A program made the position numbers and the translations under genes. A DNA stretch of 64,000 nucleotides from Siderastrea radians (lineage: Eukaryota > Cnidaria > Anthozoa > Scleractinia > Rhizangiidae). Of the stretch, positions 1 through 64,000 are shown one piece after another (the first letter of the stretch is position 1; every line of letters begins with the position of its first letter). The notes beneath the pieces were generated by a model, which had not been told where the DNA came from, did no database searches, and saw only the letters and a program-made list of their open reading frames with translations. The stretch covers positions 30,115,375-30,179,374 of the forward strand of contig OZ024895.1 of assembly GCA_964017195.1 (NCBI GenBank), given 5' to 3'.

Positions 1-1560
1 AATCGTTTCTATAACAAGAACTTTTTGTAATTGGGTAGCTGTAATCGGACAACTACGTTGCGCACGCGTCAATCAGGTGCACTGAAATGGGTTCTTTTTA
101 TAGCTGTTTCGCGTTTTGTTATAGATAGGATTAACTAGACTTCGTATTGTACAATTCAGGGGTAATCGTGCTGGTAATTTCAAATCGTCCTCGCTTAACG
201 TAACTCGCCCAATTACTCCCTGAATTGTGCTCCCCTTAAACAGCAAGCCGTGTCCTGTTTTCCACTGCATCCAGTCTTGTATAAACTACAGAATAAAGCG
301 CAAGTGTAAGCAAGCGCTGTTTCATTTGGCTCCTCAATCCTCTCTAGGATCAGGGGAGAAAAGGCTGCTGGTGCAGTTCTATATTATTACTTGCAATTAC
401 GTTCACATTTTAATGTTTCAGGATACTTTGATGTGAGATTTTCAGTTTTTTTAGGAAACAAAATAAGCCATGGTGCAGTTATACTTTATAAGTTGGAGAC
501 ATCGAGACATGGCATTCATGGAAAGCAGTTTTAGGCAGTAACGTTAAGATTAGTATTTTTACTACCTAAGATTACCTGATGAATTTTAACCGTATATAAA
601 TAAATGTAATAATAATAATAATAATAACAAACACACAAAAAAAAATGTTTGCAGGAAGATGCAGCCGGAAAAAAATTGTTTGCACAGACAACAACACAGA
701 AAGAAATTGTTTGTCTTGAAAAAATTTTCATTCCCCCCCCCCCCCCTCCAAAAAAATAATGGTCCGTCCCTAAGAGTGTTCCACTCGATCTCGGACTCAG
801 AAATAGATTTCCTTCAAATTTCTACCACAAATACTACTATCTATCCCTACTACTAAAATGCAATTGAAATGATCCAAAAGTTAATCTTGCTCCGGTTTGA
901 GGATTTGATTGTCAGTATACCGTAAGTGACTAAAATTTGGCTATTTTGGGCGCCGTAGTACGGGGATTTTCAATTATCGTTTAAAAAGACTTCGCACCAT
1001 CACAACCTTCAATTTTACACCCATTTGATAGCTTACTACTTCTTTTTACCGCTCCTGTGTCATTTGGACATTTTCCCGATCGAAATCGTGTGAAACTGAA
1101 AATGATAAATGAACTAATTTAATAAGTCACTCGAACTCGATGAAATAGTGCCTTTGAAACATGCCAAAATTCTCAATTGAGGCACTTAGGCCAGACGTAA
1201 AAACCCGTTCTAGGCATAGACCAAGCAGTGTTTCCTAGAATTATGCAATAAAACTTGCGGCAGAATGCGATTCTGAGAAATTGTGTCGAAGTTTAGTAAG
1301 CCATTTTCGCCAATGGTGTCTTGCGTGACATAGACTCCCATTCCAGTCGGAAGACTTGTTGTCTTATTATGGTCGCTTAATTTATCAATAATTCTACCCA
1401 AATGAAGGGAAATCTCATTACATTTCTACATACAATGGCCTATTCTTTCTCATGTTGCTATATCAACGTCTATTCTTACGCTCCTTGACCTGAGAAATCA
1501 CCTCATTTGACGCCTACCTTGTTATTTAAAACTCTTTCCGTCGAACGCTTTGGCGGTTCA
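1..1560. other. No recognisable gene
   Basis: AT-rich sequence with only short ORFs that look random. It contains a (TAA)n microsatellite near 606-628 and a homopolymer C run near 733-747. I see no splice-flanked coding block or element ends. Confidence 0.5.
606..628. repeat. (TAA)n microsatellite
   Basis: About seven uninterrupted trinucleotide units, followed by an A-rich stretch. It is simple sequence and does not support the short ORFs drawn through it. Confidence 0.85.
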
Positions 1561-1566
1561 TAAAAT

Positions 1567-1791
1567 GTGCAACGTACAGCCTTTTTGTTCATCACAAGAT
1601 ACAAAGACGACACAGTAGAGATTTATAAGGAAGGTACCGAGATCCAGTCGCTATATTTCTGGAGAACAACCGATGAATTAAATGTTTCACGACTTGTGTT
1701 ACAAAATACAAACAGGCCAGTAAAAATGCATTTCCGGACTGCGGACAACGGACTTCCGATTATGGAACACAAACTTGGAACATGGGACTGA
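1567..1791 (+). CDS. Short hypothetical ORF, possible exon
   Basis: An open frame of about 74 codons that reads more like protein than its surroundings (mixed polar and hydrophobic residues, e.g. KDDTVEIYKEGTEIQSLYFW near the start) and ends at TGA. An in-frame ATG is absent; a nearby ATG at 1565 is in another frame, so if coding this is an internal or terminal exon. I do not recognise the family. No neighbouring exon was found, and chance or a transposon relic remains possible. Confidence 0.2.
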   Translation: MQRTAFLFITRYKDDTVEIYKEGTEIQSLYFWRTTDELNVSRLVLQNTNRPVKMHFRTADNGLPIMEHKLGTWD

Positions 1792-2164
1792 GTGTGCGTG
1801 TATAGTTGACTAGCGTAAATATTACTCTGTTACAATCGTTTTCACTTAACGTTTTCAATCTGTGAACTTAGCAACGTCATTCCGCCAGTTTGTAATTGAT
1901 ATGAGAATGAAAAAAGTGTGAGCTCTGGTCTTCAAAACTTTTCAGAAAAATCGAAGGATTTCGCAGATCAGTGGTCTCAAACAGTATAAACTTTGTGGTT
2001 CTCAGGTTGCAAGTGTTATGCTTTTCGAGTCAATTCGTCCGGCAGTATTAGTACGAATCATTTAAGCTAGCGAGAATTTTATATTGTGGAACCGATTGAG
2101 TATATAAAAAGAATATTCTGACTCGAAGTCCATATTGAGTGGTCCGCACGCGAAGTCTCCGTCC

Positions 2165-2340
2165 CCCTCGAGGAATGCAGTAAGCTGATGCAAAAAGCAC
2201 AGACGCAAGACGTATCCCATATGACCGAAACCGCACAAGCGAAAACAGCCCGTGATTTCTTGCGAGCTGGTAGGGTGAAACGGACAAACTGGCATACTGC
2301 AAACTAGGGAATAAGCTTGAAAATTAGGCAGGTTCGCGCG
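2165..2340 (+). repeat. Dispersed repeat, copy 1
   Basis: This stretch starts near GAGGAATGC and contains AAGCACAGAC, CATATCCCATAT-like and CGAAAACAGCC motifs. It recurs in the same orientation at 5560-5715 with scattered substitutions. It has no coding potential that I can support. Confidence 0.6.
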
Positions 2341-2845
2341 CAAGCAAAGAGCCTTATTCGCTTGTCAGGCAACGACATTACACGACAACATCTCAAAGAA
2401 AAAACGAAAGCTTTGATGAACACTGGCCTAAATCATTGCCGCATGTGGATAAATTATTAATATCATTTGGATATTGCGTCGCATCTGCGTCTGTTAAGAC
2501 ATACCCCTCCCCACCCCATTCAGGGCCACTCCCTTGTAGACTTTAAAAGGAACGAGTCGCTAAATAAGTGATTCAGCCGTCATGACCTCTGTCTTCATTG
2601 GGGTTCTTTTTACTGGAGCTGCTTTCACTTAGTCAAGCAAAGTTATTTTCTTTCTACTACGTACCGGGCTTAGAGTGTCGCAGGCTAGAACAGCTCAGGT
2701 GGTTTCCGGAACCTAGTGGCTCCTCCCTGTGCGAGCTTCAGTCTACCCCACCCTTCCTAAACTAAGTACAATTTGCGCGTCTAAAATGTGACTTTAGACC
2801 TTTCGTGCGATCAACAAGAACACTTTAGAACATACATTCTGGAGG

Positions 2846-3408
2846 ATGAGGGAGGGTGAAAAAGGACAAAATTTAAACTATAAATTAAGTTTGAATCCTG
2901 ACCACAAGACCACGGCAAAGTTGGACACGGGAGAAAGGCTGACCCAGATCAAGTTCAAGCAAATAGCATACGCAATGTACCAAATGAAAGAAACGAAAGG
3001 CTGTTTGAAAGAGCAGAATGGCTCACGAAAACCCAGATTACCAGCTTCTTTTCACGTTTAGCTTCACGACAGAAGTCCCGCGGCCAGGATGCTACCACTC
3101 CATCAACGGATGCGACAGCGCGGCCAGAAGAAGATGAAAATCAAGATATTGAGGCCGTCAATTCTGGTATGAGACTGCTGTGCTTTGGTGGACGATATAA
3201 ATGAAGAAATCGGGCTCACAAATCCCATAGTTTTGACGCCTATGATTTTTGTGACTGTTATAAGAACGGAAAAAATAAGCATATTCAGTGTCGCCAGGCT
3301 AAAAACAATACTTCACCATTTTGAGGTTCTTTTCCGAGCAAAAGATCGAAATGAGGACCTGATTCGTTTGGTGAAAGACGTTATTCACGAGTGTCGGTGT
3401 TGTAAATA
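2846..3408 (+). pseudogene. C-terminal relic of the zinc-finger protein family seen at 57-61 kb
   Basis: Reading across several frames gives, in order, a K-ADP-type segment, the block WLTKTQITSFFSRLASRQ, an acidic linker (RPEEDENQDIEAVN), an NPIVFDAYDFCD-like block and a tail FRAKDRNEDLIRLVKDVIHE ending in CRCCK and a stop. The same ordered blocks (FLTAQQIAGFFSRLSAKR, acidic linker, HPITFDAYNLCDMA) end the gene at 60.9-61.4 kb. At least three frame changes separate the blocks, so this copy cannot encode an intact protein. Only the last part of the protein is present, and the N-terminal domains were not found upstream. Shared order of motifs, rather than any single match, is the evidence. Confidence 0.6.
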
Positions 3409-3732
3409 AAATGATGCTTAATTATGATCCTGGGACGTAGAAGGGGGAGGAGGCCTGCAGGCTATCAATTTCTTCAAAAAGATTTTTTGTCAGCACCTGC
3501 CGTTTTCAGAAGCTTTACGCATGTATCCGTTAGCCACATTATGGTAAAGTTTGATATAAAGTGCATGTTTTTCAACTTTTTTCGGTGAGAAAGTATAAGA
3601 TATCGACAAACAGCATATCTCCTACTTTACGCGTCTAGCATGAAAAATTTTCAATTTCGACCGTTTTTATATGATAATATCTACTTTCTACCTCATCTCG
3701 TAGAGCACATTAAGGCTATCTTTATCAGTGAT

Positions 3733-5485
3733 TGCTTCCGGCAATTCTACTTTTCAAGAAAACCTGGATCTAGAAACTACAAACCTCCATAAAAATCACC
3801 TTCTTGATTTGTGATTTACTCGCAAAACGAAAAATATGATACCTTTTTTATCGATTTCACTTGCGTTTATAAAATCTGAAATAAGTGCCGATTTTTTAAT
3901 CAGAAATAGTGGGCTATATTGGGGATTTGTCTCGGATATTGCCAAAGTCAATTTTCTCAAGTCATTGTTTAATTTGACCAATCGCGAAAAAAAGTAAACG
4001 AGAAATTTCTCGAGTTTTTTTCAGCTTTTCGCCTTTTTGTCCCAAATCGAAAAAAGTCAACCTTTTTCCGCTTTATCTGTTCGGCCTATTTGATTGACAG
4101 CTATCAAAATTCAGTCGGCTTGGATTTTTTGCGCCGTTTGTCGATTGGTGACCTTCTAGTGACCTGCATTTGAATTTGGCGCCTTGTTCCCCTCCCCCCG
4201 TGCTTGTTTCATTAGGGAGTATTTTGAACGTGATATCAACGTAATACGGAGTCAAGTAAAAGCAAGCAGAAGATACAAGGAGATCAGCAATTTCTTCAAG
4301 CAAAATTTTCTGGAAGTAAGAACAGGCCTTTCCGAGAGAAACTTGCGCTGTTTGTTCCAGACACGAGGTAAACAAAATGAATGAACCGGGGATAGATACC
4401 ATTATTCAAGATTGCGTGAGCGAGGTAAGGTTGCCACGTTTTATTCGTCGTGAAATTAATAATATGTTGGTGGAAGCAATTTGTTTTCTTTAATTCCAGG
4501 TCGGACCAACCTTTGGACGTAAAATGATGACTGGCTATGTTCGTAGCAAAGGCTTAACACTAAGCTGAAAACAGGTATCAAAATCTTTGCGCCGTTTAAA
4601 TCTGGTCAATCATGCGAGACGAAGGGAAGATACCGTACGTGACCACCGTACGTAGAGGAAATCCGGTTCCGTATTTTACGCCCTACCATGGAAACAAGCT
4701 ACACTGCCATCAAAATGAAAAACTAGTGATGTATGGATGTATGTTTTATGCAAATAGCGATGGTTGCAGCTCAAGAATTATCAAGCTGTTCTCAATGCCT
4801 AACAAGAATCCAGTCATTATATATGCACATTTCAGGTTTGTCGATTGTTCTCACGTAGTAGACTTTTTAAAGTCTACTAGGTTTGTTCGCCGTTCGCAAC
4901 GTACGTCTGTCATAGTCTTCAACGTTGAAAACTCCAGTCTCCGATGGTATTATTATTTCCCCTTCTTCCCCTGAACAAATGTAGATTCCTTGATTTATAT
5001 CAAGTTTAAAAATCATGGCCAGGTTTCCCATGGTTAAAGTGGAAGACCTAAACCTCAATACTTTTTCTTGCATCTCTACCTTAACATACAGATTCGCCAT
5101 CTTGATGGGAGCGATGCAGAAAGGCTGTATGCGACGAATCTGGTCTTAGTTTCGCGCCATTTTGTGACAGGTGTCAATCAAGGAAGCCGAACAGAAAAAA
5201 GCGAAAAGCTGAAAAAACTCGAGTAATTTCTCGTTTTGACTTTTTTCGCGATGGTCAAATAAAACAATAACTTGAGAAAATTGACTTGGGCAATATTCTG
5301 ACAAAAAATCGGCGCTTATTTCAGATTTTACAAACGCAAGTGAAATCGATGAAAAAAGTATCATATTTTTCGTTTTGCGAGTAAATCACAAATCAAGAAG
5401 GTGATTTTTATGAAGGTTTGGAGTTTCTAGATCCAGGTTCTTGAAAAGTAGAATTGCCGGAAGTGATCACTGATTCATCAACCCC
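3733..5485. mobile_element. DNA transposon with ~350-bp terminal inverted repeats
   Basis: The left arm (about 3733-4085) and right arm (about 5140-5485) are inverted copies. Both contain CTTCCGGCAATTCTACTTTT, a CTGGATCTAGAAACT motif, a GTGATTTACTCGC motif and the sequence flanking TCGATTTCACTTGCG. Outermost shared bases are ATCAGTGAT. The loop of about 1 kb carries a broken integrase-core coding region. I could not identify a convincing target-site duplication. Confidence 0.75.
4178..4935 (+). pseudogene. Broken integrase-core (DDE) protein inside the 3.7-5.5 kb transposon
   Basis: The first part reads FIREYFERD and then a helix-rich stretch with GLSERNLR, followed after a frame break by DTIIQDCVSE. 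A 75-bp intron-like segment runs 4425-4499 (GAG|GTAAGG ... TTCCAG|GTC). It is followed by VGPTFGRKMMTGYVRSKGL, a SLRRLNLVNHARRRED block in another frame and then NPVPYFTPYHGNKLH plus QNEKLVMYG. This order matches integrase-core proteins common in cnidarian genomes that mediate strand transfer of a transposon. Several frameshifts and stops disable it, and the later catalytic residues are not visible. The conserved short intron suggests the source element had a spliced gene. Confidence 0.6.
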
Positions 5486-5559
5486 ATCCCTTGTATCACA
5501 GTGGGGGAATGAGATTGCTTGTACGTATGAGGGTTAACGCCGACAGAAAAAAATAGCCT

Positions 5560-5715
5560 AGAGGAATGCGGGAAGCTGAGGCAAGAAGCACAGACCCAAA
5601 ACATATCCCATATTATAGAAACAACATAAGCGAAAACAGCCTGCTATTTCTTGCTGGTTGGGCGAAACGGACGGGCACAAATGGAATGAGCTTGAAAATT
5701 ACAGGTAAGGATAAG
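5560..5715 (+). repeat. Dispersed repeat, copy 2
   Basis: Direct copy of the repeat at 2165-2340. It ends where the truncated TTAA-MITE at 5729 begins, so the junction may mark an insertion or a rearrangement. Confidence 0.6.
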
Positions 5716-5728
5716 GGCGGCTCGTTTC

Positions 5729-6026
5729 TTAGAACAAATTCATATATTTTTCGATGACGTCATTGTCAATTGTCTGACTGCATGCTCGGGATTCAAGATG
5801 GCGGCTCAAAATTCAAAATGGCTGCTTTGTGACGTCATTCTGACGTCATGAAACGTCTTGATCGACACGTCATAAGCCCAATCTGTTTGGCTAATGACGT
5901 ACTATAAAAGTGACAAGTTTCATCACAAGAGCGTGAATACCTTTCGAGATCTGGGGGGGGGGGGCACTTTGTGCGCCACCCCCCAGGCTCAGAAACTCTC
6001 AAAAAGCCCATACGAAATAGGGTTAA
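5729..6026 (+). mobile_element. 5'-truncated copy of TTAA-MITE family 1
   Basis: This is the right half of the element seen complete at 48960-49540. Shared features are GGATTCAAGATGG, clustered TGACGTCAT motifs, CTTTCGAGATCT, a G-run, GGCACTTTGTGC, a C-run, CAGGCTCAGAAACTC and the terminal ATAGGGTTAA. The right TTAA is at 6023-6026. The left half is missing. Confidence 0.75.
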
Positions 6027-6267
6027 TGACTATGCGGGAAAAGCAGAGCTTAGCAAGGGCTGTTGGAATCCAAAAAGAAAAATTGGGGGCAACCGCTCAT
6101 TTTTCAGAACTTAAATTTGGGAAAAAAAATGTCATGCACTGCTTTGTATATTAAAGCTATCTTTTAACGAGTTCGAGTGTATGAATATCATATATTTGAA
6201 CTGCAGGAGAAAGAATAAAGATGTGAAAGATCATCGCAGTTATGTTTTCAACTTATTAAGTTTGTTA

Positions 6268-6985
6268 GGTTTACTCCGGACCTTCGCATGTGTCCTCCGG
6301 GAAAAAAAATTCGTATGCGGGCCATTTTAAAGGAAAACATGACAAACTATATATCGTTGGAAAGGTTAATAAATGTAGATTTCGTACAAAGAAAATTTGA
6401 ATTGCCATTTTTTTTTTAATTCCGCAAACGAAAATTTCAAAAATGACCGCGAAAATGACCGTGCGTCATTCAATCAGAAAAATAAATTAATATGGTGTCA
6501 AAAATCGGCAGATTTCTGTACAATTTGGCCTGAACATTCCTTAGATGTGGTGAATCCAAAGTGTGTCGGGAATTTTTGAATATTTCACCCGTGGCGATCT
6601 TCAATGCAATGCGCATCGCGTATTCTTTGCTCATCGAACTTGATTAAAAAATCATCGAACTTAATTAAAAAAACACCCAAAATATCGAAAAAATGCTTCT
6701 ACACTTTTGATGATTGATCCTTTGAGATTAACACTGCGCAGTTTTTTTGCGAATGCGCTCGGATTTGATACCCTATTAATTCAATTGAATGACACATGGT
6801 CATTTCTGCGGCTGTTTGCAATTTTCTTTCGCGGAAATAAAGAAACCGGGAATTCATATTTTTTTCTGAAATCTACATTCATTAACCTTTCCAACAAAAT
6901 ACAATTTGCCGTGTTTTCCTTTAAAATGGGGCGCATACGTTTTTTTTTACCCGGAGGACACCCGCGAAAGTCCAAAGTAACCTTC
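6268..6985. mobile_element. Foldback element with ~230-bp inverted arms
   Basis: The left arm (6268-6500) and right arm (about 6750-6985) are inverted copies sharing GTGTCCTCCGGG, CATTTTAAAGGAAAAC, TTGGAAAGGTTAAT, AATGTAGATTTC and GTCATTCAAT. A loop of about 250 bases separates them. It holds no protein I recognise. ORFs across the right arm are by-products of the inverted repeat. Confidence 0.75.
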
Positions 6986-7027
6986 AGTAATTGCGAAAAA
7001 GGAAACCTGAAAGACAAAAATCAGGCT

Positions 7028-7134
7028 TATACGGGAATCGAACCCATGATCCTGAAATTCAGGCTTGTACAGGAGTCGAATCCATGACCCTGCAATTACC
7101 GGTGCAGTGCTCTACCAACTGAGCTAACAAACGT
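7028..7134 (-). tRNA. tRNA-Thr(GGT)-like sequence plus a duplicated 3' half; probably a SINE or pseudogene
   Basis: On the minus strand an A box (TAGCTCAGTTGG) is followed by an anticodon arm CTGCA-CCGGTAATT-GCAG and a degraded B box (GGATTCGACTCC). The apparent anticodon is GGT (Thr). The anticodon loop has one extra base and C instead of T before the anticodon, so a functional tRNA is unlikely. Bases 7028-7060 repeat the 3' half (GGTTCGATTCC type), as if a second copy were partly duplicated. Confidence 0.5.
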
Positions 7135-7337
7135 GATTTTTTTTCAGACTTACTTCAACGCAACTGCTGAAGTTGCGATCATAACTGTGATTATCTTTCA
7201 CCTCTCTATTCTATCTCCCGAAGTTCAAAATATATGAAAATCCCGCTGTTCAAATAACTGATTTCCATATATTCACATTCGTTTATTCATAACTCACGGG
7301 TTTATTACGAGCTAACGAAATGACCAGCTTCCAGTTC
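7135..7337. other. Spacer between two inverted tRNA-like sequences
   Basis: About 200 bp, AT-rich, with no ORF or repeat recognised. It is the loop between the head-to-head tRNA-like copies. Confidence 0.4.
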
Positions 7338-7406
7338 GCTTGTTAGCTCAGTTGGTAAAGCACTGTACCGGTAATCGCAGGGTCATGGGTTCGATTCCCG
7401 TTCACA
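7338..7406 (+). tRNA. tRNA-Thr(GGT)-like sequence, probably SINE-derived
   Basis: Contains A box TAGCTCAGTTGG and a canonical B box GGTTCGATTCC, the internal promoter elements for RNA polymerase III. The anticodon region is CTGTACCGGTAATCGCAG with GGT in the anticodon position. The loop is one base too long and the D stem has a mismatch, which argues against an active tRNA. It is the inverted partner of the copy at 7065-7134, and its end abuts a TTAA-MITE at 7409. Confidence 0.5.
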
Positions 7407-7408
7407 TC

Positions 7409-7815
7409 TTAATAACTCTTTCCTGCCTGGTAGGGGGGGGGGGGGGGTACATTGTCCCCGCGCTGACTTTAACAAATTATAACTATTAAACGGCTAGACG
7501 AATAATCACCAAGTCTTGTGACTTTTCCTAAAATTTATCAGAGAAAATTCTCCTGTGTCAATGACGTGTCTATGATGATTGTCGTTTCCATAGCAACCGT
7601 CTACTCAGAAGTGTATTTTGACTATTTTGTCTTTTTTTAGTCTTTTTTCAGGGTTCCCCCTTCATTTGTAAGAAGAAGTTAACTTTTTACTTTTGTGTGC
7701 TTGTTTTGACTAGCACACAAAAGGGGGGGCTTAATACTTTTAATACTGGGGGGAAAGTGCCCCCCCCCCCCCCAGGCTCAGAAACTCCAAAAAAGCCCAG
7801 ACAGAATAGGGTTAA
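7409..7815 (+). mobile_element. Internally deleted copy of TTAA-MITE family 1
   Basis: TTAA at 7409-7412 and 7812-7815. The left end is degenerate (CTGCCTGG then a G-run, CCGCGCTGACTTTAA). The right end is well kept (C-run, CAGGCTCAGAAACTC, AGCCCAGACAGAATAGGG). The middle part with TGACGTCAT motifs is missing compared with the copy at 48960-49540. Confidence 0.75.
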
Positions 7816-8395
7816 AGCCTTTTTTTTAGAAATATGTTTGCCTAACAAAAAATGCGTGGTCTTCCATAATTATATTTTTGGATTCCAATAACCCTTGCCG
7901 AGATCTTCTTTTTCCCTATAGTCATAACCTATGTATGAGGGGCCACCGTCCTTAATAGACAGTTAGCGCTTGTTACGTCCTCTAAGATGGTGTCGTTTTT
8001 ACTGATTTTCGGTTAAAAATATCCTTTGTCCTCGCAGTATCCGTACAAGTTATGTATTTTTCCCGGTATATATATATTTATTAAAAACTGGACTAGGTAT
8101 ATTGGATTTCTACCATTCTGATTGGCTGAACGGAGCCAGGCTATCAGCTCATATACCTGCTGTGACCAAATATGGACAATGAACACTCAACAACAAAATG
8201 AACAAAGTGAGCTGGAAGCTTTTTCCTCGCCAGCAACCCGGCGAGAAAAATAGACAAGAAAAATCACTTGGCAGCGAATTTGAATTAAGAAGAAATTCCA
8301 ACAGCGTCACTAACAGCGTCGTCTAACACAAGTCAAAATTGTTTCAAGAAACTGTGCAGAAAAAGAAATTAGAAATTTAAGCATTGAGCGTTGTG
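7816..8395. other. No recognisable gene
   Basis: A unique-looking AT-rich spacer with a short (TA)n stretch near 8067-8080. Only short ORFs are present. Confidence 0.4.
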
Positions 8396-8559
8396 TTTAC
8401 AATTAATTTCTTTCATCGATCGTCACGTCGATCATTAAAATTGAACAAACGGTAGGTTTTATCAGGAAGCCTTTCCACTTCAAAATATCAAAACAAGACA
8501 AAATAAAACACAGTGAAATGGGGCAGAAGCATTTAATAACAACTGTCACACATTCATGA

Positions 8560-9350
8560 CGATTCGGTGCGAAAATCATGAAGCAGTCTAAACAAGTTCT
8601 AAACAAACTACAGCTGCAAATTACCAAGAAGGCCGAAGGAAGGGCGAAAATTTTTTTCGGCTTTAACACGCAAAGTTGACACTGGTTTACCTGCACTCGT
8701 TGTAGCTCTGTGTTCCAAGAGGTCCAAATGCTCAGATAGAAACCGGATGTCATGTAAACGGAGTTGAATCGCTTTTCCAGTTGTTTGAATGTTGTTTTTA
8801 CCATTCCGTCCGCAACCTCTAAACCGAGAACAACTGCATTTTGTGCTTTGCATTAAACTATGATGGTGAATTCTAATGTTCCTCACTATAGTAATCTTGC
8901 TTCTGAGCTGCATAAAAATTACTTCTTCAAGTTCAAATTGGTTCTGTCTTCATTTCGATCAAACACGTACATGATGGCTCCGTTGTGCGAACAGATTACA
9001 GACTTGTTCTGTTTCAACTCCAGCAGCTAATATGGTGAAGTTGTACTGCTTCAATCCACTTTGAACGATGATTACAACAATGTTTCAGGAAAAATCAAAC
9101 ATGTACCGTATTTCAGAGCCAATAATTAGAAGATTTTTTTCCCAAACTTGTGCCACTTCGTTCACTTTCGAGCAGTTTTCATTGATTCATCCAGCTCTGC
9201 AATGAAACGCTGCAACACTTTGCAAGGTTTTAGCGCCTTTTTCGTTCAGTCATGTGATCGATTCTTGCTCCCTTTTTATCCCTTTTCTCATTTTTCTCTT
9301 TCTTTCTTGATTTTTTTTTTTTTAACAAAAATAGTAGTTAAGTTTTTAAT
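8560..9350 (-). pseudogene. Decayed repeat-borne coding sequence with LHDIRFLSEHLDLLEHR motif
   Basis: On the minus strand an ORF around 8608-8913 contains AIQLRLHDIRFLSEHLDLLE followed by HRATTSAGKPVSTLRVKAEK. A related but broken copy lies on the plus strand near 48720-48860 (LHDIRFVSEHLELLEHR, then a stop). Flanking sequence such as the motif near AAACGCTGCAACACTT is also shared between the two loci. I do not recognise the protein family. Presence in two repeats in opposite orientation indicates a mobile-element or multicopy-gene remnant. Confidence 0.4.
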
Positions 9351-9351
9351 A

Positions 9352-9470
9352 AAACAATTATTCTACTCGGGCTTGCTGGATATGAAATGATTATAACCAA
9401 CTCGGCGCTACGCGCCTCGTTGGTTATCTATCATTTCATATCCAGCGCGCCCTCGTAGAATAATTGTTAA
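9352..9470. repeat. Long palindrome (hairpin) at the end of the 8.5-9.5 kb repeat
   Basis: The left arm contains AATTATTCTAC, GGATATGAAATGAT and ATAACCAAC; the right arm contains the reverse complements GTTGGTTAT, ATCATTTCATATCC and GTAGAATAATT. The small loop is GC-rich (CGGCGCTACGCGCC). A decayed relative lies at 48115-48190. Confidence 0.8.
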
Positions 9471-9640
9471 ATATATATATATATATTTTTAATTTAGTGC
9501 TTTTCAAATGGCGCTCTCTGAGCTTGCATCTATAATTTGTGTAGCACTGTACCATTTCTAACCCGAGTGTGATCTCATGTACTGCACAGGGCGGGTTGGG
9601 GAGCTCTGGGACAGGATGAGGCTGAGGTCCTTATAATTAC

Positions 9641-9754
9641 CGAGGCTGCAGTCTTTTCCTTTGTATCCTGCTACACAATCGCAGTGGAAATCATTGCCTT
9701 CGTCATTGCAACTTCCACCATTCTGGCATGGATTCCCAGCACAAAAACCAGCAT
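9641..9754 (-). CDS. EGF-like domain exon
   Basis: A 114-base exon with a CAG acceptor just upstream (9755-9757) and a GTAATT donor at 9640. It encodes one EGF-like domain with all six cysteines: FCAGNPCQNGGSC then FHCDCVAGYKGKDC. Both ends are in phase 1, the usual arrangement for shuffled extracellular modules. EGF domains act in secreted or cell-surface proteins in protein-protein contact. The LamG-like exon at 17933-18550 is on the same strand, upstream in transcription and also phase 1-1, so the two may belong to one gene with a transposon-filled intron of about 8 kb. Other exons were not found in the window. Confidence 0.75.
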
Positions 9755-9769
9755 CTGTGATTGACAAAG

Positions 9770-10035
9770 TAACATTTATTTAAGTTATCCACCTCAGAAT
9801 GTTTTGACCACATCTGCTTGGAGATATGATACAGTGATAAGGCCTACCCGAAAATCATGCAAATTGAAATCCTCATCGGCTATTAGAGTGCTCAATAGTT
9901 AACACCAGAGCAACAAAAAAGTAGAAGTGAGGAGCTGGATTATTTGGTCCAAGACATTTAATTGCTACTCAGAGTTTCATGCAATCATCAGGCAACTGTC
10001 AGGAATAACGGTTAAAATCAGGGATGTTTCAAAAC
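9770..10035. other. Intron-like AT-rich sequence
   Basis: Presumed intron of the EGF/LamG gene. No coding block or element end is visible. Confidence 0.35.
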
Positions 10036-10041
10036 TACATA

Positions 10042-10160
10042 TATGTTATTTACCGGCCGGGAGGTCCGTACAGGGAAAAACTGTGCCCGCGGTCTTGAGC
10101 TAAGACCGAGGACACAGTTTTGCCCTATACGGACCGACCTAGGCAGGTAAATAACATTTT
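10042..10160. repeat. GC-rich palindrome
   Basis: ATGTTATTTACC and GGTCCGTA-type sequence on the left are mirrored by TACGGACC and GGTAAATAACAT on the right. The centre is GGTCTTGAGCTAAGACC. The whole stretch of about 120 bases can fold into one hairpin. It is likely a small foldback MITE. Confidence 0.8.
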
Positions 10161-10945
10161 TTTTTCCAACATTTGCTAGTTTGCAGGTCAATCTTGAAAG
10201 GTTGTCAGAACGCGCGTAATATAAGTTTCACTGAGTCAGGTGGCAGGAAACCGTGTTGCGAATGTAATCAAAACCTCTTCAAACTTTTAACTTAGGTGTA
10301 ATATTTTCGACTAGAAATTATACCTTATCAACACGGAAAAAGTTGTTTTTCAAGAAGAGATATGCACATGGAAAATCGTGGCCGGCATAAAGATAAACAA
10401 GCCAATTAAAAACTTATAATTAAGCTTAAGGTTACTGAATACGAAACCGAAGTACTCAAACGCTAGGACAGGTTTAATTGCCCTTGCGTAAAAAAATGAA
10501 AAAGAATACTTTGAAAAACATTTCTGTTTAGCCTTATTACTTTCTTTTTATGTTTTGCATCGTACTTGTAAACGTATGTGCTGGTTCTTCGGATATAAAC
10601 AATTTAATCATTTAGCAAAATCGTTCGGAGTGTGATCTCAGTTTTAACCAAAGCGAACGGTGCGCCGGCTTTTAAGCTTATCTTCATTAACGGCAGATGA
10701 AAAAGCAAAATTCCTTGATAAACGAAGAGAAATAACTGGAAAACGAAGTCATTAAAGTAAATATCGGAGTCAAAAGGTATTGTGGCGATCGCAATTTAAA
10801 AACTAAAACTGCTGTGTAAAGTGAATTCAACAAAAAACTCACGAACCGCCATGCTAAGCTACACAAAATTAAAACGAGCACTCGCCTTTTGAAGGTATGA
10901 GAAAGCCTTTAATTCCCCTCCCTGTTAGACTTGCCATTTACAGCA
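10161..10945. other. No recognisable gene
   Basis: AT-rich presumed intron sequence. The few short ORFs have no recognisable domains. Confidence 0.4.
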
Positions 10946-10948
10946 CAC

Positions 10949-11358
10949 GTAAAGCGGCCTTCACACGACAAACTAAAGTTTGCAAACTCGTGTTGGCAAA
11001 CTTTAAAAAGTTGGCAAACTCATGCCTTCACACGTCAAACTCGCGTCAACTCAAAACACACGCCAATTTGCAACATGGCCGACATAGTGAAGTGTCACGC
11101 AAATCACGTGACTAAAGCGCGTATTTTGATTGGTTGAAAGATAGCAACACACATTTGCCAATCGTTCACACGTCAAATTCGAGTTTGCCAACACGAAAAA
11201 GTTGGCGAAAAAGTTGGCGAGAATAGAGACAAGTTCTATTTGTCGCCGACAGTTTGCCAACATGTTTGCCAACTGTTTTTGTGCCGTTCACACACACCAA
11301 CTTGAGTTTGCCAACACGAGTTTGCAAACTTAAATTTGTCGTGTGAAGGCCCCTTAAG
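10949..11358. mobile_element. MITE family 2 (GGCCTTCACACG), copy A
   Basis: Ends are AAAGCGGCCTTCACACGAC on the left and the inverse GTCGTGTGAAGGCC on the right, with TTAA directly after the right end. The interior is built from many direct and inverted copies of a short unit resembling GTTGGCAAACT. A second copy is at 16793-17021 and a related element at 62206-62627. The ORFs in several frames across it are repeat artefacts. Confidence 0.75.
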
Positions 11359-11685
11359 AATTGAGAGTTGACAAAAAATTCGCATCTTTGAGCCATAAGT
11401 GAAAAAAAATTCCCGAGTTCAACCGAGATATGTTGTTTTTCAATTTTCATTCAGTGCTTTTCGCGCGGTTATCATGACCGTGGTCAGAGATAGGAAAATT
11501 CTGCCCGCTCCCGGAACCAATTAGATTGCAGGATTCAGAGGATGCCGCCCGCTCGTGCACTGAGAAAAAAATAAAAAACAATATATACTAGGTGTGGCGC
11601 GTGGCGCGTCAAGCGGGATCTTATCGCTAATTAAGTGATGACATCTTTCAGCAGGAGTTTCCTAGAATGCCTACAGCACGATGTT
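11359..11685. other. No recognisable gene
   Basis: Spacer between two mobile elements; no coding or repeat feature seen. Confidence 0.35.
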
Positions 11686-12169
11686 AGGGGCCAACCATTT
11701 AACTGCTGAGTGGGGGGGGGAGGGGGTTGGGTGATTTTGAAAAAAAAATATCCTGCAAGTGCATATGGGTAAGAAAAAATTTCCCGCACAAGACTATTGT
11801 CCAAAAAAAATTCACGCACGTACAGTCGGCTGGAAAAAAATTTCTGGCAAGATGTTTCCTGGGTTGACACATTGAACTTTATCAGCAGACTATTAAAAGA
11901 TTTTAGCATCTGGACTTGGGTAAGAGGGATTCATAGCACAATAATCTGTCCTCCTCAGATTGCCTTTTCGTTAGATTTATAGCACCTGAGGTTACCAATC
12001 TTGATACATGTTTTCTGAACTTCAAGATCACGGCTGGTGTTGTGATTTGAAGAACAATGTTTTTAGTGCACCCTAAATCAAGAATGCCAGAATAGCTGTT
12101 GGAACATGAAGTTAACTTTATTAACTATCTATTTGACACAAAACTGGAATGAGTTCTCCTGTAACATTA

Positions 12170-12681
12170 GCCTGAACACTCGTCAAGTAAACGTGTAGGA
12201 ATAGGAGGTGTGTCTTTTAATATAGAAAGTGTCCTATGCCTTGCATACTGTATGTATTCCCTCTCTTGTGGAATACTAGTATACAACCTCGTTACGTCCA
12301 GAGAATCAAGTATTACGCTCTCTGGAACTTTAGTCCTGTCAATGAATTTAATGGAGTCAGTTGACTGTATCAGTCTTTGAGATACGACTTCTGTTGTTGT
12401 GCTAAAGGCTGGAGTAGTATGGCAACAAATGCTGATAACTTCTCTGTTGGACCCGAAACTCCAGAGGTCTAGCTCCCAATTAAGTCGGTTTGTGGATTTT
12501 CGTAAGGGTATAAAATACTGGAATTCGAGGCGGGTTTGGTGTTTGGCAAAAGCCATTTTTCAGTCATTTCGTTAATGTGGTGTTCATTGTGAAGTACTGT
12601 AATCAATTGTTGTACTTTGCGGGATGTATCTTCATCCATGGGTACTGCAAGAGGCCTCAGTAGTTTTCCATGTTCGTGCAA
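12170..12681 (-). pseudogene. Penelope-like element reverse transcriptase fragment
   Basis: On the minus strand, DTSRKVQQLITVLHNEHHIN and EMTEKWLLPNTKPA are followed, after frame breaks, by STDSIKFIDRTKVPESVILD and SLDVTRLYTSIPQE, then PPIPTRLLDE. The order and the DVT-LYT-IPQE block are typical of the reverse-transcriptase palm of Penelope-like retroelements, which copy RNA into DNA at target breaks. The segment between the two blocks (usual FYTLTKIHKP and GRPI region) is frameshifted and degenerate. The GIY-YIG endonuclease domain was not found. It is a dead fragment. Confidence 0.65.
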
Positions 12682-12718
12682 TGTTGTCTAATTGAATTTG
12701 TCCCTCTTTTTTCCCCCA

Positions 12719-13105
12719 GAAAGTCTGGGATGAAGCCCGAATAAAGTTTGAATGTGAGGAAAATGATGAGAAATCATCATCCAGTTTTCGGATGGATGTG
12801 ATCTGGGGATATCTGTTATCATTGAAGCTAGGGAATGGTACCCATAAATTTGGTAGGATAAATGACGTGGCCAAAACAGTTCTTATTCTACCACATTCAA
12901 ATGCCGGTGAAGAGAGAGTTGTTTCTCTTATAAGGAAAACAAAACAGCATTTCGGCAGCATCTCTCCAGGTGGACGGTACGTTGGCCTTTTTGCTTACTA
13001 TCAAAATGGCCAACAAAGAGTCATCTTTTGAACCACCTGAGGATTTGTTGGCCACTGCAAAGAAAGCTACTTGAAACTACAACAAAGAGCATCATCAACG
13101 CTGTT
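12719..13105 (+). pseudogene. hAT-family transposase C-terminal (dimerisation) fragment
   Basis: A frame begins right after a good acceptor-like TTCCCCCAG. It contains VWDEARIKFECEEND and then VAKTVLILPHSNAGEERVVS. The LPHSNAxxERV core is the hallmark of the hAT dimerisation region and related zinc-finger host proteins. After a frameshift the end continues as IKMANKESSFEPPEDLLATA and a KKAT block before a stop. The N-terminal BED finger and DDE residues are absent. The flanking inverted ends at 11686 and 13928 fit a decayed hAT-like transposon. Confidence 0.65.
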
Positions 13106-13935
13106 TTTCAGCGTTATGGCATGATATGTTAATTTGACTTCTGAATAAGTCAGAATGTTAAGAAAGAGCTGATATTAGTCCAGTTAAAAGAAAAATCTGG
13201 GATCTAAATAGTTACTTTCGAAGGGTCACATTTCCGCTCAGAATAAAGGAAAACACGTCTTAGCTACTTCAAATTTTCAAAATTTTCTGGGGGAGCATGT
13301 CCCCAGACCCCGCTACAAAGATGTCACCCTTTGCCAACAAAGCAACTTCAGAGCTCTGTGCAGATTATTTTGGGGCTTTGTAATGTGCACTTCAGCTGTG
13401 AGTTGGATTAGACCCTTTCTAGATAGCTCTCTAAAGCAAGTTATTGTTGTACTGGTGGTTATCAGTTTCATTTAACAAGGAAAGGATGTGGTTCATTGTC
13501 TTCCCGTAAAATATGTACTGAGGGCGCATTCGCGCTATGCACTGTACTGTTCTGTAGCTCTATGCATGCACTATGTACTGTACTGTAGGCACATTCGCCT
13601 TGCAAAATGACTAAAGTCCAGGAACAGGTCTGACTCTTTTCATCAGTAGGAAGGGGTCACCTCAATGTTTTACATTCGGTGTTAAAATTAATGTACTGTA
13701 TTATAAAAATCAGATCCAGATCCTTAACCTTTTATAATTTGATTTATAATGAAGCCCGACTAACAAAAAAAATTTCATGCAGAACGTTGGAGGGAGAAAA
13801 AAATATCTTGCAAGCACATACCCCAAGAAAACAAATTCATGGGGAATTAAGGGGTTAAAAAAAATTCATGCCTATACCAAATCACCCAACCCCCCCCCCC
13901 CCCTCAGAAGTTAAATGGTTGGCCCTTTAGCTCGT

Positions 13936-13994
13936 TTCTGTTATTGAGTGTTGACATTTCAGGTTTCTGTTATTGAGTGTTGACATTTCAGGTT
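13936..13994 (+). repeat. Tandem duplication of a ~29-bp unit
   Basis: The unit GTTTCTGTTATTGAGTGTTG followed by ACATTTCAG occurs twice in a row without change, directly next to the right end of the hAT-like element. This suggests a recent slippage event. Confidence 0.85.
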
Positions 13995-14205
13995 TACAAA
14001 TTATGAAATATTTCTCCCACAAGCACAAATTACATTTCTTAGTAACGTTCGAGTAAGATTGAGCTTGTTTAACGTTTTACTTTACGCCATTTGATGTCGA
14101 ACTTACTGTCCTGGTCTTTCAGGCTCCATACGTGCTTACCAGGGCGGGAAAAGGTTGGGCGATGAAACGAGCAGTCCGCTCTTTAAGCGATGTGTGATGC
14201 GGAGA

Positions 14206-15190
14206 AGAACTGGCAACGAGTGCTCTTTCCGCGCTTCCGGTGCGTTTGGTAGCCGGCAAAATTTACCTTTCAACAAACCGGAAATCTCATTTTCTTTCTT
14301 TATTTTTCAGCCAGCCGTGCACTATGATTAAAACGTTTATTCACAGTCCTTGCTCACAACTTAAAATGTTTATGTCTGCTTGCATATTAGCCAATCTTCT
14401 TCACAGTAAGTTGGCTAGAAATGAGCTCAATTTGAGGGTGTCGAATGCTTGCTCTTGCCGCAAAACATGACATGGTTGTCTTTCATCGTCTCTTTTACAA
14501 AAGCTCCAATTTACTTCACCCTAAATCTTACATATTTTAAAGGTCGATAAATTTTACATAACATAATAAAAAAATTAGCAGGAGATATTTGGAGATAGCG
14601 GCGTTTTGCAACTTTAAACTTTGCCTCCTTGCAATGCGCCATGGCGCCATTAAGTTTTAAGATTTCTCCTCCCTTTATCTCACAAAAACAGCAAAGAAAA
14701 CCGTCTAAACTGAAGAGCAATTCTATTTGAAGTTCCTAAAGAAACAGACAAGCATAGGAGAGGTTTTGGGGAAAAAGAAGAAGAAGCGCGGTGTTGATGT
14801 TGATTTGATTCAATTAATTAACCAGGGACGTGTCCGGATTAACCTTGCACGAGCTGCACGCATTGTAAATACGCGTCATGCCACGCGTCATCCAAAAGCC
14901 ATTTTCCATCTTTTTAAGGGCCCATTAAAGTATCTCGTTACTATGATACGTGGTTGCCATGCACGTGCAATTTTACTTCCGGTCGTCCGCAAATTTTTCG
15001 CGCGCTTTCTGGCCTCCCGGCGCCGGCCCGTCGCCGGTTCAAGCAAGTCGCAGATAATTTTTTTATTTCGTTGCGACAAACACAAAAGGAACTTTTTTGT
15101 TTACTTTTTAAATTGATTTTAATTTTCTGCTTTACGTTTACAACATGTGAGTTGTGCCTTTATTTCTTAAACTGAGTGTTTCAGTTGAAA
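14206..15190. other. No recognisable gene; long low-quality ORF
   Basis: A 129-codon frame at 14727-15116 is rich in K, R and F with no recognisable domain and lies in AT/GC-patchy DNA. I do not regard it as a gene. Confidence 0.35.
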
Positions 15191-16267
15191 ATGAGCTCGA
15201 AGCTATCCACGTACGCACGTAAACAGAAAGCGCAGCGATGGCTGCAAGTCGATGGGGAAATGCAGATCGCGAAAAGCCGACATTCAAAGATTTTCAGTGT
15301 CAGGTCGGGGATAGAAATGTCAGTGATGCGGAGGTAAACCGAAATAAGTACTGTGCCATCATCCCGAACCCATAAAGAAATCCCTGTGCCGGCGGCCGTG
15401 ACTTCGACTGCTCCCAAACTACCTGACGTCGCTTGCTAGAAAACTGTAATCGATGTGCGAACCTGTGAACTGTCCTTCCGAACCTGAGCAACTCCAGTGT
15501 TTAGACAGCTCTTCAAGAAACGAAGCTCTCGAGGCCACTGACTTGCAGCCACTGTCGCAAGACAGCGTGGAGGAGCATACAGCAAGAAAGGAAGCTTGTA
15601 AATTGTCCTTGAAAGCAGCTCTATCGCGCGAATTTCATGCCCACATTGACAATGCTATTATTAAAGCACACGATAGAAAACCTGACAAATAATGGTGAGC
15701 TCGATACATCTGATGGGCAACGTCTGCTAACAACATCACTTGAGAAATTAGAAAAAAGTAATTTAAGCGATCTAAAAGACTGTGACTGTAGAAAGGACTG
15801 AGAAATACGAATTTTGTTCGGTAAAACAAAACACAGTTGAAGAGTTTGAGTTCGAGTGCAGTCGATGTGGACAGAAATTCAGCTTGAAGAGTGATACCTC
15901 TGTCGTGAAAGCCACAACTCGTCCAAGGTCTGCAATACGTAACGTAATCGTTTCTCTTTCATTCCTTGTCAGTGGGCAGTATTTCAAGATTATCATAAAA
16001 TTCTCTGGACTCTAAGTCTGGACCAAGTCAATTCGATTCGTTGGATCCACATTGTTGAATGGCTTGCGCCTTTCGTAAAACAGATCGCCGACTGGAGCGT
16101 GAAAGAAGCGAGAACTGAAGCAATCCAACGGAAAAACCAATCATCATTACACATCCAGTTCGACGGCTTTTATCTGACTCGCGGCCATTATTCCAACAGC
16201 TCAGCTCAGCTCAACTCAGCTACCGTCCACGATGCCAAGAATGGGAAAATTATCGCCTTAGCGACCT
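15191..16267 (+). pseudogene. Degraded MULE-like transposase ORF
   Basis: It starts at ATG 15191 (MSSKLSTYARKQKAQRWLQV) and continues in broken frames: SEPEQLQCLDSSSRNEALEA, a zinc-ribbon-like FECSRCGQKFSLKSDTSVVK, WIHIVEWLAPFVKQIADWSV and finally IQFDGFYLTRGHYSNSSA. The DG-x5-RGH motif preceded by a CxxC ribbon is what I associate with Mutator-like transposases expanded in cnidarians, where the Asp begins the catalytic triad. At least four stops or frameshifts interrupt it, and the remaining catalytic residues are lost. Family assignment rests on memory of motif style. Confidence 0.45.
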
Positions 16268-16792
16268 AGCCATTTAACGCTTAAGCACCTGGCCATTGAA
16301 AAAAGTAGCGTCACTTCCGGTGCCGCGAAAAATGTACTTTTCTCGTCGAGAAGTAAACGTAGCTGCTGCATTTTAAAAGAATTCGAAAAAGCATCTTTTT
16401 TTCTCGAAATTTAAGCATCCTTTTTGCGAAAAAACAGAAAACAAAAAAATTATACCCAAAAGAGTGGTCACAGAAGCACATTTTTCATTCTTATTTGTTT
16501 ATTTTCTTCGTAAACCAAAACGCATGCTTAAATTTCCTCAAGACGGCTTATGAAATGGTACGGTACAAGAAATTATGGACAAAAAGGTAAGTCTTGAAGT
16601 AAAAACGCATTTTTCTGTTTCTGATCACGTGACATGGGGCGTGGTCCGATGACGTCATAAACTGAACCATACTTGCCCTCAATGAATGTTGTCCAAATTT
16701 GGTCCAATGAAAGCGTACATGTGTTGAGTTACAGCAAACTCATTTTTCCCTAGCAACGGCCTAAAAAGATACTGTAATGGGCCCTTAAGCGG

Positions 16793-17021
16793 CCTTCACA
16801 CGTCAAACTAATGTTGGCCAACTCGTGTTGGTAAACTCAAATTGGTGCAAGTGAACAACACAACAACATGTTATCAAAACGTTGCCGAGAATAGAGACAA
16901 GTTCTATCGGTCGCCAACAGTTTGCCAACATGTTGTTGTGTCGTTCACACACACAACAGTGTGAGTTTACCAACACGAGAGTGCCAACATTATTTTGACG
17001 TGTGAAGGCCGCTTTACTTTA
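16793..17021. mobile_element. MITE family 2 (GGCCTTCACACG), copy B
   Basis: Ends AAGCGGCCTTCACACGTCAA and the inverse TTGACGTGTGAAGGCCGCTT-like sequence are nearly perfect. The left end overlaps TTAA and the right end TTTA. The interior again has inverted GTTGGCAAAC-type repeats. It is shorter than copy A. Confidence 0.8.
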
Positions 17022-17282
17022 CTCTGCTCGGTTTTAGACAGTTTTTAGGCCGTTTTTTAGCATCGATCAAGGCGGATAAGACAAAGAAAAGATAACCCAG
17101 AATCGGCGTTTTTCGGGAACTTAATAGATTATCAGGAATATGGAGAAAACCCAAGCAGGCAACCATTTTGATCTTGCACCTAATTTGATCCCAGTAAACT
17201 GCATCACACTTTTTTGCTCGGACGCGCTCGTTTCATCGCCCAACCTTTTTCCGCCCTGGTGCTTACTGAACTCGGTAGCGTT

Positions 17283-17932
17283 CTTGTACCGTTTGTTTCG
17301 AAATGAGCATATATGGTTTCTATATCTTAATTTAAATGTGGTGTCGAAAAGACTATGCCTCCAACATTTTGAAGTGCCAGTTCAACCAAAATTGATCGAT
17401 TACTTTGGGAATATTTTTTGGCTAAAAATAGTTCAGTGTAATCCAAAATGCGCATTGACAGGAAGGAAGGTGCGCTAACTTTTGCTAACGTAAAATCTTT
17501 GCGTTCAAATTTCACCTTTCCGCCATCGTAACTTTTCGTTTTGTGAGTAAAACCGCTTTCTTAGCATTATGTTGCAGCAGGAAGTTGCAAAACAGAGTGT
17601 GACGTCAGGGACTCGGAAAAACATTCACGATTGATAAATAAATGTAAATTGGCCACCGTCCTTCGTCCGAACGCCCTTCGTCAGAACGAGACAAGAAATT
17701 CGCTATGACGAAGAGCTAACGCTCGAAACACCAGCTTTTAATTTCTTCACGGTAGACAATTTACCTTACCAACTCACTTCCCCACCGATGCAGCACCAAG
17801 TTTGGTGGCTTTAACATGCACATTAGAATGTTATAGAAGCGGATTCGCCTCCCCCTACCCCCTCCTGGTCTTAATATGGTTTTAATTAAGAAATTAAAAC
17901 GGGTGAGTAACATTTGTGTTTGACATTCTTAC
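17283..17932. other. No recognisable gene
   Basis: Presumed intron downstream of the LamG-like exon. Only shadows and short ORFs are visible. Confidence 0.35.
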
Positions 17933-18550
17933 CCCTTATTTCTTGTATTTGCTCCTGCGTCAAAGCTCCATTGTATACTCTAACTTGGGTGATTCTGCCC
18001 CTGAAGTATCTTCCATCATTGAGTATTGCGCCCATTCTGACGCTGACCTGCGTTGCTAGCTCAAAGCCGACTCCAATGTAAGCTGTTGTATCCACGACTC
18101 CATCGATCCATAGCTTCAATTCGCCTGACATGTGGTCGTATGATACACCAACGAGCTTCCATTCTCCCTCGAGATAGGTAACAGAGTGTGTCTCTTGTAT
18201 GAATACGTAGTCCCGTGAAAAGATGGCGACAGAGAGTGTCCCTTGCCATACCCAAAATGCTAACGCCCAGATGCCGCTTTCACCTATACCGTAATGGAAG
18301 AGAGGTCCGTCTTGCCCATTATAGTATATCCAGCATAGCAACGTTATCGAATAACGCACGTCCAAAACTCCGTAGGCGCTGTTGGTAAACTCTATGTAGC
18401 TATTACTGGTGCCAGAAAATTCAAAGGAACCGTTATCGTGTCCAGTTGGTCCTGGGGCGAGGTACACTTCACTCTGGCTGCCTTGGGATACTCGGTCTTG
18501 GATTTCTCTAGTTTCATACATGCCATTCAAAGGGAAAAAGGCAACGGGAT
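17933..18550 (-). CDS. LamG-like (concanavalin A-type jelly-roll) exon
   Basis: A 618-base exon between TTCCAG acceptor (18551-18556) and GTAAGA donor (17932-17927), both phase 1. The ~206-residue product starts DPVAFFPLNGMYETREIQD and includes GSFEFSGTSNSYIEF, YSITLLCWIYY, GPLFHYG, WKLVGVSYDHMSGELKLWID, SVRMGAIL, FRGRITQVRVYNGALTQEQI. This is the complete jelly-roll pattern of LamG-like domains, which bind proteins or sugars outside cells. The frame is fully open with no defect, unlike the transposon relics around it. It likely belongs with the EGF-like exon at 9641-9754. No start or stop codon of the gene is in this exon. Confidence 0.85.
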
Positions 18551-18762
18551 CTGGAACTTGTTAAGAAGTAAAGGGAATTGATATTCGTATATTAACAGAT
18601 TACTTGACTTATATAATTTTCCCACATGCCAGAAATTTTCTCGTTGTAATTGGCACATATAAGTCACAATTTACCGGCCTAATAAAAGTATATAAAAGTC
18701 AAACGTGGTCTTCTGAAGAGCTACGAACATGTCACGAACGACGACAGCCCTCTCATTCTACG

Positions 18763-18806
<44 letters not shown>
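18763..18806. repeat. (CA)n microsatellite
   Basis: About 21 uninterrupted CA units. The ORF that reads THTHTH through it is an artefact. Confidence 0.95.
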
Positions 18807-18808
<2 letters not shown>

Positions 18809-19775
18809 CAAATAATCATGAAGATTTCTCAGGAAAGAATTCATTTAGACTTTCAAAAAACTCATTCCTTTCTATAGCTAGTAAAAGGGTCCTCCAATTT
18901 CGTAATATCAAGGCTGGTTCCATGTGATCGCTACGGTCGTTACGATCGTTACGATCGCTACAAAAATGTTAAGCGATCGCTGCGACTTTTCATTGCTGAG
19001 CGTTTTCCATATGTTCGCTACTATCGTGGAGAAAAAAAAAAGACTGACAATACCTAGATAAAACAACATCTCGTTCGCGCCATTTCTCAATGACAAGTTC
19101 AACATGGCTGCAGTCGGTCGCAGTTTTATGCTCGATGCTAGTTATTTTCGACACAGTTTCGCCTTAATGAAAAGCGGTTCTAAAGGAGTGCTTTGGATGC
19201 AGTATTACCATGTTTTGTTCTCCTTAAACGTTAGTAAGAATAATTACGTTGATCCCATGAAAGCAAAGTGGACACAAGAGTGAAAGCTTTTATAACATTT
19301 TAGAATATTACGTCATTTTTACCCCGACTTCATTTTAATTAAGTAAAGGTGGCTTAAGTCGCCTAAAACTACAACTAACAATCATATAAAGTAGACAAAC
19401 GATCATTTTAGGACTCCAGTGCCTACTTCAACTCACTTTGTTATAATAAAACACATCAAATTGTTTCATGTGACTTTGTTCACATTTCGTTACTTATTTC
19501 TTTTTTATTATAATAATTTTTCTCTCTATAAAGACAGGTGTTTATTTACATAGGTCAAATTTTCATTGCACAATGTATGTAACGTATTATACAAATCACT
19601 TTGTGTTTGTACATGTTTTTAAAAAAATAGTTTAAAACTTATTACCACAACCATCGAGCGGTAGCATTGCATTTTGAGTAGAGGGGATCGAGGCATGCGG
19701 AGGGAGTAGACGTGTAGATCAAGCTTCTCCGCACTTTCTGTTTCTTAAACAACTAAATGTTGGCCAAAACGACTT
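18807..19775. other. No recognisable gene
   Basis: AT-rich. A short cluster of GATCGCTAC/GTTACGATC repeats lies at 18927-18975. No exon supported. Confidence 0.4.
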
Positions 19776-20655
19776 ATGTCCGGCAAATGGAAAAACCACA
19801 AAGACGAGTCAAGCGTTTCAAGTGCGTCAGACTACGAGTTACGCTCTCCTGAGGAGAAAAAGGTCAAAGAGGCTTCTGTGAGTGAAAGTTGTTTACTACT
19901 TGATTCCTCGTCTGACGAAATTTTAGACGCCACGGAAAGCTTGGGTGAAAAATCGATCGCATTCTCGCACAAATAGTGGAAATGGACAAAAAACTGGAAC
20001 AGTTTACTTCCTCTGTCTCCAGTTTAGAGAAGAAATTTGACAAGCTGGATGTTCGAGTCCATCAACTTGAAGCGAATCGGTCTGAAACAGGAGCGAAAGA
20101 TTAAGTGAAGAACATGGAAGATGGCCTGAATGAGCTCAACAGAACTTAACGCAGCTGACGAAAAAGGGAAAGCAAATTGCGAGAAGAAGTCATGTAAAGC
20201 GCTATATAAAGCTCTCGAAGACAAATTATTATACGCCAAAGTTTACTCTAGGTGTGAAAATTTGTGCTTCTACGGAATTCAAGAAGAAGGCGAACAGGAA
20301 GATTCACTCAGCGTCCTAACATCTTTCTTGGAGAGTAAACTACAAGTCGACACAGTAGTAACATCGAATTCCAGCGAGTCCACAGAGAAGGCAAAGTAAA
20401 TGATGATGGACGGCCAATAATTGCTCGCTTTCTTTGCTACGGTGACAGAGAGTTTGTTTTTTTCAAAAGCCAGAGTTTTGAAAGACACTGGCTATGGAAT
20501 AGCTGCAGATCTCTCGAGAGAAATTGTCCGACGAAGAAAAGACCAAGGGAAGAAACTCTCTGACCCAAGGAATTAATGGTAAGCATGCCTTTTTAGTCAT
20601 ACCGAGCCGGACAAATTATACATAGACGGAGTATTGATTCCTTTGTAAAGGATTA
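19776..20655 (+). pseudogene. LINE ORF1 (L1-type RNA-binding protein) remnant
   Basis: Reading across three frames gives an acidic N-terminus (SVSSASDYELRSPEEKK), a coiled coil (LEQFTSSVSSLEKKFDKLDV then RVHQLEANRSE), the core YSRCENLCFYGIQEEGEQED with SVLTSFLESKL, a GRPIIARFLCYGDREFVF segment, VLKDTGYGIAADLSREIV and DKLYIDGVLIP. This is the coiled-coil plus RRM-like layout of ORF1 proteins that coat LINE RNA. Stops and frameshifts every 100-200 bases kill it. No ORF2 (endonuclease/reverse transcriptase) follows, so only the ORF1 part was inserted or kept. Confidence 0.7.
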
Positions 20656-22389
20656 TTTAGGTTGTCATTCATATTACAGCTCTAATCTGGTTATCTTATG
20701 GCCAAAGTGTTTATTTTTCGGAAAGACCGTATTAGAAAGCTATACTAAATTTCAGAGGGAGTAGTATTAATTTCCGCTCTACGTTGGATATGTTTTTTCC
20801 TGTTGTGCGAGTCTTTAATGTTTGTCTAGTAACTTTGCCACCTCGATTCGTTCAATGGCAGCAATACAATTTTTCTGGCTGACTTTTAACATGTTTTGTC
20901 GCATTGTTTGTTTAGTCTTGTTGTTGTTTTTGGTATATGTAATTAATTAATTAATTAATTACGCTTTAGTAATTAACGTTGATATTGTAATGTGAAGTGA
21001 AAGGAAATAATAAAAAAATGGAAAAAAGCATTGGATTTTGAGTATATAGACTTGGAATTGCAACTGTACAGAAGCTTTTAATTTCAGTGCCCCCTGCATA
21101 GACATTTTTTTTTTCAGATGCATATCAATTAATTGTCACTGTTCCCTCAAAGGCTGCGGGAAAATCGTCGTTAAAAATTAACTTACATTTTGCAACATTG
21201 ACATTTCGGATGCTTATAGTTAATAAAAAAAAAAAAATTGGTAACGTGGATGGAACACAAAAGTAGCACCAATGTGTGATTACCACTGTGTTATTACAAA
21301 AAGCGGAAACAAGGTGATAGTTGATTCAGATCCTGCATTCTATGCATTCAAACACATCTGTTCGAAAAAAAAGGCGTATGAATTTGTCTCGAAAAGCAAC
21401 GAAAAATAGTCCCAAAATTGGCTTATGGTAACAACCATATTAACACGGTTATGTCGCAAACACATCCTTCAGAAAAAAGTAAAGTTCGTTTGCACGTAAA
21501 CAGGTCTTAGTCTTAGTTTACCTTATTGCGGTGATATACCCGTGATAGTAATTGAAATCCCTCCTTGAGTTGGTATTGTTTTATTTTACTTTCGAGACAA
21601 TTTTGTAGACAAAGGCCCCCGGGTTAAAACAGGTTGTATTTTAATTTTGCAGTGTCATCTTCAATTTGTCTATTTTTATAGCAAACATGAAAGAGCGTTC
21701 GGTGGTCGAGACAATACAATGGACTTGTTTTCATAAAAAAATTTGTCCGTGTTCTTCCCAAAAAGTCAAGATAGAGAAAAATAGCAAGAAAAAACGAAAA
21801 CACTACATACAGTATTACTTGCTTTGATTTGACCGCTCCGAAGTATGAAGGCTAAGACAGAGACCCGCAGCAGCAACGAATGAACTAGCTTTTTTAATTG
21901 ATTTTTTTTTCAGTTGGAAGTGTTCTGTAGGTGCTGATTTACGCTGAAAAATGCTGCTCCTTTTTGTTCTCGTTGCTCTGTAATGATCAAATATGACCAA
22001 CGACGTCACATCCCGTGAAGTGCTATTTGCGATATTTTCTAGGAGCCACCTGCCTAAGAGATGAGACTTATCTACTCCGCAAACAAGACTATGCAACTGG
22101 AGGGTAGCCGCTAGGACATGCACCGAAAACTGCAACTGGAAAAGCCTAAAAACTTCTCTTTTTTATTTGGAAAAGGTCACGATCGCGACTAATAGCAAAT
22201 GAATGTTTTTTTTCTGTTTTGCTTTCAGTGTTTTTTGTTTGTTTGTTTGTTTGTTTTTTTTTTTTTCATTTTTTTATGCTCGTATGGTATTTACTATTCA
22301 GTTCATGGTATTCGAGTGGCAAATAACTTAAACAGTCGCGTTTTTTTATCTTTTTTTTTTCTCGAAACGAGGAGGGTAGTTTCTGCTAA
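20656..22389. other. No recognisable gene
   Basis: Long AT-rich stretch with a (TTAA)n tract at about 20939-20960 and several A runs. A 106-codon minus-strand frame at 21815-22135 has no ATG start and no domain I recognise. Confidence 0.4.
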
Positions 22390-23510
22390 ACTGCCTCAAC
22401 AACAACAACAGCAACAACAACTATTTGAGACAATCACTTGCTTCTGATCACTTTGCGTTTTTGTGATATTTGTTTTATTTGATTCTTCTGTGGGATGACT
22501 GCAGTTAAGTGATACCGTATCCCTCAAATGCACACAACTGCCAGTAACATTTCTAGAAGACTCTGCTGGCACGTTTTATTATATATTGTGTAGATACCAA
22601 TGTTAGTTGCCTACACTAAGTTGCTTTCCCCCCCCCCCTCCCCTCCTCCCATATACCTTTCGCTCACCTTTTTCTCAACGTTAAAATACTTTTCTGTATT
22701 TTTGGTTTTATATCTCATGTCCTTTCAAAAGGCCAATTGTCATTCCGCAATCGGTGTCGCGTTCTTTAGGGATAAATGCGTGATGAAAAATAGGAAGAAA
22801 ACGGTGGCCTAGATGTGTTATCTGCTGAGATCTTATTTATTGCAAAAGCGTTGTACACTAGTGAGACAAATTCAAAATATGACTAAAGCCTACTATTAAA
22901 GCTACCAATAAGCACTTTAGAAATGTTCAATTCACAAATACAGAAAGCAAAAACAAAGCTTTAGTTTCAGTTTCATCGGAAGGGATTTTCATAGGAAAAC
23001 CTTGAAGTGAAGACAATACCCTCACACATTTCTATCCGTATTGTATCCATGAAAACGAAGTGTAACCCTACAGATAACCAATTTTGTCTACGAAAGTTTT
23101 GCGTCTATTTTTGAAAACAGAAAAAAAAAATTTAAGGATGTTAAGAAGTATCAAATATAGTACACGAACAGGTAAAATAATGAAAAGAAATGCTGGCAAA
23201 TTTGGGCCATCAACAGACTACTGTTGTCGTTCGCTCATCTAAGAAAGAAGATAGCACAAAACTCTCAACACAACCACCCCGCAACCTCATTGCAAAATGT
23301 AAGTTGACGTTATTAATATATGAAAGACATATATATGAACTGTGCTATTAATCCTCGGAAGTACAAGCAAAGTCATACCCCCACCGTGGTACAAAGGGGG
23401 GGGGGGAGTTGATGGAAACCCCCCCACCCCACCCTTGGGTTTTCGTTATGTTACAATATTTTGAAAAGATTTCACCTTTAGTAGAAAGCCTGTGATGTGT
23501 TCTACAAAAT

Positions 23511-23830
23511 AAGGAAGAAATTATGGGATGCCACGTTGCCGGGGAGGAAGGGGGCCTGTTACGTCATTCAAGATGGCCACTATATTGGCCGCCATCTTGG
23601 ATTTTTCCGAAAATTAGAAATCGTTAAAAAACGTGACAAATTGGAAATTGTTAATGCTGGACATGTAGAATATCACATAAGTAAACATTCTGCGGCTTTT
23701 TGTTGACATTTTTTGCATTTTTTTTACCTAAAAAGGGTAAAAAACAGGAATTTTTCTTTAAAAATGGCTTGACCACCTGCTGGTTACGAGGTAACCCCCT
23801 GGCAGCATAGCATCCCATAATTTCTTCCTA
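23511..23830. mobile_element. MITE with 20-bp perfect inverted ends
   Basis: Left AGGAAGAAATTATGGGATGC and the exact reverse complement at 23811-23830. It is 320 bp long with no coding capacity and interrupts the decayed left end of the tandem array. Confidence 0.8.
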
Positions 23831-23989
23831 AGCTAATTACGTATGACGTCATATCTCGTAACCATAGTAACTGATTCTCACCAAATCTATGTCAAAATGA
23901 GTCTTAGGGATAGATGCACATTTACTGAAAACGACAGGTCTAGATGATTATGCGTCTTGGAAAAATTCAAGGAAAATCTTATGGGGGTG

Positions 23990-24155
23990 ATTGTAATCGA
24001 TGACAATCGATAGCAATTAGAGGACTCGAGCTTGTGATTATCGATTGGTCATCGATTGACCGATAGCAATCGATAGCAATTAACTAATTGTCATCGATTG
24101 TTATCGAGTGATCGATTGGATTTCCGATGATCGATTACCATCGATTGATCAGGCC
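23990..24155. repeat. ATCGAT-rich repeat tract
   Basis: Imperfect repeats of ATCGATTG, ATCGATAGCAATT and their inverses crowd about 160 bases. The palindromic hexamer ATCGAT recurs many times. No coding role is apparent. Confidence 0.75.
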
Positions 24156-24775
24156 GGGTAAAAAGCAATTGCTTAAATTGCTACTCTCTGCAAAGATCAT
24201 ACCACTCATTTCAAAAATGTAAATTAAAGGAAAGCTTTGTTTTTCTTTCTATATTCCTCTGTTTGGGACACCATTTTGTTGGTTCGGCTATTTTGTTTCT
24301 TCTTTCTTTTCTATGTTTCCCTTGAAGCTGTTAGTAGGTTGAAATTCCTAGGTAATGACGCAAACTCTGGTGCCTTTAATATTTAATTTGCCGAATGGTA
24401 GTCACCGAAAAAAGTCCATAGCACTACGTCAGCATCCCATCTTAAAACTTTAGTAAATCCCTCAAGTCCTCAGCCTCCACGTTCGATTCGCGCTTTTTAG
24501 AGATCAACTTGGTACAAGAGATGCTTTGAAGGGGTAAAGTGTGATCCCTATATTAAAAAAATCATTAAAAAAGGGAAAAAAATTCTTTTATTTCTGAAAA
24601 CTGCAAATAAGTGATCGAAGGATCAGTATTAAAAGGTTCCCCCTGAGAGCGAATCTTTCAAGTGTTAGCATAAAATTGGTTTCTTTTTAATATGATTGTC
24701 GCTTGGCTGGAAGTATTTAGAATCATTAAGTGTAACTGGCAGCCAACAATTTAGCAGGCGACATTATAACATCAC

Positions 24776-26878
24776 TTAACCCTATTTAGCCTGGGGGGGG
24801 GGGGGGGGACACATTGTTCCCGCGCTGACTTTAAGAAAATATAACTTTTAAACGGCTAAACGAATAATCACCAAATCTCGCGACCTATCCTAAAATTTAT
24901 AAGAGAAAATTTTCCTTTGTCAATGACGTGTCTATGATGATTGACGTTTTCATAGTAACCGTCTACTAAGAAGTGTATTTTGACTATTTTCATTTTTTTC
25001 AGTCTTTTTTTCCCAGTTTTTCCCCTTCGTTTGTAAGAAGAGAATAATCCTTTACTTTTGTGTGTTTGTTTTGATTAAGTATGTTTCTTAGAACGAATTC
25101 ATACTTTTTGCGATGCCATCATTGTCAGCTGTATGTTTGCAGGCTCAGGATTCAAGATGGCGGCCTCAAATTTCAAAATGGCTGGTTCGTGACGTCATTG
25201 TGACGTCATGCACGTCATAATTGATACATCATAAGGCCAATTTGTTAAGTTAATGACGTGCTAAACTAAGCTAATAACGTGTCAAGTTTCATCACGAGAG
25301 CGTTAAAGTGCACCTAACCCCTAAAATTTTTTTCGGCTAAATAAATTCTGTTATCATCTGGAACATTTCTTCGCAAAAATTTTTTGATTTGGTTAAATTC
25401 TCGATTTTCTGTGCCCTGTTAAATTCAAGAAAAATTTGGTTCACGTCCGAGTAAGAGGAACCTGGAGCGAGCCGTAGTTGTGACGTCAGATCAAGAACCA
25501 AGAATTCCACGCCGCTTAGTTTTTAGCTGTGTTTCTCTGACTTTATTTGTTCATCGAAGCCTTCTGACCTTCTAGCTAATTCGAACAAAGTCATAGTATG
25601 ACTAAACTTCCAATGTTATAATCCAAAGCAGATACTGAGACGAGCTACGCGGATTCTGTTGATTTGTAGATGAATTTTAGCTCTGAATACGAGATAGATG
25701 CGGAACACGAAGTCGACAGTACACCGCCAAAGGATGAAGAAAGTGCCGTCCTGCCCATATCTGCTAAAAAGCCGCTAACCAACGAAGAATGAATTGCTCA
25801 ATGCAAAAAGGAAATAAAGGCAAACTAAGAACTGGAACAGCAAATAAAACAACTTACCATTGGCCTTGGAGGGCCGCGAAGAAACCGGAATGCTGAGCTT
25901 CGCCCGTGAGTGTTTACATTTTATTTCGCACGTTCGGTCTTCACGTTTGGTCTTGGTTTTTCTGCTCTCCGCTTCTCGCATTTGAGATTTATATTCAAGC
26001 TGAGGGAACCTCTTATAGAAATGGAGATTTTAATAAAGCATTCCTTTCTTCATTTATTTATTTTACATAGAAGTAACCAGCATTAACAATAAGGGTATGA
26101 ACAAGGGATCTCTGTACAGTAATGTTTTGTTATGCTCGAGTGATTTGATATGACTCAAGATAAAATTCTCATAGCGAGGCACGTTCATAGACTAGAATAA
26201 GGAATAATGGCAATGGCTTGTTATTGTGGAGAAAGCGCGTTCGGTTCTGCTGAAGGAGGACTTTCTATAAATACGGTCTTTAATTTAACAAATCTTTGCT
26301 TAAAATGCATCGAGCGTAGTATCGAGTGCTTGGAAGGCTGCCGCTTTGCTCTCTATTGCTTTACAAAATCCACTCATTTCGTCCCTTCGCCTCTGGTCGC
26401 TCGTCGTCAAAAAATGCTGTATTTTTGTAGTAATACGTCTTGTGATTCGTTTCTTTGGGTACCATGTCTCGGAGCAATACGAACGGTCGACAGTTTTCTG
26501 TACATCTTCGAGAGTTCAAGAGAAATATAGCTCCGATAGAGATAGCGCGAGACTGCGGGTTCTTGATTTGACGTCACAAGGTGACTAGTCCCATGCCCTC
26601 ATTGCTCGACCCTGCACCAAAATGGTGTCTACTTTCGGCCGATTTTCCGTACTTCAACTGCGCACAGAAAATCAGGGATTAAACCAAATCAAAAACTTTT
26701 TGTGACGAAATGCTCCAAATGATAACAGGATTTATTTGACGAGGAAGAAATGTTTAGGGTTAGGTGCACTTTAATGCTTTTCGAGATCTATAAGAGAGGA
26801 GCACAAACTGCGCCCCCCCCCCCCCCCGTCCCCCAAGGCTCAGAAACTTAAAGAAAAGCCCAGGTAAAATAGGGTTAA
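24776..26878 (+). mobile_element. TTAA-MITE family 1 copy, interrupted by a second TTAA element
   Basis: TTAA at 24776-24779 and 26875-26878. The left end is CCCTATTTAGCCTGG with a G-run and CGCGCTGACTTTAA; the right end has a C-run, AAGGCTCAGAAACTT and AGCCCAGGTAAAATAGGG. Internal sequence is colinear with 48960-49540 until 25303, where another element begins, and resumes at 26771. Host element length without the insert is about 635 bp. TTAA targets and CCC-starting ends resemble piggyBac-type elements. Confidence 0.85.
25303..26774. mobile_element. Nested TTAA-flanked element with ~110-bp inverted ends
   Basis: Bounded by TTAA at 25303-25306 and 26771-26774. The ends AGTGCACCTAACCCCTAAA and AGTGCACCTAACCCTAAA (inverted) extend as diverged inverted repeats for about 110 bases, including TGTTATCAT, CAAAAA, TTTGATTTGGTT and GATTTTCTGTGC. 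Inside, around 25615-25905 on the plus strand, are broken coding-like frames (SSEYEIDAEHEVDSTPPKDE, then KKPLTNEE), a possible relic of its own or a captured gene. ORFs at 26207-26588 are of doubtful meaning. Confidence 0.8.
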
Positions 26879-27319
26879 TGCCAATTGTCTTTCTCGATTA
26901 AGTTAAAATCAGTCTGTATGTGTATCATGACTTGAACACGATGACCGCCGGCGCAAGGCATTCTGCCTTATATAGGTAAAAATTTGATCATCAGCTGATC
27001 AAAGGAACGTTTGAGAACGATGGTTTAGTTCGTAAACGAACTATTCTTAAACTTATAAACGCAAGACCAGTTTCGGAACCTTTAAAAGAAGGATCCTTCG
27101 TCAGTTGCTAAAGGATTTTCTGTGAACAGCTCTAAAGCCGAGCAAGTAGCAAGTGCCATGTTTGTTATCAAGCCTTCTTTATAGTATGCCAGTAATAGAC
27201 GCTAAAGTATTCGGATCCGGTAACTGATCTGACGAGGTGCGAAAAAAAATTTCTTTAATTAGACAGCTCAAAAAAGAGTAATTTTCAAAGGAAAAGCAGC
27301 AAAGAATTCTGGACTGGTT

Positions 27320-28082
27320 GGAGCAGTTGGGTGGCTTTAACATGAAATCCAAACAACGTTCTGATGTGAAGGCGTAGGAAACAAGTTAATATTAGCACAG
27401 TAATTTAGGTTTTAGAAAATATTATTCCGTAAAGTTTTAAGCTTTTTTCTTTCCTATAAAATACACAACTTGCTGTTTGCGCTTACGTAACCTTACCCAA
27501 ATAGGGCACGGATCGCGCGAATTTGAAAGAATATGAAAATTGTGTGAATGCGTGTCGTCGTCATTATTATTATCATCTTAAATTCGCCTTAGACTCCATT
27601 AAACCCAACCTAGGGAGAAATGTTTTACAAGATAACCTTGAACTACTTCCAAAATAATAATAAACAAATTAAACATCCTGCCATAATTTTCCATTCCATA
27701 ACGAAAAGAGGCTATAGAATTCTTACAAAAGTTCAGGTCCATCGCAATTCTAGGAAAATGTTCAAAAGCAGACTCTGTAAGCAACTTGAAAGAAAGATTA
27801 ATGCTGAACCGCATCTTTAGCATGCATATTTAATTGTCGTTATAGTCAGCATTTGAAACATTTTTCGTGGCATTTTTCTGTGTTGGAGTTTTAAAAATAG
27901 TTTACTAAACGATTTAAATCATAGGTTATCAAGCATGATTAGTGCATTACAAACAAACAACTAAAGAGGTTTATTGACATACAACGACTACAAGGGATAG
28001 AAAGCACATACCAACAGCTCCTGTCTGGAAACCGAGGATCGTGACGGATTACAGCTAAAAAGCGAATGACCTTATAAAACAT
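27320..28082 (-). pseudogene. Secreted-peptide gene, copy 1 (decayed)
   Basis: Exon 1 (28012-28082) starts MFYKVIRFLAVI. A four-base insertion relative to the other copies then shifts the signal-peptide frame before the GTATGT donor. The exon 2 core on the minus strand (27360 downwards, after ACATCAG) reads ERCLDFMLKPPNCSN. It keeps both cysteines and differs from the consensus by an in-frame three-base insertion. The stop codon after NCS is lost. The upstream part of exon 2 has diverged and lacks the TTCTTAG acceptor. The in-frame indel in an otherwise decayed copy supports the proposed reading frame. Confidence 0.5.
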
Positions 28083-28849
28083 GATATCCCCTTGTTAACG
28101 CCTAAGTCCACGACAAATAGTGAACAAACATTCACACGCCAACACCAACGTTTTGTTGCCTGCTTTATAAGCTCACTGCAGGATGCAGAAACAAGCATTA
28201 AAACAACGGCACTGTCATGACCTTCATATCACTAGCAGTAGGCAAATAAATGAGTGATTATTTACCATGAAAACTGGCAATAGAAAGAAAAACACATAAA
28301 ATTCAAGAATAATATGTCACTTCTGCGAAAATTCCACTTAATTTCAGTAAGTTAAGAAGGCGTAATCATGTAATAACTTAAATAAAATTAAACAGATGCC
28401 TTACAAGTAAAATACTCATTTTAGGTGTACAGTGCAATTTGAAGCAATATATAACTGACACAAGAACAATTTATTTGATGCTTCTTTCGCTCAACATTTC
28501 GGTACTTTATTTGTATTATTATTAGTAGTATTTTCGTTACAGTTTTGAACACTCCGGATACCTACTGCCGTTAACCGAACGTGAAACAGAACAATAAAAA
28601 AACAAAAGAAAAGAAAACAAGAACAAACAAAAGTAACAGTCCCTTGTGCGATTTCTGCTGTGTTGTAAAAAAGGAGAATTCGAGGTATTATTTAATACAG
28701 AACCTACATAAAATGCCCTTAAAAACATCTGTTCAAACAACATTTCTCTCTCATAAAATAACGCAAAAATCTAGCTAATGGTGGCTAACATAATAAAATG
28801 GCTGTGTATCATTCTGTGAAAGGTCGTTTGCTCGTAAACAGGTTCCAGA

Positions 28850-28990
28850 CTAATAATGCTGCTGGCAGAGTGTCACTGATCGGCAGATTGTGTAACTGCG
28901 AAACCTGTGGCATGTGTGAATTCTACAAGCCACAAGAACCTCTTACTGGAATAAATGTATTGCTGTATTTATCGCTTTCACCTTTCGAAA
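28850..28990 (+). repeat. Cysteine-codon-rich array block, one of four copies
   Basis: Sequence with GTGTCACTGATCGGCAGATT and GTAACTGCGAAACC recurs at about 32850-32925, 38990-39110 and 42145-42250. Three copies stay open on the plus strand across RLCNCETC and following residues, e.g. CGTCGTPGAEEPLTQ at 39 kb; the 32.9 kb copy stops early. Some copies are preceded by a GCAG acceptor-like site. It may be an exon of a second array-linked gene on the opposite strand, or simply conserved spacer DNA. Confidence 0.3.
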
Positions 28991-29783
28991 ATGATTGCGG
29001 CTAATATGATTAAACCTTTGACCCGCAATCTTACAAATTTGTACAATTTTAATTTTACCTGGGCAGCCATTTTGAATGGTTATTGAAGTGCTTTGTTTGC
29101 TTTTTTTTCGTCTTAACATCCCATGTGTTTTCGAAAGATCAATTGCCAATGCGCAATTTTTGTCGTGTTCTTCAGGAAACCACGCAAAGTGTAAAATAGA
29201 AAGCAAAAGCAAAAGGATTGTAAAGTCGCGAAACTGTTCAAAATATGACTAAATCCGAGTTTATATTTAAACTACCAATAAGTACTCTAGTAATATTTGA
29301 GCGACAAAAATAGAAGCAAAAAAAAAAAATGTTTCAGTTTCAGTTGCCAAAGGCAAGAACGAATTTCAGAGGCACACACCTAAACATCCTTGAAATAAAG
29401 GCAATATCCTTCCAAAGTTTTAATTATCTGGATTGTAACCATGTAAAGGAAGTGTAACCCTACATATAACCGACTTCAAATTGACAAAGTGTACTGCATT
29501 TTTTTGTCGGTTTTACCAGGCGTGCACGCTTAAACAGGTTATTGCTACTGAAAGTTTTGTGCCTATTTTTTTGTGTTTAATTAGACAGATCTAGAAGACA
29601 CTTTTTTAAAGAGAAAAAAATACGATAAAGTCTGGATCAGTTTAAAATTATTTACAAGGGGACAAGGCATAGAGATTTAAGGACAACTTTTCATTTTAAG
29701 AACATGAAAATTGGTAGGCCAAGCAGGTCTGAATTCTCACATCGTACTAGGTTTTATGAGGTGGAAAGTTCATGCAGGTGGTT

Positions 29784-30552
29784 TTAAGAGCAGTTACGTG
29801 GACGCATTAAATCCAAACAACTTTCTGATGTGTAGGCGTGGGATGCAATACTTAGCACTGCCTAACAAATTTATTAATAAAGTAAGATGATTTAGGTTTT
29901 AAATAATCATGTTCCGTTAAGTGTTAAGCTTTTTTCTCTTTTTTTTTTTTCATTAAGGAACTATAACATATAATCCTCGCTTAACCAAATAGAACATTGA
30001 CTGTGCATGAAACTTTATGTGAATGTGGACCGTTGTCATGAGCATCATAACCTTAAATTTACCTTAGGCTCTACAAAAGCCAAAGTGGGGAGAAACTTTC
30101 TAAATAGGCGTTTTCTATAGCTTTCTGTGATCAACAACACGGTGTAATTTTCCATTTCTTTAATCAAAGAGGGCTATTCAATTCTTACGTAACTATTTAC
30201 GTAACTATTAACTAGAGCAGACTCCGCAAGCAATTAGAAGCAAAGTTAACATATTTATAACTGCTTTTTTAACATGCACATTCAACTGTCTTTATAGTCA
30301 GCATCTGAAATATATATTTTGGTAGTGTTGTAATAGACGTTTTTTTTTTTCTGGTTTTGCGTCTTAAAAATACGTTTACTAAACGCCTTGAGTCATCGGT
30401 AATCAATCACGATTAGTGCATTACAAACAAGCAACTAAAGAGGTGTATTGACATACAACGACCACAGGGAGTAGAAAGCACCTACCATCAGCTCCTGTCT
30501 TCAAAACAAGGATCGTGATTATAGCGAAGAAATAAAAAACCTTGGAGGTCAT
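29784..30552 (-). CDS. Small secreted peptide gene, copy 2
   Basis: Exon 1 is 30486-30552: ATG, then MTSKVFYFFAIITILVLKTG and AD, a typical signal peptide with a hydrophobic core, ending GATG|GTAGGT in phase 1. Exon 2 is 29784-29857 if the GGCAG acceptor is used. It encodes a tail containing SIASHAYTSESCLDLMRPRN and CS before TAA. One extra T relative to copies 3 and 4 means the upstream TTAG acceptor would give a different frame, whereas GGCAG or the internal ACATCAG keeps the C-x8-C core. Predicted product is about 46 residues, secreted, with one cysteine pair. Function is unknown. No tandem peptide cleavage sites or amidation glycine are seen. Confidence 0.5.
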
Positions 30553-30848
30553 GATTTCACCTTGCTAACGCCACAGTCCACGAAAAATGGTCAACAAACA
30601 TTCACGCGCCAACGCCAACTATTTGTTGTCTGCTTAGCTCGCTCCAGGGTGCAGAAACAAGCATTCAAGCAATTGTACTGTCATGCAGACCTTCATATCA
30701 GTAGCGGTGGATAAATAAATGAGTGATTATTTACCATAAGAACTTACATAAGAGAAAAGGACAACTTACATAAATTTTAAGAGTAATATGTCACTTCTAC
30801 TCGAATTTCATTTAATTTCAGTAAATTAATACGGCTTAATCATGTAAT

Positions 30849-31465
30849 AGAGTGATTTCACAAACCCCGTTTCTTATATGCTGATAAAAACCGTTAAATA
30901 CGAAGAACAATGAAGAAAGCACGCACCAAGGTTAAAAACCATTGTTTCAATTTTTAAATTACGTACATGCTGGTGTGTGATATCTGAATAAATGGTTTAC
31001 ACCGTGAACAACAGACAACGGCAAAAAAGAAATGTGATTACGTAACTCTTTTTTATAAGAAAATGATCTTTTTTAACTGTTCTTATGTTGCGGGCAAACG
31101 TTACCCAATGCTTACAGTGTCTAGACTTGTACCCAGCATTGCAGAAACATAGTTTACTAATCGATATAGAAAATGATAGATTTCTGTTGACACGTAACAA
31201 AGCATGCTCAAACAGGAACAATTTTTTCCCTACGTAAATAGACAGTTCGATAAAAAAGCTGAGTTGTGAAACAAGGATACTGGCTTGTTGTCCGTTAATT
31301 GTGCAAACCATTCAGATATTTCTACACACCAGCTTACCAGCATGTGCAAAATTAACAATTTGAAACAATTGTTTTAACTTTGGTACATGCGTTCTTTATA
31401 TTTCTTCGCATTAACATTTAACCATTCTTATTAGCACGCAAGAATCGGGGTTTGTGAAAACAGTC
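30849..31465. mobile_element. Hairpin-like MITE inserted in array unit 2, TAAT target duplication
   Basis: The element is flanked by TAAT at 30845-30848 and 31466-31469; sister units read CATGTAATAACTT without interruption. Inverted ends share TTTCACAAACCCCG. Most of the interior is also inverted (e.g. ATTCAGATATTT-like and TGCATGTACC-like segments), so it is close to one long hairpin. ORFs inside are not genes. Confidence 0.8.
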
Positions 31466-34256
31466 TAATAACTTAAAGAAAATGAAACAATCAATCAAAT
31501 GTTTGGTATGCCACACAAGGAAACTACTCATGCGTTTTGGACGTACGGTGCAATTTGACTCAAGAACAATTTATTTCATCCGCCATTTTCTTAACATTTC
31601 CGTACTTTATTTATATTATTAGTAGTATTCTCATTACAGTTTTTACATGTAACAGGATGCTTATTGACTTAACCAAGCGTGAAACAGAACACAACAAAAC
31701 AAAACAGACAAAAAACAAGAAAAACAAAAGCAACAGTCCCTTGTGCAATTTCTGCTGTGTTGTACAAAAAGCAGAATCCAAGATATTGTTTAATACAGAA
31801 CCTACAGAAAAAGCCTTTAAACACATCTGTTTAAGCAACATTAAGCAAAAATCTAGCTAATGGCCTAATACCATGATATAATGAATTTGCATCATTCTTT
31901 AGTTCGTTTTCTCGTGAACAGGTTCCACTTTAATTTGCTGTATGACTTTCATGGTTATTAAAAACGCTCCAACTGTGTTGCTTTTGATTCATTTTTTTTT
32001 CTACAAAATTCGTCAGAAAAAAGACCATTTAGAAAAGCTGTATTTCAGCATTGTCATCTTCAATTCAACCATGTTTGGTAGAAATTGATAATAAAGGCAT
32101 TCGGTTATGGAAATTAATAAAATTAACCTTTTCCAGATCAATTTACTTGCATTGCTATCAGAATAAACAAATAAACAAAGACACTGCTTACAGCAATGAG
32201 TGAATTTCATGCGACCTCTTTAAAAACTCTTTTAAAAACCGTAAGAGGGCCGTAACGCGTTATAGTCATAGCAGCGTAACCAGAGTCGGTGCGACAGTTT
32301 TTTTTTCTTGTTTCTTTGTTTACTTTTATGTATTATCATTTTTCTAATGAGAACGGCTACCTTTTGAGTGTAGCCTGAGCCAGGACTTTGCGCATGAAGA
32401 CGTTCTTGCATAAGATGTTCTTAAGTTACACATTATTTACATTATTACAGACATAAAGAAATACATCAGCGCTATAGTTTTTTAGACGCAAAAGAACATA
32501 AAAACGGCGTTAAATGTATGTATATAATTGTAGTATTTGGGCTCAATAAGACCGTACAAGTAAGCTCAGATGTAATTATTAACATTAGCTTTATTTAAAT
32601 CTGCATGAAAAGCTCCCGTGAATAGCCATAGTTTCTGAAATCTCAGCGTGTGACATGTTGTAAGCAGCCTTGACGTTCTGATTAAAAAGATTAAACAAAC
32701 AAAAAAAAAAAGAAGTGCATTTTTGGTTTACACTGTAATACAAGAACTTTTGTAGAAGGCATGATGTGAGGCATTCTTTTTTTTTTATTTCTCTAACTAC
32801 TTAAGAAGGCCTTTTTCGTGGGTGCACTTTCGCACGCCTATGATATTGCCGGCAGGGTGTCACTAATCGGCAGATTGTGTAATTGCGAAACCCGAGGAAC
32901 GTGCGGGACTGTATGAGCCTCAATAACTTCTTACTCCAATAAATTTGTTGCTGTATTTAGCGCTATCATCATTCGACAATGATTGCGACCTTTGAACCGC
33001 AATCTTACAAATTTGTACGATTTTAATTTGACCTGGGCAGCCATTTTGAATGGTTGATGACGAGCTCGGTGAAGCGAATCAAATGTATGATGAGAAGGTT
33101 CACCGTTTGGCCTTATTTCTGAGGGTGGTAAAAATCTGACACAAATTTTAGTCAACTGTGACACTGGCAGCGAAGTAGCACAACTTAATAAATGGCAACT
33201 TTAGTCTTCTGTACGACTCAACCCATTATTATTATTATTGTTATTAGTTATCATAGGTTATTTTAGTCGCAGACACGAAAAGCCGCGCACGCTCGCAGTG
33301 GCTACAAAAGAATCATTCTTTATCAAGAGTGAATTGCAGAAAAATACGATTCATTGTCTTCGACAAGAATGAAACGTTCACTAAGAAACGCTTTTTTTAT
33401 CTGCAGACATTTTCGTAAGAATACGTAGGATTTTACCACAAGAAAGCCCAATGGGCATTTTAACCAACTGTTCTTACCCGACCCATCCCCGGGTTAACAA
33501 ATGTTAGCGGGATCCCATATACGTAAGAAAAGCTGTAATTTGAGACAATCACTTTTTTTTCTGATCACTTTGCGTTTTTGTAGCACTTGTTTCTTTGAAT
33601 TTACTTTGGGATGACTGCAGATAAATGTGACATATATACATCAAATATACACAGAAGCCAGAAAACTTTTTTGGAAGAAACTGCTGGCATGTTTTACTAT
33701 TCTGTACATACGAAAGTTAGTTGCATACATTTACTAGCAGTTGCCATCTATTCTCACTTACACTTGCTATCTATTTCCACCGTTTTCACACCATTTAAGT
33801 GCTTTGTATTTTTGTTTTCGTTTTAACGTCCAATATTTTTTCGAGCATGTTTGTTTCTTAATTTTGTTTCGGTTTAAGTTTATGGTAGGGTGAAATTCTT
33901 GTTTGTTTAATATTGAATTTACAGTATTGCAATTACCAAAGCCCTGGTGCTGCGCAAGCAGGAGTAAAACGAATTCAATAACGTCAACTGTTTTTATAAG
34001 AGCTTTTTATGCATTTAATATCAGTAGACAGATCTAGACGACACTTTTTTAAGGAAAAAAAAAACAACAAAGTCGAATTAGTTTAAAAATTATTTACAAA
34101 GGGACAAGGCATAGAGATTTTATTTAAGGACAACTTTTCATTTCAGCTGCTAAACAAAAATGGAAGTTTTAATAGCATTAAAATTGGTGAGCCGAGAAGG
34201 TCTGAATTCTCACATCGTACTAGTTTTTATGAGATGGAAAGTTCATGCAGGTAGTT

Positions 34257-34946
34257 TTAAGAGCAGTTGGGTGGACGCATTAAATCCAAACAACTTTCTG
34301 ATGTGTGGGTGTAGGATGCAATACTTGCACTGCCTAAGAAACAACTTTACTTATACAGTAAGATGATTTAGGTTTTAGATAATTATGTTCCGTTAGGTGA
34401 GAAATTTTTTTATTAACAAAACTAAAACATATAATCCTCGCTTAACCAAATAGAGCATTGACTGTGCATGAAAATTTATGTGAATGCGTGCCGTTGTCAT
34501 GAGCATCATAACCTTAAATTTACCTTAGACTCTACGAAAGCCAAAGTGAGGAGAATATTTTTAAATAGGTCATTTCTATAGGTTTCTGTGATCAACAACT
34601 CGGTGTAATTAAACTTCACCTCCAACGCAATTCTAGGAATATTAACTAGAGCAGACTCCGCAAGCAACTAGAAGGAAAGTTAACATTACCTGGTTTTTTA
34701 GCATGCACATTCAACTGTCATTATAAGCAACATTTGAAATATATATTTTGGTAGTGCTGTAATAGACGTTATTTTTTTCTGGTTTTGCGTCTTAAAAATA
34801 TATTTACTAAACGCCAATCCCGATTAGTGCATTACAAACAAGCAACTGAAGAGGACCACAATGAGTAGAAAGCACCTACCATCAGCTCCTGTCTTGAAAA
34901 CGAGGATCGTGATTACAGGGAAGAAATAAAAAACCTTGGAAGTCAT
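34257..34946 (-). CDS. Small secreted peptide gene, copy 3 (best-formed)
   Basis: Exon 1 is 34880-34946, encoding MTSKVFYFFPVITILVFKTG plus AD and ending GATG|GTAGGT. Exon 2 is 34257-34333 after GTTTCTTAG, a pyrimidine-rich acceptor. It encodes GSASIASYTHTSESCLDLMR, then PPNCS and TAA. Total 47 codons with a 546-bp intron. The signal peptide is likely cut after TGA or TGADG, leaving about 24 residues with a single C-x8-C pair that could form one disulfide loop. An AATAAA signal on the minus strand lies about 125 bases beyond the stop (plus-strand TTTATT near 34127). I recognise no homologue; it could be a neuropeptide-like signal, a defence peptide or a venom component. Sequence alone cannot say which. 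Confidence 0.6.
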
Positions 34947-37087
34947 GATCTCACCTTGCCAACGCCGCAGTCCACGACAAATGGTCAACAAAAATTAAAA
35001 CGCCAGAAATTTGATACGTTTTGTTGCCTGCTTTAAGCTCACTAAGAGGCGCTGAAACAAGCGTTAAAACAATTGCATTGTCATGCAGACCTTCATATCA
35101 CTAGCAGTGGGCAAGTAAATGAGCGATTATTTACCATGAAAACTTGTATTAGAGACAAAACAACTAAAATAAAATTCAAGAGTATTATGTCACTTCTACG
35201 CGAATTTCATGTAATTTCAGTAAAGGCAACTTTAAATCATATAATCACCTCCTTAAACAATCAATCGTATGCTTTGCATGCCATACAAGTAACTTACTCA
35301 TTTTAGGCGTACAGTGCAATTTGAAGCAATAAAACACAACAACATTTTATTTCATGCGCTCTTTTTTGCCGGCTTTTGGGTTCTTTATTTGTATTATAAT
35401 TAGCAGTATTATTATAGTTTTGTACAGGATACTTATTGTCGTTAACCAAGCGTGAAACAGAACGCAAGAAAACAAGAGAAAACAAAAGTAACAGTCCCTT
35501 GTGCGATTTCCGCTGTGTTGTACAAAAAAGCAGAATCCAAGATATTATTTCGCACAGAACCTATTCAAAATGCCTTTAAATGCATCTGTTCAAACAACTT
35601 TAACATTTTCAGTATTTTTCTCTCATAAGGTAACGCAAAAATCAAGCTAATGGTGGCTAGCATAACAAAATGGCTTTGCATCATTCTGTAAAAGTTCGTT
35701 TGGTCGTGAACAGGTTCCCGTCTTATTTGCTGTATGACTGTTAATAAGAACGCTCCCACTGTGTTGCTATTGCTTCATTTTGCCTTCTAAATAGTTTTTC
35801 GGAAAAAAAAAAACACTTTGAAAAAGCTGTATTTCTGCTCTGTCTTCTTCAATTCAACTATGCTTGGCAGAAATTCATGAATAAGGCATTCGGTTACCGA
35901 AATTAATAAAATAAAAAAAACTGCAATTTGAGACAATCACTATTTTCCTGATCACATTGCGTTCTTGTAGCACTTGTGTCTTTGACTATACTTTGGGATG
36001 ACTGCAGATAAATAAGGCACAGATACATAAAAAAAGACACAACCGCCACTACCTTTCTTTCAAAAACTGCTGGCATGTTTTACTATTCTGTAGATGCGAA
36101 AGTTTGTTGCATACATTTACTAGCAGTTGCCATCTATTCGCACTCACACTTGCTATCTATTTACACCGTTTTCTCAACATTAAAGTGCTTTGTTTGTATT
36201 TTTTTCGTTTTAACATCACACGTGTTTCCTAAGATCAATCGACAATGCGCAATTTTTGTTGTCTTCTTCAGAAAACGACGCAAAGTGAAAAATAGAAAGC
36301 AGATTGTGACGTCGCGAAACTGTTCAAAATATGACTAAAGCCGAGTATATATATTTAAACTACGAATAATTATAAGTACTCTACAATATTTGATTGACAA
36401 AAGTAGAAAGCAAAAAAAATGTTTCAGTTTCAGTTGCACAAGAACGAATTTTCAGAAGCACGCATCTAAAAAAAAACCTGAAGTAAAGGCAATATCCTTG
36501 CACAGTTTTATCTGGATTGTGACCATGTAAAGGAAGTGTAACCCTACATATAGCCGATCGACTGCAAATTGAAATATAATTCTACCGCATTTTTTTCGGT
36601 TTTACCAGGCGTGTACGCTTAAACGACTCATTAATTGCTACTGAAAGTTTTTTGCCTATTTTGAAACAGGAAAATTTTTTCAAGCATATTTCTTTCTCAA
36701 TTGTGTTTCTGTTTTAGTTGATGGTAGGTTGAAACTCTTGTTCGTTTAATATTGAATTTACAGTACTGTTATTACCAAGTCCCTGGTATTGCGTTAGTAG
36801 GAGTAAAACGAATTGAATAACGTCACCCTTTTTATAACAGAGTTTTTTGCGTTTAATTAGACAGATCTAGAAGACACTTCTTTTAAGGGGAAAAATCAAC
36901 TCTGGATTAGTTTCAAAAATATTTACAAAGGCACAAGGCATAGAGATTATATTTAAGGACAACTTTTCATTTTAGTTGCTAAACAAAAATGGAAGTTTTA
37001 ATAGCATGAAAATCGGTGTGCCCAGAAGGTCTGAATTCTCACATCGTACTAGACGTTTTATGAGGTGGAAAGTCCACCGAGGTAGTT

Positions 37088-37603
37088 TTAAGAGCAGTTG
37101 GGTGGACGCATTAAATCCAAACAACTTTCTGATGTGTGGGCGTAGGATGCAATACTTGCACTTCCTAAGAAACAATTTTGTCAAAAAAGTAAGAGGATTT
37201 AGGTTTTAGGTAATCATGTTCCGTTAAGTGCTTAGATTTTTTTCTCATCTAGGAAATATAACATGCAATCCTCGCTTAACCAGATAGAGCATTGATTGTG
37301 CATGAAAATTTATGTGAATACGTGCCATTGTCATAAACATTATCACCTTAAATTTACCTTAGGCTCTCTGAAAGCCAAAAGAGGGAGAAACTTTTTAAAT
37401 AGTACTTTTCTGTAGGTTTCTGTGAGCAACAACACGCCTTGAATCATCGGTAATCAATCACGATTAGTGCATTACAAACAAGCAACTAAAGAGGTGTATT
37501 GACATACAACGACCGCAAGGAGTAGAAAGCACCTGCTATCAGCTCCTGTCTTGAAAACGAGGATCGTGGTTACAGCGAAGAAATAAAAAACCTTGGAAGT
37601 CAT
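37088..37603 (-). CDS. Small secreted peptide gene, copy 4
   Basis: Exon 1 is 37537-37603 (MTSKVFYFFAVTTILVFKTG, AD). The donor has changed from G|GTAGGT to A|GCAGGT, so splicing would need a GC-AG intron or a shifted AG|GTGCTT donor four bases on. Exon 2 is 37088-37164 after GTTTCTTAG and encodes SASIASYAHTSESCLDLMRP, PNCS and TAA. The intron of 372 bp is among the shortest of the array. The core peptide is identical to copy 3 except at one residue in the linker. The 3' polyadenylation motif is weaker here than in copies 3, 6 and 7 (AATATA instead of AATAAA). Confidence 0.5.
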
Positions 37604-39794
37604 GATTTCACCTTGCTAACGCCGCCGTCCACGACAAATAGTCAACAAACATTCATGCGCCAACGCCAACGATTTGTTGTCTGCTTAGCTCGATGCAGGG
37701 TGCAGAAAAAAGCAATGAAACAGTTGCACTGTCATGCAGACCTTCATATCAGTAGCGGTTATTAAATAAATGAGTGATTATTTACCACGAAAACTTGAAA
37801 TAGAAAGGAAAACAAATAAAATTCAAGAGTAATATGTCACTTCTATGCGAATTTCATTTAATTTCAGTAAGTTAAGACTGGTTAATCATGTAAACTATCA
37901 TGTTCTCAACATTTCAGCACTTTATTTGTATTATGATTAGTAGTATTTTCATTACAGTTTTGAACAGGATACTTATTGTCGTTTACCAAGCGTGAAACAG
38001 AATACAACAAAACAAAACAGACAAGAAAATAAGAGAAAACAAAAGAAACGGTCCCTTGTGCGATTTCCGCTGTGTTGTACAAAAAGCAGAATCCAAGATA
38101 TTACTTCATACAGAACCTACACAAAATGTCCTTAAACACATCTGTTCAAACAACATTAGGATTTGCAGCATTTGTCTCTCATAAAATAACGCAAAAATCT
38201 AGCTAATGGCGGCTAACATAATAAAATGGCCTTCCATCATTCTGCAAAAGTTGGTTTCGTCGTGAACAGGTGCCAGTCTAATTTGCTGTATGTCTGTCAT
38301 AGTTACTAAAAACGCTCCTACTGTGCTGCTATTGGTTCATGTTTCTAAACAATTCTTCAGGAAAAAGACCATTTGGAGAAGCTCTATTTCAGCATTGTCA
38401 TCTTCAATTCAACTATGCTTGGCAGAATAACTTTATCTTATGACATATAATGGATTTACATCATTCTTTGGTTCGTTTTCTCGTGAACAGGTTCCAGTGT
38501 AATTTGCTGATGACTGTCGTGGTTATTAAAAACGCTCCTACTGCGTTGCTATTGATTCATTTTGTTTTCTAAACAATTCTTCAGGAAAAAGACCATTTGG
38601 AAAAGCTCTATTTCTGCATTGTCATCTTGATTTCAACTATGCTTGAAATTCAGTAGTTCATGATTAAGGCATTCGGTTATCGAAATTAACATAATGAACC
38701 TTTTCCAGATGAATTTACTTGTATTTCTGCCAGAAATAAACAAATAAACGAAGACACTGCTTACAGTAATGCGTGAATTTCATCCGACTCCTTTAAAGTA
38801 GAGCAACAAAAAGCATAGAAGGACCGTAACGCGTTACGCACAGCAGCGTAACGAGAGTCGGTGTGATAGTTTTTTTTTCTTGTTTCTTTGTTTATAATTT
38901 CTTTTTTTAACCTTTAACTACTTAAGACGTACTTTGTTTGCGACTGTTTTGCCGAAATTTCGTAGGCGCACTAATTCTCACGCCTATAATACTGCCGGCA
39001 GGGTGTCACTAATCGGCAGATTGTGTAACTGCGAAACCTGCGGAACTTGTGGTACTCCAGGAGCTGAAGAACCTCTTACTCAATTAAATTTATTGCTGCA
39101 TTCATCACCTTATTAAAATGATTGCGACTAATGATTAATCCTTTGACCCGCAATCTTACAAACACGTACGATTTTGACTTGGCCTAGCCAGCCATTTTGA
39201 ATGGTTAATGACGTGCTCGATTGCTCAAGACGCGAGTCAAGGAAGTGTAACCCTACATATAACCGGCTTCAAATTGCCAAATTCTACTACATTTTTTTTT
39301 CGGTTTTACCAGGCGTGTACGCTTGAACGACTCATTGCCACTGAACGTTTTGTGCCTATTTTGAAACAGGAAAATTTTTTTCAAGCACGTTTCTCTCTTA
39401 ATTTTGTTTCTGTTTCAGTTGATGGTAGGTTGAAACTCTTGTTCTTTTAGTATTGAATTTACAGTATTGCAATTACCAAGTCCCTGGTACTGCGTTAGCA
39501 GGAGTAAAACGAATTGAAGAACGTGACTTTTTTATAGGAGGTTTTTCTTTTTTGGTTTTAATTAGACAGATCTAGAAGACGCTTTTTTAAGGAGAAATAA
39601 CCCAATAAACTCTGGATTAGTTTAAAAATTATTACAAAGACACAACGCATGGAGGTTTTATTTAACGATAAACTTTCATTTTAGTTGCTAAACTATAAGG
39701 GGAGTTTTAACAGCATGAAAATTGCTGAGCCGAGAAAGTCTGAGTTCTTACATCATATTACGTTTTATGAGTTGGAAACTTCATGCAGGTAGTT

Positions 39795-40357
39795 TTAAGA
39801 GCAGTTGGGTGGACGCATTAAAACCAAACAACTTTCTGATGTGTAGGCTAGGACGTAATACTTAGCACTACCTCAGAAACAACTTTATTAATAAAGTAAG
39901 ATGATTTAGGTTTTAGATAATTATGTTCCGTTAAGTGTTAAGCTTTCTTTTTATTTAGGAAATATATCATGTAATCCTCGCTTAGCCAAATAGAGCATTG
40001 ATTGTGCATGAAAATTTATGTGAATGCGTGCCGTTGTTAACTAGAGCAGACTCCGCAAGCAACCAGAAGGAAAGCTAATACACTACCTTTTATGATTTTT
40101 TAACGTGCACATTCAATTGTCTTATAGTCAACATTTGAAATATTTTCATTACGTTTTTCTGTGATGGAGTCTTCAAAATATATTTCCATATTTACTTTAA
40201 ATCATAGGGTAATCAATCATGATTAGTGCATCACAAACAAGAGAAAGAGGTGTATTGGCTTGCAAGGCTACAAGGAGAAGAAATAACCTACTATCAGCTC
40301 CTGTCTTGAAAACGAGGAACGTGGTTACAACAAAAAATGAAAGACCTTAGAAGTCAT
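39795..40357 (-). pseudogene. Secreted-peptide gene, copy 5 (frameshifted)
   Basis: Exon 1 (40292-40357) is one base shorter than the others because of a deletion in the FFA-coding region, which brings a stop into the signal peptide after MTSKVFHFLL. Exon 2 (about 39795-39870) also lacks one base in the linker, so TAG appears when read from the upstream acceptors. The core after ACATCAG is still open (SCLVLMRPPNCS, TAA). Two independent single-base losses make this a likely pseudogene unless they are assembly errors. Confidence 0.55.
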
Positions 40358-43300
40358 GATTTCACCTTGCTAACGCCGCAGTCCACAACAAGTGGTCAAC
40401 AAAAATTCACACGCTAAAAATTTGAAGCGTTTTGTTCCCTGCTTAGCTCACTGCACGGCGCAGAAACAAGCACTAAAACAATTGCTCTGTCATGCAGACT
40501 TCCATGTCAGTAGCGGTGGGCAAATAAATGAGGGATTACTTACCACGAAAACTTGCAGTAAGAAGAAAAAACTAAAATAAAATTCGGGATAAAATGTGAT
40601 TTCTATGCGAATTTTAATTAATTTCAATAAAAACAACTTAATAATGTAATAACTAAATCATATTATCGAACATATGCCATACAAGTAAACTGCAGTTCTT
40701 TTTAGGCCTGCAGTGCAATTTGAAGCAATAAAACACAACAACAATTTATTTCATGCGCCTTTTTTTCAACTTTCCGGTACTTTATTTGTGTTATAGATTA
40801 TTGTCGTTAACCAGGCGTGAAACAATACACAACAAAACAAGACAGACAAGAAAACAAGAAACACAAAAGTAACAGTCCCTTGTGCGATTTCTGCTGTGCT
40901 GTACAAAAAGCAGAATCCAACGGATATTGTTTAGTACAGAACCTACAGAAAAAGCCTTTAAACACGTCTGATTAAGCAACATTAGGATTTTCAGCAGTTT
41001 TCCTTATAGGGTAACGCAAAAATCTAGCTAATGGCGGCTACCATGATATAATGAATTTGCATCTTCTTTAGTTCGTTTGCTTGTGAACAAGTTCCGGTCT
41101 AATTTGCTGCATGACTGTCATAGTTATTAAAAACGCTCCTTCTGTTTTGCTATTGATTCCTTTTGGAAAGAAAATTCTCAGTTCAGGAAAAAGATCATTT
41201 AGAAAAGCTGTATTTGAGCATTGTCATCTTCAATTCAACTATGCTTTTCCAGATGGATTTACTTGTACTTCTACCAGAAATAAACGAAGACACTGCTTAC
41301 AGTCATGAGTGAATTTCATCTGACCTCTTCAAAAATATAGCAACAAAAACCAAAAGGAACCGTAACGCGTTTACCTTTTTTTGCCTTTTTTTTTTCTTTT
41401 CTTACATTTTATTTTTTTGGCGTATTATCATTTTTCTAACAAGAACGGCTAATTTTAAGCCTGGGCTGAGTCAGGACTTTGAGTATGAAAAGTTCTTACG
41501 TAAGATGTTCTTATAAAGTAAGTAAGAAACTTTATTTACGTGTCTATATACCATCTAGCCTGGCAAAAACCCACACTAATTTGGGGACAAAAACTAACTA
41601 GGTACTGAAAATAAAATTAAAATAAATCGAATAGTACTATAAAAATCTAATACTAATCATAGCAAGTTATACGTTATTTTTTTTATCATCACAGGCATAG
41701 TAAAATAGCAGTAGTATAGTATTTCAGACATAAACGCACACACAAAAAACTGCACTATATATATGTATTACTGTGTCCATAATTGTAATATTTGGGCTCA
41801 ATAAGATCGTACAATTAAGTCAAGATGTTATTGTCATCTTTTGTTTTACTAACATTTGCATGAAGAGCTCCCGTGAAAGGCCGTAGTTTCTCCAATCACA
41901 GCCTTTGTACCATCTTGGCATGTAGTAAACTAAATGGGCAATCAAACCCTAACCTCCTAATTATTATTATAATTTTCTTTTTAACACAAAAAAGAGAAGT
42001 GTATTTTTGCTGTTTTTTTTAAGACCAGATTTTTGGATTTTGTGAAGACATGGTGAGAGGCAATTTATTTAAATTCTCTAACTAGTTAGGAAGCTCTTTG
42101 ATTGCCAATGTTTTGCCACAATTTTGTTGGTGCATTTTCTGCTGGCAGGGTGTCACAAATCGGCAGATTGTGTAACTGCGAAACCTGCAGAAGGTGTGGT
42201 ACTCCGGGAGCTCAAGAACCCTTCCTCAACCAATTTTATTGCTGTCTTTTACATCATCACCTTTCGAAATAATTGCGACTATAAATGATTAATCCTATGA
42301 CTTACAATCTTACAAATTTGTACGATTTTAATAAGGCAGCCACTTTGAATGGTTCATGACGTGCTCGATTACTTAAGAAGCGAATCAAGTGTATGATGGA
42401 AAGGTTTACTGTTTAGCCATAATTGTCATAATAATCTGACACAAATGTTAAGTTAACTGTGACGCTGGCAGCAAAGTAGGGCAACTTAAAAAAGGGCAAC
42501 TTTAGTCTTTTTTACGAATCAACCCGTTTAAAGGAAAAGGAAGAGACTGCAGGTTTATTTTCCATTATTGCTTATAATAGATTATTTTATTTCTCGCATA
42601 CACGGAAAGCCGCGCACACTCGCGGTGGCTACAAAAGAATCATTCTTTATCAAGTGCAAAGTGCAGAAAAACATGTTTCATTGTCTTCGAAAAGAATGCA
42701 ACGTTCACCAAATGAACGCTTGTTAGAAGTATAATTATCTCCAGACATTTACTTTAGAATAAGTAGGATTTTACCACAAGAAACCCCAATGGGCATTTTA
42801 ACCGGCTGTTCTAGCCCGATCCATACCCAGGTTAACAAATGTTAGCGCGATCCCGTACACGTAAGAAAAACTGCAATTCTCTCTTTTTTTTCCTGATCAC
42901 TTTCCATTTTTGTAGCGCTAAAGTTTCTTTGACTATACTTTGGGATGACTGCAAGATAAATGAAGCAGATATGCATCAATTAAACACAGCCGCCAGTAAC
43001 ATTTTTTTAAGAAACTGCCGGCATGTTTTACTATTCAGTAGATTCGAAAGTTAGTTGAATACATTTACTAACAGTTGCCATCTATTCTCACTCACACTTG
43101 CTATCTATTTCCACTGATTTCTCAACATTAAAGTGCTTTTTTTGTATTTGTTTTCGTTTTAACATCCCATGTGTTTCCAAAGATCAACTGCCAATGCTCA
43201 ATTTTTGTCGTGCTCTTCAGAAAACGACACAAAGTGGAAAATAGAGAAAGCAAAAGCAGAAAGATTGTGAAGTCGCGAAACTGTTCAAAATATGACTAAA

Positions 43301-44010
43301 GCCGAGAATATATTTAAACTACCAATAAGTATTATAGCAATATTTGAGTGACAAAAGTAGAAAGCAAAAGATGTTTCAGTTTCAGTTGCCCAAGAACGAA
43401 TTTTCAGAGGCACGCATCTAAAAAGCCTTGAAGGTATCGCAACGTCCTTCCACAGTTTCATCTGGATTGCAATCATGTAAAGGAAGTGTAACCCTACATA
43501 TAACCGGCTTCAAATTGCCAAATTCTACTGCATTTTTTTTTTTCGGTTTTACCAGGCGTGTACGCTTAAACGACTCGTTGCTACTGAAAGTTTTGTGCCT
43601 GTTTTGAAACAGGAAAATTTTTTTAAGCATGTTTCTCTCTTAATTGCATGTGTTTCTGTTTCAATTGATGGTAGGTTGTATCTCTTGTTGGTTTAATATT
43701 GAATTTACTGTATTGCAATTACCAAGTCCCTGGTACTGCTTTAGTAAGGGTAAAAGGAATTGAATAACGTCACATTTTTGTAGAGCTTGTTTTGTGTTTA
43801 ATTAGACAAATCTAGAGGACACTTTTTTAAGGAGAAAAAAATAAACTCTGGATTAGTTTAAAAATAATTTACAAGGCACAAGGCATAGAGATTTTATTTA
43901 AGGACGACTTCAAAATGGAACTTTTAATGGCATGAAAATTGGTGAGCCGAGAATGTCTGACTTCTCACATCATACTAGGTTTTATGAGGTGGAAAGTTCA
44001 CAGGCAGTTT

Positions 44011-44759
44011 TTAAGAGCAGTTGGGTGGACGCATTAAATCCAAACAACTTTTTGATGTGTAGGCGTAGGATGCAATGCTTAGTCCTGCCTAAGAAACAAC
44101 TTTATTAATAAAGTAAGATGATTTAGGTTTTAGATAATTATGTTCCGTTAAGTGTTGATTTTTTATTTATTTAGGAAATATAACATGTAATCCTCGCTTA
44201 ACCAAATAGAGCATTGATTGTGCATGAAAATGTATGCGAATGCGTGCCGTTGTGATAAACATCATGACCTTAAAATTACCTTAGACTCTAGCAAAGCCAT
44301 AAATGGGGAGAATCTTTTAAATAGTCCATTTCTATAGGTTTCTGTGATCAACAACACGGCGTAATTTTCCATTTCTTTAATCAAAAGGGCTATTCAATTG
44401 TTACGTAACTTCAGGTCCAACGCAGTCTTAGGAATATTAACTAGAGCAGACTCTGCAAGCAACTAGAAGGAAAGCTAATACATTACCTTTTGTGATTTTT
44501 TAACGTGCACATTCAATTGTCTTTATAGTCAACATTTAAAATATTATAATCACGTTTTTCTGTGATGGAGTCTTCAAAATATATTTCCGTATTTACCTTA
44601 AATCATAGGTAGTCAATCATGATTAGTGCATCACAAGCAAGCAAAAGAGGTGTATCGGCATGTAAGGACTACAAGGAGAGGAAAGAACCTACCATCAGCT
44701 CCTGTCTTAAAAACGAGGAACGTGGTTACAGCAAAAAAATGAAAGACCTTAGAAGTCAT
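44011..44759 (-). CDS. Small secreted peptide gene, copy 6
   Basis: Exon 1 is 44693-44759 (MTSKVFHFFAVTTFLVFKTG, AD) with donor GATG|GTAGGT. Exon 2 is 44011-44084 after the GGCAG acceptor and encodes GLSIASYAYTSKSCLDLMRP, PNCS and TAA. This copy has lost the internal ACATCAG acceptor (now ACATCAA) but keeps GGCAG, which restores the frame despite the extra T shared with copies 2, 5 and 7. Predicted length is 46 residues. A plus-strand TTTATT at about 43896 marks a possible AATAAA for the minus-strand transcript. Confidence 0.55.
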
Positions 44760-46081
44760 GATTTCACCTTGCTAAGGCCGCAGTCCACAACAAGTGGTCA
44801 ACAAAAATTCACACGCTAGAAATGTGAAGCGTTTTGCCCCCTGCTTAGCTCACTGTACGGCGCAGAAACAAGCATTAAAACAATTGCACTGTCATGTAGA
44901 CTTCCAAGTCAGTAGCGGTGGGTAAATAAATGAGAGATCATTTACCATGAAAACTTGCAATAAGAAAGAAAACCAAAATAAATAAAATTCGTGAATAAAA
45001 TGTCACTTCTCCGAGAATTTTAATTAATTTCAATAAAAGCAAATTCATTATGTAATAACTTAATCATACAATCGAACATATGCCATACAAGTAGACTGCT
45101 CATTTTAGGCCTGCAGTGCAATTTAAAGCAATAAAACACAACAACAATTTATTTCATGTGCCTTTTTTTTAACTTTTCGGTACTTTATTTGTGTTATTAT
45201 TAGTATTTTTTATTTCAGTTTTGAACTGGATACTTGTTGTCGTTAACCTTTTTTTTTTTTCAACTTTTCGGTACTTTATTTGTGTTGTTATTAGTATTTT
45301 CATTTCAGGTTTGAACTGTCGTTAACCAAGCGTAAAACAGACCACAACACAACAAAACAGACAAGAAAACAGGAGAAAACAAAAGTAACAGTCCCTTGTG
45401 CGATTTCCGCCGTGTTGTACAAAAAGCAGAATCCAAGATGTTGTTTAATACAGAACCTACAGATAAAGCCTTTGAACACATCTTATTAGGCAACATTAGG
45501 GTCTTCAGCAGTTTTAATTCTCAAAGACATAAAGTATTACGCAAAAATCTAGCTAATGGCGGCTAGCATGATATAATGAATTTGCATCATTCTTTAATCG
45601 TTTACGCGGGAACAAGTTCCAGTTTAATTTGCTGTATGACTGTCATAGTTATTAAAAACGCTCCAACAGTGTTGCCATTGATTCATTTTGTTTTCCAGAA
45701 AATTCGTCAGAAAAAAGACCATTTATTTGAAAAAGCTGTATTTCAGCATTGTCATCTTCAATTCAACTATCTTTGGTAGAAATTCATAATCAGGGAGGAG
45801 TACAACAAATTGAATAACGTCACCTATTTAAATAAGAGCTTTTCTTTGCGTTTAATTAGACAGATCTAGAACACCCTTTTTTAAGGAAAAAAAACTCTGA
45901 ATTAGTTGAAAAATTATTGACAAAGGCACAAGCCATAGAGGTTTTATTTAAGGAAACTTTTCATTTTAGTCGCTAAACAAAAATGGAACTTTTAATATCA
46001 TGAAAATTGGCGGTGTGCCGAAAAGGTCTGAATTCTCACATCGTACTAGTTTTCATGAGATGTAAAGTTCATGCAGGTAGT

Positions 46082-46565
46082 TTAAGAGCAGTTGGATGGA
46101 CGTATTAAATCCAAACAACTTTCTGATGTGTAGGCGTAGGATGCAATGCTTAGCAGTGCCTAACAAACATTTTTGTTAATAGAGTAAGCTGATTTGGGTT
46201 TAATTTAATCATGTTCCGTTGAGTGTTAAGCTTTTTTTTTTTTTTTTTTCATTTTGGAAATATAGCATGTAATCCTCCCTTAACCAGGTGGAGCAGTGAT
46301 TGTGCTTGAAAATTTATGAGAATGCGTGCCGTTGTCATAAACATCATCACCTAGGTGTATTTTCTGGTTTTGCGTCTTAAAAATATGTTTACTAAACGCC
46401 TTGAATCATCGGTAATCAATCACGATTAGTGCATTACAAACAAGCAACTAAAGAGGTGTATTGACATGCGAGGGCTACAAGGAATAGAAAGCACCTACCA
46501 TCAGCTCCTGTCTTGAAAACGAGGATCGTGATTACAGCGAAGAAATAAATAACCTCGGAAGTCAT
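46082..46565 (-). CDS. Small secreted peptide gene, copy 7
   Basis: Exon 1 is 46499-46565 (MTSEVIYFFAVITILVFKTG, AD) with donor GATG|GTAGGT. In exon 2 the GGCAG acceptor has become GGCAC, and the TTAG acceptor would read another frame because of the extra T. Only the internal ACATCAG acceptor (exon 46082-46122) joins the signal peptide to the cysteine core, giving ESCLDLIRPSNCS and TAA, about 35 residues in total. Intron length is then 376 bp. If the cell uses only the upstream acceptor this copy is dead. Confidence 0.4.
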
Positions 46566-47800
46566 GATTTCACCTTGCTGACGCCGCAGTCCACGACATA
46601 TGGTCAACAAACATTAAAACGCCAGAAATTTGAAACGTTTTGTTGCCTGCTTTAAGCTCTCTGCGGGGCGCAGAAAAAAAGCATTAAAACAATTGCAATG
46701 TCATGCAGACCTTCATATCACTAGCTGTGGGCAAATAAATGAGTGAAAACTTGAAATAGAGGAAAAAAACAACTTTCATAAAATTCGAGAGTATTATGTA
46801 ATTTCAGTAAAGGCAACTTAATCGTGATCACCAGCTTAACAATCAATCATATGCTTGGCATGCTATACAAGTAACCTACTCATTTTAGGTGTACAGTGCA
46901 ATTTGAAGCAATAAAACACAACAACAATTTATTTCGTGTCTTTTTTGTTGACGTTTGGTGCTTTATTTGTATTATTATTAGTATTATTATAGTTTTGAAC
47001 AGGATACTTTATGTCGTTAACCAAGCGTAAAACAGAACACAACAAAACAAAACAGACAAGAAAACAAAACAAAAAAAAAAGCAAAAGTAACACTCCCTTG
47101 TGCGATTTCCGCTGTGCTGTACAAAAAGCAGAATCCAAGATGTTATTTATAGAGAACCTACAGAAAATGCCTTAAAACACATCTGTTTAAGCAACATTAG
47201 CGTTTTTAGCATTTTTTTTCTCATAAAGTAAAGCAAAAATCTAGCTATTGACGACTAGCATGATACTGATGAATTTGCATCATTCTTTAGTTCGTTTTCT
47301 CGTGAACAGGTTCCAGTCTAATTTGCTGATGACTGTCGTGGTTATTAAAAACGCTCCTACTGTGTTGTTAAACAATTCTTCTGGAACAAATGACATTTAG
47401 AAAAGCTGTATTTCAGCACTGTCATCGTCAATTCAACTTTGTTTGGCAGAATTTCATGACCAAGGCATTTGCGTATCGGAATTAATAAAATGAGCCTTTT
47501 CCAGATGACTTTACTTGTATTTTTGGCCAGAAATAAACAATTAAACGAAACACACTGTTTACAGTCATGAGTGAATTTCATCTGACCTCTTCTAAATATA
47601 GCAACAAAACCATGAGAACCGTAACGCGTTTCCCATTTTTTCTTTCTTGTTTCTTTGTCTATTTTTATTCATTATCATTTTTCTAACGAGAACGGCTAAT
47701 TATTGAGCCTAGCCTGAGCCAAGTCTTTGAGCATGAAAACGTAATCTTACATAAAATGTTCTTAGGTTACGCGTTATTTATGTAAATATATAGATTTAGC

Positions 47801-47963
47801 CAAGCCTAAAAGCGAAGCTTCACTTTTTTTTTCGCTAGTACTTTTTAACCTCTGAAACTATTCTCACTGAACTCGGCGTAAGTTTTCATGGGGAATAAGT
47901 CGTAAACTGCAATTGCAAAAATGCTGTTTCTAGTTAACCTCATTTTTGTCTGACCTCACCGAA
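47801..47963. other. Right margin of the tandem array
   Basis: Similarity to array units ends near 47800. The short AT-rich interval before the inverted-repeat element shows nothing recognisable. Confidence 0.35.
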
Positions 47964-48114
47964 AGCAGGAGTCATAATCGGGGACGGAGACCGTAAGCGC
48001 GAGGTCCACGCGGCCCCATCGAAAAAGACAAATGTACTATTTTTAGAGAAAATTGCGCCACCCTAAGCGTCATAAACGCGCGTGGGTACACGCAAATTAC
48101 AGCGAAGGGGCACC

Positions 48115-48195
48115 GGATATGATAGATAAGCAACGAGGCGCGTAACAGCCAAAATGGTTATAATTATTTGATATCCAGCAGCCCTAGTAGAATCT
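48115..48195. repeat. Decayed copy of the 9.35 kb palindrome
   Basis: GATATGATAGATAAGCAACG, GGCGCGTAACAGCC and GGTTATAATTATTTGATATC correspond to the hairpin at 9352-9470, in inverted orientation and with more mismatches. The neighbouring sequence up to about 48860 also matches 8560-9350. Confidence 0.6.
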
Positions 48196-48959
48196 TTGTT
48201 TTTATTATTAGAAACGCAATCACTAATTGCTGTAAAATCAAGAAAGAGAAAAAAAAGAGAGAGAAACTCTGAGATAAAAGGGAACAAGACTCGATCGCAA
48301 TCACATGACTGACCGAAAAAGGCGCCAAAACCTTGTGAAGTGTTGCAGCGTGTCTTTGCAGAGTTGAATGAATCAATGAAACTGCTCCGACGTGCACGTT
48401 CAAGGGCAAGGATTGGGGAATGGACTCTGAAATGTTGAACGTGTTTGCTTTTTCCTGAAAAATTGTTGTAATCGTCGTTCAAAGCGGATTGAAGCTGTAC
48501 GGTTTCACCGTTATAGCTGCAGGAGTTCAAGTGAACGAGTTTGTAATCGCTCCGTTCGCTTAACGCTGACAAAGGAGCCATCATGTGTTTGTTTGATCGA
48601 AATGAAGAAAGAATTAATATTTTAACTTGAACTATAATTTCTATGCAGCTCAATGAAACAAGAGTACGGAGGTGAGGAACATTAGAATTCACCATCTTTC
48701 ACTGTGAAAGTGATTCAACGTAAGCGTATTTTACATGACATCCGATTTGTATCCGAACATTTGGAGCTGCTGGAACATAGATAGAGCTACAACGAGTAGA
48801 GATAAATCAGTGTCAACTTTGCGTGGTATAGCCAAAAAATGTCGCCCTTTCTAGTACTGAATTTGTTCAATGCTTGTTGTTCAGACTGCTGCGAGATTTT
48901 TGTACTGACTTGCCATAAAAGTGTCACAAATTTTATTAAAATTAATGCTTCTCTCCCAC

Positions 48960-49540
48960 TTAACCCTATTCTGCCTGGGGGGGGGGGGGGGATTGTGCCC
49001 GCGCTGACTTTAACGAATTATAACTTTTCAACGGCCAGACGAATAATCACCAAATCTCGTGACTTTTCCTAAAATTTATCAGAGAAACTCTTCCTGTGTC
49101 AATGCCGTGTCTATGATGATTGACGTTTCCATAGCAACCGTCTACTCAGAAGTGTGTTTTCACTATTTTCTGTCTTTTTTCAGTCTTTTTCAGGTTTTCC
49201 TCCTTCGTTTGTAAGAAGAAGACAATTTTTTACCTTTGTGTTTTTTACTTTTGTGTTTTTACTTTTGCGTCATTGTCAGCTGTATGACTGCAGGTTTGGG
49301 ATTCAAGATGGTGGCCTCAAATTCAAAATGGCGGGTTTGTGACGTTATTGTGACATCACGACACATCATAATTGACACGTCATAAGCCCAATCTGTTAAG
49401 CTAATGACGTGCTACAAACGTGCCAAGTTTCATCGCAAGAGCTTTAATACTTTTCGAGATCTATAGGGGGGGGGGGCACTTTGTGCCCCCCCCCCACTAG
49501 GCCCAGAAACTCGAAAAAAGCCCAGGCAGAATAGGGTTAA
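48960..49540 (+). mobile_element. TTAA-MITE family 1, full-length reference copy
   Basis: TTAA at 48960-48963 and 49537-49540, 581 bp in total. Inverted ends CCCTATTCTGCCTGGG match the right-end AGGCAGAATAGGG; long G and C runs lie just inside. The interior has CCGCGCTGACTTTAA, TCTATGATGATTGACGTTTCC, GGATTCAAGATGG and CTTTTCGAGATCTATA. There is no coding capacity, so it must move with help from another element's transposase. TTAA target and CCC start suggest the piggyBac superfamily. Confidence 0.85.
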
Positions 49541-49969
49541 ATGTGCTTTATTTTGTCTTGTTTCGATGTTTCGGAGTCAAAGCCTTCCGTATAAAACCTA
49601 CTGTTTGTATAAAAATTTTAAGGACAAGTGATTGACTTGACGATGAAAGAAATCTTAAACACAACGCTAAAAATGCTTAAATTTCTATTTCTACCTTTTT
49701 TTTTTCGTCCTAAAAAAATCAAGCACTCTGAACAGCTTAGATTTGTGTCTCAGTGACGTTCAGTTGTAATTTCGTAAATTGCCCAGTAAGTAATATTCAG
49801 TACTATGGCAGCATGTAGTTTAACCGCAACTTTATAAAGTGTTCTTCGCTATTTTTTGTCTTCGTTTCGGCCACTTAGGTAAAGGCGGGCATTATTTAAG
49901 AAAACATACACTGAGAAATCTCGGCAATCGTTTTCTTTCCTGATTCGGTAGTTTGAATCTATGTTAATA

Positions 49970-50420
49970 CTTTCTTTTGCAGTGGAAAGAGTGAAAATGA
50001 TTTATCAGTGCGTAAATTTTCTTCACACCTTGCTTGGACATTCATTTAACAGTCTTTGCGGCTGCCCTTCAATCTCTGTACGTCCTCAGAGGAAATATAT
50101 TTTCGGGATGTCTTTTCCCTTCTCCTGCCTGATTTGCGTCCAACTGCTTTTCCGTAGTTTGACGCCTTGTTTGCCCGCAAAACGTTTCATCCGTCTAACG
50201 GGGAAATCCTCGTCCGACATGTTCTACGCATCTTTGCCACAGGATTTGTCTGAAATATTCGCACTGCCATCATCGGAATCCCTTGTATAATCCTCATATT
50301 CAGAGTCACTATCCAGGAAAGTTCTCCCCAAGGGCTTGCCTTAATTTTGGTAGTGGCATTTATGACAGAAACTGAATTTCTTCATCTCCAACGAAGGTAA
50401 TTTTCGACGCCATTTCGTTT
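49970..50420 (-). pseudogene. Degenerate coding-like stretch, unknown family
   Basis: On the minus strand: SDSEYEDYTRDSDDGSANIS, then after a stop NMSDEDFPVRRMKRFAGKQG, VKLRKSSW and IRQEKGKDIPKIYF. The acidic then basic composition looks like a decayed N-terminal region of a DNA-binding or transposon protein. No domain is recognised. It lies inside the inverted-repeat element 47968-50592 and may be its own gene. Confidence 0.3.
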
Positions 50421-50599
50421 TTTTCTTTGCACGGAGTCCTTGCAGCATACACGCGGGTGTGTCAAGCGCGATGGCGCAATTTTTTCTAAAAATAGCACAT
50501 TTGTCTTTTTCGATGGGGCCAACGCCTCTACTGAAAATGGTATTTAGTTACGGTCTCCGTCCCCGATTATGGCTCCTGCCGAAAGTCGAAATTTCGCGT

Positions 50600-51170
50600 C
50601 ATGATGGTTTCCTTTTGCTCTTTTTCGTTCAGCTAGATTGCCACTTGGCCGCTTATGTCAAAATCGGCTACTCGTTTGCTTCAGTGCCAGTTTAGTCGAC
50701 CGGGATTTCAATCCATCTGTTGCTGCATTTTATAACAGCTACTGACAATTTTCCAGACTGAGAGGAAGTAGGTTTTCTTTTAAGATTTTATGGACCATCG
50801 GCGGGGTTATTAGGTGCCGTTTTTGTTTTACTTCCACGAATTTGCTGCACAATTTGTTTACTTCTAATCACTGAAAGACAAAATAATTACAAATTAAGAG
50901 CGACTTTTTTCCGTGACCGAGTGAGAGGTGGCACATAATGAAAAACAAGACTACTCTCAAATTTATTTCAGAGATACCTTATGGTGAGTCAATCAACGTA
51001 GTATGTTTTTTTCTTTCAAAGCTATTTTTGTTTTGCAAAACAATTCTTAAAAACTGTCACGAGCGCCGACAGCCATGAAATGGTCGAAATTCATACCACG
51101 AGTAAGAGCACAAGAACTTTGCTGCTCACAAGCGCAAAATAAAGCAGGCTTTTCTCGATTTTGTGAATTT
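50600..51170. other. No recognisable gene
   Basis: Spacer with AT-rich sequence; no element ends or coding blocks seen. Confidence 0.35.
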
Positions 51171-51173
51171 GTA

Positions 51174-52120
51174 ATGCATGGTTCAATTCTACCTGTTACC
51201 ATCCCCCCCGGGCACACCCCCGGGATTTGCAATTTTGTTCTCACTTGGCAGTCTATTCCCCACCCCCGAGCATGCAGAAAGAGACAATTCCCCACCCTCG
51301 GGACTCCTTATCGACGACAAATACGTTGTTTTGTGTACAAAACATAGATTACGATATTGATTTCCATACAATAGCAAAACCAGACGTTTTGAAAGAACCA
51401 AAACGCTTTTGTAGAGTTTCTTGAACGAAGGACGCTACACGTATAATGTAATAAAAACATGAACACTATGTTTGAAAAAGAAACTGAAGAAAAACCTCTA
51501 ACCGCACTGGCATACGGCTAGCGAGTAAAGAAGTGGTCTTCGCCACGTGATTTATTCTAAATATAACACATACGCACAAGAGGCCCGTGAACAAATTGAT
51601 GGCAGCATTTTAAAGGAGTTTTTCTTAGCTCGTTTCATAAGGATGAACACTGGACTGAGACCTGTTTAATATAAAGCCGTGCATCCGTTTTCATATAGAG
51701 TCTCTTTAAGTCGTGTTAGTATGTACATAAATACGCTGAAGAAATATTTCTTTGTTTGTGACGCGGAACGCCATCCATTCGAGTACGCATCAAACGCACA
51801 TTCGTTTAACAATTTATAATGAAAGTACCTTCGAATACAGATTTTAATTTTGAGAGATTATTCTTCTCTAACCAGTCTGCTACAAATTCTAGAGATTCTC
51901 CCTGGAAATAGGCAGTCTTCTCCACGCGGTCCGGCGTCAACCGAGAAGTGACGTACTTCACAAGAACAACAAGAAGTTATTTTCGATTTGCCCCGCCCCC
52001 CTCCCCCCGGGACAAGACGGCTTCAAACAATTCCCCACCCCCGGGACCGAAGGGTTGGACTTGTCCCCGGGGTGGCCCGGGGGGGGGGGGATGGTAACAG
52101 GTAAAATTGAACCATGCATA
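51174..52120. mobile_element. Non-coding element with CATGGTTCAATT inverted ends
   Basis: The left end ATGCATGGTTCAATTCTACC, TGTTACCATCC and C-run is mirrored at 52080-52120 (G-run, GGATGGTAACAGG, AATTGAACCATGCAT). Internal C-rich blocks (CCCCGGGACAAG type) are also partly inverted. ORFs at the left end are shadows of the GC-rich ends. Confidence 0.75.
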
Positions 52121-52887
52121 AAGGAGGCATTTACAAATGAATTGAGTCTAAGAAGAGGATTATAAAGGTTAATTTAAATTTCCGGACCCTGTTTAAAAAA
52201 CACTAAACTTTGATTGATTAAAAATCACATTTTGGAGCAGTTTTTCAAGGAACACTTTTCCTATGCGGTATAACTCAGAATCACTTAAGACTTGGGGTTT
52301 GATAAGTGGAAATGACGTTCTTTTTAATGGTATAAAAATTAGTCTGGGGCTTTTAATTGCTACGAAGAACTACCCCTTTCTATTTGGACGAAATCACAAC
52401 ACCGACTTGTCAACAACCGCAAATAATCGAATTACGCTTTCCCTTCTCAAAGCCAAAATTCCAACAAAATCTTATTAGTTAGCACTGTACTTGATCCGAA
52501 ACTCAACATATTTAGCTTACCTGGTGTAACAATTTGTTGAAGATTGGTTTGTATCCTACATTCGTTTCAAATACTTCACCAGCACTCGGACGGTGTTTCC
52601 CAAATCGCACATTCAGCAATAACTATGCTGGAAGGTCCTTGCAAAAAAACATCGTATTTCCGTCTTCACAGTTCCAACCACATTTTAGTTAAAACGGCCA
52701 CTTTAAAGAAGAAACTTTTTTCACATTTTGAAAACCACGTTTTGGCCGTTGTTATTGCAGAAGATCAACTACAGCGAAAATGGCGGTTTGACTTTCGCTC
52801 CTTGTTCTGTCACGCAATGACATGTCACTCGAGAGGAGGCTCGGTTACAGATTGAATTAAACTTGGTGGGCTATATACTTTGAGGAA
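52121..52887. other. No supported gene; two weak ORFs
   Basis: Plus-strand frames at 52263-52478 and 52544-52855 have no recognisable domain and poor start contexts. A transposon relic is possible, but I cannot support one. Confidence 0.35.
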
Positions 52888-53196
52888 TACCGTAAAATTT
52901 CGGTTATAAGCCCTGGGCTTGTACAACTTCGTAACTGGTTTTGGTGGGGCTTATAAACGAAAGGGCTTATAAACGGGGTAAAAAAACCTTTCGAAACAGG
53001 CCACAGCAGTGTAGAGGGAAATACGTTTTCACGTTAAAAAGTTACAATAAAGCAACATTTGTAGCCCGTTGAGTACTGTCATCCAGCGAAGGTTTCCTTA
53101 TATCCGGGGGGGGGGGGCTTATCACCGGATGTATTTTTTTGTTTCCATCTAGATGAACCTATAACCAGGGAGGCTTATAACCGGAATTTTACAGTA
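52888..53196. mobile_element. MITE with TA target and GTAAAATTYCGGTTATAAGCC ends
   Basis: TA at 52888-52889 and 53195-53196 flank ends CCGTAAAATTTCGGTTATAA and its inverse TTATAACCGGAATTTTACAG. Several internal GGCTTATAA repeats are present. Length is 309 bp. The TA duplication fits a Tc1/mariner-like mobiliser. Confidence 0.75.
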
Positions 53197-53820
53197 TTTT
53201 AGGTGTTGTTGGGAAAGCATATGTAAAGATATATATGAAGTTAATTACTGGGAAACTAGCAAATTTGTCAAACCTGAAACGGGGAAGCTCATCGAGTAAC
53301 TGTTGCCGTTGTCGTTGCATTTTTTTTTAACGGAGTACTGCAGCTGTTTTTTGTTGTTGTTTTTCTTTCGAAGTTACTGCTATTTGTTTCTTTTTTGGAG
53401 CAGTTTTAACGCGATTTTGCACTGCTGTTTCGTCATGGCCTGGCACGGATTAAAAAAACGGATCATATAGTGGAAATAGCATTCTAAAATATCTGAGATT
53501 TTATTTGCAGATCAATTTGGTAAGAAAGGAAAAATAAATTAGATTAGGTGTAGCTCTAGCAATATAATAAGCGTCGCGCCATTGAAAGTTTCCAAAGCAA
53601 ACAAGAACGGATTATTTGTTGATCGCCGCTTTTACCGAATACAGAAATTTACAGAGTACAGAATGGAGGTCAATTGCTCTTTTCAAAGATTAGTTGGGGA
53701 AATCACGCAAAGCTGACCGCGGAATCAACAAAGCGCTTTCGAGAACGATCCTTCGACGTACGGGCATATTTGTCCCTGCTGGGTCTGGTAAGTCTTTGTG
53801 ATTTTGTTAATTTTCGATAG
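53197..53820. other. No recognisable gene
   Basis: AT-rich sequence with T-runs; nothing else seen. Confidence 0.35.
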
Positions 53821-53824
53821 AAGG

Positions 53825-53882
53825 TACAGTCGGACCTCGATTATCTGAACCTCGATTATCCGGATTTCTCGATTATCCGGAA
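53825..53882 (+). mobile_element. Single pogo/Tigger-like terminal repeat
   Basis: TA followed by CAGTCGGACCTCGATTATCT, then two more CTCGATTATCCGGA units. This is the style of pogo-class inverted ends. I found no matching inverted copy downstream in the window, so it is a solitary or truncated end. Confidence 0.5.
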
Positions 53883-54196
53883 TTCCTTCTCTGGTCCCAA
53901 ATTTTTCATGAATATTTTAAAGTTAGTCACATTCAAGACCAAACTCTTCCTAAATTGAAATTTCACTTTCTTCCTCGAAAAAACTTTGTAATTATAACCC
54001 GATTTTAAAAAGATTTTGCAAATATTGAGTAAATAATGTACGCGTCAGAATCTTCATTTTAATCAATGTGTTTTTCAGGTGTTTGTTTAAGCATGAAACA
54101 TACAACTTTGTCTTAATTAACGTGTTTTTCCGATGTCTGTTTAAGCATGAAATATACAACTTTGTCTAGACAAACAGTCGCGGGTGTCTATAAAGC

Positions 54197-54345
54197 CCGG
54201 AACACCCCGGAACACCCCCGGAACACCCCGGAACATCCCCGGAACACCCCCGGAACAGCCTGGAACAGCCCGGAACAACCCCGGAACACCCCTGGAGCAT
54301 CCCATAATATCCCCGAACACCCTCGAAACAGCAAGGAACACCAAA
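54197..54345 (+). repeat. GGAACACCCC minisatellite, left arm
   Basis: About 13 imperfect 10-12 bp units (GGAACACCCC, GGAACAGCCC and variants). Frames through it give repeated NTPEHPR-type strings, which are artefacts of the repeat. Confidence 0.9.
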
Positions 54346-55914
54346 AATAGTGGTCAGCGGTCAGACTGCTCACGAATTGACTAAGCCGAAGACCTCCGAA
54401 GATTCCCAATTCTTCATAAGACTTTTGCGGATCACCCTGAGATTTCCGAGCATTTCAATAATGCTTGGAATATTTTCGAAGCTTTTAAGAACAGCGAAAA
54501 AACCATTAATTAATGGGGAAAATATATCATGCACGTGACCTACATATCAATAACTTACGATTTTCAGCGATATGAAAATGTGACGTGACAGTTGAACTGT
54601 TAATTCTGCATTGATTTTTCTCGTGCGAGGTTTGCATTATCACGTTCAAAAAACAGGTGTGACCTCAGGGACATAACAAAGCCAAATGATACAGTGTCAC
54701 GCAACGCTATAAGGTCATTATTCCGAGGTCACACGATCGTCATCGTTTTATTTCCACAGGCGCATGGAAATGTTTGGCCGCCGGTTCGTTACGCTAATAT
54801 ATACACCTCATTTAAAAAAACCTCAGTTTATATTAATTTGAAGTATCATGCCGTAGCCATGAGTGCTTCAGGAATGTTAAAATCCGAGAACTTTTTTCCA
54901 TGTCTAATAAATTCCCATCTTGCAACTTTCTCTTGACATATTTGAATGACAACGTTTTTGCAGTTAGGCCTGCATATATTTTTTGTTAACAAAAGAGCGT
55001 AGCTCGGAAGATAAATGAGTAGGAGAAATGTGCGCATGCAAAAAAGTACTCACTATAATTTTGTAGAGGTATCCGAGGGCTTATAATGTAGGATGTCACA
55101 ACGTAACCCGGGAGCAAACGGATCGAACGAGTTTACACTCTCATAGCGAGAAAAGGAACAAGTATTTTATTTACTTTCACAAGATCTAGTTAGACTTTAA
55201 GAGAAAAAATTCAGTAAACGAAAAAAGGAAAAAACAATGAGAGTACATATCACCTTTCCTTGAACTTTGCAAAGTTCGTGTGCTCCATCAATAAGCCAAC
55301 TTTATATGTTGCGATAAACCTTGAGTTACAACTTAATCCCCAAAACTATTCAAACATTTTTCTAATTGGTCTTTAGAAGGAATGGCGGTGTTTCTTTGCC
55401 CAGTTCGTACAGTAACAGCACGTGGGGCACTTATTGAGAAAATGCGGTAGTACTAGCTACATAAATTGAAAAGGAACAGCCTTTACGGAAACAAAATAAA
55501 TCCTATAGACGTTTAGCAGCCTGCAAAATCTGTTTTTTTTTCTTGCGTGCAAAAATCTGTCACGCAATGCCCAAGAGTAAGTTATCGCGACCGTGACGTG
55601 TTATATGGTGAATTGAATTATTATTCGGGATGCCCACCCCCAGAATTTTACTTATAGACGTCACATCGGTTTGTCGAGAGTTATAATGCAAATCTCGCAT
55701 GAGTTACAACAACTTCAATAATTGAATTGAAATATTCAAAATCAAATCTTTGTCGATCTAAAGGACACCAATGTTATTTTTTATTTTATTTTTGTCATTT
55801 TGTCTTCGGGTGATCCGCAAAGGTCTTCGGAAAAACTCGGAAATCTTCGTTAATCTTCGGAGGTCCTCGGGTCAGTCTATGCGTGAGCGGTCTGACCGCT
55901 GACCACTATTTTTG

Positions 55915-56120
55915 GTGTTCAGGAGTGTTCCTGGCTGTATTGAGGGTATTCCGGGGCATTATGGAATGTTACGGGGTATTATGGGATGTTCCAGGGGTGT
56001 TCCAGGGTTGTTCCGGGCTGTTCCGGGCTGTTCTGGTGGTGGTCCGAGGGTGTTCCGGGGGTGTTCCGGGGGTGTTCCGGGGTGTTCCGGGGTTTTCCAG
56101 GTGTGTTCCGGGTTTTACAG
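55915..56120 (-). repeat. GTTCCGGGGT minisatellite, right arm
   Basis: The inverted counterpart of the left minisatellite with more units and variants (GGGTGTTCCGG, GGGCTGTTCCGG). Repeat-derived ORFs of VFRGVPG type cross it. Confidence 0.9.
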
Positions 56121-56150
56121 ACACCCAACAGTCGCCTTTCTTCACTCACA

Positions 56151-56935
56151 AAGTGAAACATGGAATGATAGACGGAACGAGAAATTCCAGGTCCAAATGA
56201 AATTGACGCATTTAATTCAATGGTAACAAAAACGTTGTACTTAACTGGCCATTATTGTAGAGTGGGCTAGTTTAATTAAAATGTTTATCAGTAACTTAAT
56301 TTTTCCGTAGACTTCTTATCGCGAATAAATCCGTGAAACACACCGTGCGGCCTGGGACCCAGCCGATTCTTAACCTACCGTACTCAAGGCTCTTTTTTCA
56401 TTTCTTTCCTTCTTTGTTTTTTTTTTCTTTTACGGTCGCTCACCCTATACTCAACTAGATCGATAACACCACCCGAGCACTCGGATTGAAGGATGAAGGA
56501 CAGAATGCGTTCGGGGGTAAGGGAGTAGGGTGAGCGGCTTTAGGAGAGGGAAAGGATAGAATGCGCGAGGGGATCAAGAGGGTTTACGAGTTATTTGAAA
56601 GGCAAAGGTCATCACGCAATTTTGTATGTTGCTTTGCCAGAACGTATGAAATCAGTACCCAGCTCCTTGTTTAGTAAAATACGGCAGGTTTTCTAGTCGT
56701 GTTAAGTATGCGCTAACGCAAAGAAACGATCTGTAGCATTTCGTGTTTTCCTGAAGCACTTCCTTCAGCAGCTTCCCCTGGTCTCTGCGGAGAAGAGTGG
56801 TCCTTCGCAGTGTGTCGAAGGAAAAAATGGCATTGAACAGATCCCATAAATTTCATACAATACCTTATATTATTTAGTGACCAAGTTTTATTTTATGAAC
56901 ATTTTATCTATAATTTCTGTCAACGTTTTGCGCAG
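56151..56935. other. Upstream region of the zinc-finger gene
   Basis: About 780 bp without a recognised repeat or coding exon. It would contain the promoter or a 5' intron of the gene starting at 56956, because an acceptor-like GCGCAG precedes that exon at 56930-56935. No clear TATA element is assigned. Confidence 0.35.
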
Positions 56936-56955
56936 GAATTTGCCGGGACTGTAGG

Positions 56956-57048
56956 ATGGCTATTGATCCGGATGCTGAGACAACGGTCATGGAACCTTGT
57001 AGCTTAAGCCTTGATGATATTTCAAAAGGCATTGAAAATGTTACTTTG
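56956..57048 (+). CDS. Exon 1 of large C2H2 zinc-finger family gene
   Basis: ATG at 56956 opens 31 codons (MAIDPDAETTVMEPCSLSLD, DISKGIENVTL) ending in phase 0 at TTG|GTAAGC. The exon probably begins at 56936 after an acceptor-like site, implying a non-coding upstream exon. The intron that follows (57049-58125) contains a complete TTAA-MITE. Phase matches exon 2 at 58126. The acidic N-terminus has no domain I recognise. Confidence 0.6.
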
Positions 57049-57378
57049 GTAAGCCAGTAAATTTTAGCATCTTTTGTACCAGTGTTACAGCAATAATATC
57101 AGTTTCGTGGTGATAGGGCGCTATCAAGTTTTATTTTTAGTACATTTTCGAACCCATTCTTTTGACGTTTTGCGCGCATCGTGAGATTCGAATTGAAATG
57201 GTCTAGATTGAAACGTCCACCGTGAAGCCCGATTTAACATGACTTATACTCCGATTGACACTCACTTGCTCCCTTGCATAAACAGTCATTGGGTTGCATC
57301 TAAATTGATCATGTTAAAGTTTTTTTCTCGTTTTGGCAAGACAATCATCTTCATTTATGTATAGCGCTTAATATATAT

Positions 57379-58022
57379 TTAAGGTGGCTGAACACAGTTT
57401 TCCAATCTTTGAAGTACCTATCCTTTATTTTGCACTCACGACCAAACGGTTGCAGCTGATGAGCTCAAAATTGGCAAGTTACAAGACAAGCTACTGCACT
57501 AGTAATTTTTGCGTGTCCCTTTAGACCATGATGCGGTACCATGGTAACACAGCTAATTATAATTCAGCCAAAAAGATTGAATTCTTTACGATTTCAGAAA
57601 ATTCAGTTGTGTACAACAAACATGGAGAAATTGTGACATTTTAACATTGAAGCAATAAAGATTTTAATATAAGATTTCTATTTTATCTGATAAAGGTTTT
57701 AATTTTTCGATATGTTATGTTTTCAGGGATTGTCCTATTATGTTTAAAAATTCCTTTGTTAAATTCCAGTTTTTTTGTAATCAGCAGTTTTTTTTGCTTT
57801 CTAAAGTACAGCTTTGCAAAATTTCTTAAAAATCTAACGACTGGTTTGCAAGAAATCACGCCTTTCTGGTAGGACAATGAAACGCCCGATCGCAGCTTTT
57901 TGATCAACTGCGCACGCACAGCATTTAAATTTTGCTATTCTCAATGCCTTGAGCGCGCGCGCTCGGACTCGCGTTAGCGTTGAATCTAAAGAGCGCAAGA
58001 AAACTGTATTCAGCCACCTTAA
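57379..58022. mobile_element. TTAA-MITE family 3, inside intron 1
   Basis: TTAA at 57379-57382 and 58019-58022. The ends GGTGGCTGAACACAGTTTTC and its inverse GAAAACTGTATTCAGCCACC are near perfect. Length is 644 bp with no valid coding region; minus-strand ORFs inside are not supported. Insertion in an intron would leave the reading frame intact. Confidence 0.85.
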
Positions 58023-58125
58023 AATGCGAGACCTTTCAAAGGCAGTGTAAACCTGAGGCTTCATAAAACAATTTTATTGTGAAAAGTAGCAAGAAAAAGT
58101 AGTACACGTGTATTTACGTTTGCAG

Positions 58126-59152
58126 GACGAAGAGGAGTATCACCCCCATGTGCCTTACAGTACTCCGATAACACCAGGAGGCAGTCTCTACATTGATGAT
58201 ACATGCACTTCTTGTGAAGTAACTTTCGAAGATCTTCACAGTGCACAGAGAGACCAGAGCAAACCTGTAGACGCCCTAAACGAGTATTTGCATTCCCGAG
58301 ATGCCAGTCCTATTCGCTCAAGGCTCAACACTCCGTGGGAAATCGCAAGTGAGAGAACTAGGCGATACTACATACGTAAGGCTGGACAAGGCGTAACCGC
58401 CATAATGGGAGATATCGCACCAAACAGTCCTGCTCAGCTGTTCCAGGCAACGTGTTCCTCGCAAGCCATCCAAAGAACTTTGTCTAGTGACGAGGAAACT
58501 GAGACAACCGTCGATGAAACCATGCTAGAAGCGCTTGCTGATTGTTACCACGCTGCTGGAAGTTGGGAGACGCGCCGCCAAATTCTGTCGATCATGGCTG
58601 ATAAACTATCATTTAAGAAGCTAAAACGTTGGATACCTGACCTGTCAAATTATCGGTTTACAGAGGCCAAACGACATTGCCTGATGCACGGGAGGGGAGC
58701 ACCTGTTCCGTCAGCATCAGCCCCTGTGATGCGTTTTTCCACTACGCAAATAGATCACTTTATCTCATTCATCACATGTACAAGTGCTCACGTTATACAA
58801 GAGCTGCCCTTCGGGGAAAGGACAATAACGTTGTCATCAAGAGAAACCATAAAAGTTCCCAACGTGATTAGGACGATGGTCCCAGAAAGAATAGTAAAGC
58901 AGTACCTGTGATGAGACAGGATTTCAAGCACTCAGTCGCAGCACCCTATTACGTATCTTAAATGTATGCGCCGCTTCGGTAAGAAAGTCTCTGCAAGGGC
59001 TCGACTACATTAGCTCCTCAGGCACACAGGCGTTTGAAGATTTATGCAAAGTGGTCGAGATGCTTGGGGACACCGTGCAAGGCATGGGATGGGCAAAACA
59101 GCAAGAAATTCGCCTACGGGAAAGCAAGCGCTACCTCAAGAGCGACTTCAAG
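58126..59152 (+). pseudogene. Exon 2 of zinc-finger family gene, with one frameshift
   Basis: Acceptor TTTGCAG and donor AAG|GTATAT are intact. Frame 1 runs 262 codons (DEEEYHPHVPYSTPITPGGS ... WEIASERTRRYYIRKAGQGV ... GSWETRRQILSIMADKLSFK ... MRFSTTQIDHFISFITC ... IKVPNVIRTMVPERIVKQYL) to a TGA at 58909. The next frame, from 58907, continues DETGFQALSRSTLLRILNVC, AASVRKSLQGLDYISSSGTQ and on to KSDFK at the donor. The family normally reads straight through here, so a small deletion near 58906 is inferred; a repeated CTG/TGTG at the junction would fit slippage. The protein belongs to a multicopy family of uncharacterised proteins I associate with cnidarians and other invertebrates. No enzymatic function is established. 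Confidence 0.65.
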
Positions 59153-59501
59153 GTATATTAAATCAGTATTTAGCCGTTGGTTGTCATAAATACACCATGG
59201 CGTGGTTTGATTCAAACTATAATCCCAACCTTAACTCTGTAATTCTTTTGACGAAGTAACTCACGCATTTTATTGCGCATCAGTGGATCACTCCGCGTCA
59301 CTCTGTTATATAACTGAAAAAGTGGATATCACGAGAACTATTTTTGTCATTGATTCGAGTCTTCAGAAATTGTATTAATATTTGCTTCAAATAACTCTCT
59401 TGTAGCTTTAGTGTGAGTAATTGTACTGATCCTATTGGTGCTACACTGAAAACCACTTCCTTTCACCTGATATTCAAATATTTTGTGGCTTCAACTTACA
59501 G

Positions 59502-61419
59502 GTGCATGTGTCTAATAGTTCGTCAGTGCCAGATCATTGTAGAACGTTTGCTCTAAGCGACCCCAAGGATCCTGCATATCAGTGCCTCTGTGACCATGAC
59601 CACAATGAAGCATGTGACAGGTGCGATCTTTTATCTGAGACCTTACTTGATATTGAGGCAGGCCTGGCTGCGCAGACTGCTAACCTTTCTTCTGTGGAAA
59701 ATGAAGAGCTCGCGTTTAGAGTTAAACAAGCCAAGAAAGCCATCTGGGCGTGGAAATCTCATCTTCTTCGCTCAGTGAACCAAGATTCTGCTCAAGTGGA
59801 GCTTTTGGAGAAACTAGATGAAGCATCAGTGCTGTTAGTGCAAGACTGGGCAATGAAATACTTGCCCAGAAAGTATAGAGAGAGCCAAACCGACTGGTTT
59901 GGGAAACACGGAATCCCCTGGCACGTGACGGTGGCATCGAAGCGTGAGGGTGATGAAATACAGATGCTTACCTTTGTGCACATTTTTGAGCCATGCAATC
60001 AAGACAGCTGTGCTGTGCTTGCAGTGATGGCGGATGTTATACGGCAGCTCAAGATCACGATCCCCCAGCTGGAGTCCGTATATTATCGACAGGACAACGC
60101 CGGCTGTTATCACTGCGGAGCGATCATGGTGTGTGCAAGAGTCCTCGGCCAGCAATTTGGCGTCAACATAAAGCGGCTTGATTTCTCAGACCCCCAAGGG
60201 GGGAAAGGGCCATGCGATCGAAAAGCTGCCACAATTAAGTCGCATATGAGAATTCATCTCAACTCTGGCAACGACATTGAAACACCTGCTCAGATGGTTG
60301 ATGCAATTCTGTCCTCCGGTGGAGTACCAGCGGTTAACATTACTCTTTGTGAATCAATCACAGTTCCCAACATGCCACTCCTGAAAGTCGAAGGCGTCAG
60401 CCTGCTCAACAATGTCGAGTATAACGATGACGGAATTCGCGTGTGGAAGGCGTATGGTATTGGCTGCGGAAAACTGTTAAAGTTGCAGTACCCATCTGCA
60501 TTGGAGCTTCCGACTCTCACGGCCACTCAAACGCATTCAAGCACGTTCACTTCAATCAAGGCAAGACGAACAAATGCACCGCCTCGACTTCATGGTGATG
60601 AAGTAGAACGAGTTACTGTCACTGAAGAAAACCTGACACGCGCAGAAGAAGCCCTTTTTGCTTGTCCCGAGGAGGGTTGCACGCGGACGTTTCTAAGGCA
60701 TTCTTCAATGCAGCGACACTTGGACTGTGGCAAACACGAGCGAGCTCTAGAGCGGGAGACCTTAACAGACAGAGCGATCAAGGTTTATGCAGAGAGACCG
60801 GAGGGCCAGTCCCTTCAGTACCAGAGGTGGTTGCAAACACAAGACCTGAACATACACGTGATACCGGCATAAACCTTCCAATGGGTTGGGCGCTAAAGGC
60901 CGGTGCCGTGCAAAAGAGATTTACTCCCAGTCAGAAGGACTATCTCACTGCCAAGTTTAAACTGGGGGAGCAATCAGGACAAAAAGCGGATCCTGCATCA
61001 GTCGCACGGGCGATGGTAAGTGCCAAAGACACAAGTGGCAAAAGGCTGTTTAAAAGCGACGATTTTCTTACTGCACAGCAAATTGCCGGCTTCTTTTCCC
61101 GTCTCTCTGCGAAAAGGACTCTTCAAGACGATGAGGAACAGTCTGATGACGACTTCGAAAGCGCTGTGCATGAAGTAGAAATGGATGAACTTAGGAATAT
61201 GGCTCTGCACGAATTGGCCCCGAGACACCCCATCACTTTTGATGCGTACAATTTGTGTGATATGGCAGCAAAGTCCAAGTTAAAGAACTTTTCCGTTCCA
61301 GTGCTGAGAGAGATTTGTTTTTTTTTGGCATTGATATCGCCGGAATAACGATGTATCGCAAACAGCCTTAGGTGAGCAAGATAGAGTCGCTCTGCCTTAG
61401 CTGTACCTGCCATCAGTAA
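59502..61419 (+). pseudogene. Exon 3 of zinc-finger family gene, with two further frameshifts
   Basis: The acceptor ACTTACAG precedes 59502. Frame 1 (to 60872) contains a cysteine/histidine cluster YQCLCDHDHNEACDRCD, HVTVASKREGDEIQMLTFVH, a possible RNase H-like core with YYRQDNAGCYHCG and DFSDPQGGKGPCDRKAATIK, and a C2H2 finger (CPEEGCTRTF ... HLDCGKH; C-x4-C-x12-H-x5-H). Around 60840-60890 the frame changes. The next block is MGWALKAGAVQKRFTPSQKD, ADPASVARAMVSAKD, FLTAQQIAGFFSRLSAKR, HPITFDAYNLCDMA. A third shift at a T-run near 61320 leads to IDIAGITMYRKQP and a stop at 61371, or, if that is a mutation, to a cysteine-containing tail ending at 61419. The DNAG and DPQGGKG motifs hint at a transposase-derived fold; this is inference. 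Long intact segments suggest recent inactivation or assembly indels. Confidence 0.65.
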
Positions 61420-61459
61420 ACTGATCATGGAAAGTACCAAACATTTACGACACTAATAT

Positions 61460-61705
61460 TTGCTAAATAAAACAGTTCAGGCGGTTGATACAGTGGAATC
61501 CTGCTTTCTTGAACCTACAAGAGAACATTGGTTCCCACTTGTCGAGAAATCAATTGTTCAAAAAGTGATGGTAAACTTCCCGTGCTTGATTGAGGGAGAG
61601 GAAACTGCTTTTGGCAGCATCAAATTATCGGAAGTTTCAGAAAAACTGAGTTCCACAGTATATGGGATGATAATGCCCGAGGCCGAAGGATTGTCCGAAA
61701 AATAA
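61460..61705 (+). CDS. Short ORF downstream of the zinc-finger gene, unknown
   Basis: An open frame of about 81 codons with protein-like composition (VDTVESCFLEPTREHWFPLV, VMVNFPCLIEGEETAFGSIK, LSEVSEKLSSTVYG) ends at TAA. A possible acceptor AACAG lies at 61469-61473, but the polypyrimidine tract is weak. It could be a last exon spliced from a GTGAGC donor at 61372, or an unrelated remnant. I do not recognise it. Confidence 0.25.
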   Translation: MLNKTVQAVDTVESCFLEPTREHWFPLVEKSIVQKVMVNFPCLIEGEETAFGSIKLSEVSEKLSSTVYGMIMPEAEGLSEK

Positions 61706-62203
61706 ACAATAGCCCAAGAAGCGAATCTTTATAAGAAACTGTGAAGCCTTGAGTGCGCTATTTTCATTAATGAGCGTCATCATCATCACAATCGAGCAAG
61801 AAGGGGTTTATTCATTAGTTAATTCTCCGTTTAATTTTACGTAATTGCTATCGTGGTGAAGCGAAAACAACCAGTAACGGTAAAGGTCTGTTTGCGGTTA
61901 AACAAAATGTGATATGGTTAGGTTTAAAAGGGATGGACCTAACACAGTGTGGATAGGTTTTTTCTCTGTTTTGGTATGATAAAATCGGGCGACGGTGGCG
62001 ACGGTGGTGGCAGATATGAAATCGAGCTTAGCGACTCGTCTGATACCAGCGGTTGATTTTGTAACAGGTGACGTGATAATATGCTTAAACACTAGCACCG
62101 CATTCGAGTGAATGCAGTCGAAAATTATCGCGACCTCGTTTGAAATGCCCGGTCCGTGCCCAGTGCTCGCGCACTGACAAGTTTGAATGGCCCCCTAAAG
62201 GCC
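61706..62203. other. No recognisable gene
   Basis: Spacer without supported features. Confidence 0.35.
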
Positions 62204-62205
62204 AT

Positions 62206-62627
62206 GTTACACGACGCAATTTTTCCTGCAACTTGCAACGCAACGTTTGTTGCGTTGCAAGTTGCGAAAAAAATTGCACGTGTAACACCCCATTTTCGCA
62301 ACCTGCAATGCAACAAAATGTTGCGTTGCAAGTTGCAGGAAAAGTAGAACTATCCTCTTCTTTTCGCAACGTTGCGAGACAAGTTGCTGCGTGTGACATG
62401 TCAATCGTAACTTGCAACGCAATTTTATTAAAATGAGCCAATCAGAGCGCGTCCTTCGCTTGTGCAAGATTTGAACTTAATAATTTCCAGCGGGTGCGTT
62501 GCAAGTTGCGAACAAAAATTGTGAACGTGTGACACCCCCTCTGAACTTGCAATGTTTTTCAGTCGTCATCGTTGCGTTGCAAGTTGCAAGGAAAATTGCC
62601 TCGTGTAACATGGCCTTAAAGCAAGCT
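62206..62627. mobile_element. TTAA-type MITE related to family 2 (GGCCATGTTACACG)
   Basis: Left AAAGGCCATGTTACACGACG is inverted at the right (CTCGTGTAACATGGCCTTAA). The interior repeats TTGCGTTGCAAGTTGC and its inverse several times, separated by CACGTGTAACACCCC. TTAA abuts the right end; the left has CTAA. The architecture (GGCC-starting ends plus a short internal palindrome repeated many times) is the same as at 10949 and 16793, although the sequence differs. Confidence 0.8.
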
Positions 62628-63646
62628 GAAAAATGTAAAAACGTTTATGACAGACTCCTCTGCGTACTAGAGGCGGGGAGGGGAACTCCCATATTAAAGA
62701 GATGCTCGTCTTCTCGCTCAGGTGTGTAAGTTACGGATTTTGGTCACACATAGGGTGTTCAGGACAGGCTGCCAGTGAGTTTAGCCACCAAGGTTTCGTT
62801 TTGAGTTGCACTTGAAGAAAAAAAACGCTTTCATGATGTGTTGGCAGTCTAGTTCGATTAGGCATGGAAATAGTGTCCTCCAGGGGACAAACAAGAAAGC
62901 TTGAACCACGCCCAGATTGATCTCTTTTGGGGGTTCCGACAAGTATTACAGTCGTCTGAATCGTTTGTAATCATTTCAACAGGAATAAAAAAGCCTGTAC
63001 GGATTACCGCAGTTTTTGTATTCAAGACATGACTATGACTAAGAAATTAGGTGGTGCTAGATGCAGTGCTTATTTTCAAGTCTGTAGACGCTTTGTATTG
63101 AATAAATAAAAGGGAAACTGGAGTTTCTAAAAGCGGCTTTTTTATAACCGAGTGAGAGATTGCACATGCGGACGTACAAGGGAACATGAGAAAACGCGAA
63201 TGTTCCGAGGTGCGTATTTAAACTCACAGGGTTCGTGCTCAATTACATTTTTGAGAGGGCGAAGGGTAGGAAGTTGACTACCGCGTAAGTAGTACCTTCT
63301 TCGTGATGCTCAAAACAAACTTCGCAAATGTCAATTCCTAAAATACAGCTGATAACCATTTCGTAATTGTTTACTTGGGAATGGACTAAGCTAAGTTAAC
63401 GCCAAGGAAATTACTTCCACGATATCTGGGCAGCGAAAACACGAATAGTACAGAAACAGAAGGACCCTACAGGGTTTTGAATTTCTGCAGTTTTGTATTC
63501 AGTCGAGAATCATCGTGCCAATCTAGTCGCGTTTAATATTATTACTTCTCACCAAGCTTTCATAACATGGCCAGAGCCCAACCGACCAACCGTTTGGTGA
63601 GTCCGTTCGAAAAGCATTTCAAATACCAAAATGACAGTTTCCTTAC
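62628..63646. other. No recognisable gene
   Basis: About 1 kb without recognised coding blocks or repeat ends; presumed intron or intergenic DNA left of a possible minus-strand exon. Confidence 0.35.
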
Positions 63647-63853
63647 CCTTTTCCATACTCCAGCTCGTGAGATCCTATATCTATAAGCCTCCAGTCTGAA
63701 AGGGGAGTCTCCCTGTACAGTACCCACCGCCCCAGCTTCCAGGAGTTCGTGACTCTCATTCCGTGACAAACACGAGGGTCCAAGAGTAATGACACGCAAC
63801 CGTTCTTTGAATTTCAATGTCTCGTTTGAGGCTCTAAACTTCGTTAAGTGCAT
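63647..63853 (-). CDS. Possible exon, unknown protein
   Basis: An open minus-strand segment of 69 codons is bounded by AACAG on its 5' side (63854-63858) and a good AGG|GTAAGG donor on its 3' side (63646 downwards), phase 0 at both ends. It begins with ATG (MHLTKFRASNETLKFKERLR) and includes GPSCLSRNESHELLEAGAVG and AYRYRISRAGVWKR. If AACAG is not used as an acceptor, the ATG could be a true start. No family is recognised. Clean splice borders and the absence of stops favour a real exon. Confidence 0.35.
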
Positions 63854-64000
63854 CTGTTCATCGTGTTATCAAGTTTCTTGTATGAATGGCTGAATGGAAC
63901 CTGAAATGTGGTTGACGTTGTCAAGAAATACGGTGTTTACGAGAGCCTTCGCTAATAGTCAGGAGTACCTGACGGAGCCGCTCGACAAAAAACCCGCTCG

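Follow-up and report, generated by a model that had tools for sequence, protein, structure and literature searches.

A tandem family of putative two-exon secreted-peptide loci in Siderastrea radians

The tandem array and its copies

The window, a stretch of 64,000 nucleotides of the scleractinian Siderastrea radians (OZ024895.1, positions 30,115,375 to 30,179,374), contains a tandem array on the minus strand (Table 1). The seven copies of the preliminary description were present where it had placed them. In these copies, a signal-peptide-like exon leads into a phase-1 donor (GATG/GTAGGT in copies 2, 3, 6 and 7); SCLDLMRPPNCS-stop or a variant of it closes the second exon. Copies 2, 3 and 6 have a reading frame that is open across a GT-AG intron, with precursors of 46-47 aa. 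Copies 1 and 5 are broken, as had been described, by a frameshift in exon 1 of copy 1 and a one-base deletion in exon 1 of copy 5; the three-base insertion reported for the core of copy 1 was also found, and no stop codon stands behind that core. Copies 4 and 7 had both been thought to need a non-standard splice site. This applies to copy 4, whose donor is GC, whereas copy 7 also has a later ordinary AG.

The exon-2 acceptor region holds two AGs, four bases apart. The second is required in copies 2 and 6, the first in copy 3. In copy 7 the second AG is missing and the first leads out of the C-x8-C frame; the later ordinary AG (CACATCAG) would hold the last 13 residues in frame. Downstream of copy 3 lies an AATAAA, a poly(A)-signal-like motif. 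The same hexamer lies no more than 300 bases beyond the stop codon of copies 5, 6 and 7, and is absent from that interval in copies 1, 2 and 4.

Table 1. Positions in the window of the array, its exons and associated features.
Feature	Position	Strand	Remarks
Tandem array, seven copies	27320..47780	-	first exons spaced by about 1.8 to 4.4 kb; GC 34-38%
Copy 1 exon 1 remnant	28012..28082	-	four-base insertion, frameshifted
Copy 1 exon 2 remnant	27320..27355	-	three-base insertion; no stop codon
Copy 2 exon 1	30486..30552	-	open, phase-1 GT donor
Copy 2 exon 2	29784..29857	-	GCAG acceptor to stop; precursor 46 aa; R replaces second core proline
Copy 3 exon 1	34880..34946	-	open
Copy 3 exon 2	34257..34333	-	TTAG acceptor to stop; precursor 47 aa
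Copy 4 exon 1	37537..37603	-	open; donor GC, not GT
Copy 4 exon 2	37088..37164	-	in frame from TTAG
Copy 5 exon 1	40292..40357	-	one-base deletion, broken
Copy 5 exon 2	39795..39867	-	one-base deletion; core D to V
Copy 6 exon 1	44693..44759	-	open
Copy 6 exon 2	44011..44084	-	GCAG acceptor to stop; precursor 46 aa
Copy 7 exon 1	46499..46565	-	open, GT donor
Copy 7 exon 2	46082..46159	-	second AG lost; TTAG gives another frame
AATAAA, poly(A)-signal-like	34119..34124	-	132 bases past copy 3 stop
Block around exon 1	34817..35012	-	copy 3 example, with internal deletion; edges approximate

Relatives on C9 and in other collections

In total, 21 exon-1 places and 16 exon-2 places were found, all on one contig, C9, and in several clusters, of which the window array is one. 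Analyses of 20 exon-1 copies leave out a truncated place (C9:30479281), and the 16 exon-2 places exclude fragments that lack the exon-2 coding part (C9:30383709, 30435227 and 32437276). DNA searches gave at least 33 matches among the best candidates scored, all on C9, at 30.14-30.49 and 32.43-32.48 Mb. A second array about 247 kb away is a duplicate of copies 3-7, with 95-98% identity; one of its copies has lost the second cysteine and two have gained an extra cysteine. The claim of a tandem family with a two-exon layout is borne out by the seven copies, by the open copies with GT-AG introns and by the further clusters on C9; the look of a secreted peptide is supported as well. We rejected a dispersed transposable element, because the matches found are confined to the C9 clusters and not scattered over the genome. 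The one exception, a weak protein hit on C4 (E 0.46), falls where an exon resembling an AAA protease begins and was taken as chance.

Only six of the 16 two-exon loci combine an intact C-x8-C frame with GT-AG sites, and one of these six lacks the second cysteine. In the DNA read behind three of the old exon-1 copies (30381013, 30384373 and 32477312) we found no convincing alternative second exon. Nor was a convincing different second exon found around three exon-2 remnants.

The family had been called undescribed, and our searches agree with this. The precursors of copies 2, 3 and 6 had no match in Pfam and copy 3 had none in PDB, both up to E 10, the core pattern did not match in prokaryote and virus collections, and none of the papers searched contained any of four core fragments. 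Literature searches for similar cnidarian families yielded general parallels, and a narrower one brought up a Hydra antimicrobial-peptide paper alone. The only protein hits were two exon-1 read-through ORFs on one contig of another assembly. Nothing supports a particular role in venom, defence or signalling; defence and signalling would be the usual guesses for the function of such peptides.

We compared the array with three known systems. Melanin-concentrating hormone and other one-ring peptides have a ring of the same size as a C-x8-C ring, and the two cysteines of the array peptides, eight residues apart, could by analogy close such a ring. Unlike in these peptides, no dibasic processing site was seen in copies 2, 3 and 6, the ring would lie at the very C-terminus, and neither Pfam (copies 2, 3 and 6) nor PDB (copy 3) gave a match. 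The small cysteine-rich proteins of reef corals (SCRiPs) have a cysteine-rich domain with conserved spacing and products of 41-48 aa (PMC2652719). In contrast, copies 2, 3 and 6 carry just two cysteines, both within the tail of about 25 aa; they lack a cysteine-rich mature domain with conserved spacing and had no Pfam match. The SA8 and Nv1 toxin genes of sea anemones encode small secreted peptides and are clustered in tandem; birth and death is proposed for Nv1, and SA8 genes have 3-5 microexons with expression and peptide support (PMC10210398). The array resembles these systems in being a tandem cluster of small putative secreted-peptide genes. It differs from SA8 in its putative two-exon genes and in having no Pfam match, and no described domain was matched up to E 10 (Pfam, copies 2, 3 and 6; PDB, copy 3).

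Conservation and selection

The repeat itself is beyond chance, and the signal-peptide-plus-donor exon is probably beyond chance as well. By criteria chosen after seeing the exons, simulated sequence held 0.11 such exons per 21 kb of one strand, against four in the array, and this rarity favours gene ancestry. As in a secreted-peptide family, an in-frame signal peptide, called by hydropathy, follows a conserved ATG. Of 20 copies, 17 have an open exon 1. The ATG is kept in all 20, among them three diverged copies whose BLAST homology stops 13-28 bases beyond the donor. Read in reverse, exon 1 likewise has an open frame in 17 of 20 copies.

That the exons are the best-kept parts of the unit held for identity, but no codon-level constraint was detected. 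In copies 2-7, identity in 40-base windows touching an exon was 0.84-0.95, with the maximum in exon 2; other windows ranged from 0.43 to 0.91, with high values adjoining exons or falling in the gapped intron. Exon 2 is the stretch with the fewest changes in its block. Around exon 1, a conserved block extends from about -66 to about +130. Most copies keep it, with exon 1 flanked by about 66 upstream bases and about 60 intron bases. Hence, its edges differ from those of exon 1.

The preliminary description had named equal rates at all codon positions as part of what would count against a peptide family. The rates were indeed nearly equal: parsimony changes at the three positions numbered 26/20/26 in exon 1 and 17/18/24 in exon 2, and a codon-position signal was absent. 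The proposed check of dN/dS across copies did not bring out selection either. Omega was 0.68 in exon 1 (2dlnL 1.63; 17 copies, three broken ones dropped) and 2.23 in exon 2 (2dlnL 2.46; 14 copies, two decayed ones dropped), neither of them significant, and the full sets gave 0.75 (20 copies) and 1.32 (16 copies). Pairwise dN/dS among window copies 2-7 was 0.36 in exon 1 and 0.76 in exon 2, but a wrong exon-2 frame holding stop codons gave 0.39, so that such values are weak evidence.

Comparison of the two arrays gave 12 exon changes, of which 10 were nonsynonymous, one was synonymous and one fell in the junction codon. Pooled exon changes were 12/707, compared with 163/4259 nearby. In a shift control, 8% of 193 shifted placements were as little diverged as the exons, which is not significant and weakens the apparent slow-down of the exons. 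In conclusion, no coding selection beyond chance and no protein-level constraint were detectable. The shared core reflects descent, with no detected sign of selection on it.

Origin and fate of the family

With moderate confidence, we favour a family of very short secreted-peptide genes that is restricted to one lineage, was duplicated locally and undergoes birth and death; in the best reading, most copies are now pseudogenes. Exon 1 of a transcribed copy would encode a hydrophobic signal peptide running from MTSK... to KTGA, which is probably cut after A21 by the -3/-1 rule. A phase-1 intron, about 0.55-0.63 kb long in the open copies, would be spliced out next, and exon 2 would add a tail of about 25 residues in which the two cysteines could form one disulfide ring. 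The unit was duplicated in tandem, and copies 3-7 are also present as the array 247 kb off. A two-cysteine peptide could still be made from copies 2, 3 and 6 and from the second-array counterparts of copies 3 and 6. The copies with their open frames and splice dinucleotides, the duplications and the decay are seen in the sequence; that the loci are transcribed and spliced, yield a secreted peptide with a disulfide, or have a function is inferred. For this reading speak the seven copies with open frames across GT-AG introns, the rarity of signal-peptide-plus-donor exons in simulated sequence, the open exon 1 and conserved ATG, the lower substitution rate of exon 1 than of the following 63 bases, the scarcity of change in exon 2 and the clustering on C9. 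Against it speak the absent codon-position signal, an omega not supported as below 1, the excess of nonsynonymous changes between the arrays, the shift control, the cysteine lost from one copy, the equally open reverse frame of exon 1, and the finding of no relative beyond the two read-through ORFs.

Alternatively, the unit may be a non-coding tandem repeat that was spread by local duplication and never gave a peptide, its frames being chance leftovers from an ancestral sequence. Such a repeat would match the near-equal change of the three codon positions, an omega not different from 1, the 10 nonsynonymous changes to one synonymous change between duplicates, the mismatch between block and exon edges, and the equally open reverse frame of exon 1. 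We nevertheless consider it rather unlikely, given the rarity of a signal-peptide-like exon with donor in simulated sequence, the ATG in every exon-1 copy analysed, and an acceptor, stop and short tail that fit together in three copies.

Without splicing, exon 1 reads into the 'intron' (...GADGRCFLLLVVVVCQYTSLVACL-stop) and might give, from a single exon, a hydrophobic microprotein of about 43 aa, whose two hydrophobic stretches could form a membrane hairpin. This reading is improbable. The substitution rate climbs directly past the donor position, from 0.85 per site in exon 1 to 1.33 in the next 63 bases (17 copies), although it remains moderate (1.33) up to the read-through stop and rises to 1.83 thereafter. 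The read-through ORF measures 40-48 aa in 16 of the 18 loci examined (10 and 34 aa in the others), most loci have its stop codon in common, and one clade has a three-base deletion in common. However, omega of codons 23-43 was 0.93 and fell to 0.74 when four diverged or deleted copies were dropped, with no significance in either case; copy 3 and its duplicate have a larger deletion in the read-through; and exon 2, the best-kept stretch, would be left unexplained.

We assign a similarly low probability to the conserved block being a regulatory element or a non-coding RNA (a promoter, lncRNA exon or snoRNA) that is maintained as DNA or RNA. The 66 bases upstream change only slightly more than exon 1 itself (1.09 vs 0.85 per site), and the pooled exon changes are fewer than nearby with few of them synonymous, as such an element would predict, but the shift control was not significant. 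Weak snoR14 matches across exon 1 scored 20.8-22.3 bits, far under the Rfam gathering cut-off of 40 (E 2.8-7.1), and the fold of copy 3 is ordinary (z 0.98 and -0.51); a C/D box snoRNA was therefore rejected. A hairpin in the exon-2 core was also rejected, as compensation does not preserve it in an alignment of 13 copies read by eye. Near copy 3, bacterial patterns resembling promoters and terminators did not exceed their number in shuffles.

Finally, the two acceptor AGs put exon 2 in different frames. In copies 2 and 6 one AG gives a nearly uncharged C-x8-C tail, whereas a basic tail (...RLHIRKLFGFN... in copy 2) results from the other, and one-base deletions in two separate clades alter which acceptor gives which frame. 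A lineage-restricted, fast-diversifying secreted-peptide family whose mature peptide is switched by splicing between the two acceptors, so that copies 2 and 6 could give either tail, is very improbable.

If the loci of the favoured birth-and-death family are not expressed, they are a warning that a signal-peptide-like exon, good splice sites and conservation across copies can occur with no sign of protein-level selection. If they are expressed, they would represent an undescribed peptide family in the midst of birth and death, one contig bearing young duplicates next to open copies and wrecks, and would offer a handle on how tiny secreted-peptide genes originate and die.

Organization and coding state of the array

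The tandem units spanned ~27.3 to 47.8 kb of the window in a self-comparison; the window itself corresponds to C9:30115375-30179374 in an assembly of 805 Mb and 439 contigs. The GC content was 34-38% in the array region versus 37-47% elsewhere in the window. The positions of the seven minus-strand exon pairs claimed in the preliminary description, each with a signal-peptide-like exon 1 and a short exon 2 carrying a C-x8-C core, were confirmed. Scripted splicing of the DNA also bore out that copies 2, 3 and 6 are open, yielding precursors of 46, 47 and 46 aa across introns of 628, 546 and 608 bases, respectively. Of two candidate acceptors four bases apart, copies 2 and 6 require the second AG, and copy 3 requires the first, one base being deleted shortly downstream. 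Copies 4 and 7 had been said to need a non-standard site. This holds for copy 4 (a GC donor); copy 7 has no second AG, although its last 13 residues would stay in frame from an AG further on. Copies 1 and 5 are indeed broken, copy 1 being frameshifted with its stop gone and copy 5 having a one-base deletion in exon 1. An AATAAA occurs <300 bases past exon 2 in four of the seven copies (3, 5, 6 and 7).

We simulated 100 strands of 21 kb with the array's own trinucleotide make-up, and sought ATG exons that encode a hydrophobic core and reach a donor without meeting a stop first. Simulated strands held a mean of 0.11 and a maximum of two such exons, compared with four on the minus strand of the real window, all inside the array, and one on its plus strand; because the criteria were chosen after the array had been seen, this simulation is supportive rather than a test.

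Distribution of the family

Whole-genome DNA and protein searches confined the family to the contig carrying the window (C9), apart from one chance-like match on C4 (E 0.46). Several searches combined placed exon 1 at no fewer than 21 sites, and the coding part of exon 2 at 16 or more, both lower bounds because the search scores only the best candidates. A second array at 30.38-30.41 Mb contains blocks 95-98% identical to window 33.8-50.9 kb, i.e. copies 3-7, and could be a genuine or an assembly duplication. The stretch C9:30380001-30520000 has N at 2500 bases.

Features of the window and of contig C9
Feature	Location	Strand	Details
Exon-1 places	window		7
Exon-1 places	C9 30.38-30.41 Mb		8
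Exon-1 place	C9 30.437 Mb		1
Exon-1 places	C9 30.479-30.486 Mb		3
Exon-1 places	C9 32.447-32.477 Mb		2
Segmental duplicate, copies 3-7 and flank	window 33832-50897 and C9:30396506-30413345		247 kb apart; blocks at 95% and 98%
Inverted-repeat element	window 54182-56126		~2 kb
ORF with Laminin_G_3 domain	window 17886-18530	-	E 1.3e-14
tRNA match	window 7061-7133	-	over Rfam gathering score
Three ORFs, overlapping or adjacent	window 58108-61348	+	228-456 aa

Six of the 16 two-exon loci retain the C-x8-C frame with a GT donor and either of the two closely spaced AGs, namely copies 2, 3 and 6 and the second-array counterparts of copies 3, 4 and 6; in the counterpart of copy 4 the second cysteine is gone. 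An open reading of copy 7 and its counterpart requires a different frame or the later AG, and the copy at 30437150 has a deletion, after which it is open into a different tail. The remaining loci have lost the donor, have a broken exon 1 or have a decayed exon 2.

Elsewhere in the window, the inverted-repeat element, with arms made of CCCGGAACAC minisatellite, looks like a non-autonomous DNA transposon. The Laminin_G_3 ORF, which also had a Pentaxin match just under the cut-off, probably forms one exon within a larger gene. The tRNA match overlaps a 38-base repeat and is perhaps tRNA-derived, since ARAGORN (bacterial code) found no tRNA there. The three ORFs had no Pfam match up to E 0.1 and by eye are transposon-like.

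Selection and alternative readings of exon 1

All 20 exon-1 copies analysed have the ATG. With neither ATG loss nor a stop in 72 inferred changes, a simple neutral count gives a chance of ~0.01, or 0.02-0.03 for the 58 changes of the open copies only; zero stops alone (0.25-0.40) is not unusual. The opposite strand of exon 1 is likewise open in 17 of 20 copies.

Exon 1 might instead be unspliced and read on into the intron as a single ORF, which in 16 of 18 loci runs for 40-48 codons without a stop. However, changes per site climb from 0.85 to 1.33 at the donor and the intron extension has an omega of 0.93, which makes splicing the likelier of the two. Upstream of exon 1, the nearest 66 bases show 1.09 changes per site versus 2.19 in the preceding 54 bases, so conservation may extend to a promoter or 5' leader. 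Within the array no Rfam family scored at its cut-off, and neither of the two copy 3 folds was unusual.

Under parsimony, codon positions 1, 2 and 3 changed 26, 20 and 26 times over 23, 22 and 22 sites in exon 1 (20 copies), and 17, 18 and 24 over 25, 26 and 26 sites in exon 2 (16 copies). A purpose-written codon model gave an omega of 0.68 for exon 1 (17 open copies; 2dlnL 1.63) and 2.23 for exon 2 (14 copies; 2dlnL 2.46), or 0.75 and 1.32 on all copies; none differed from 1 at the usual threshold. In defence or venom peptides, change is milder in the signal exon and faster in the tail; such a pattern was not significant in these omegas. Five copy pairs between the two arrays differ by 12 substitutions in 707 exon bases versus 163 in 4259 nearby bases. 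Read off the aligned pairs, 10 of the 12 are nonsynonymous, one is synonymous and one lies in the junction codon. When the exon positions were slid along (193 placements), 8% were as low as the real exons, and hence an exon slow-down between the arrays is not established.

Relatives and origin

Searches of the Pfam, PDB, virus and prokaryote collections gave no match, and the core letters of the family were not found in the literature text searched. Protein searches returned only two small predicted ORFs, both consisting of exon 1 running on into the intron: P0001 is similar to copy 5 but lacks the deletion in exon 1, and P0002 is similar to an older copy type. With a longest contig of 1,522,319 bases, both come from another public assembly, so the family is present in at least one further assembly. 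SA8 and Nv1 are described as tandem clusters of small secreted peptides in cnidarians, with birth and death reported for the Nv1 cluster (PMC10210398), and SCRiPs as a taxonomically restricted coral family (PMC2652719). The array is like such a cluster at most, and those of their features that were tested were not found in it.

The local, partly decayed tandem family is real, with no sign of present-day use of any copy. We lean slightly towards a plausible, predicted two-exon secreted-peptide gene as its ancestor.
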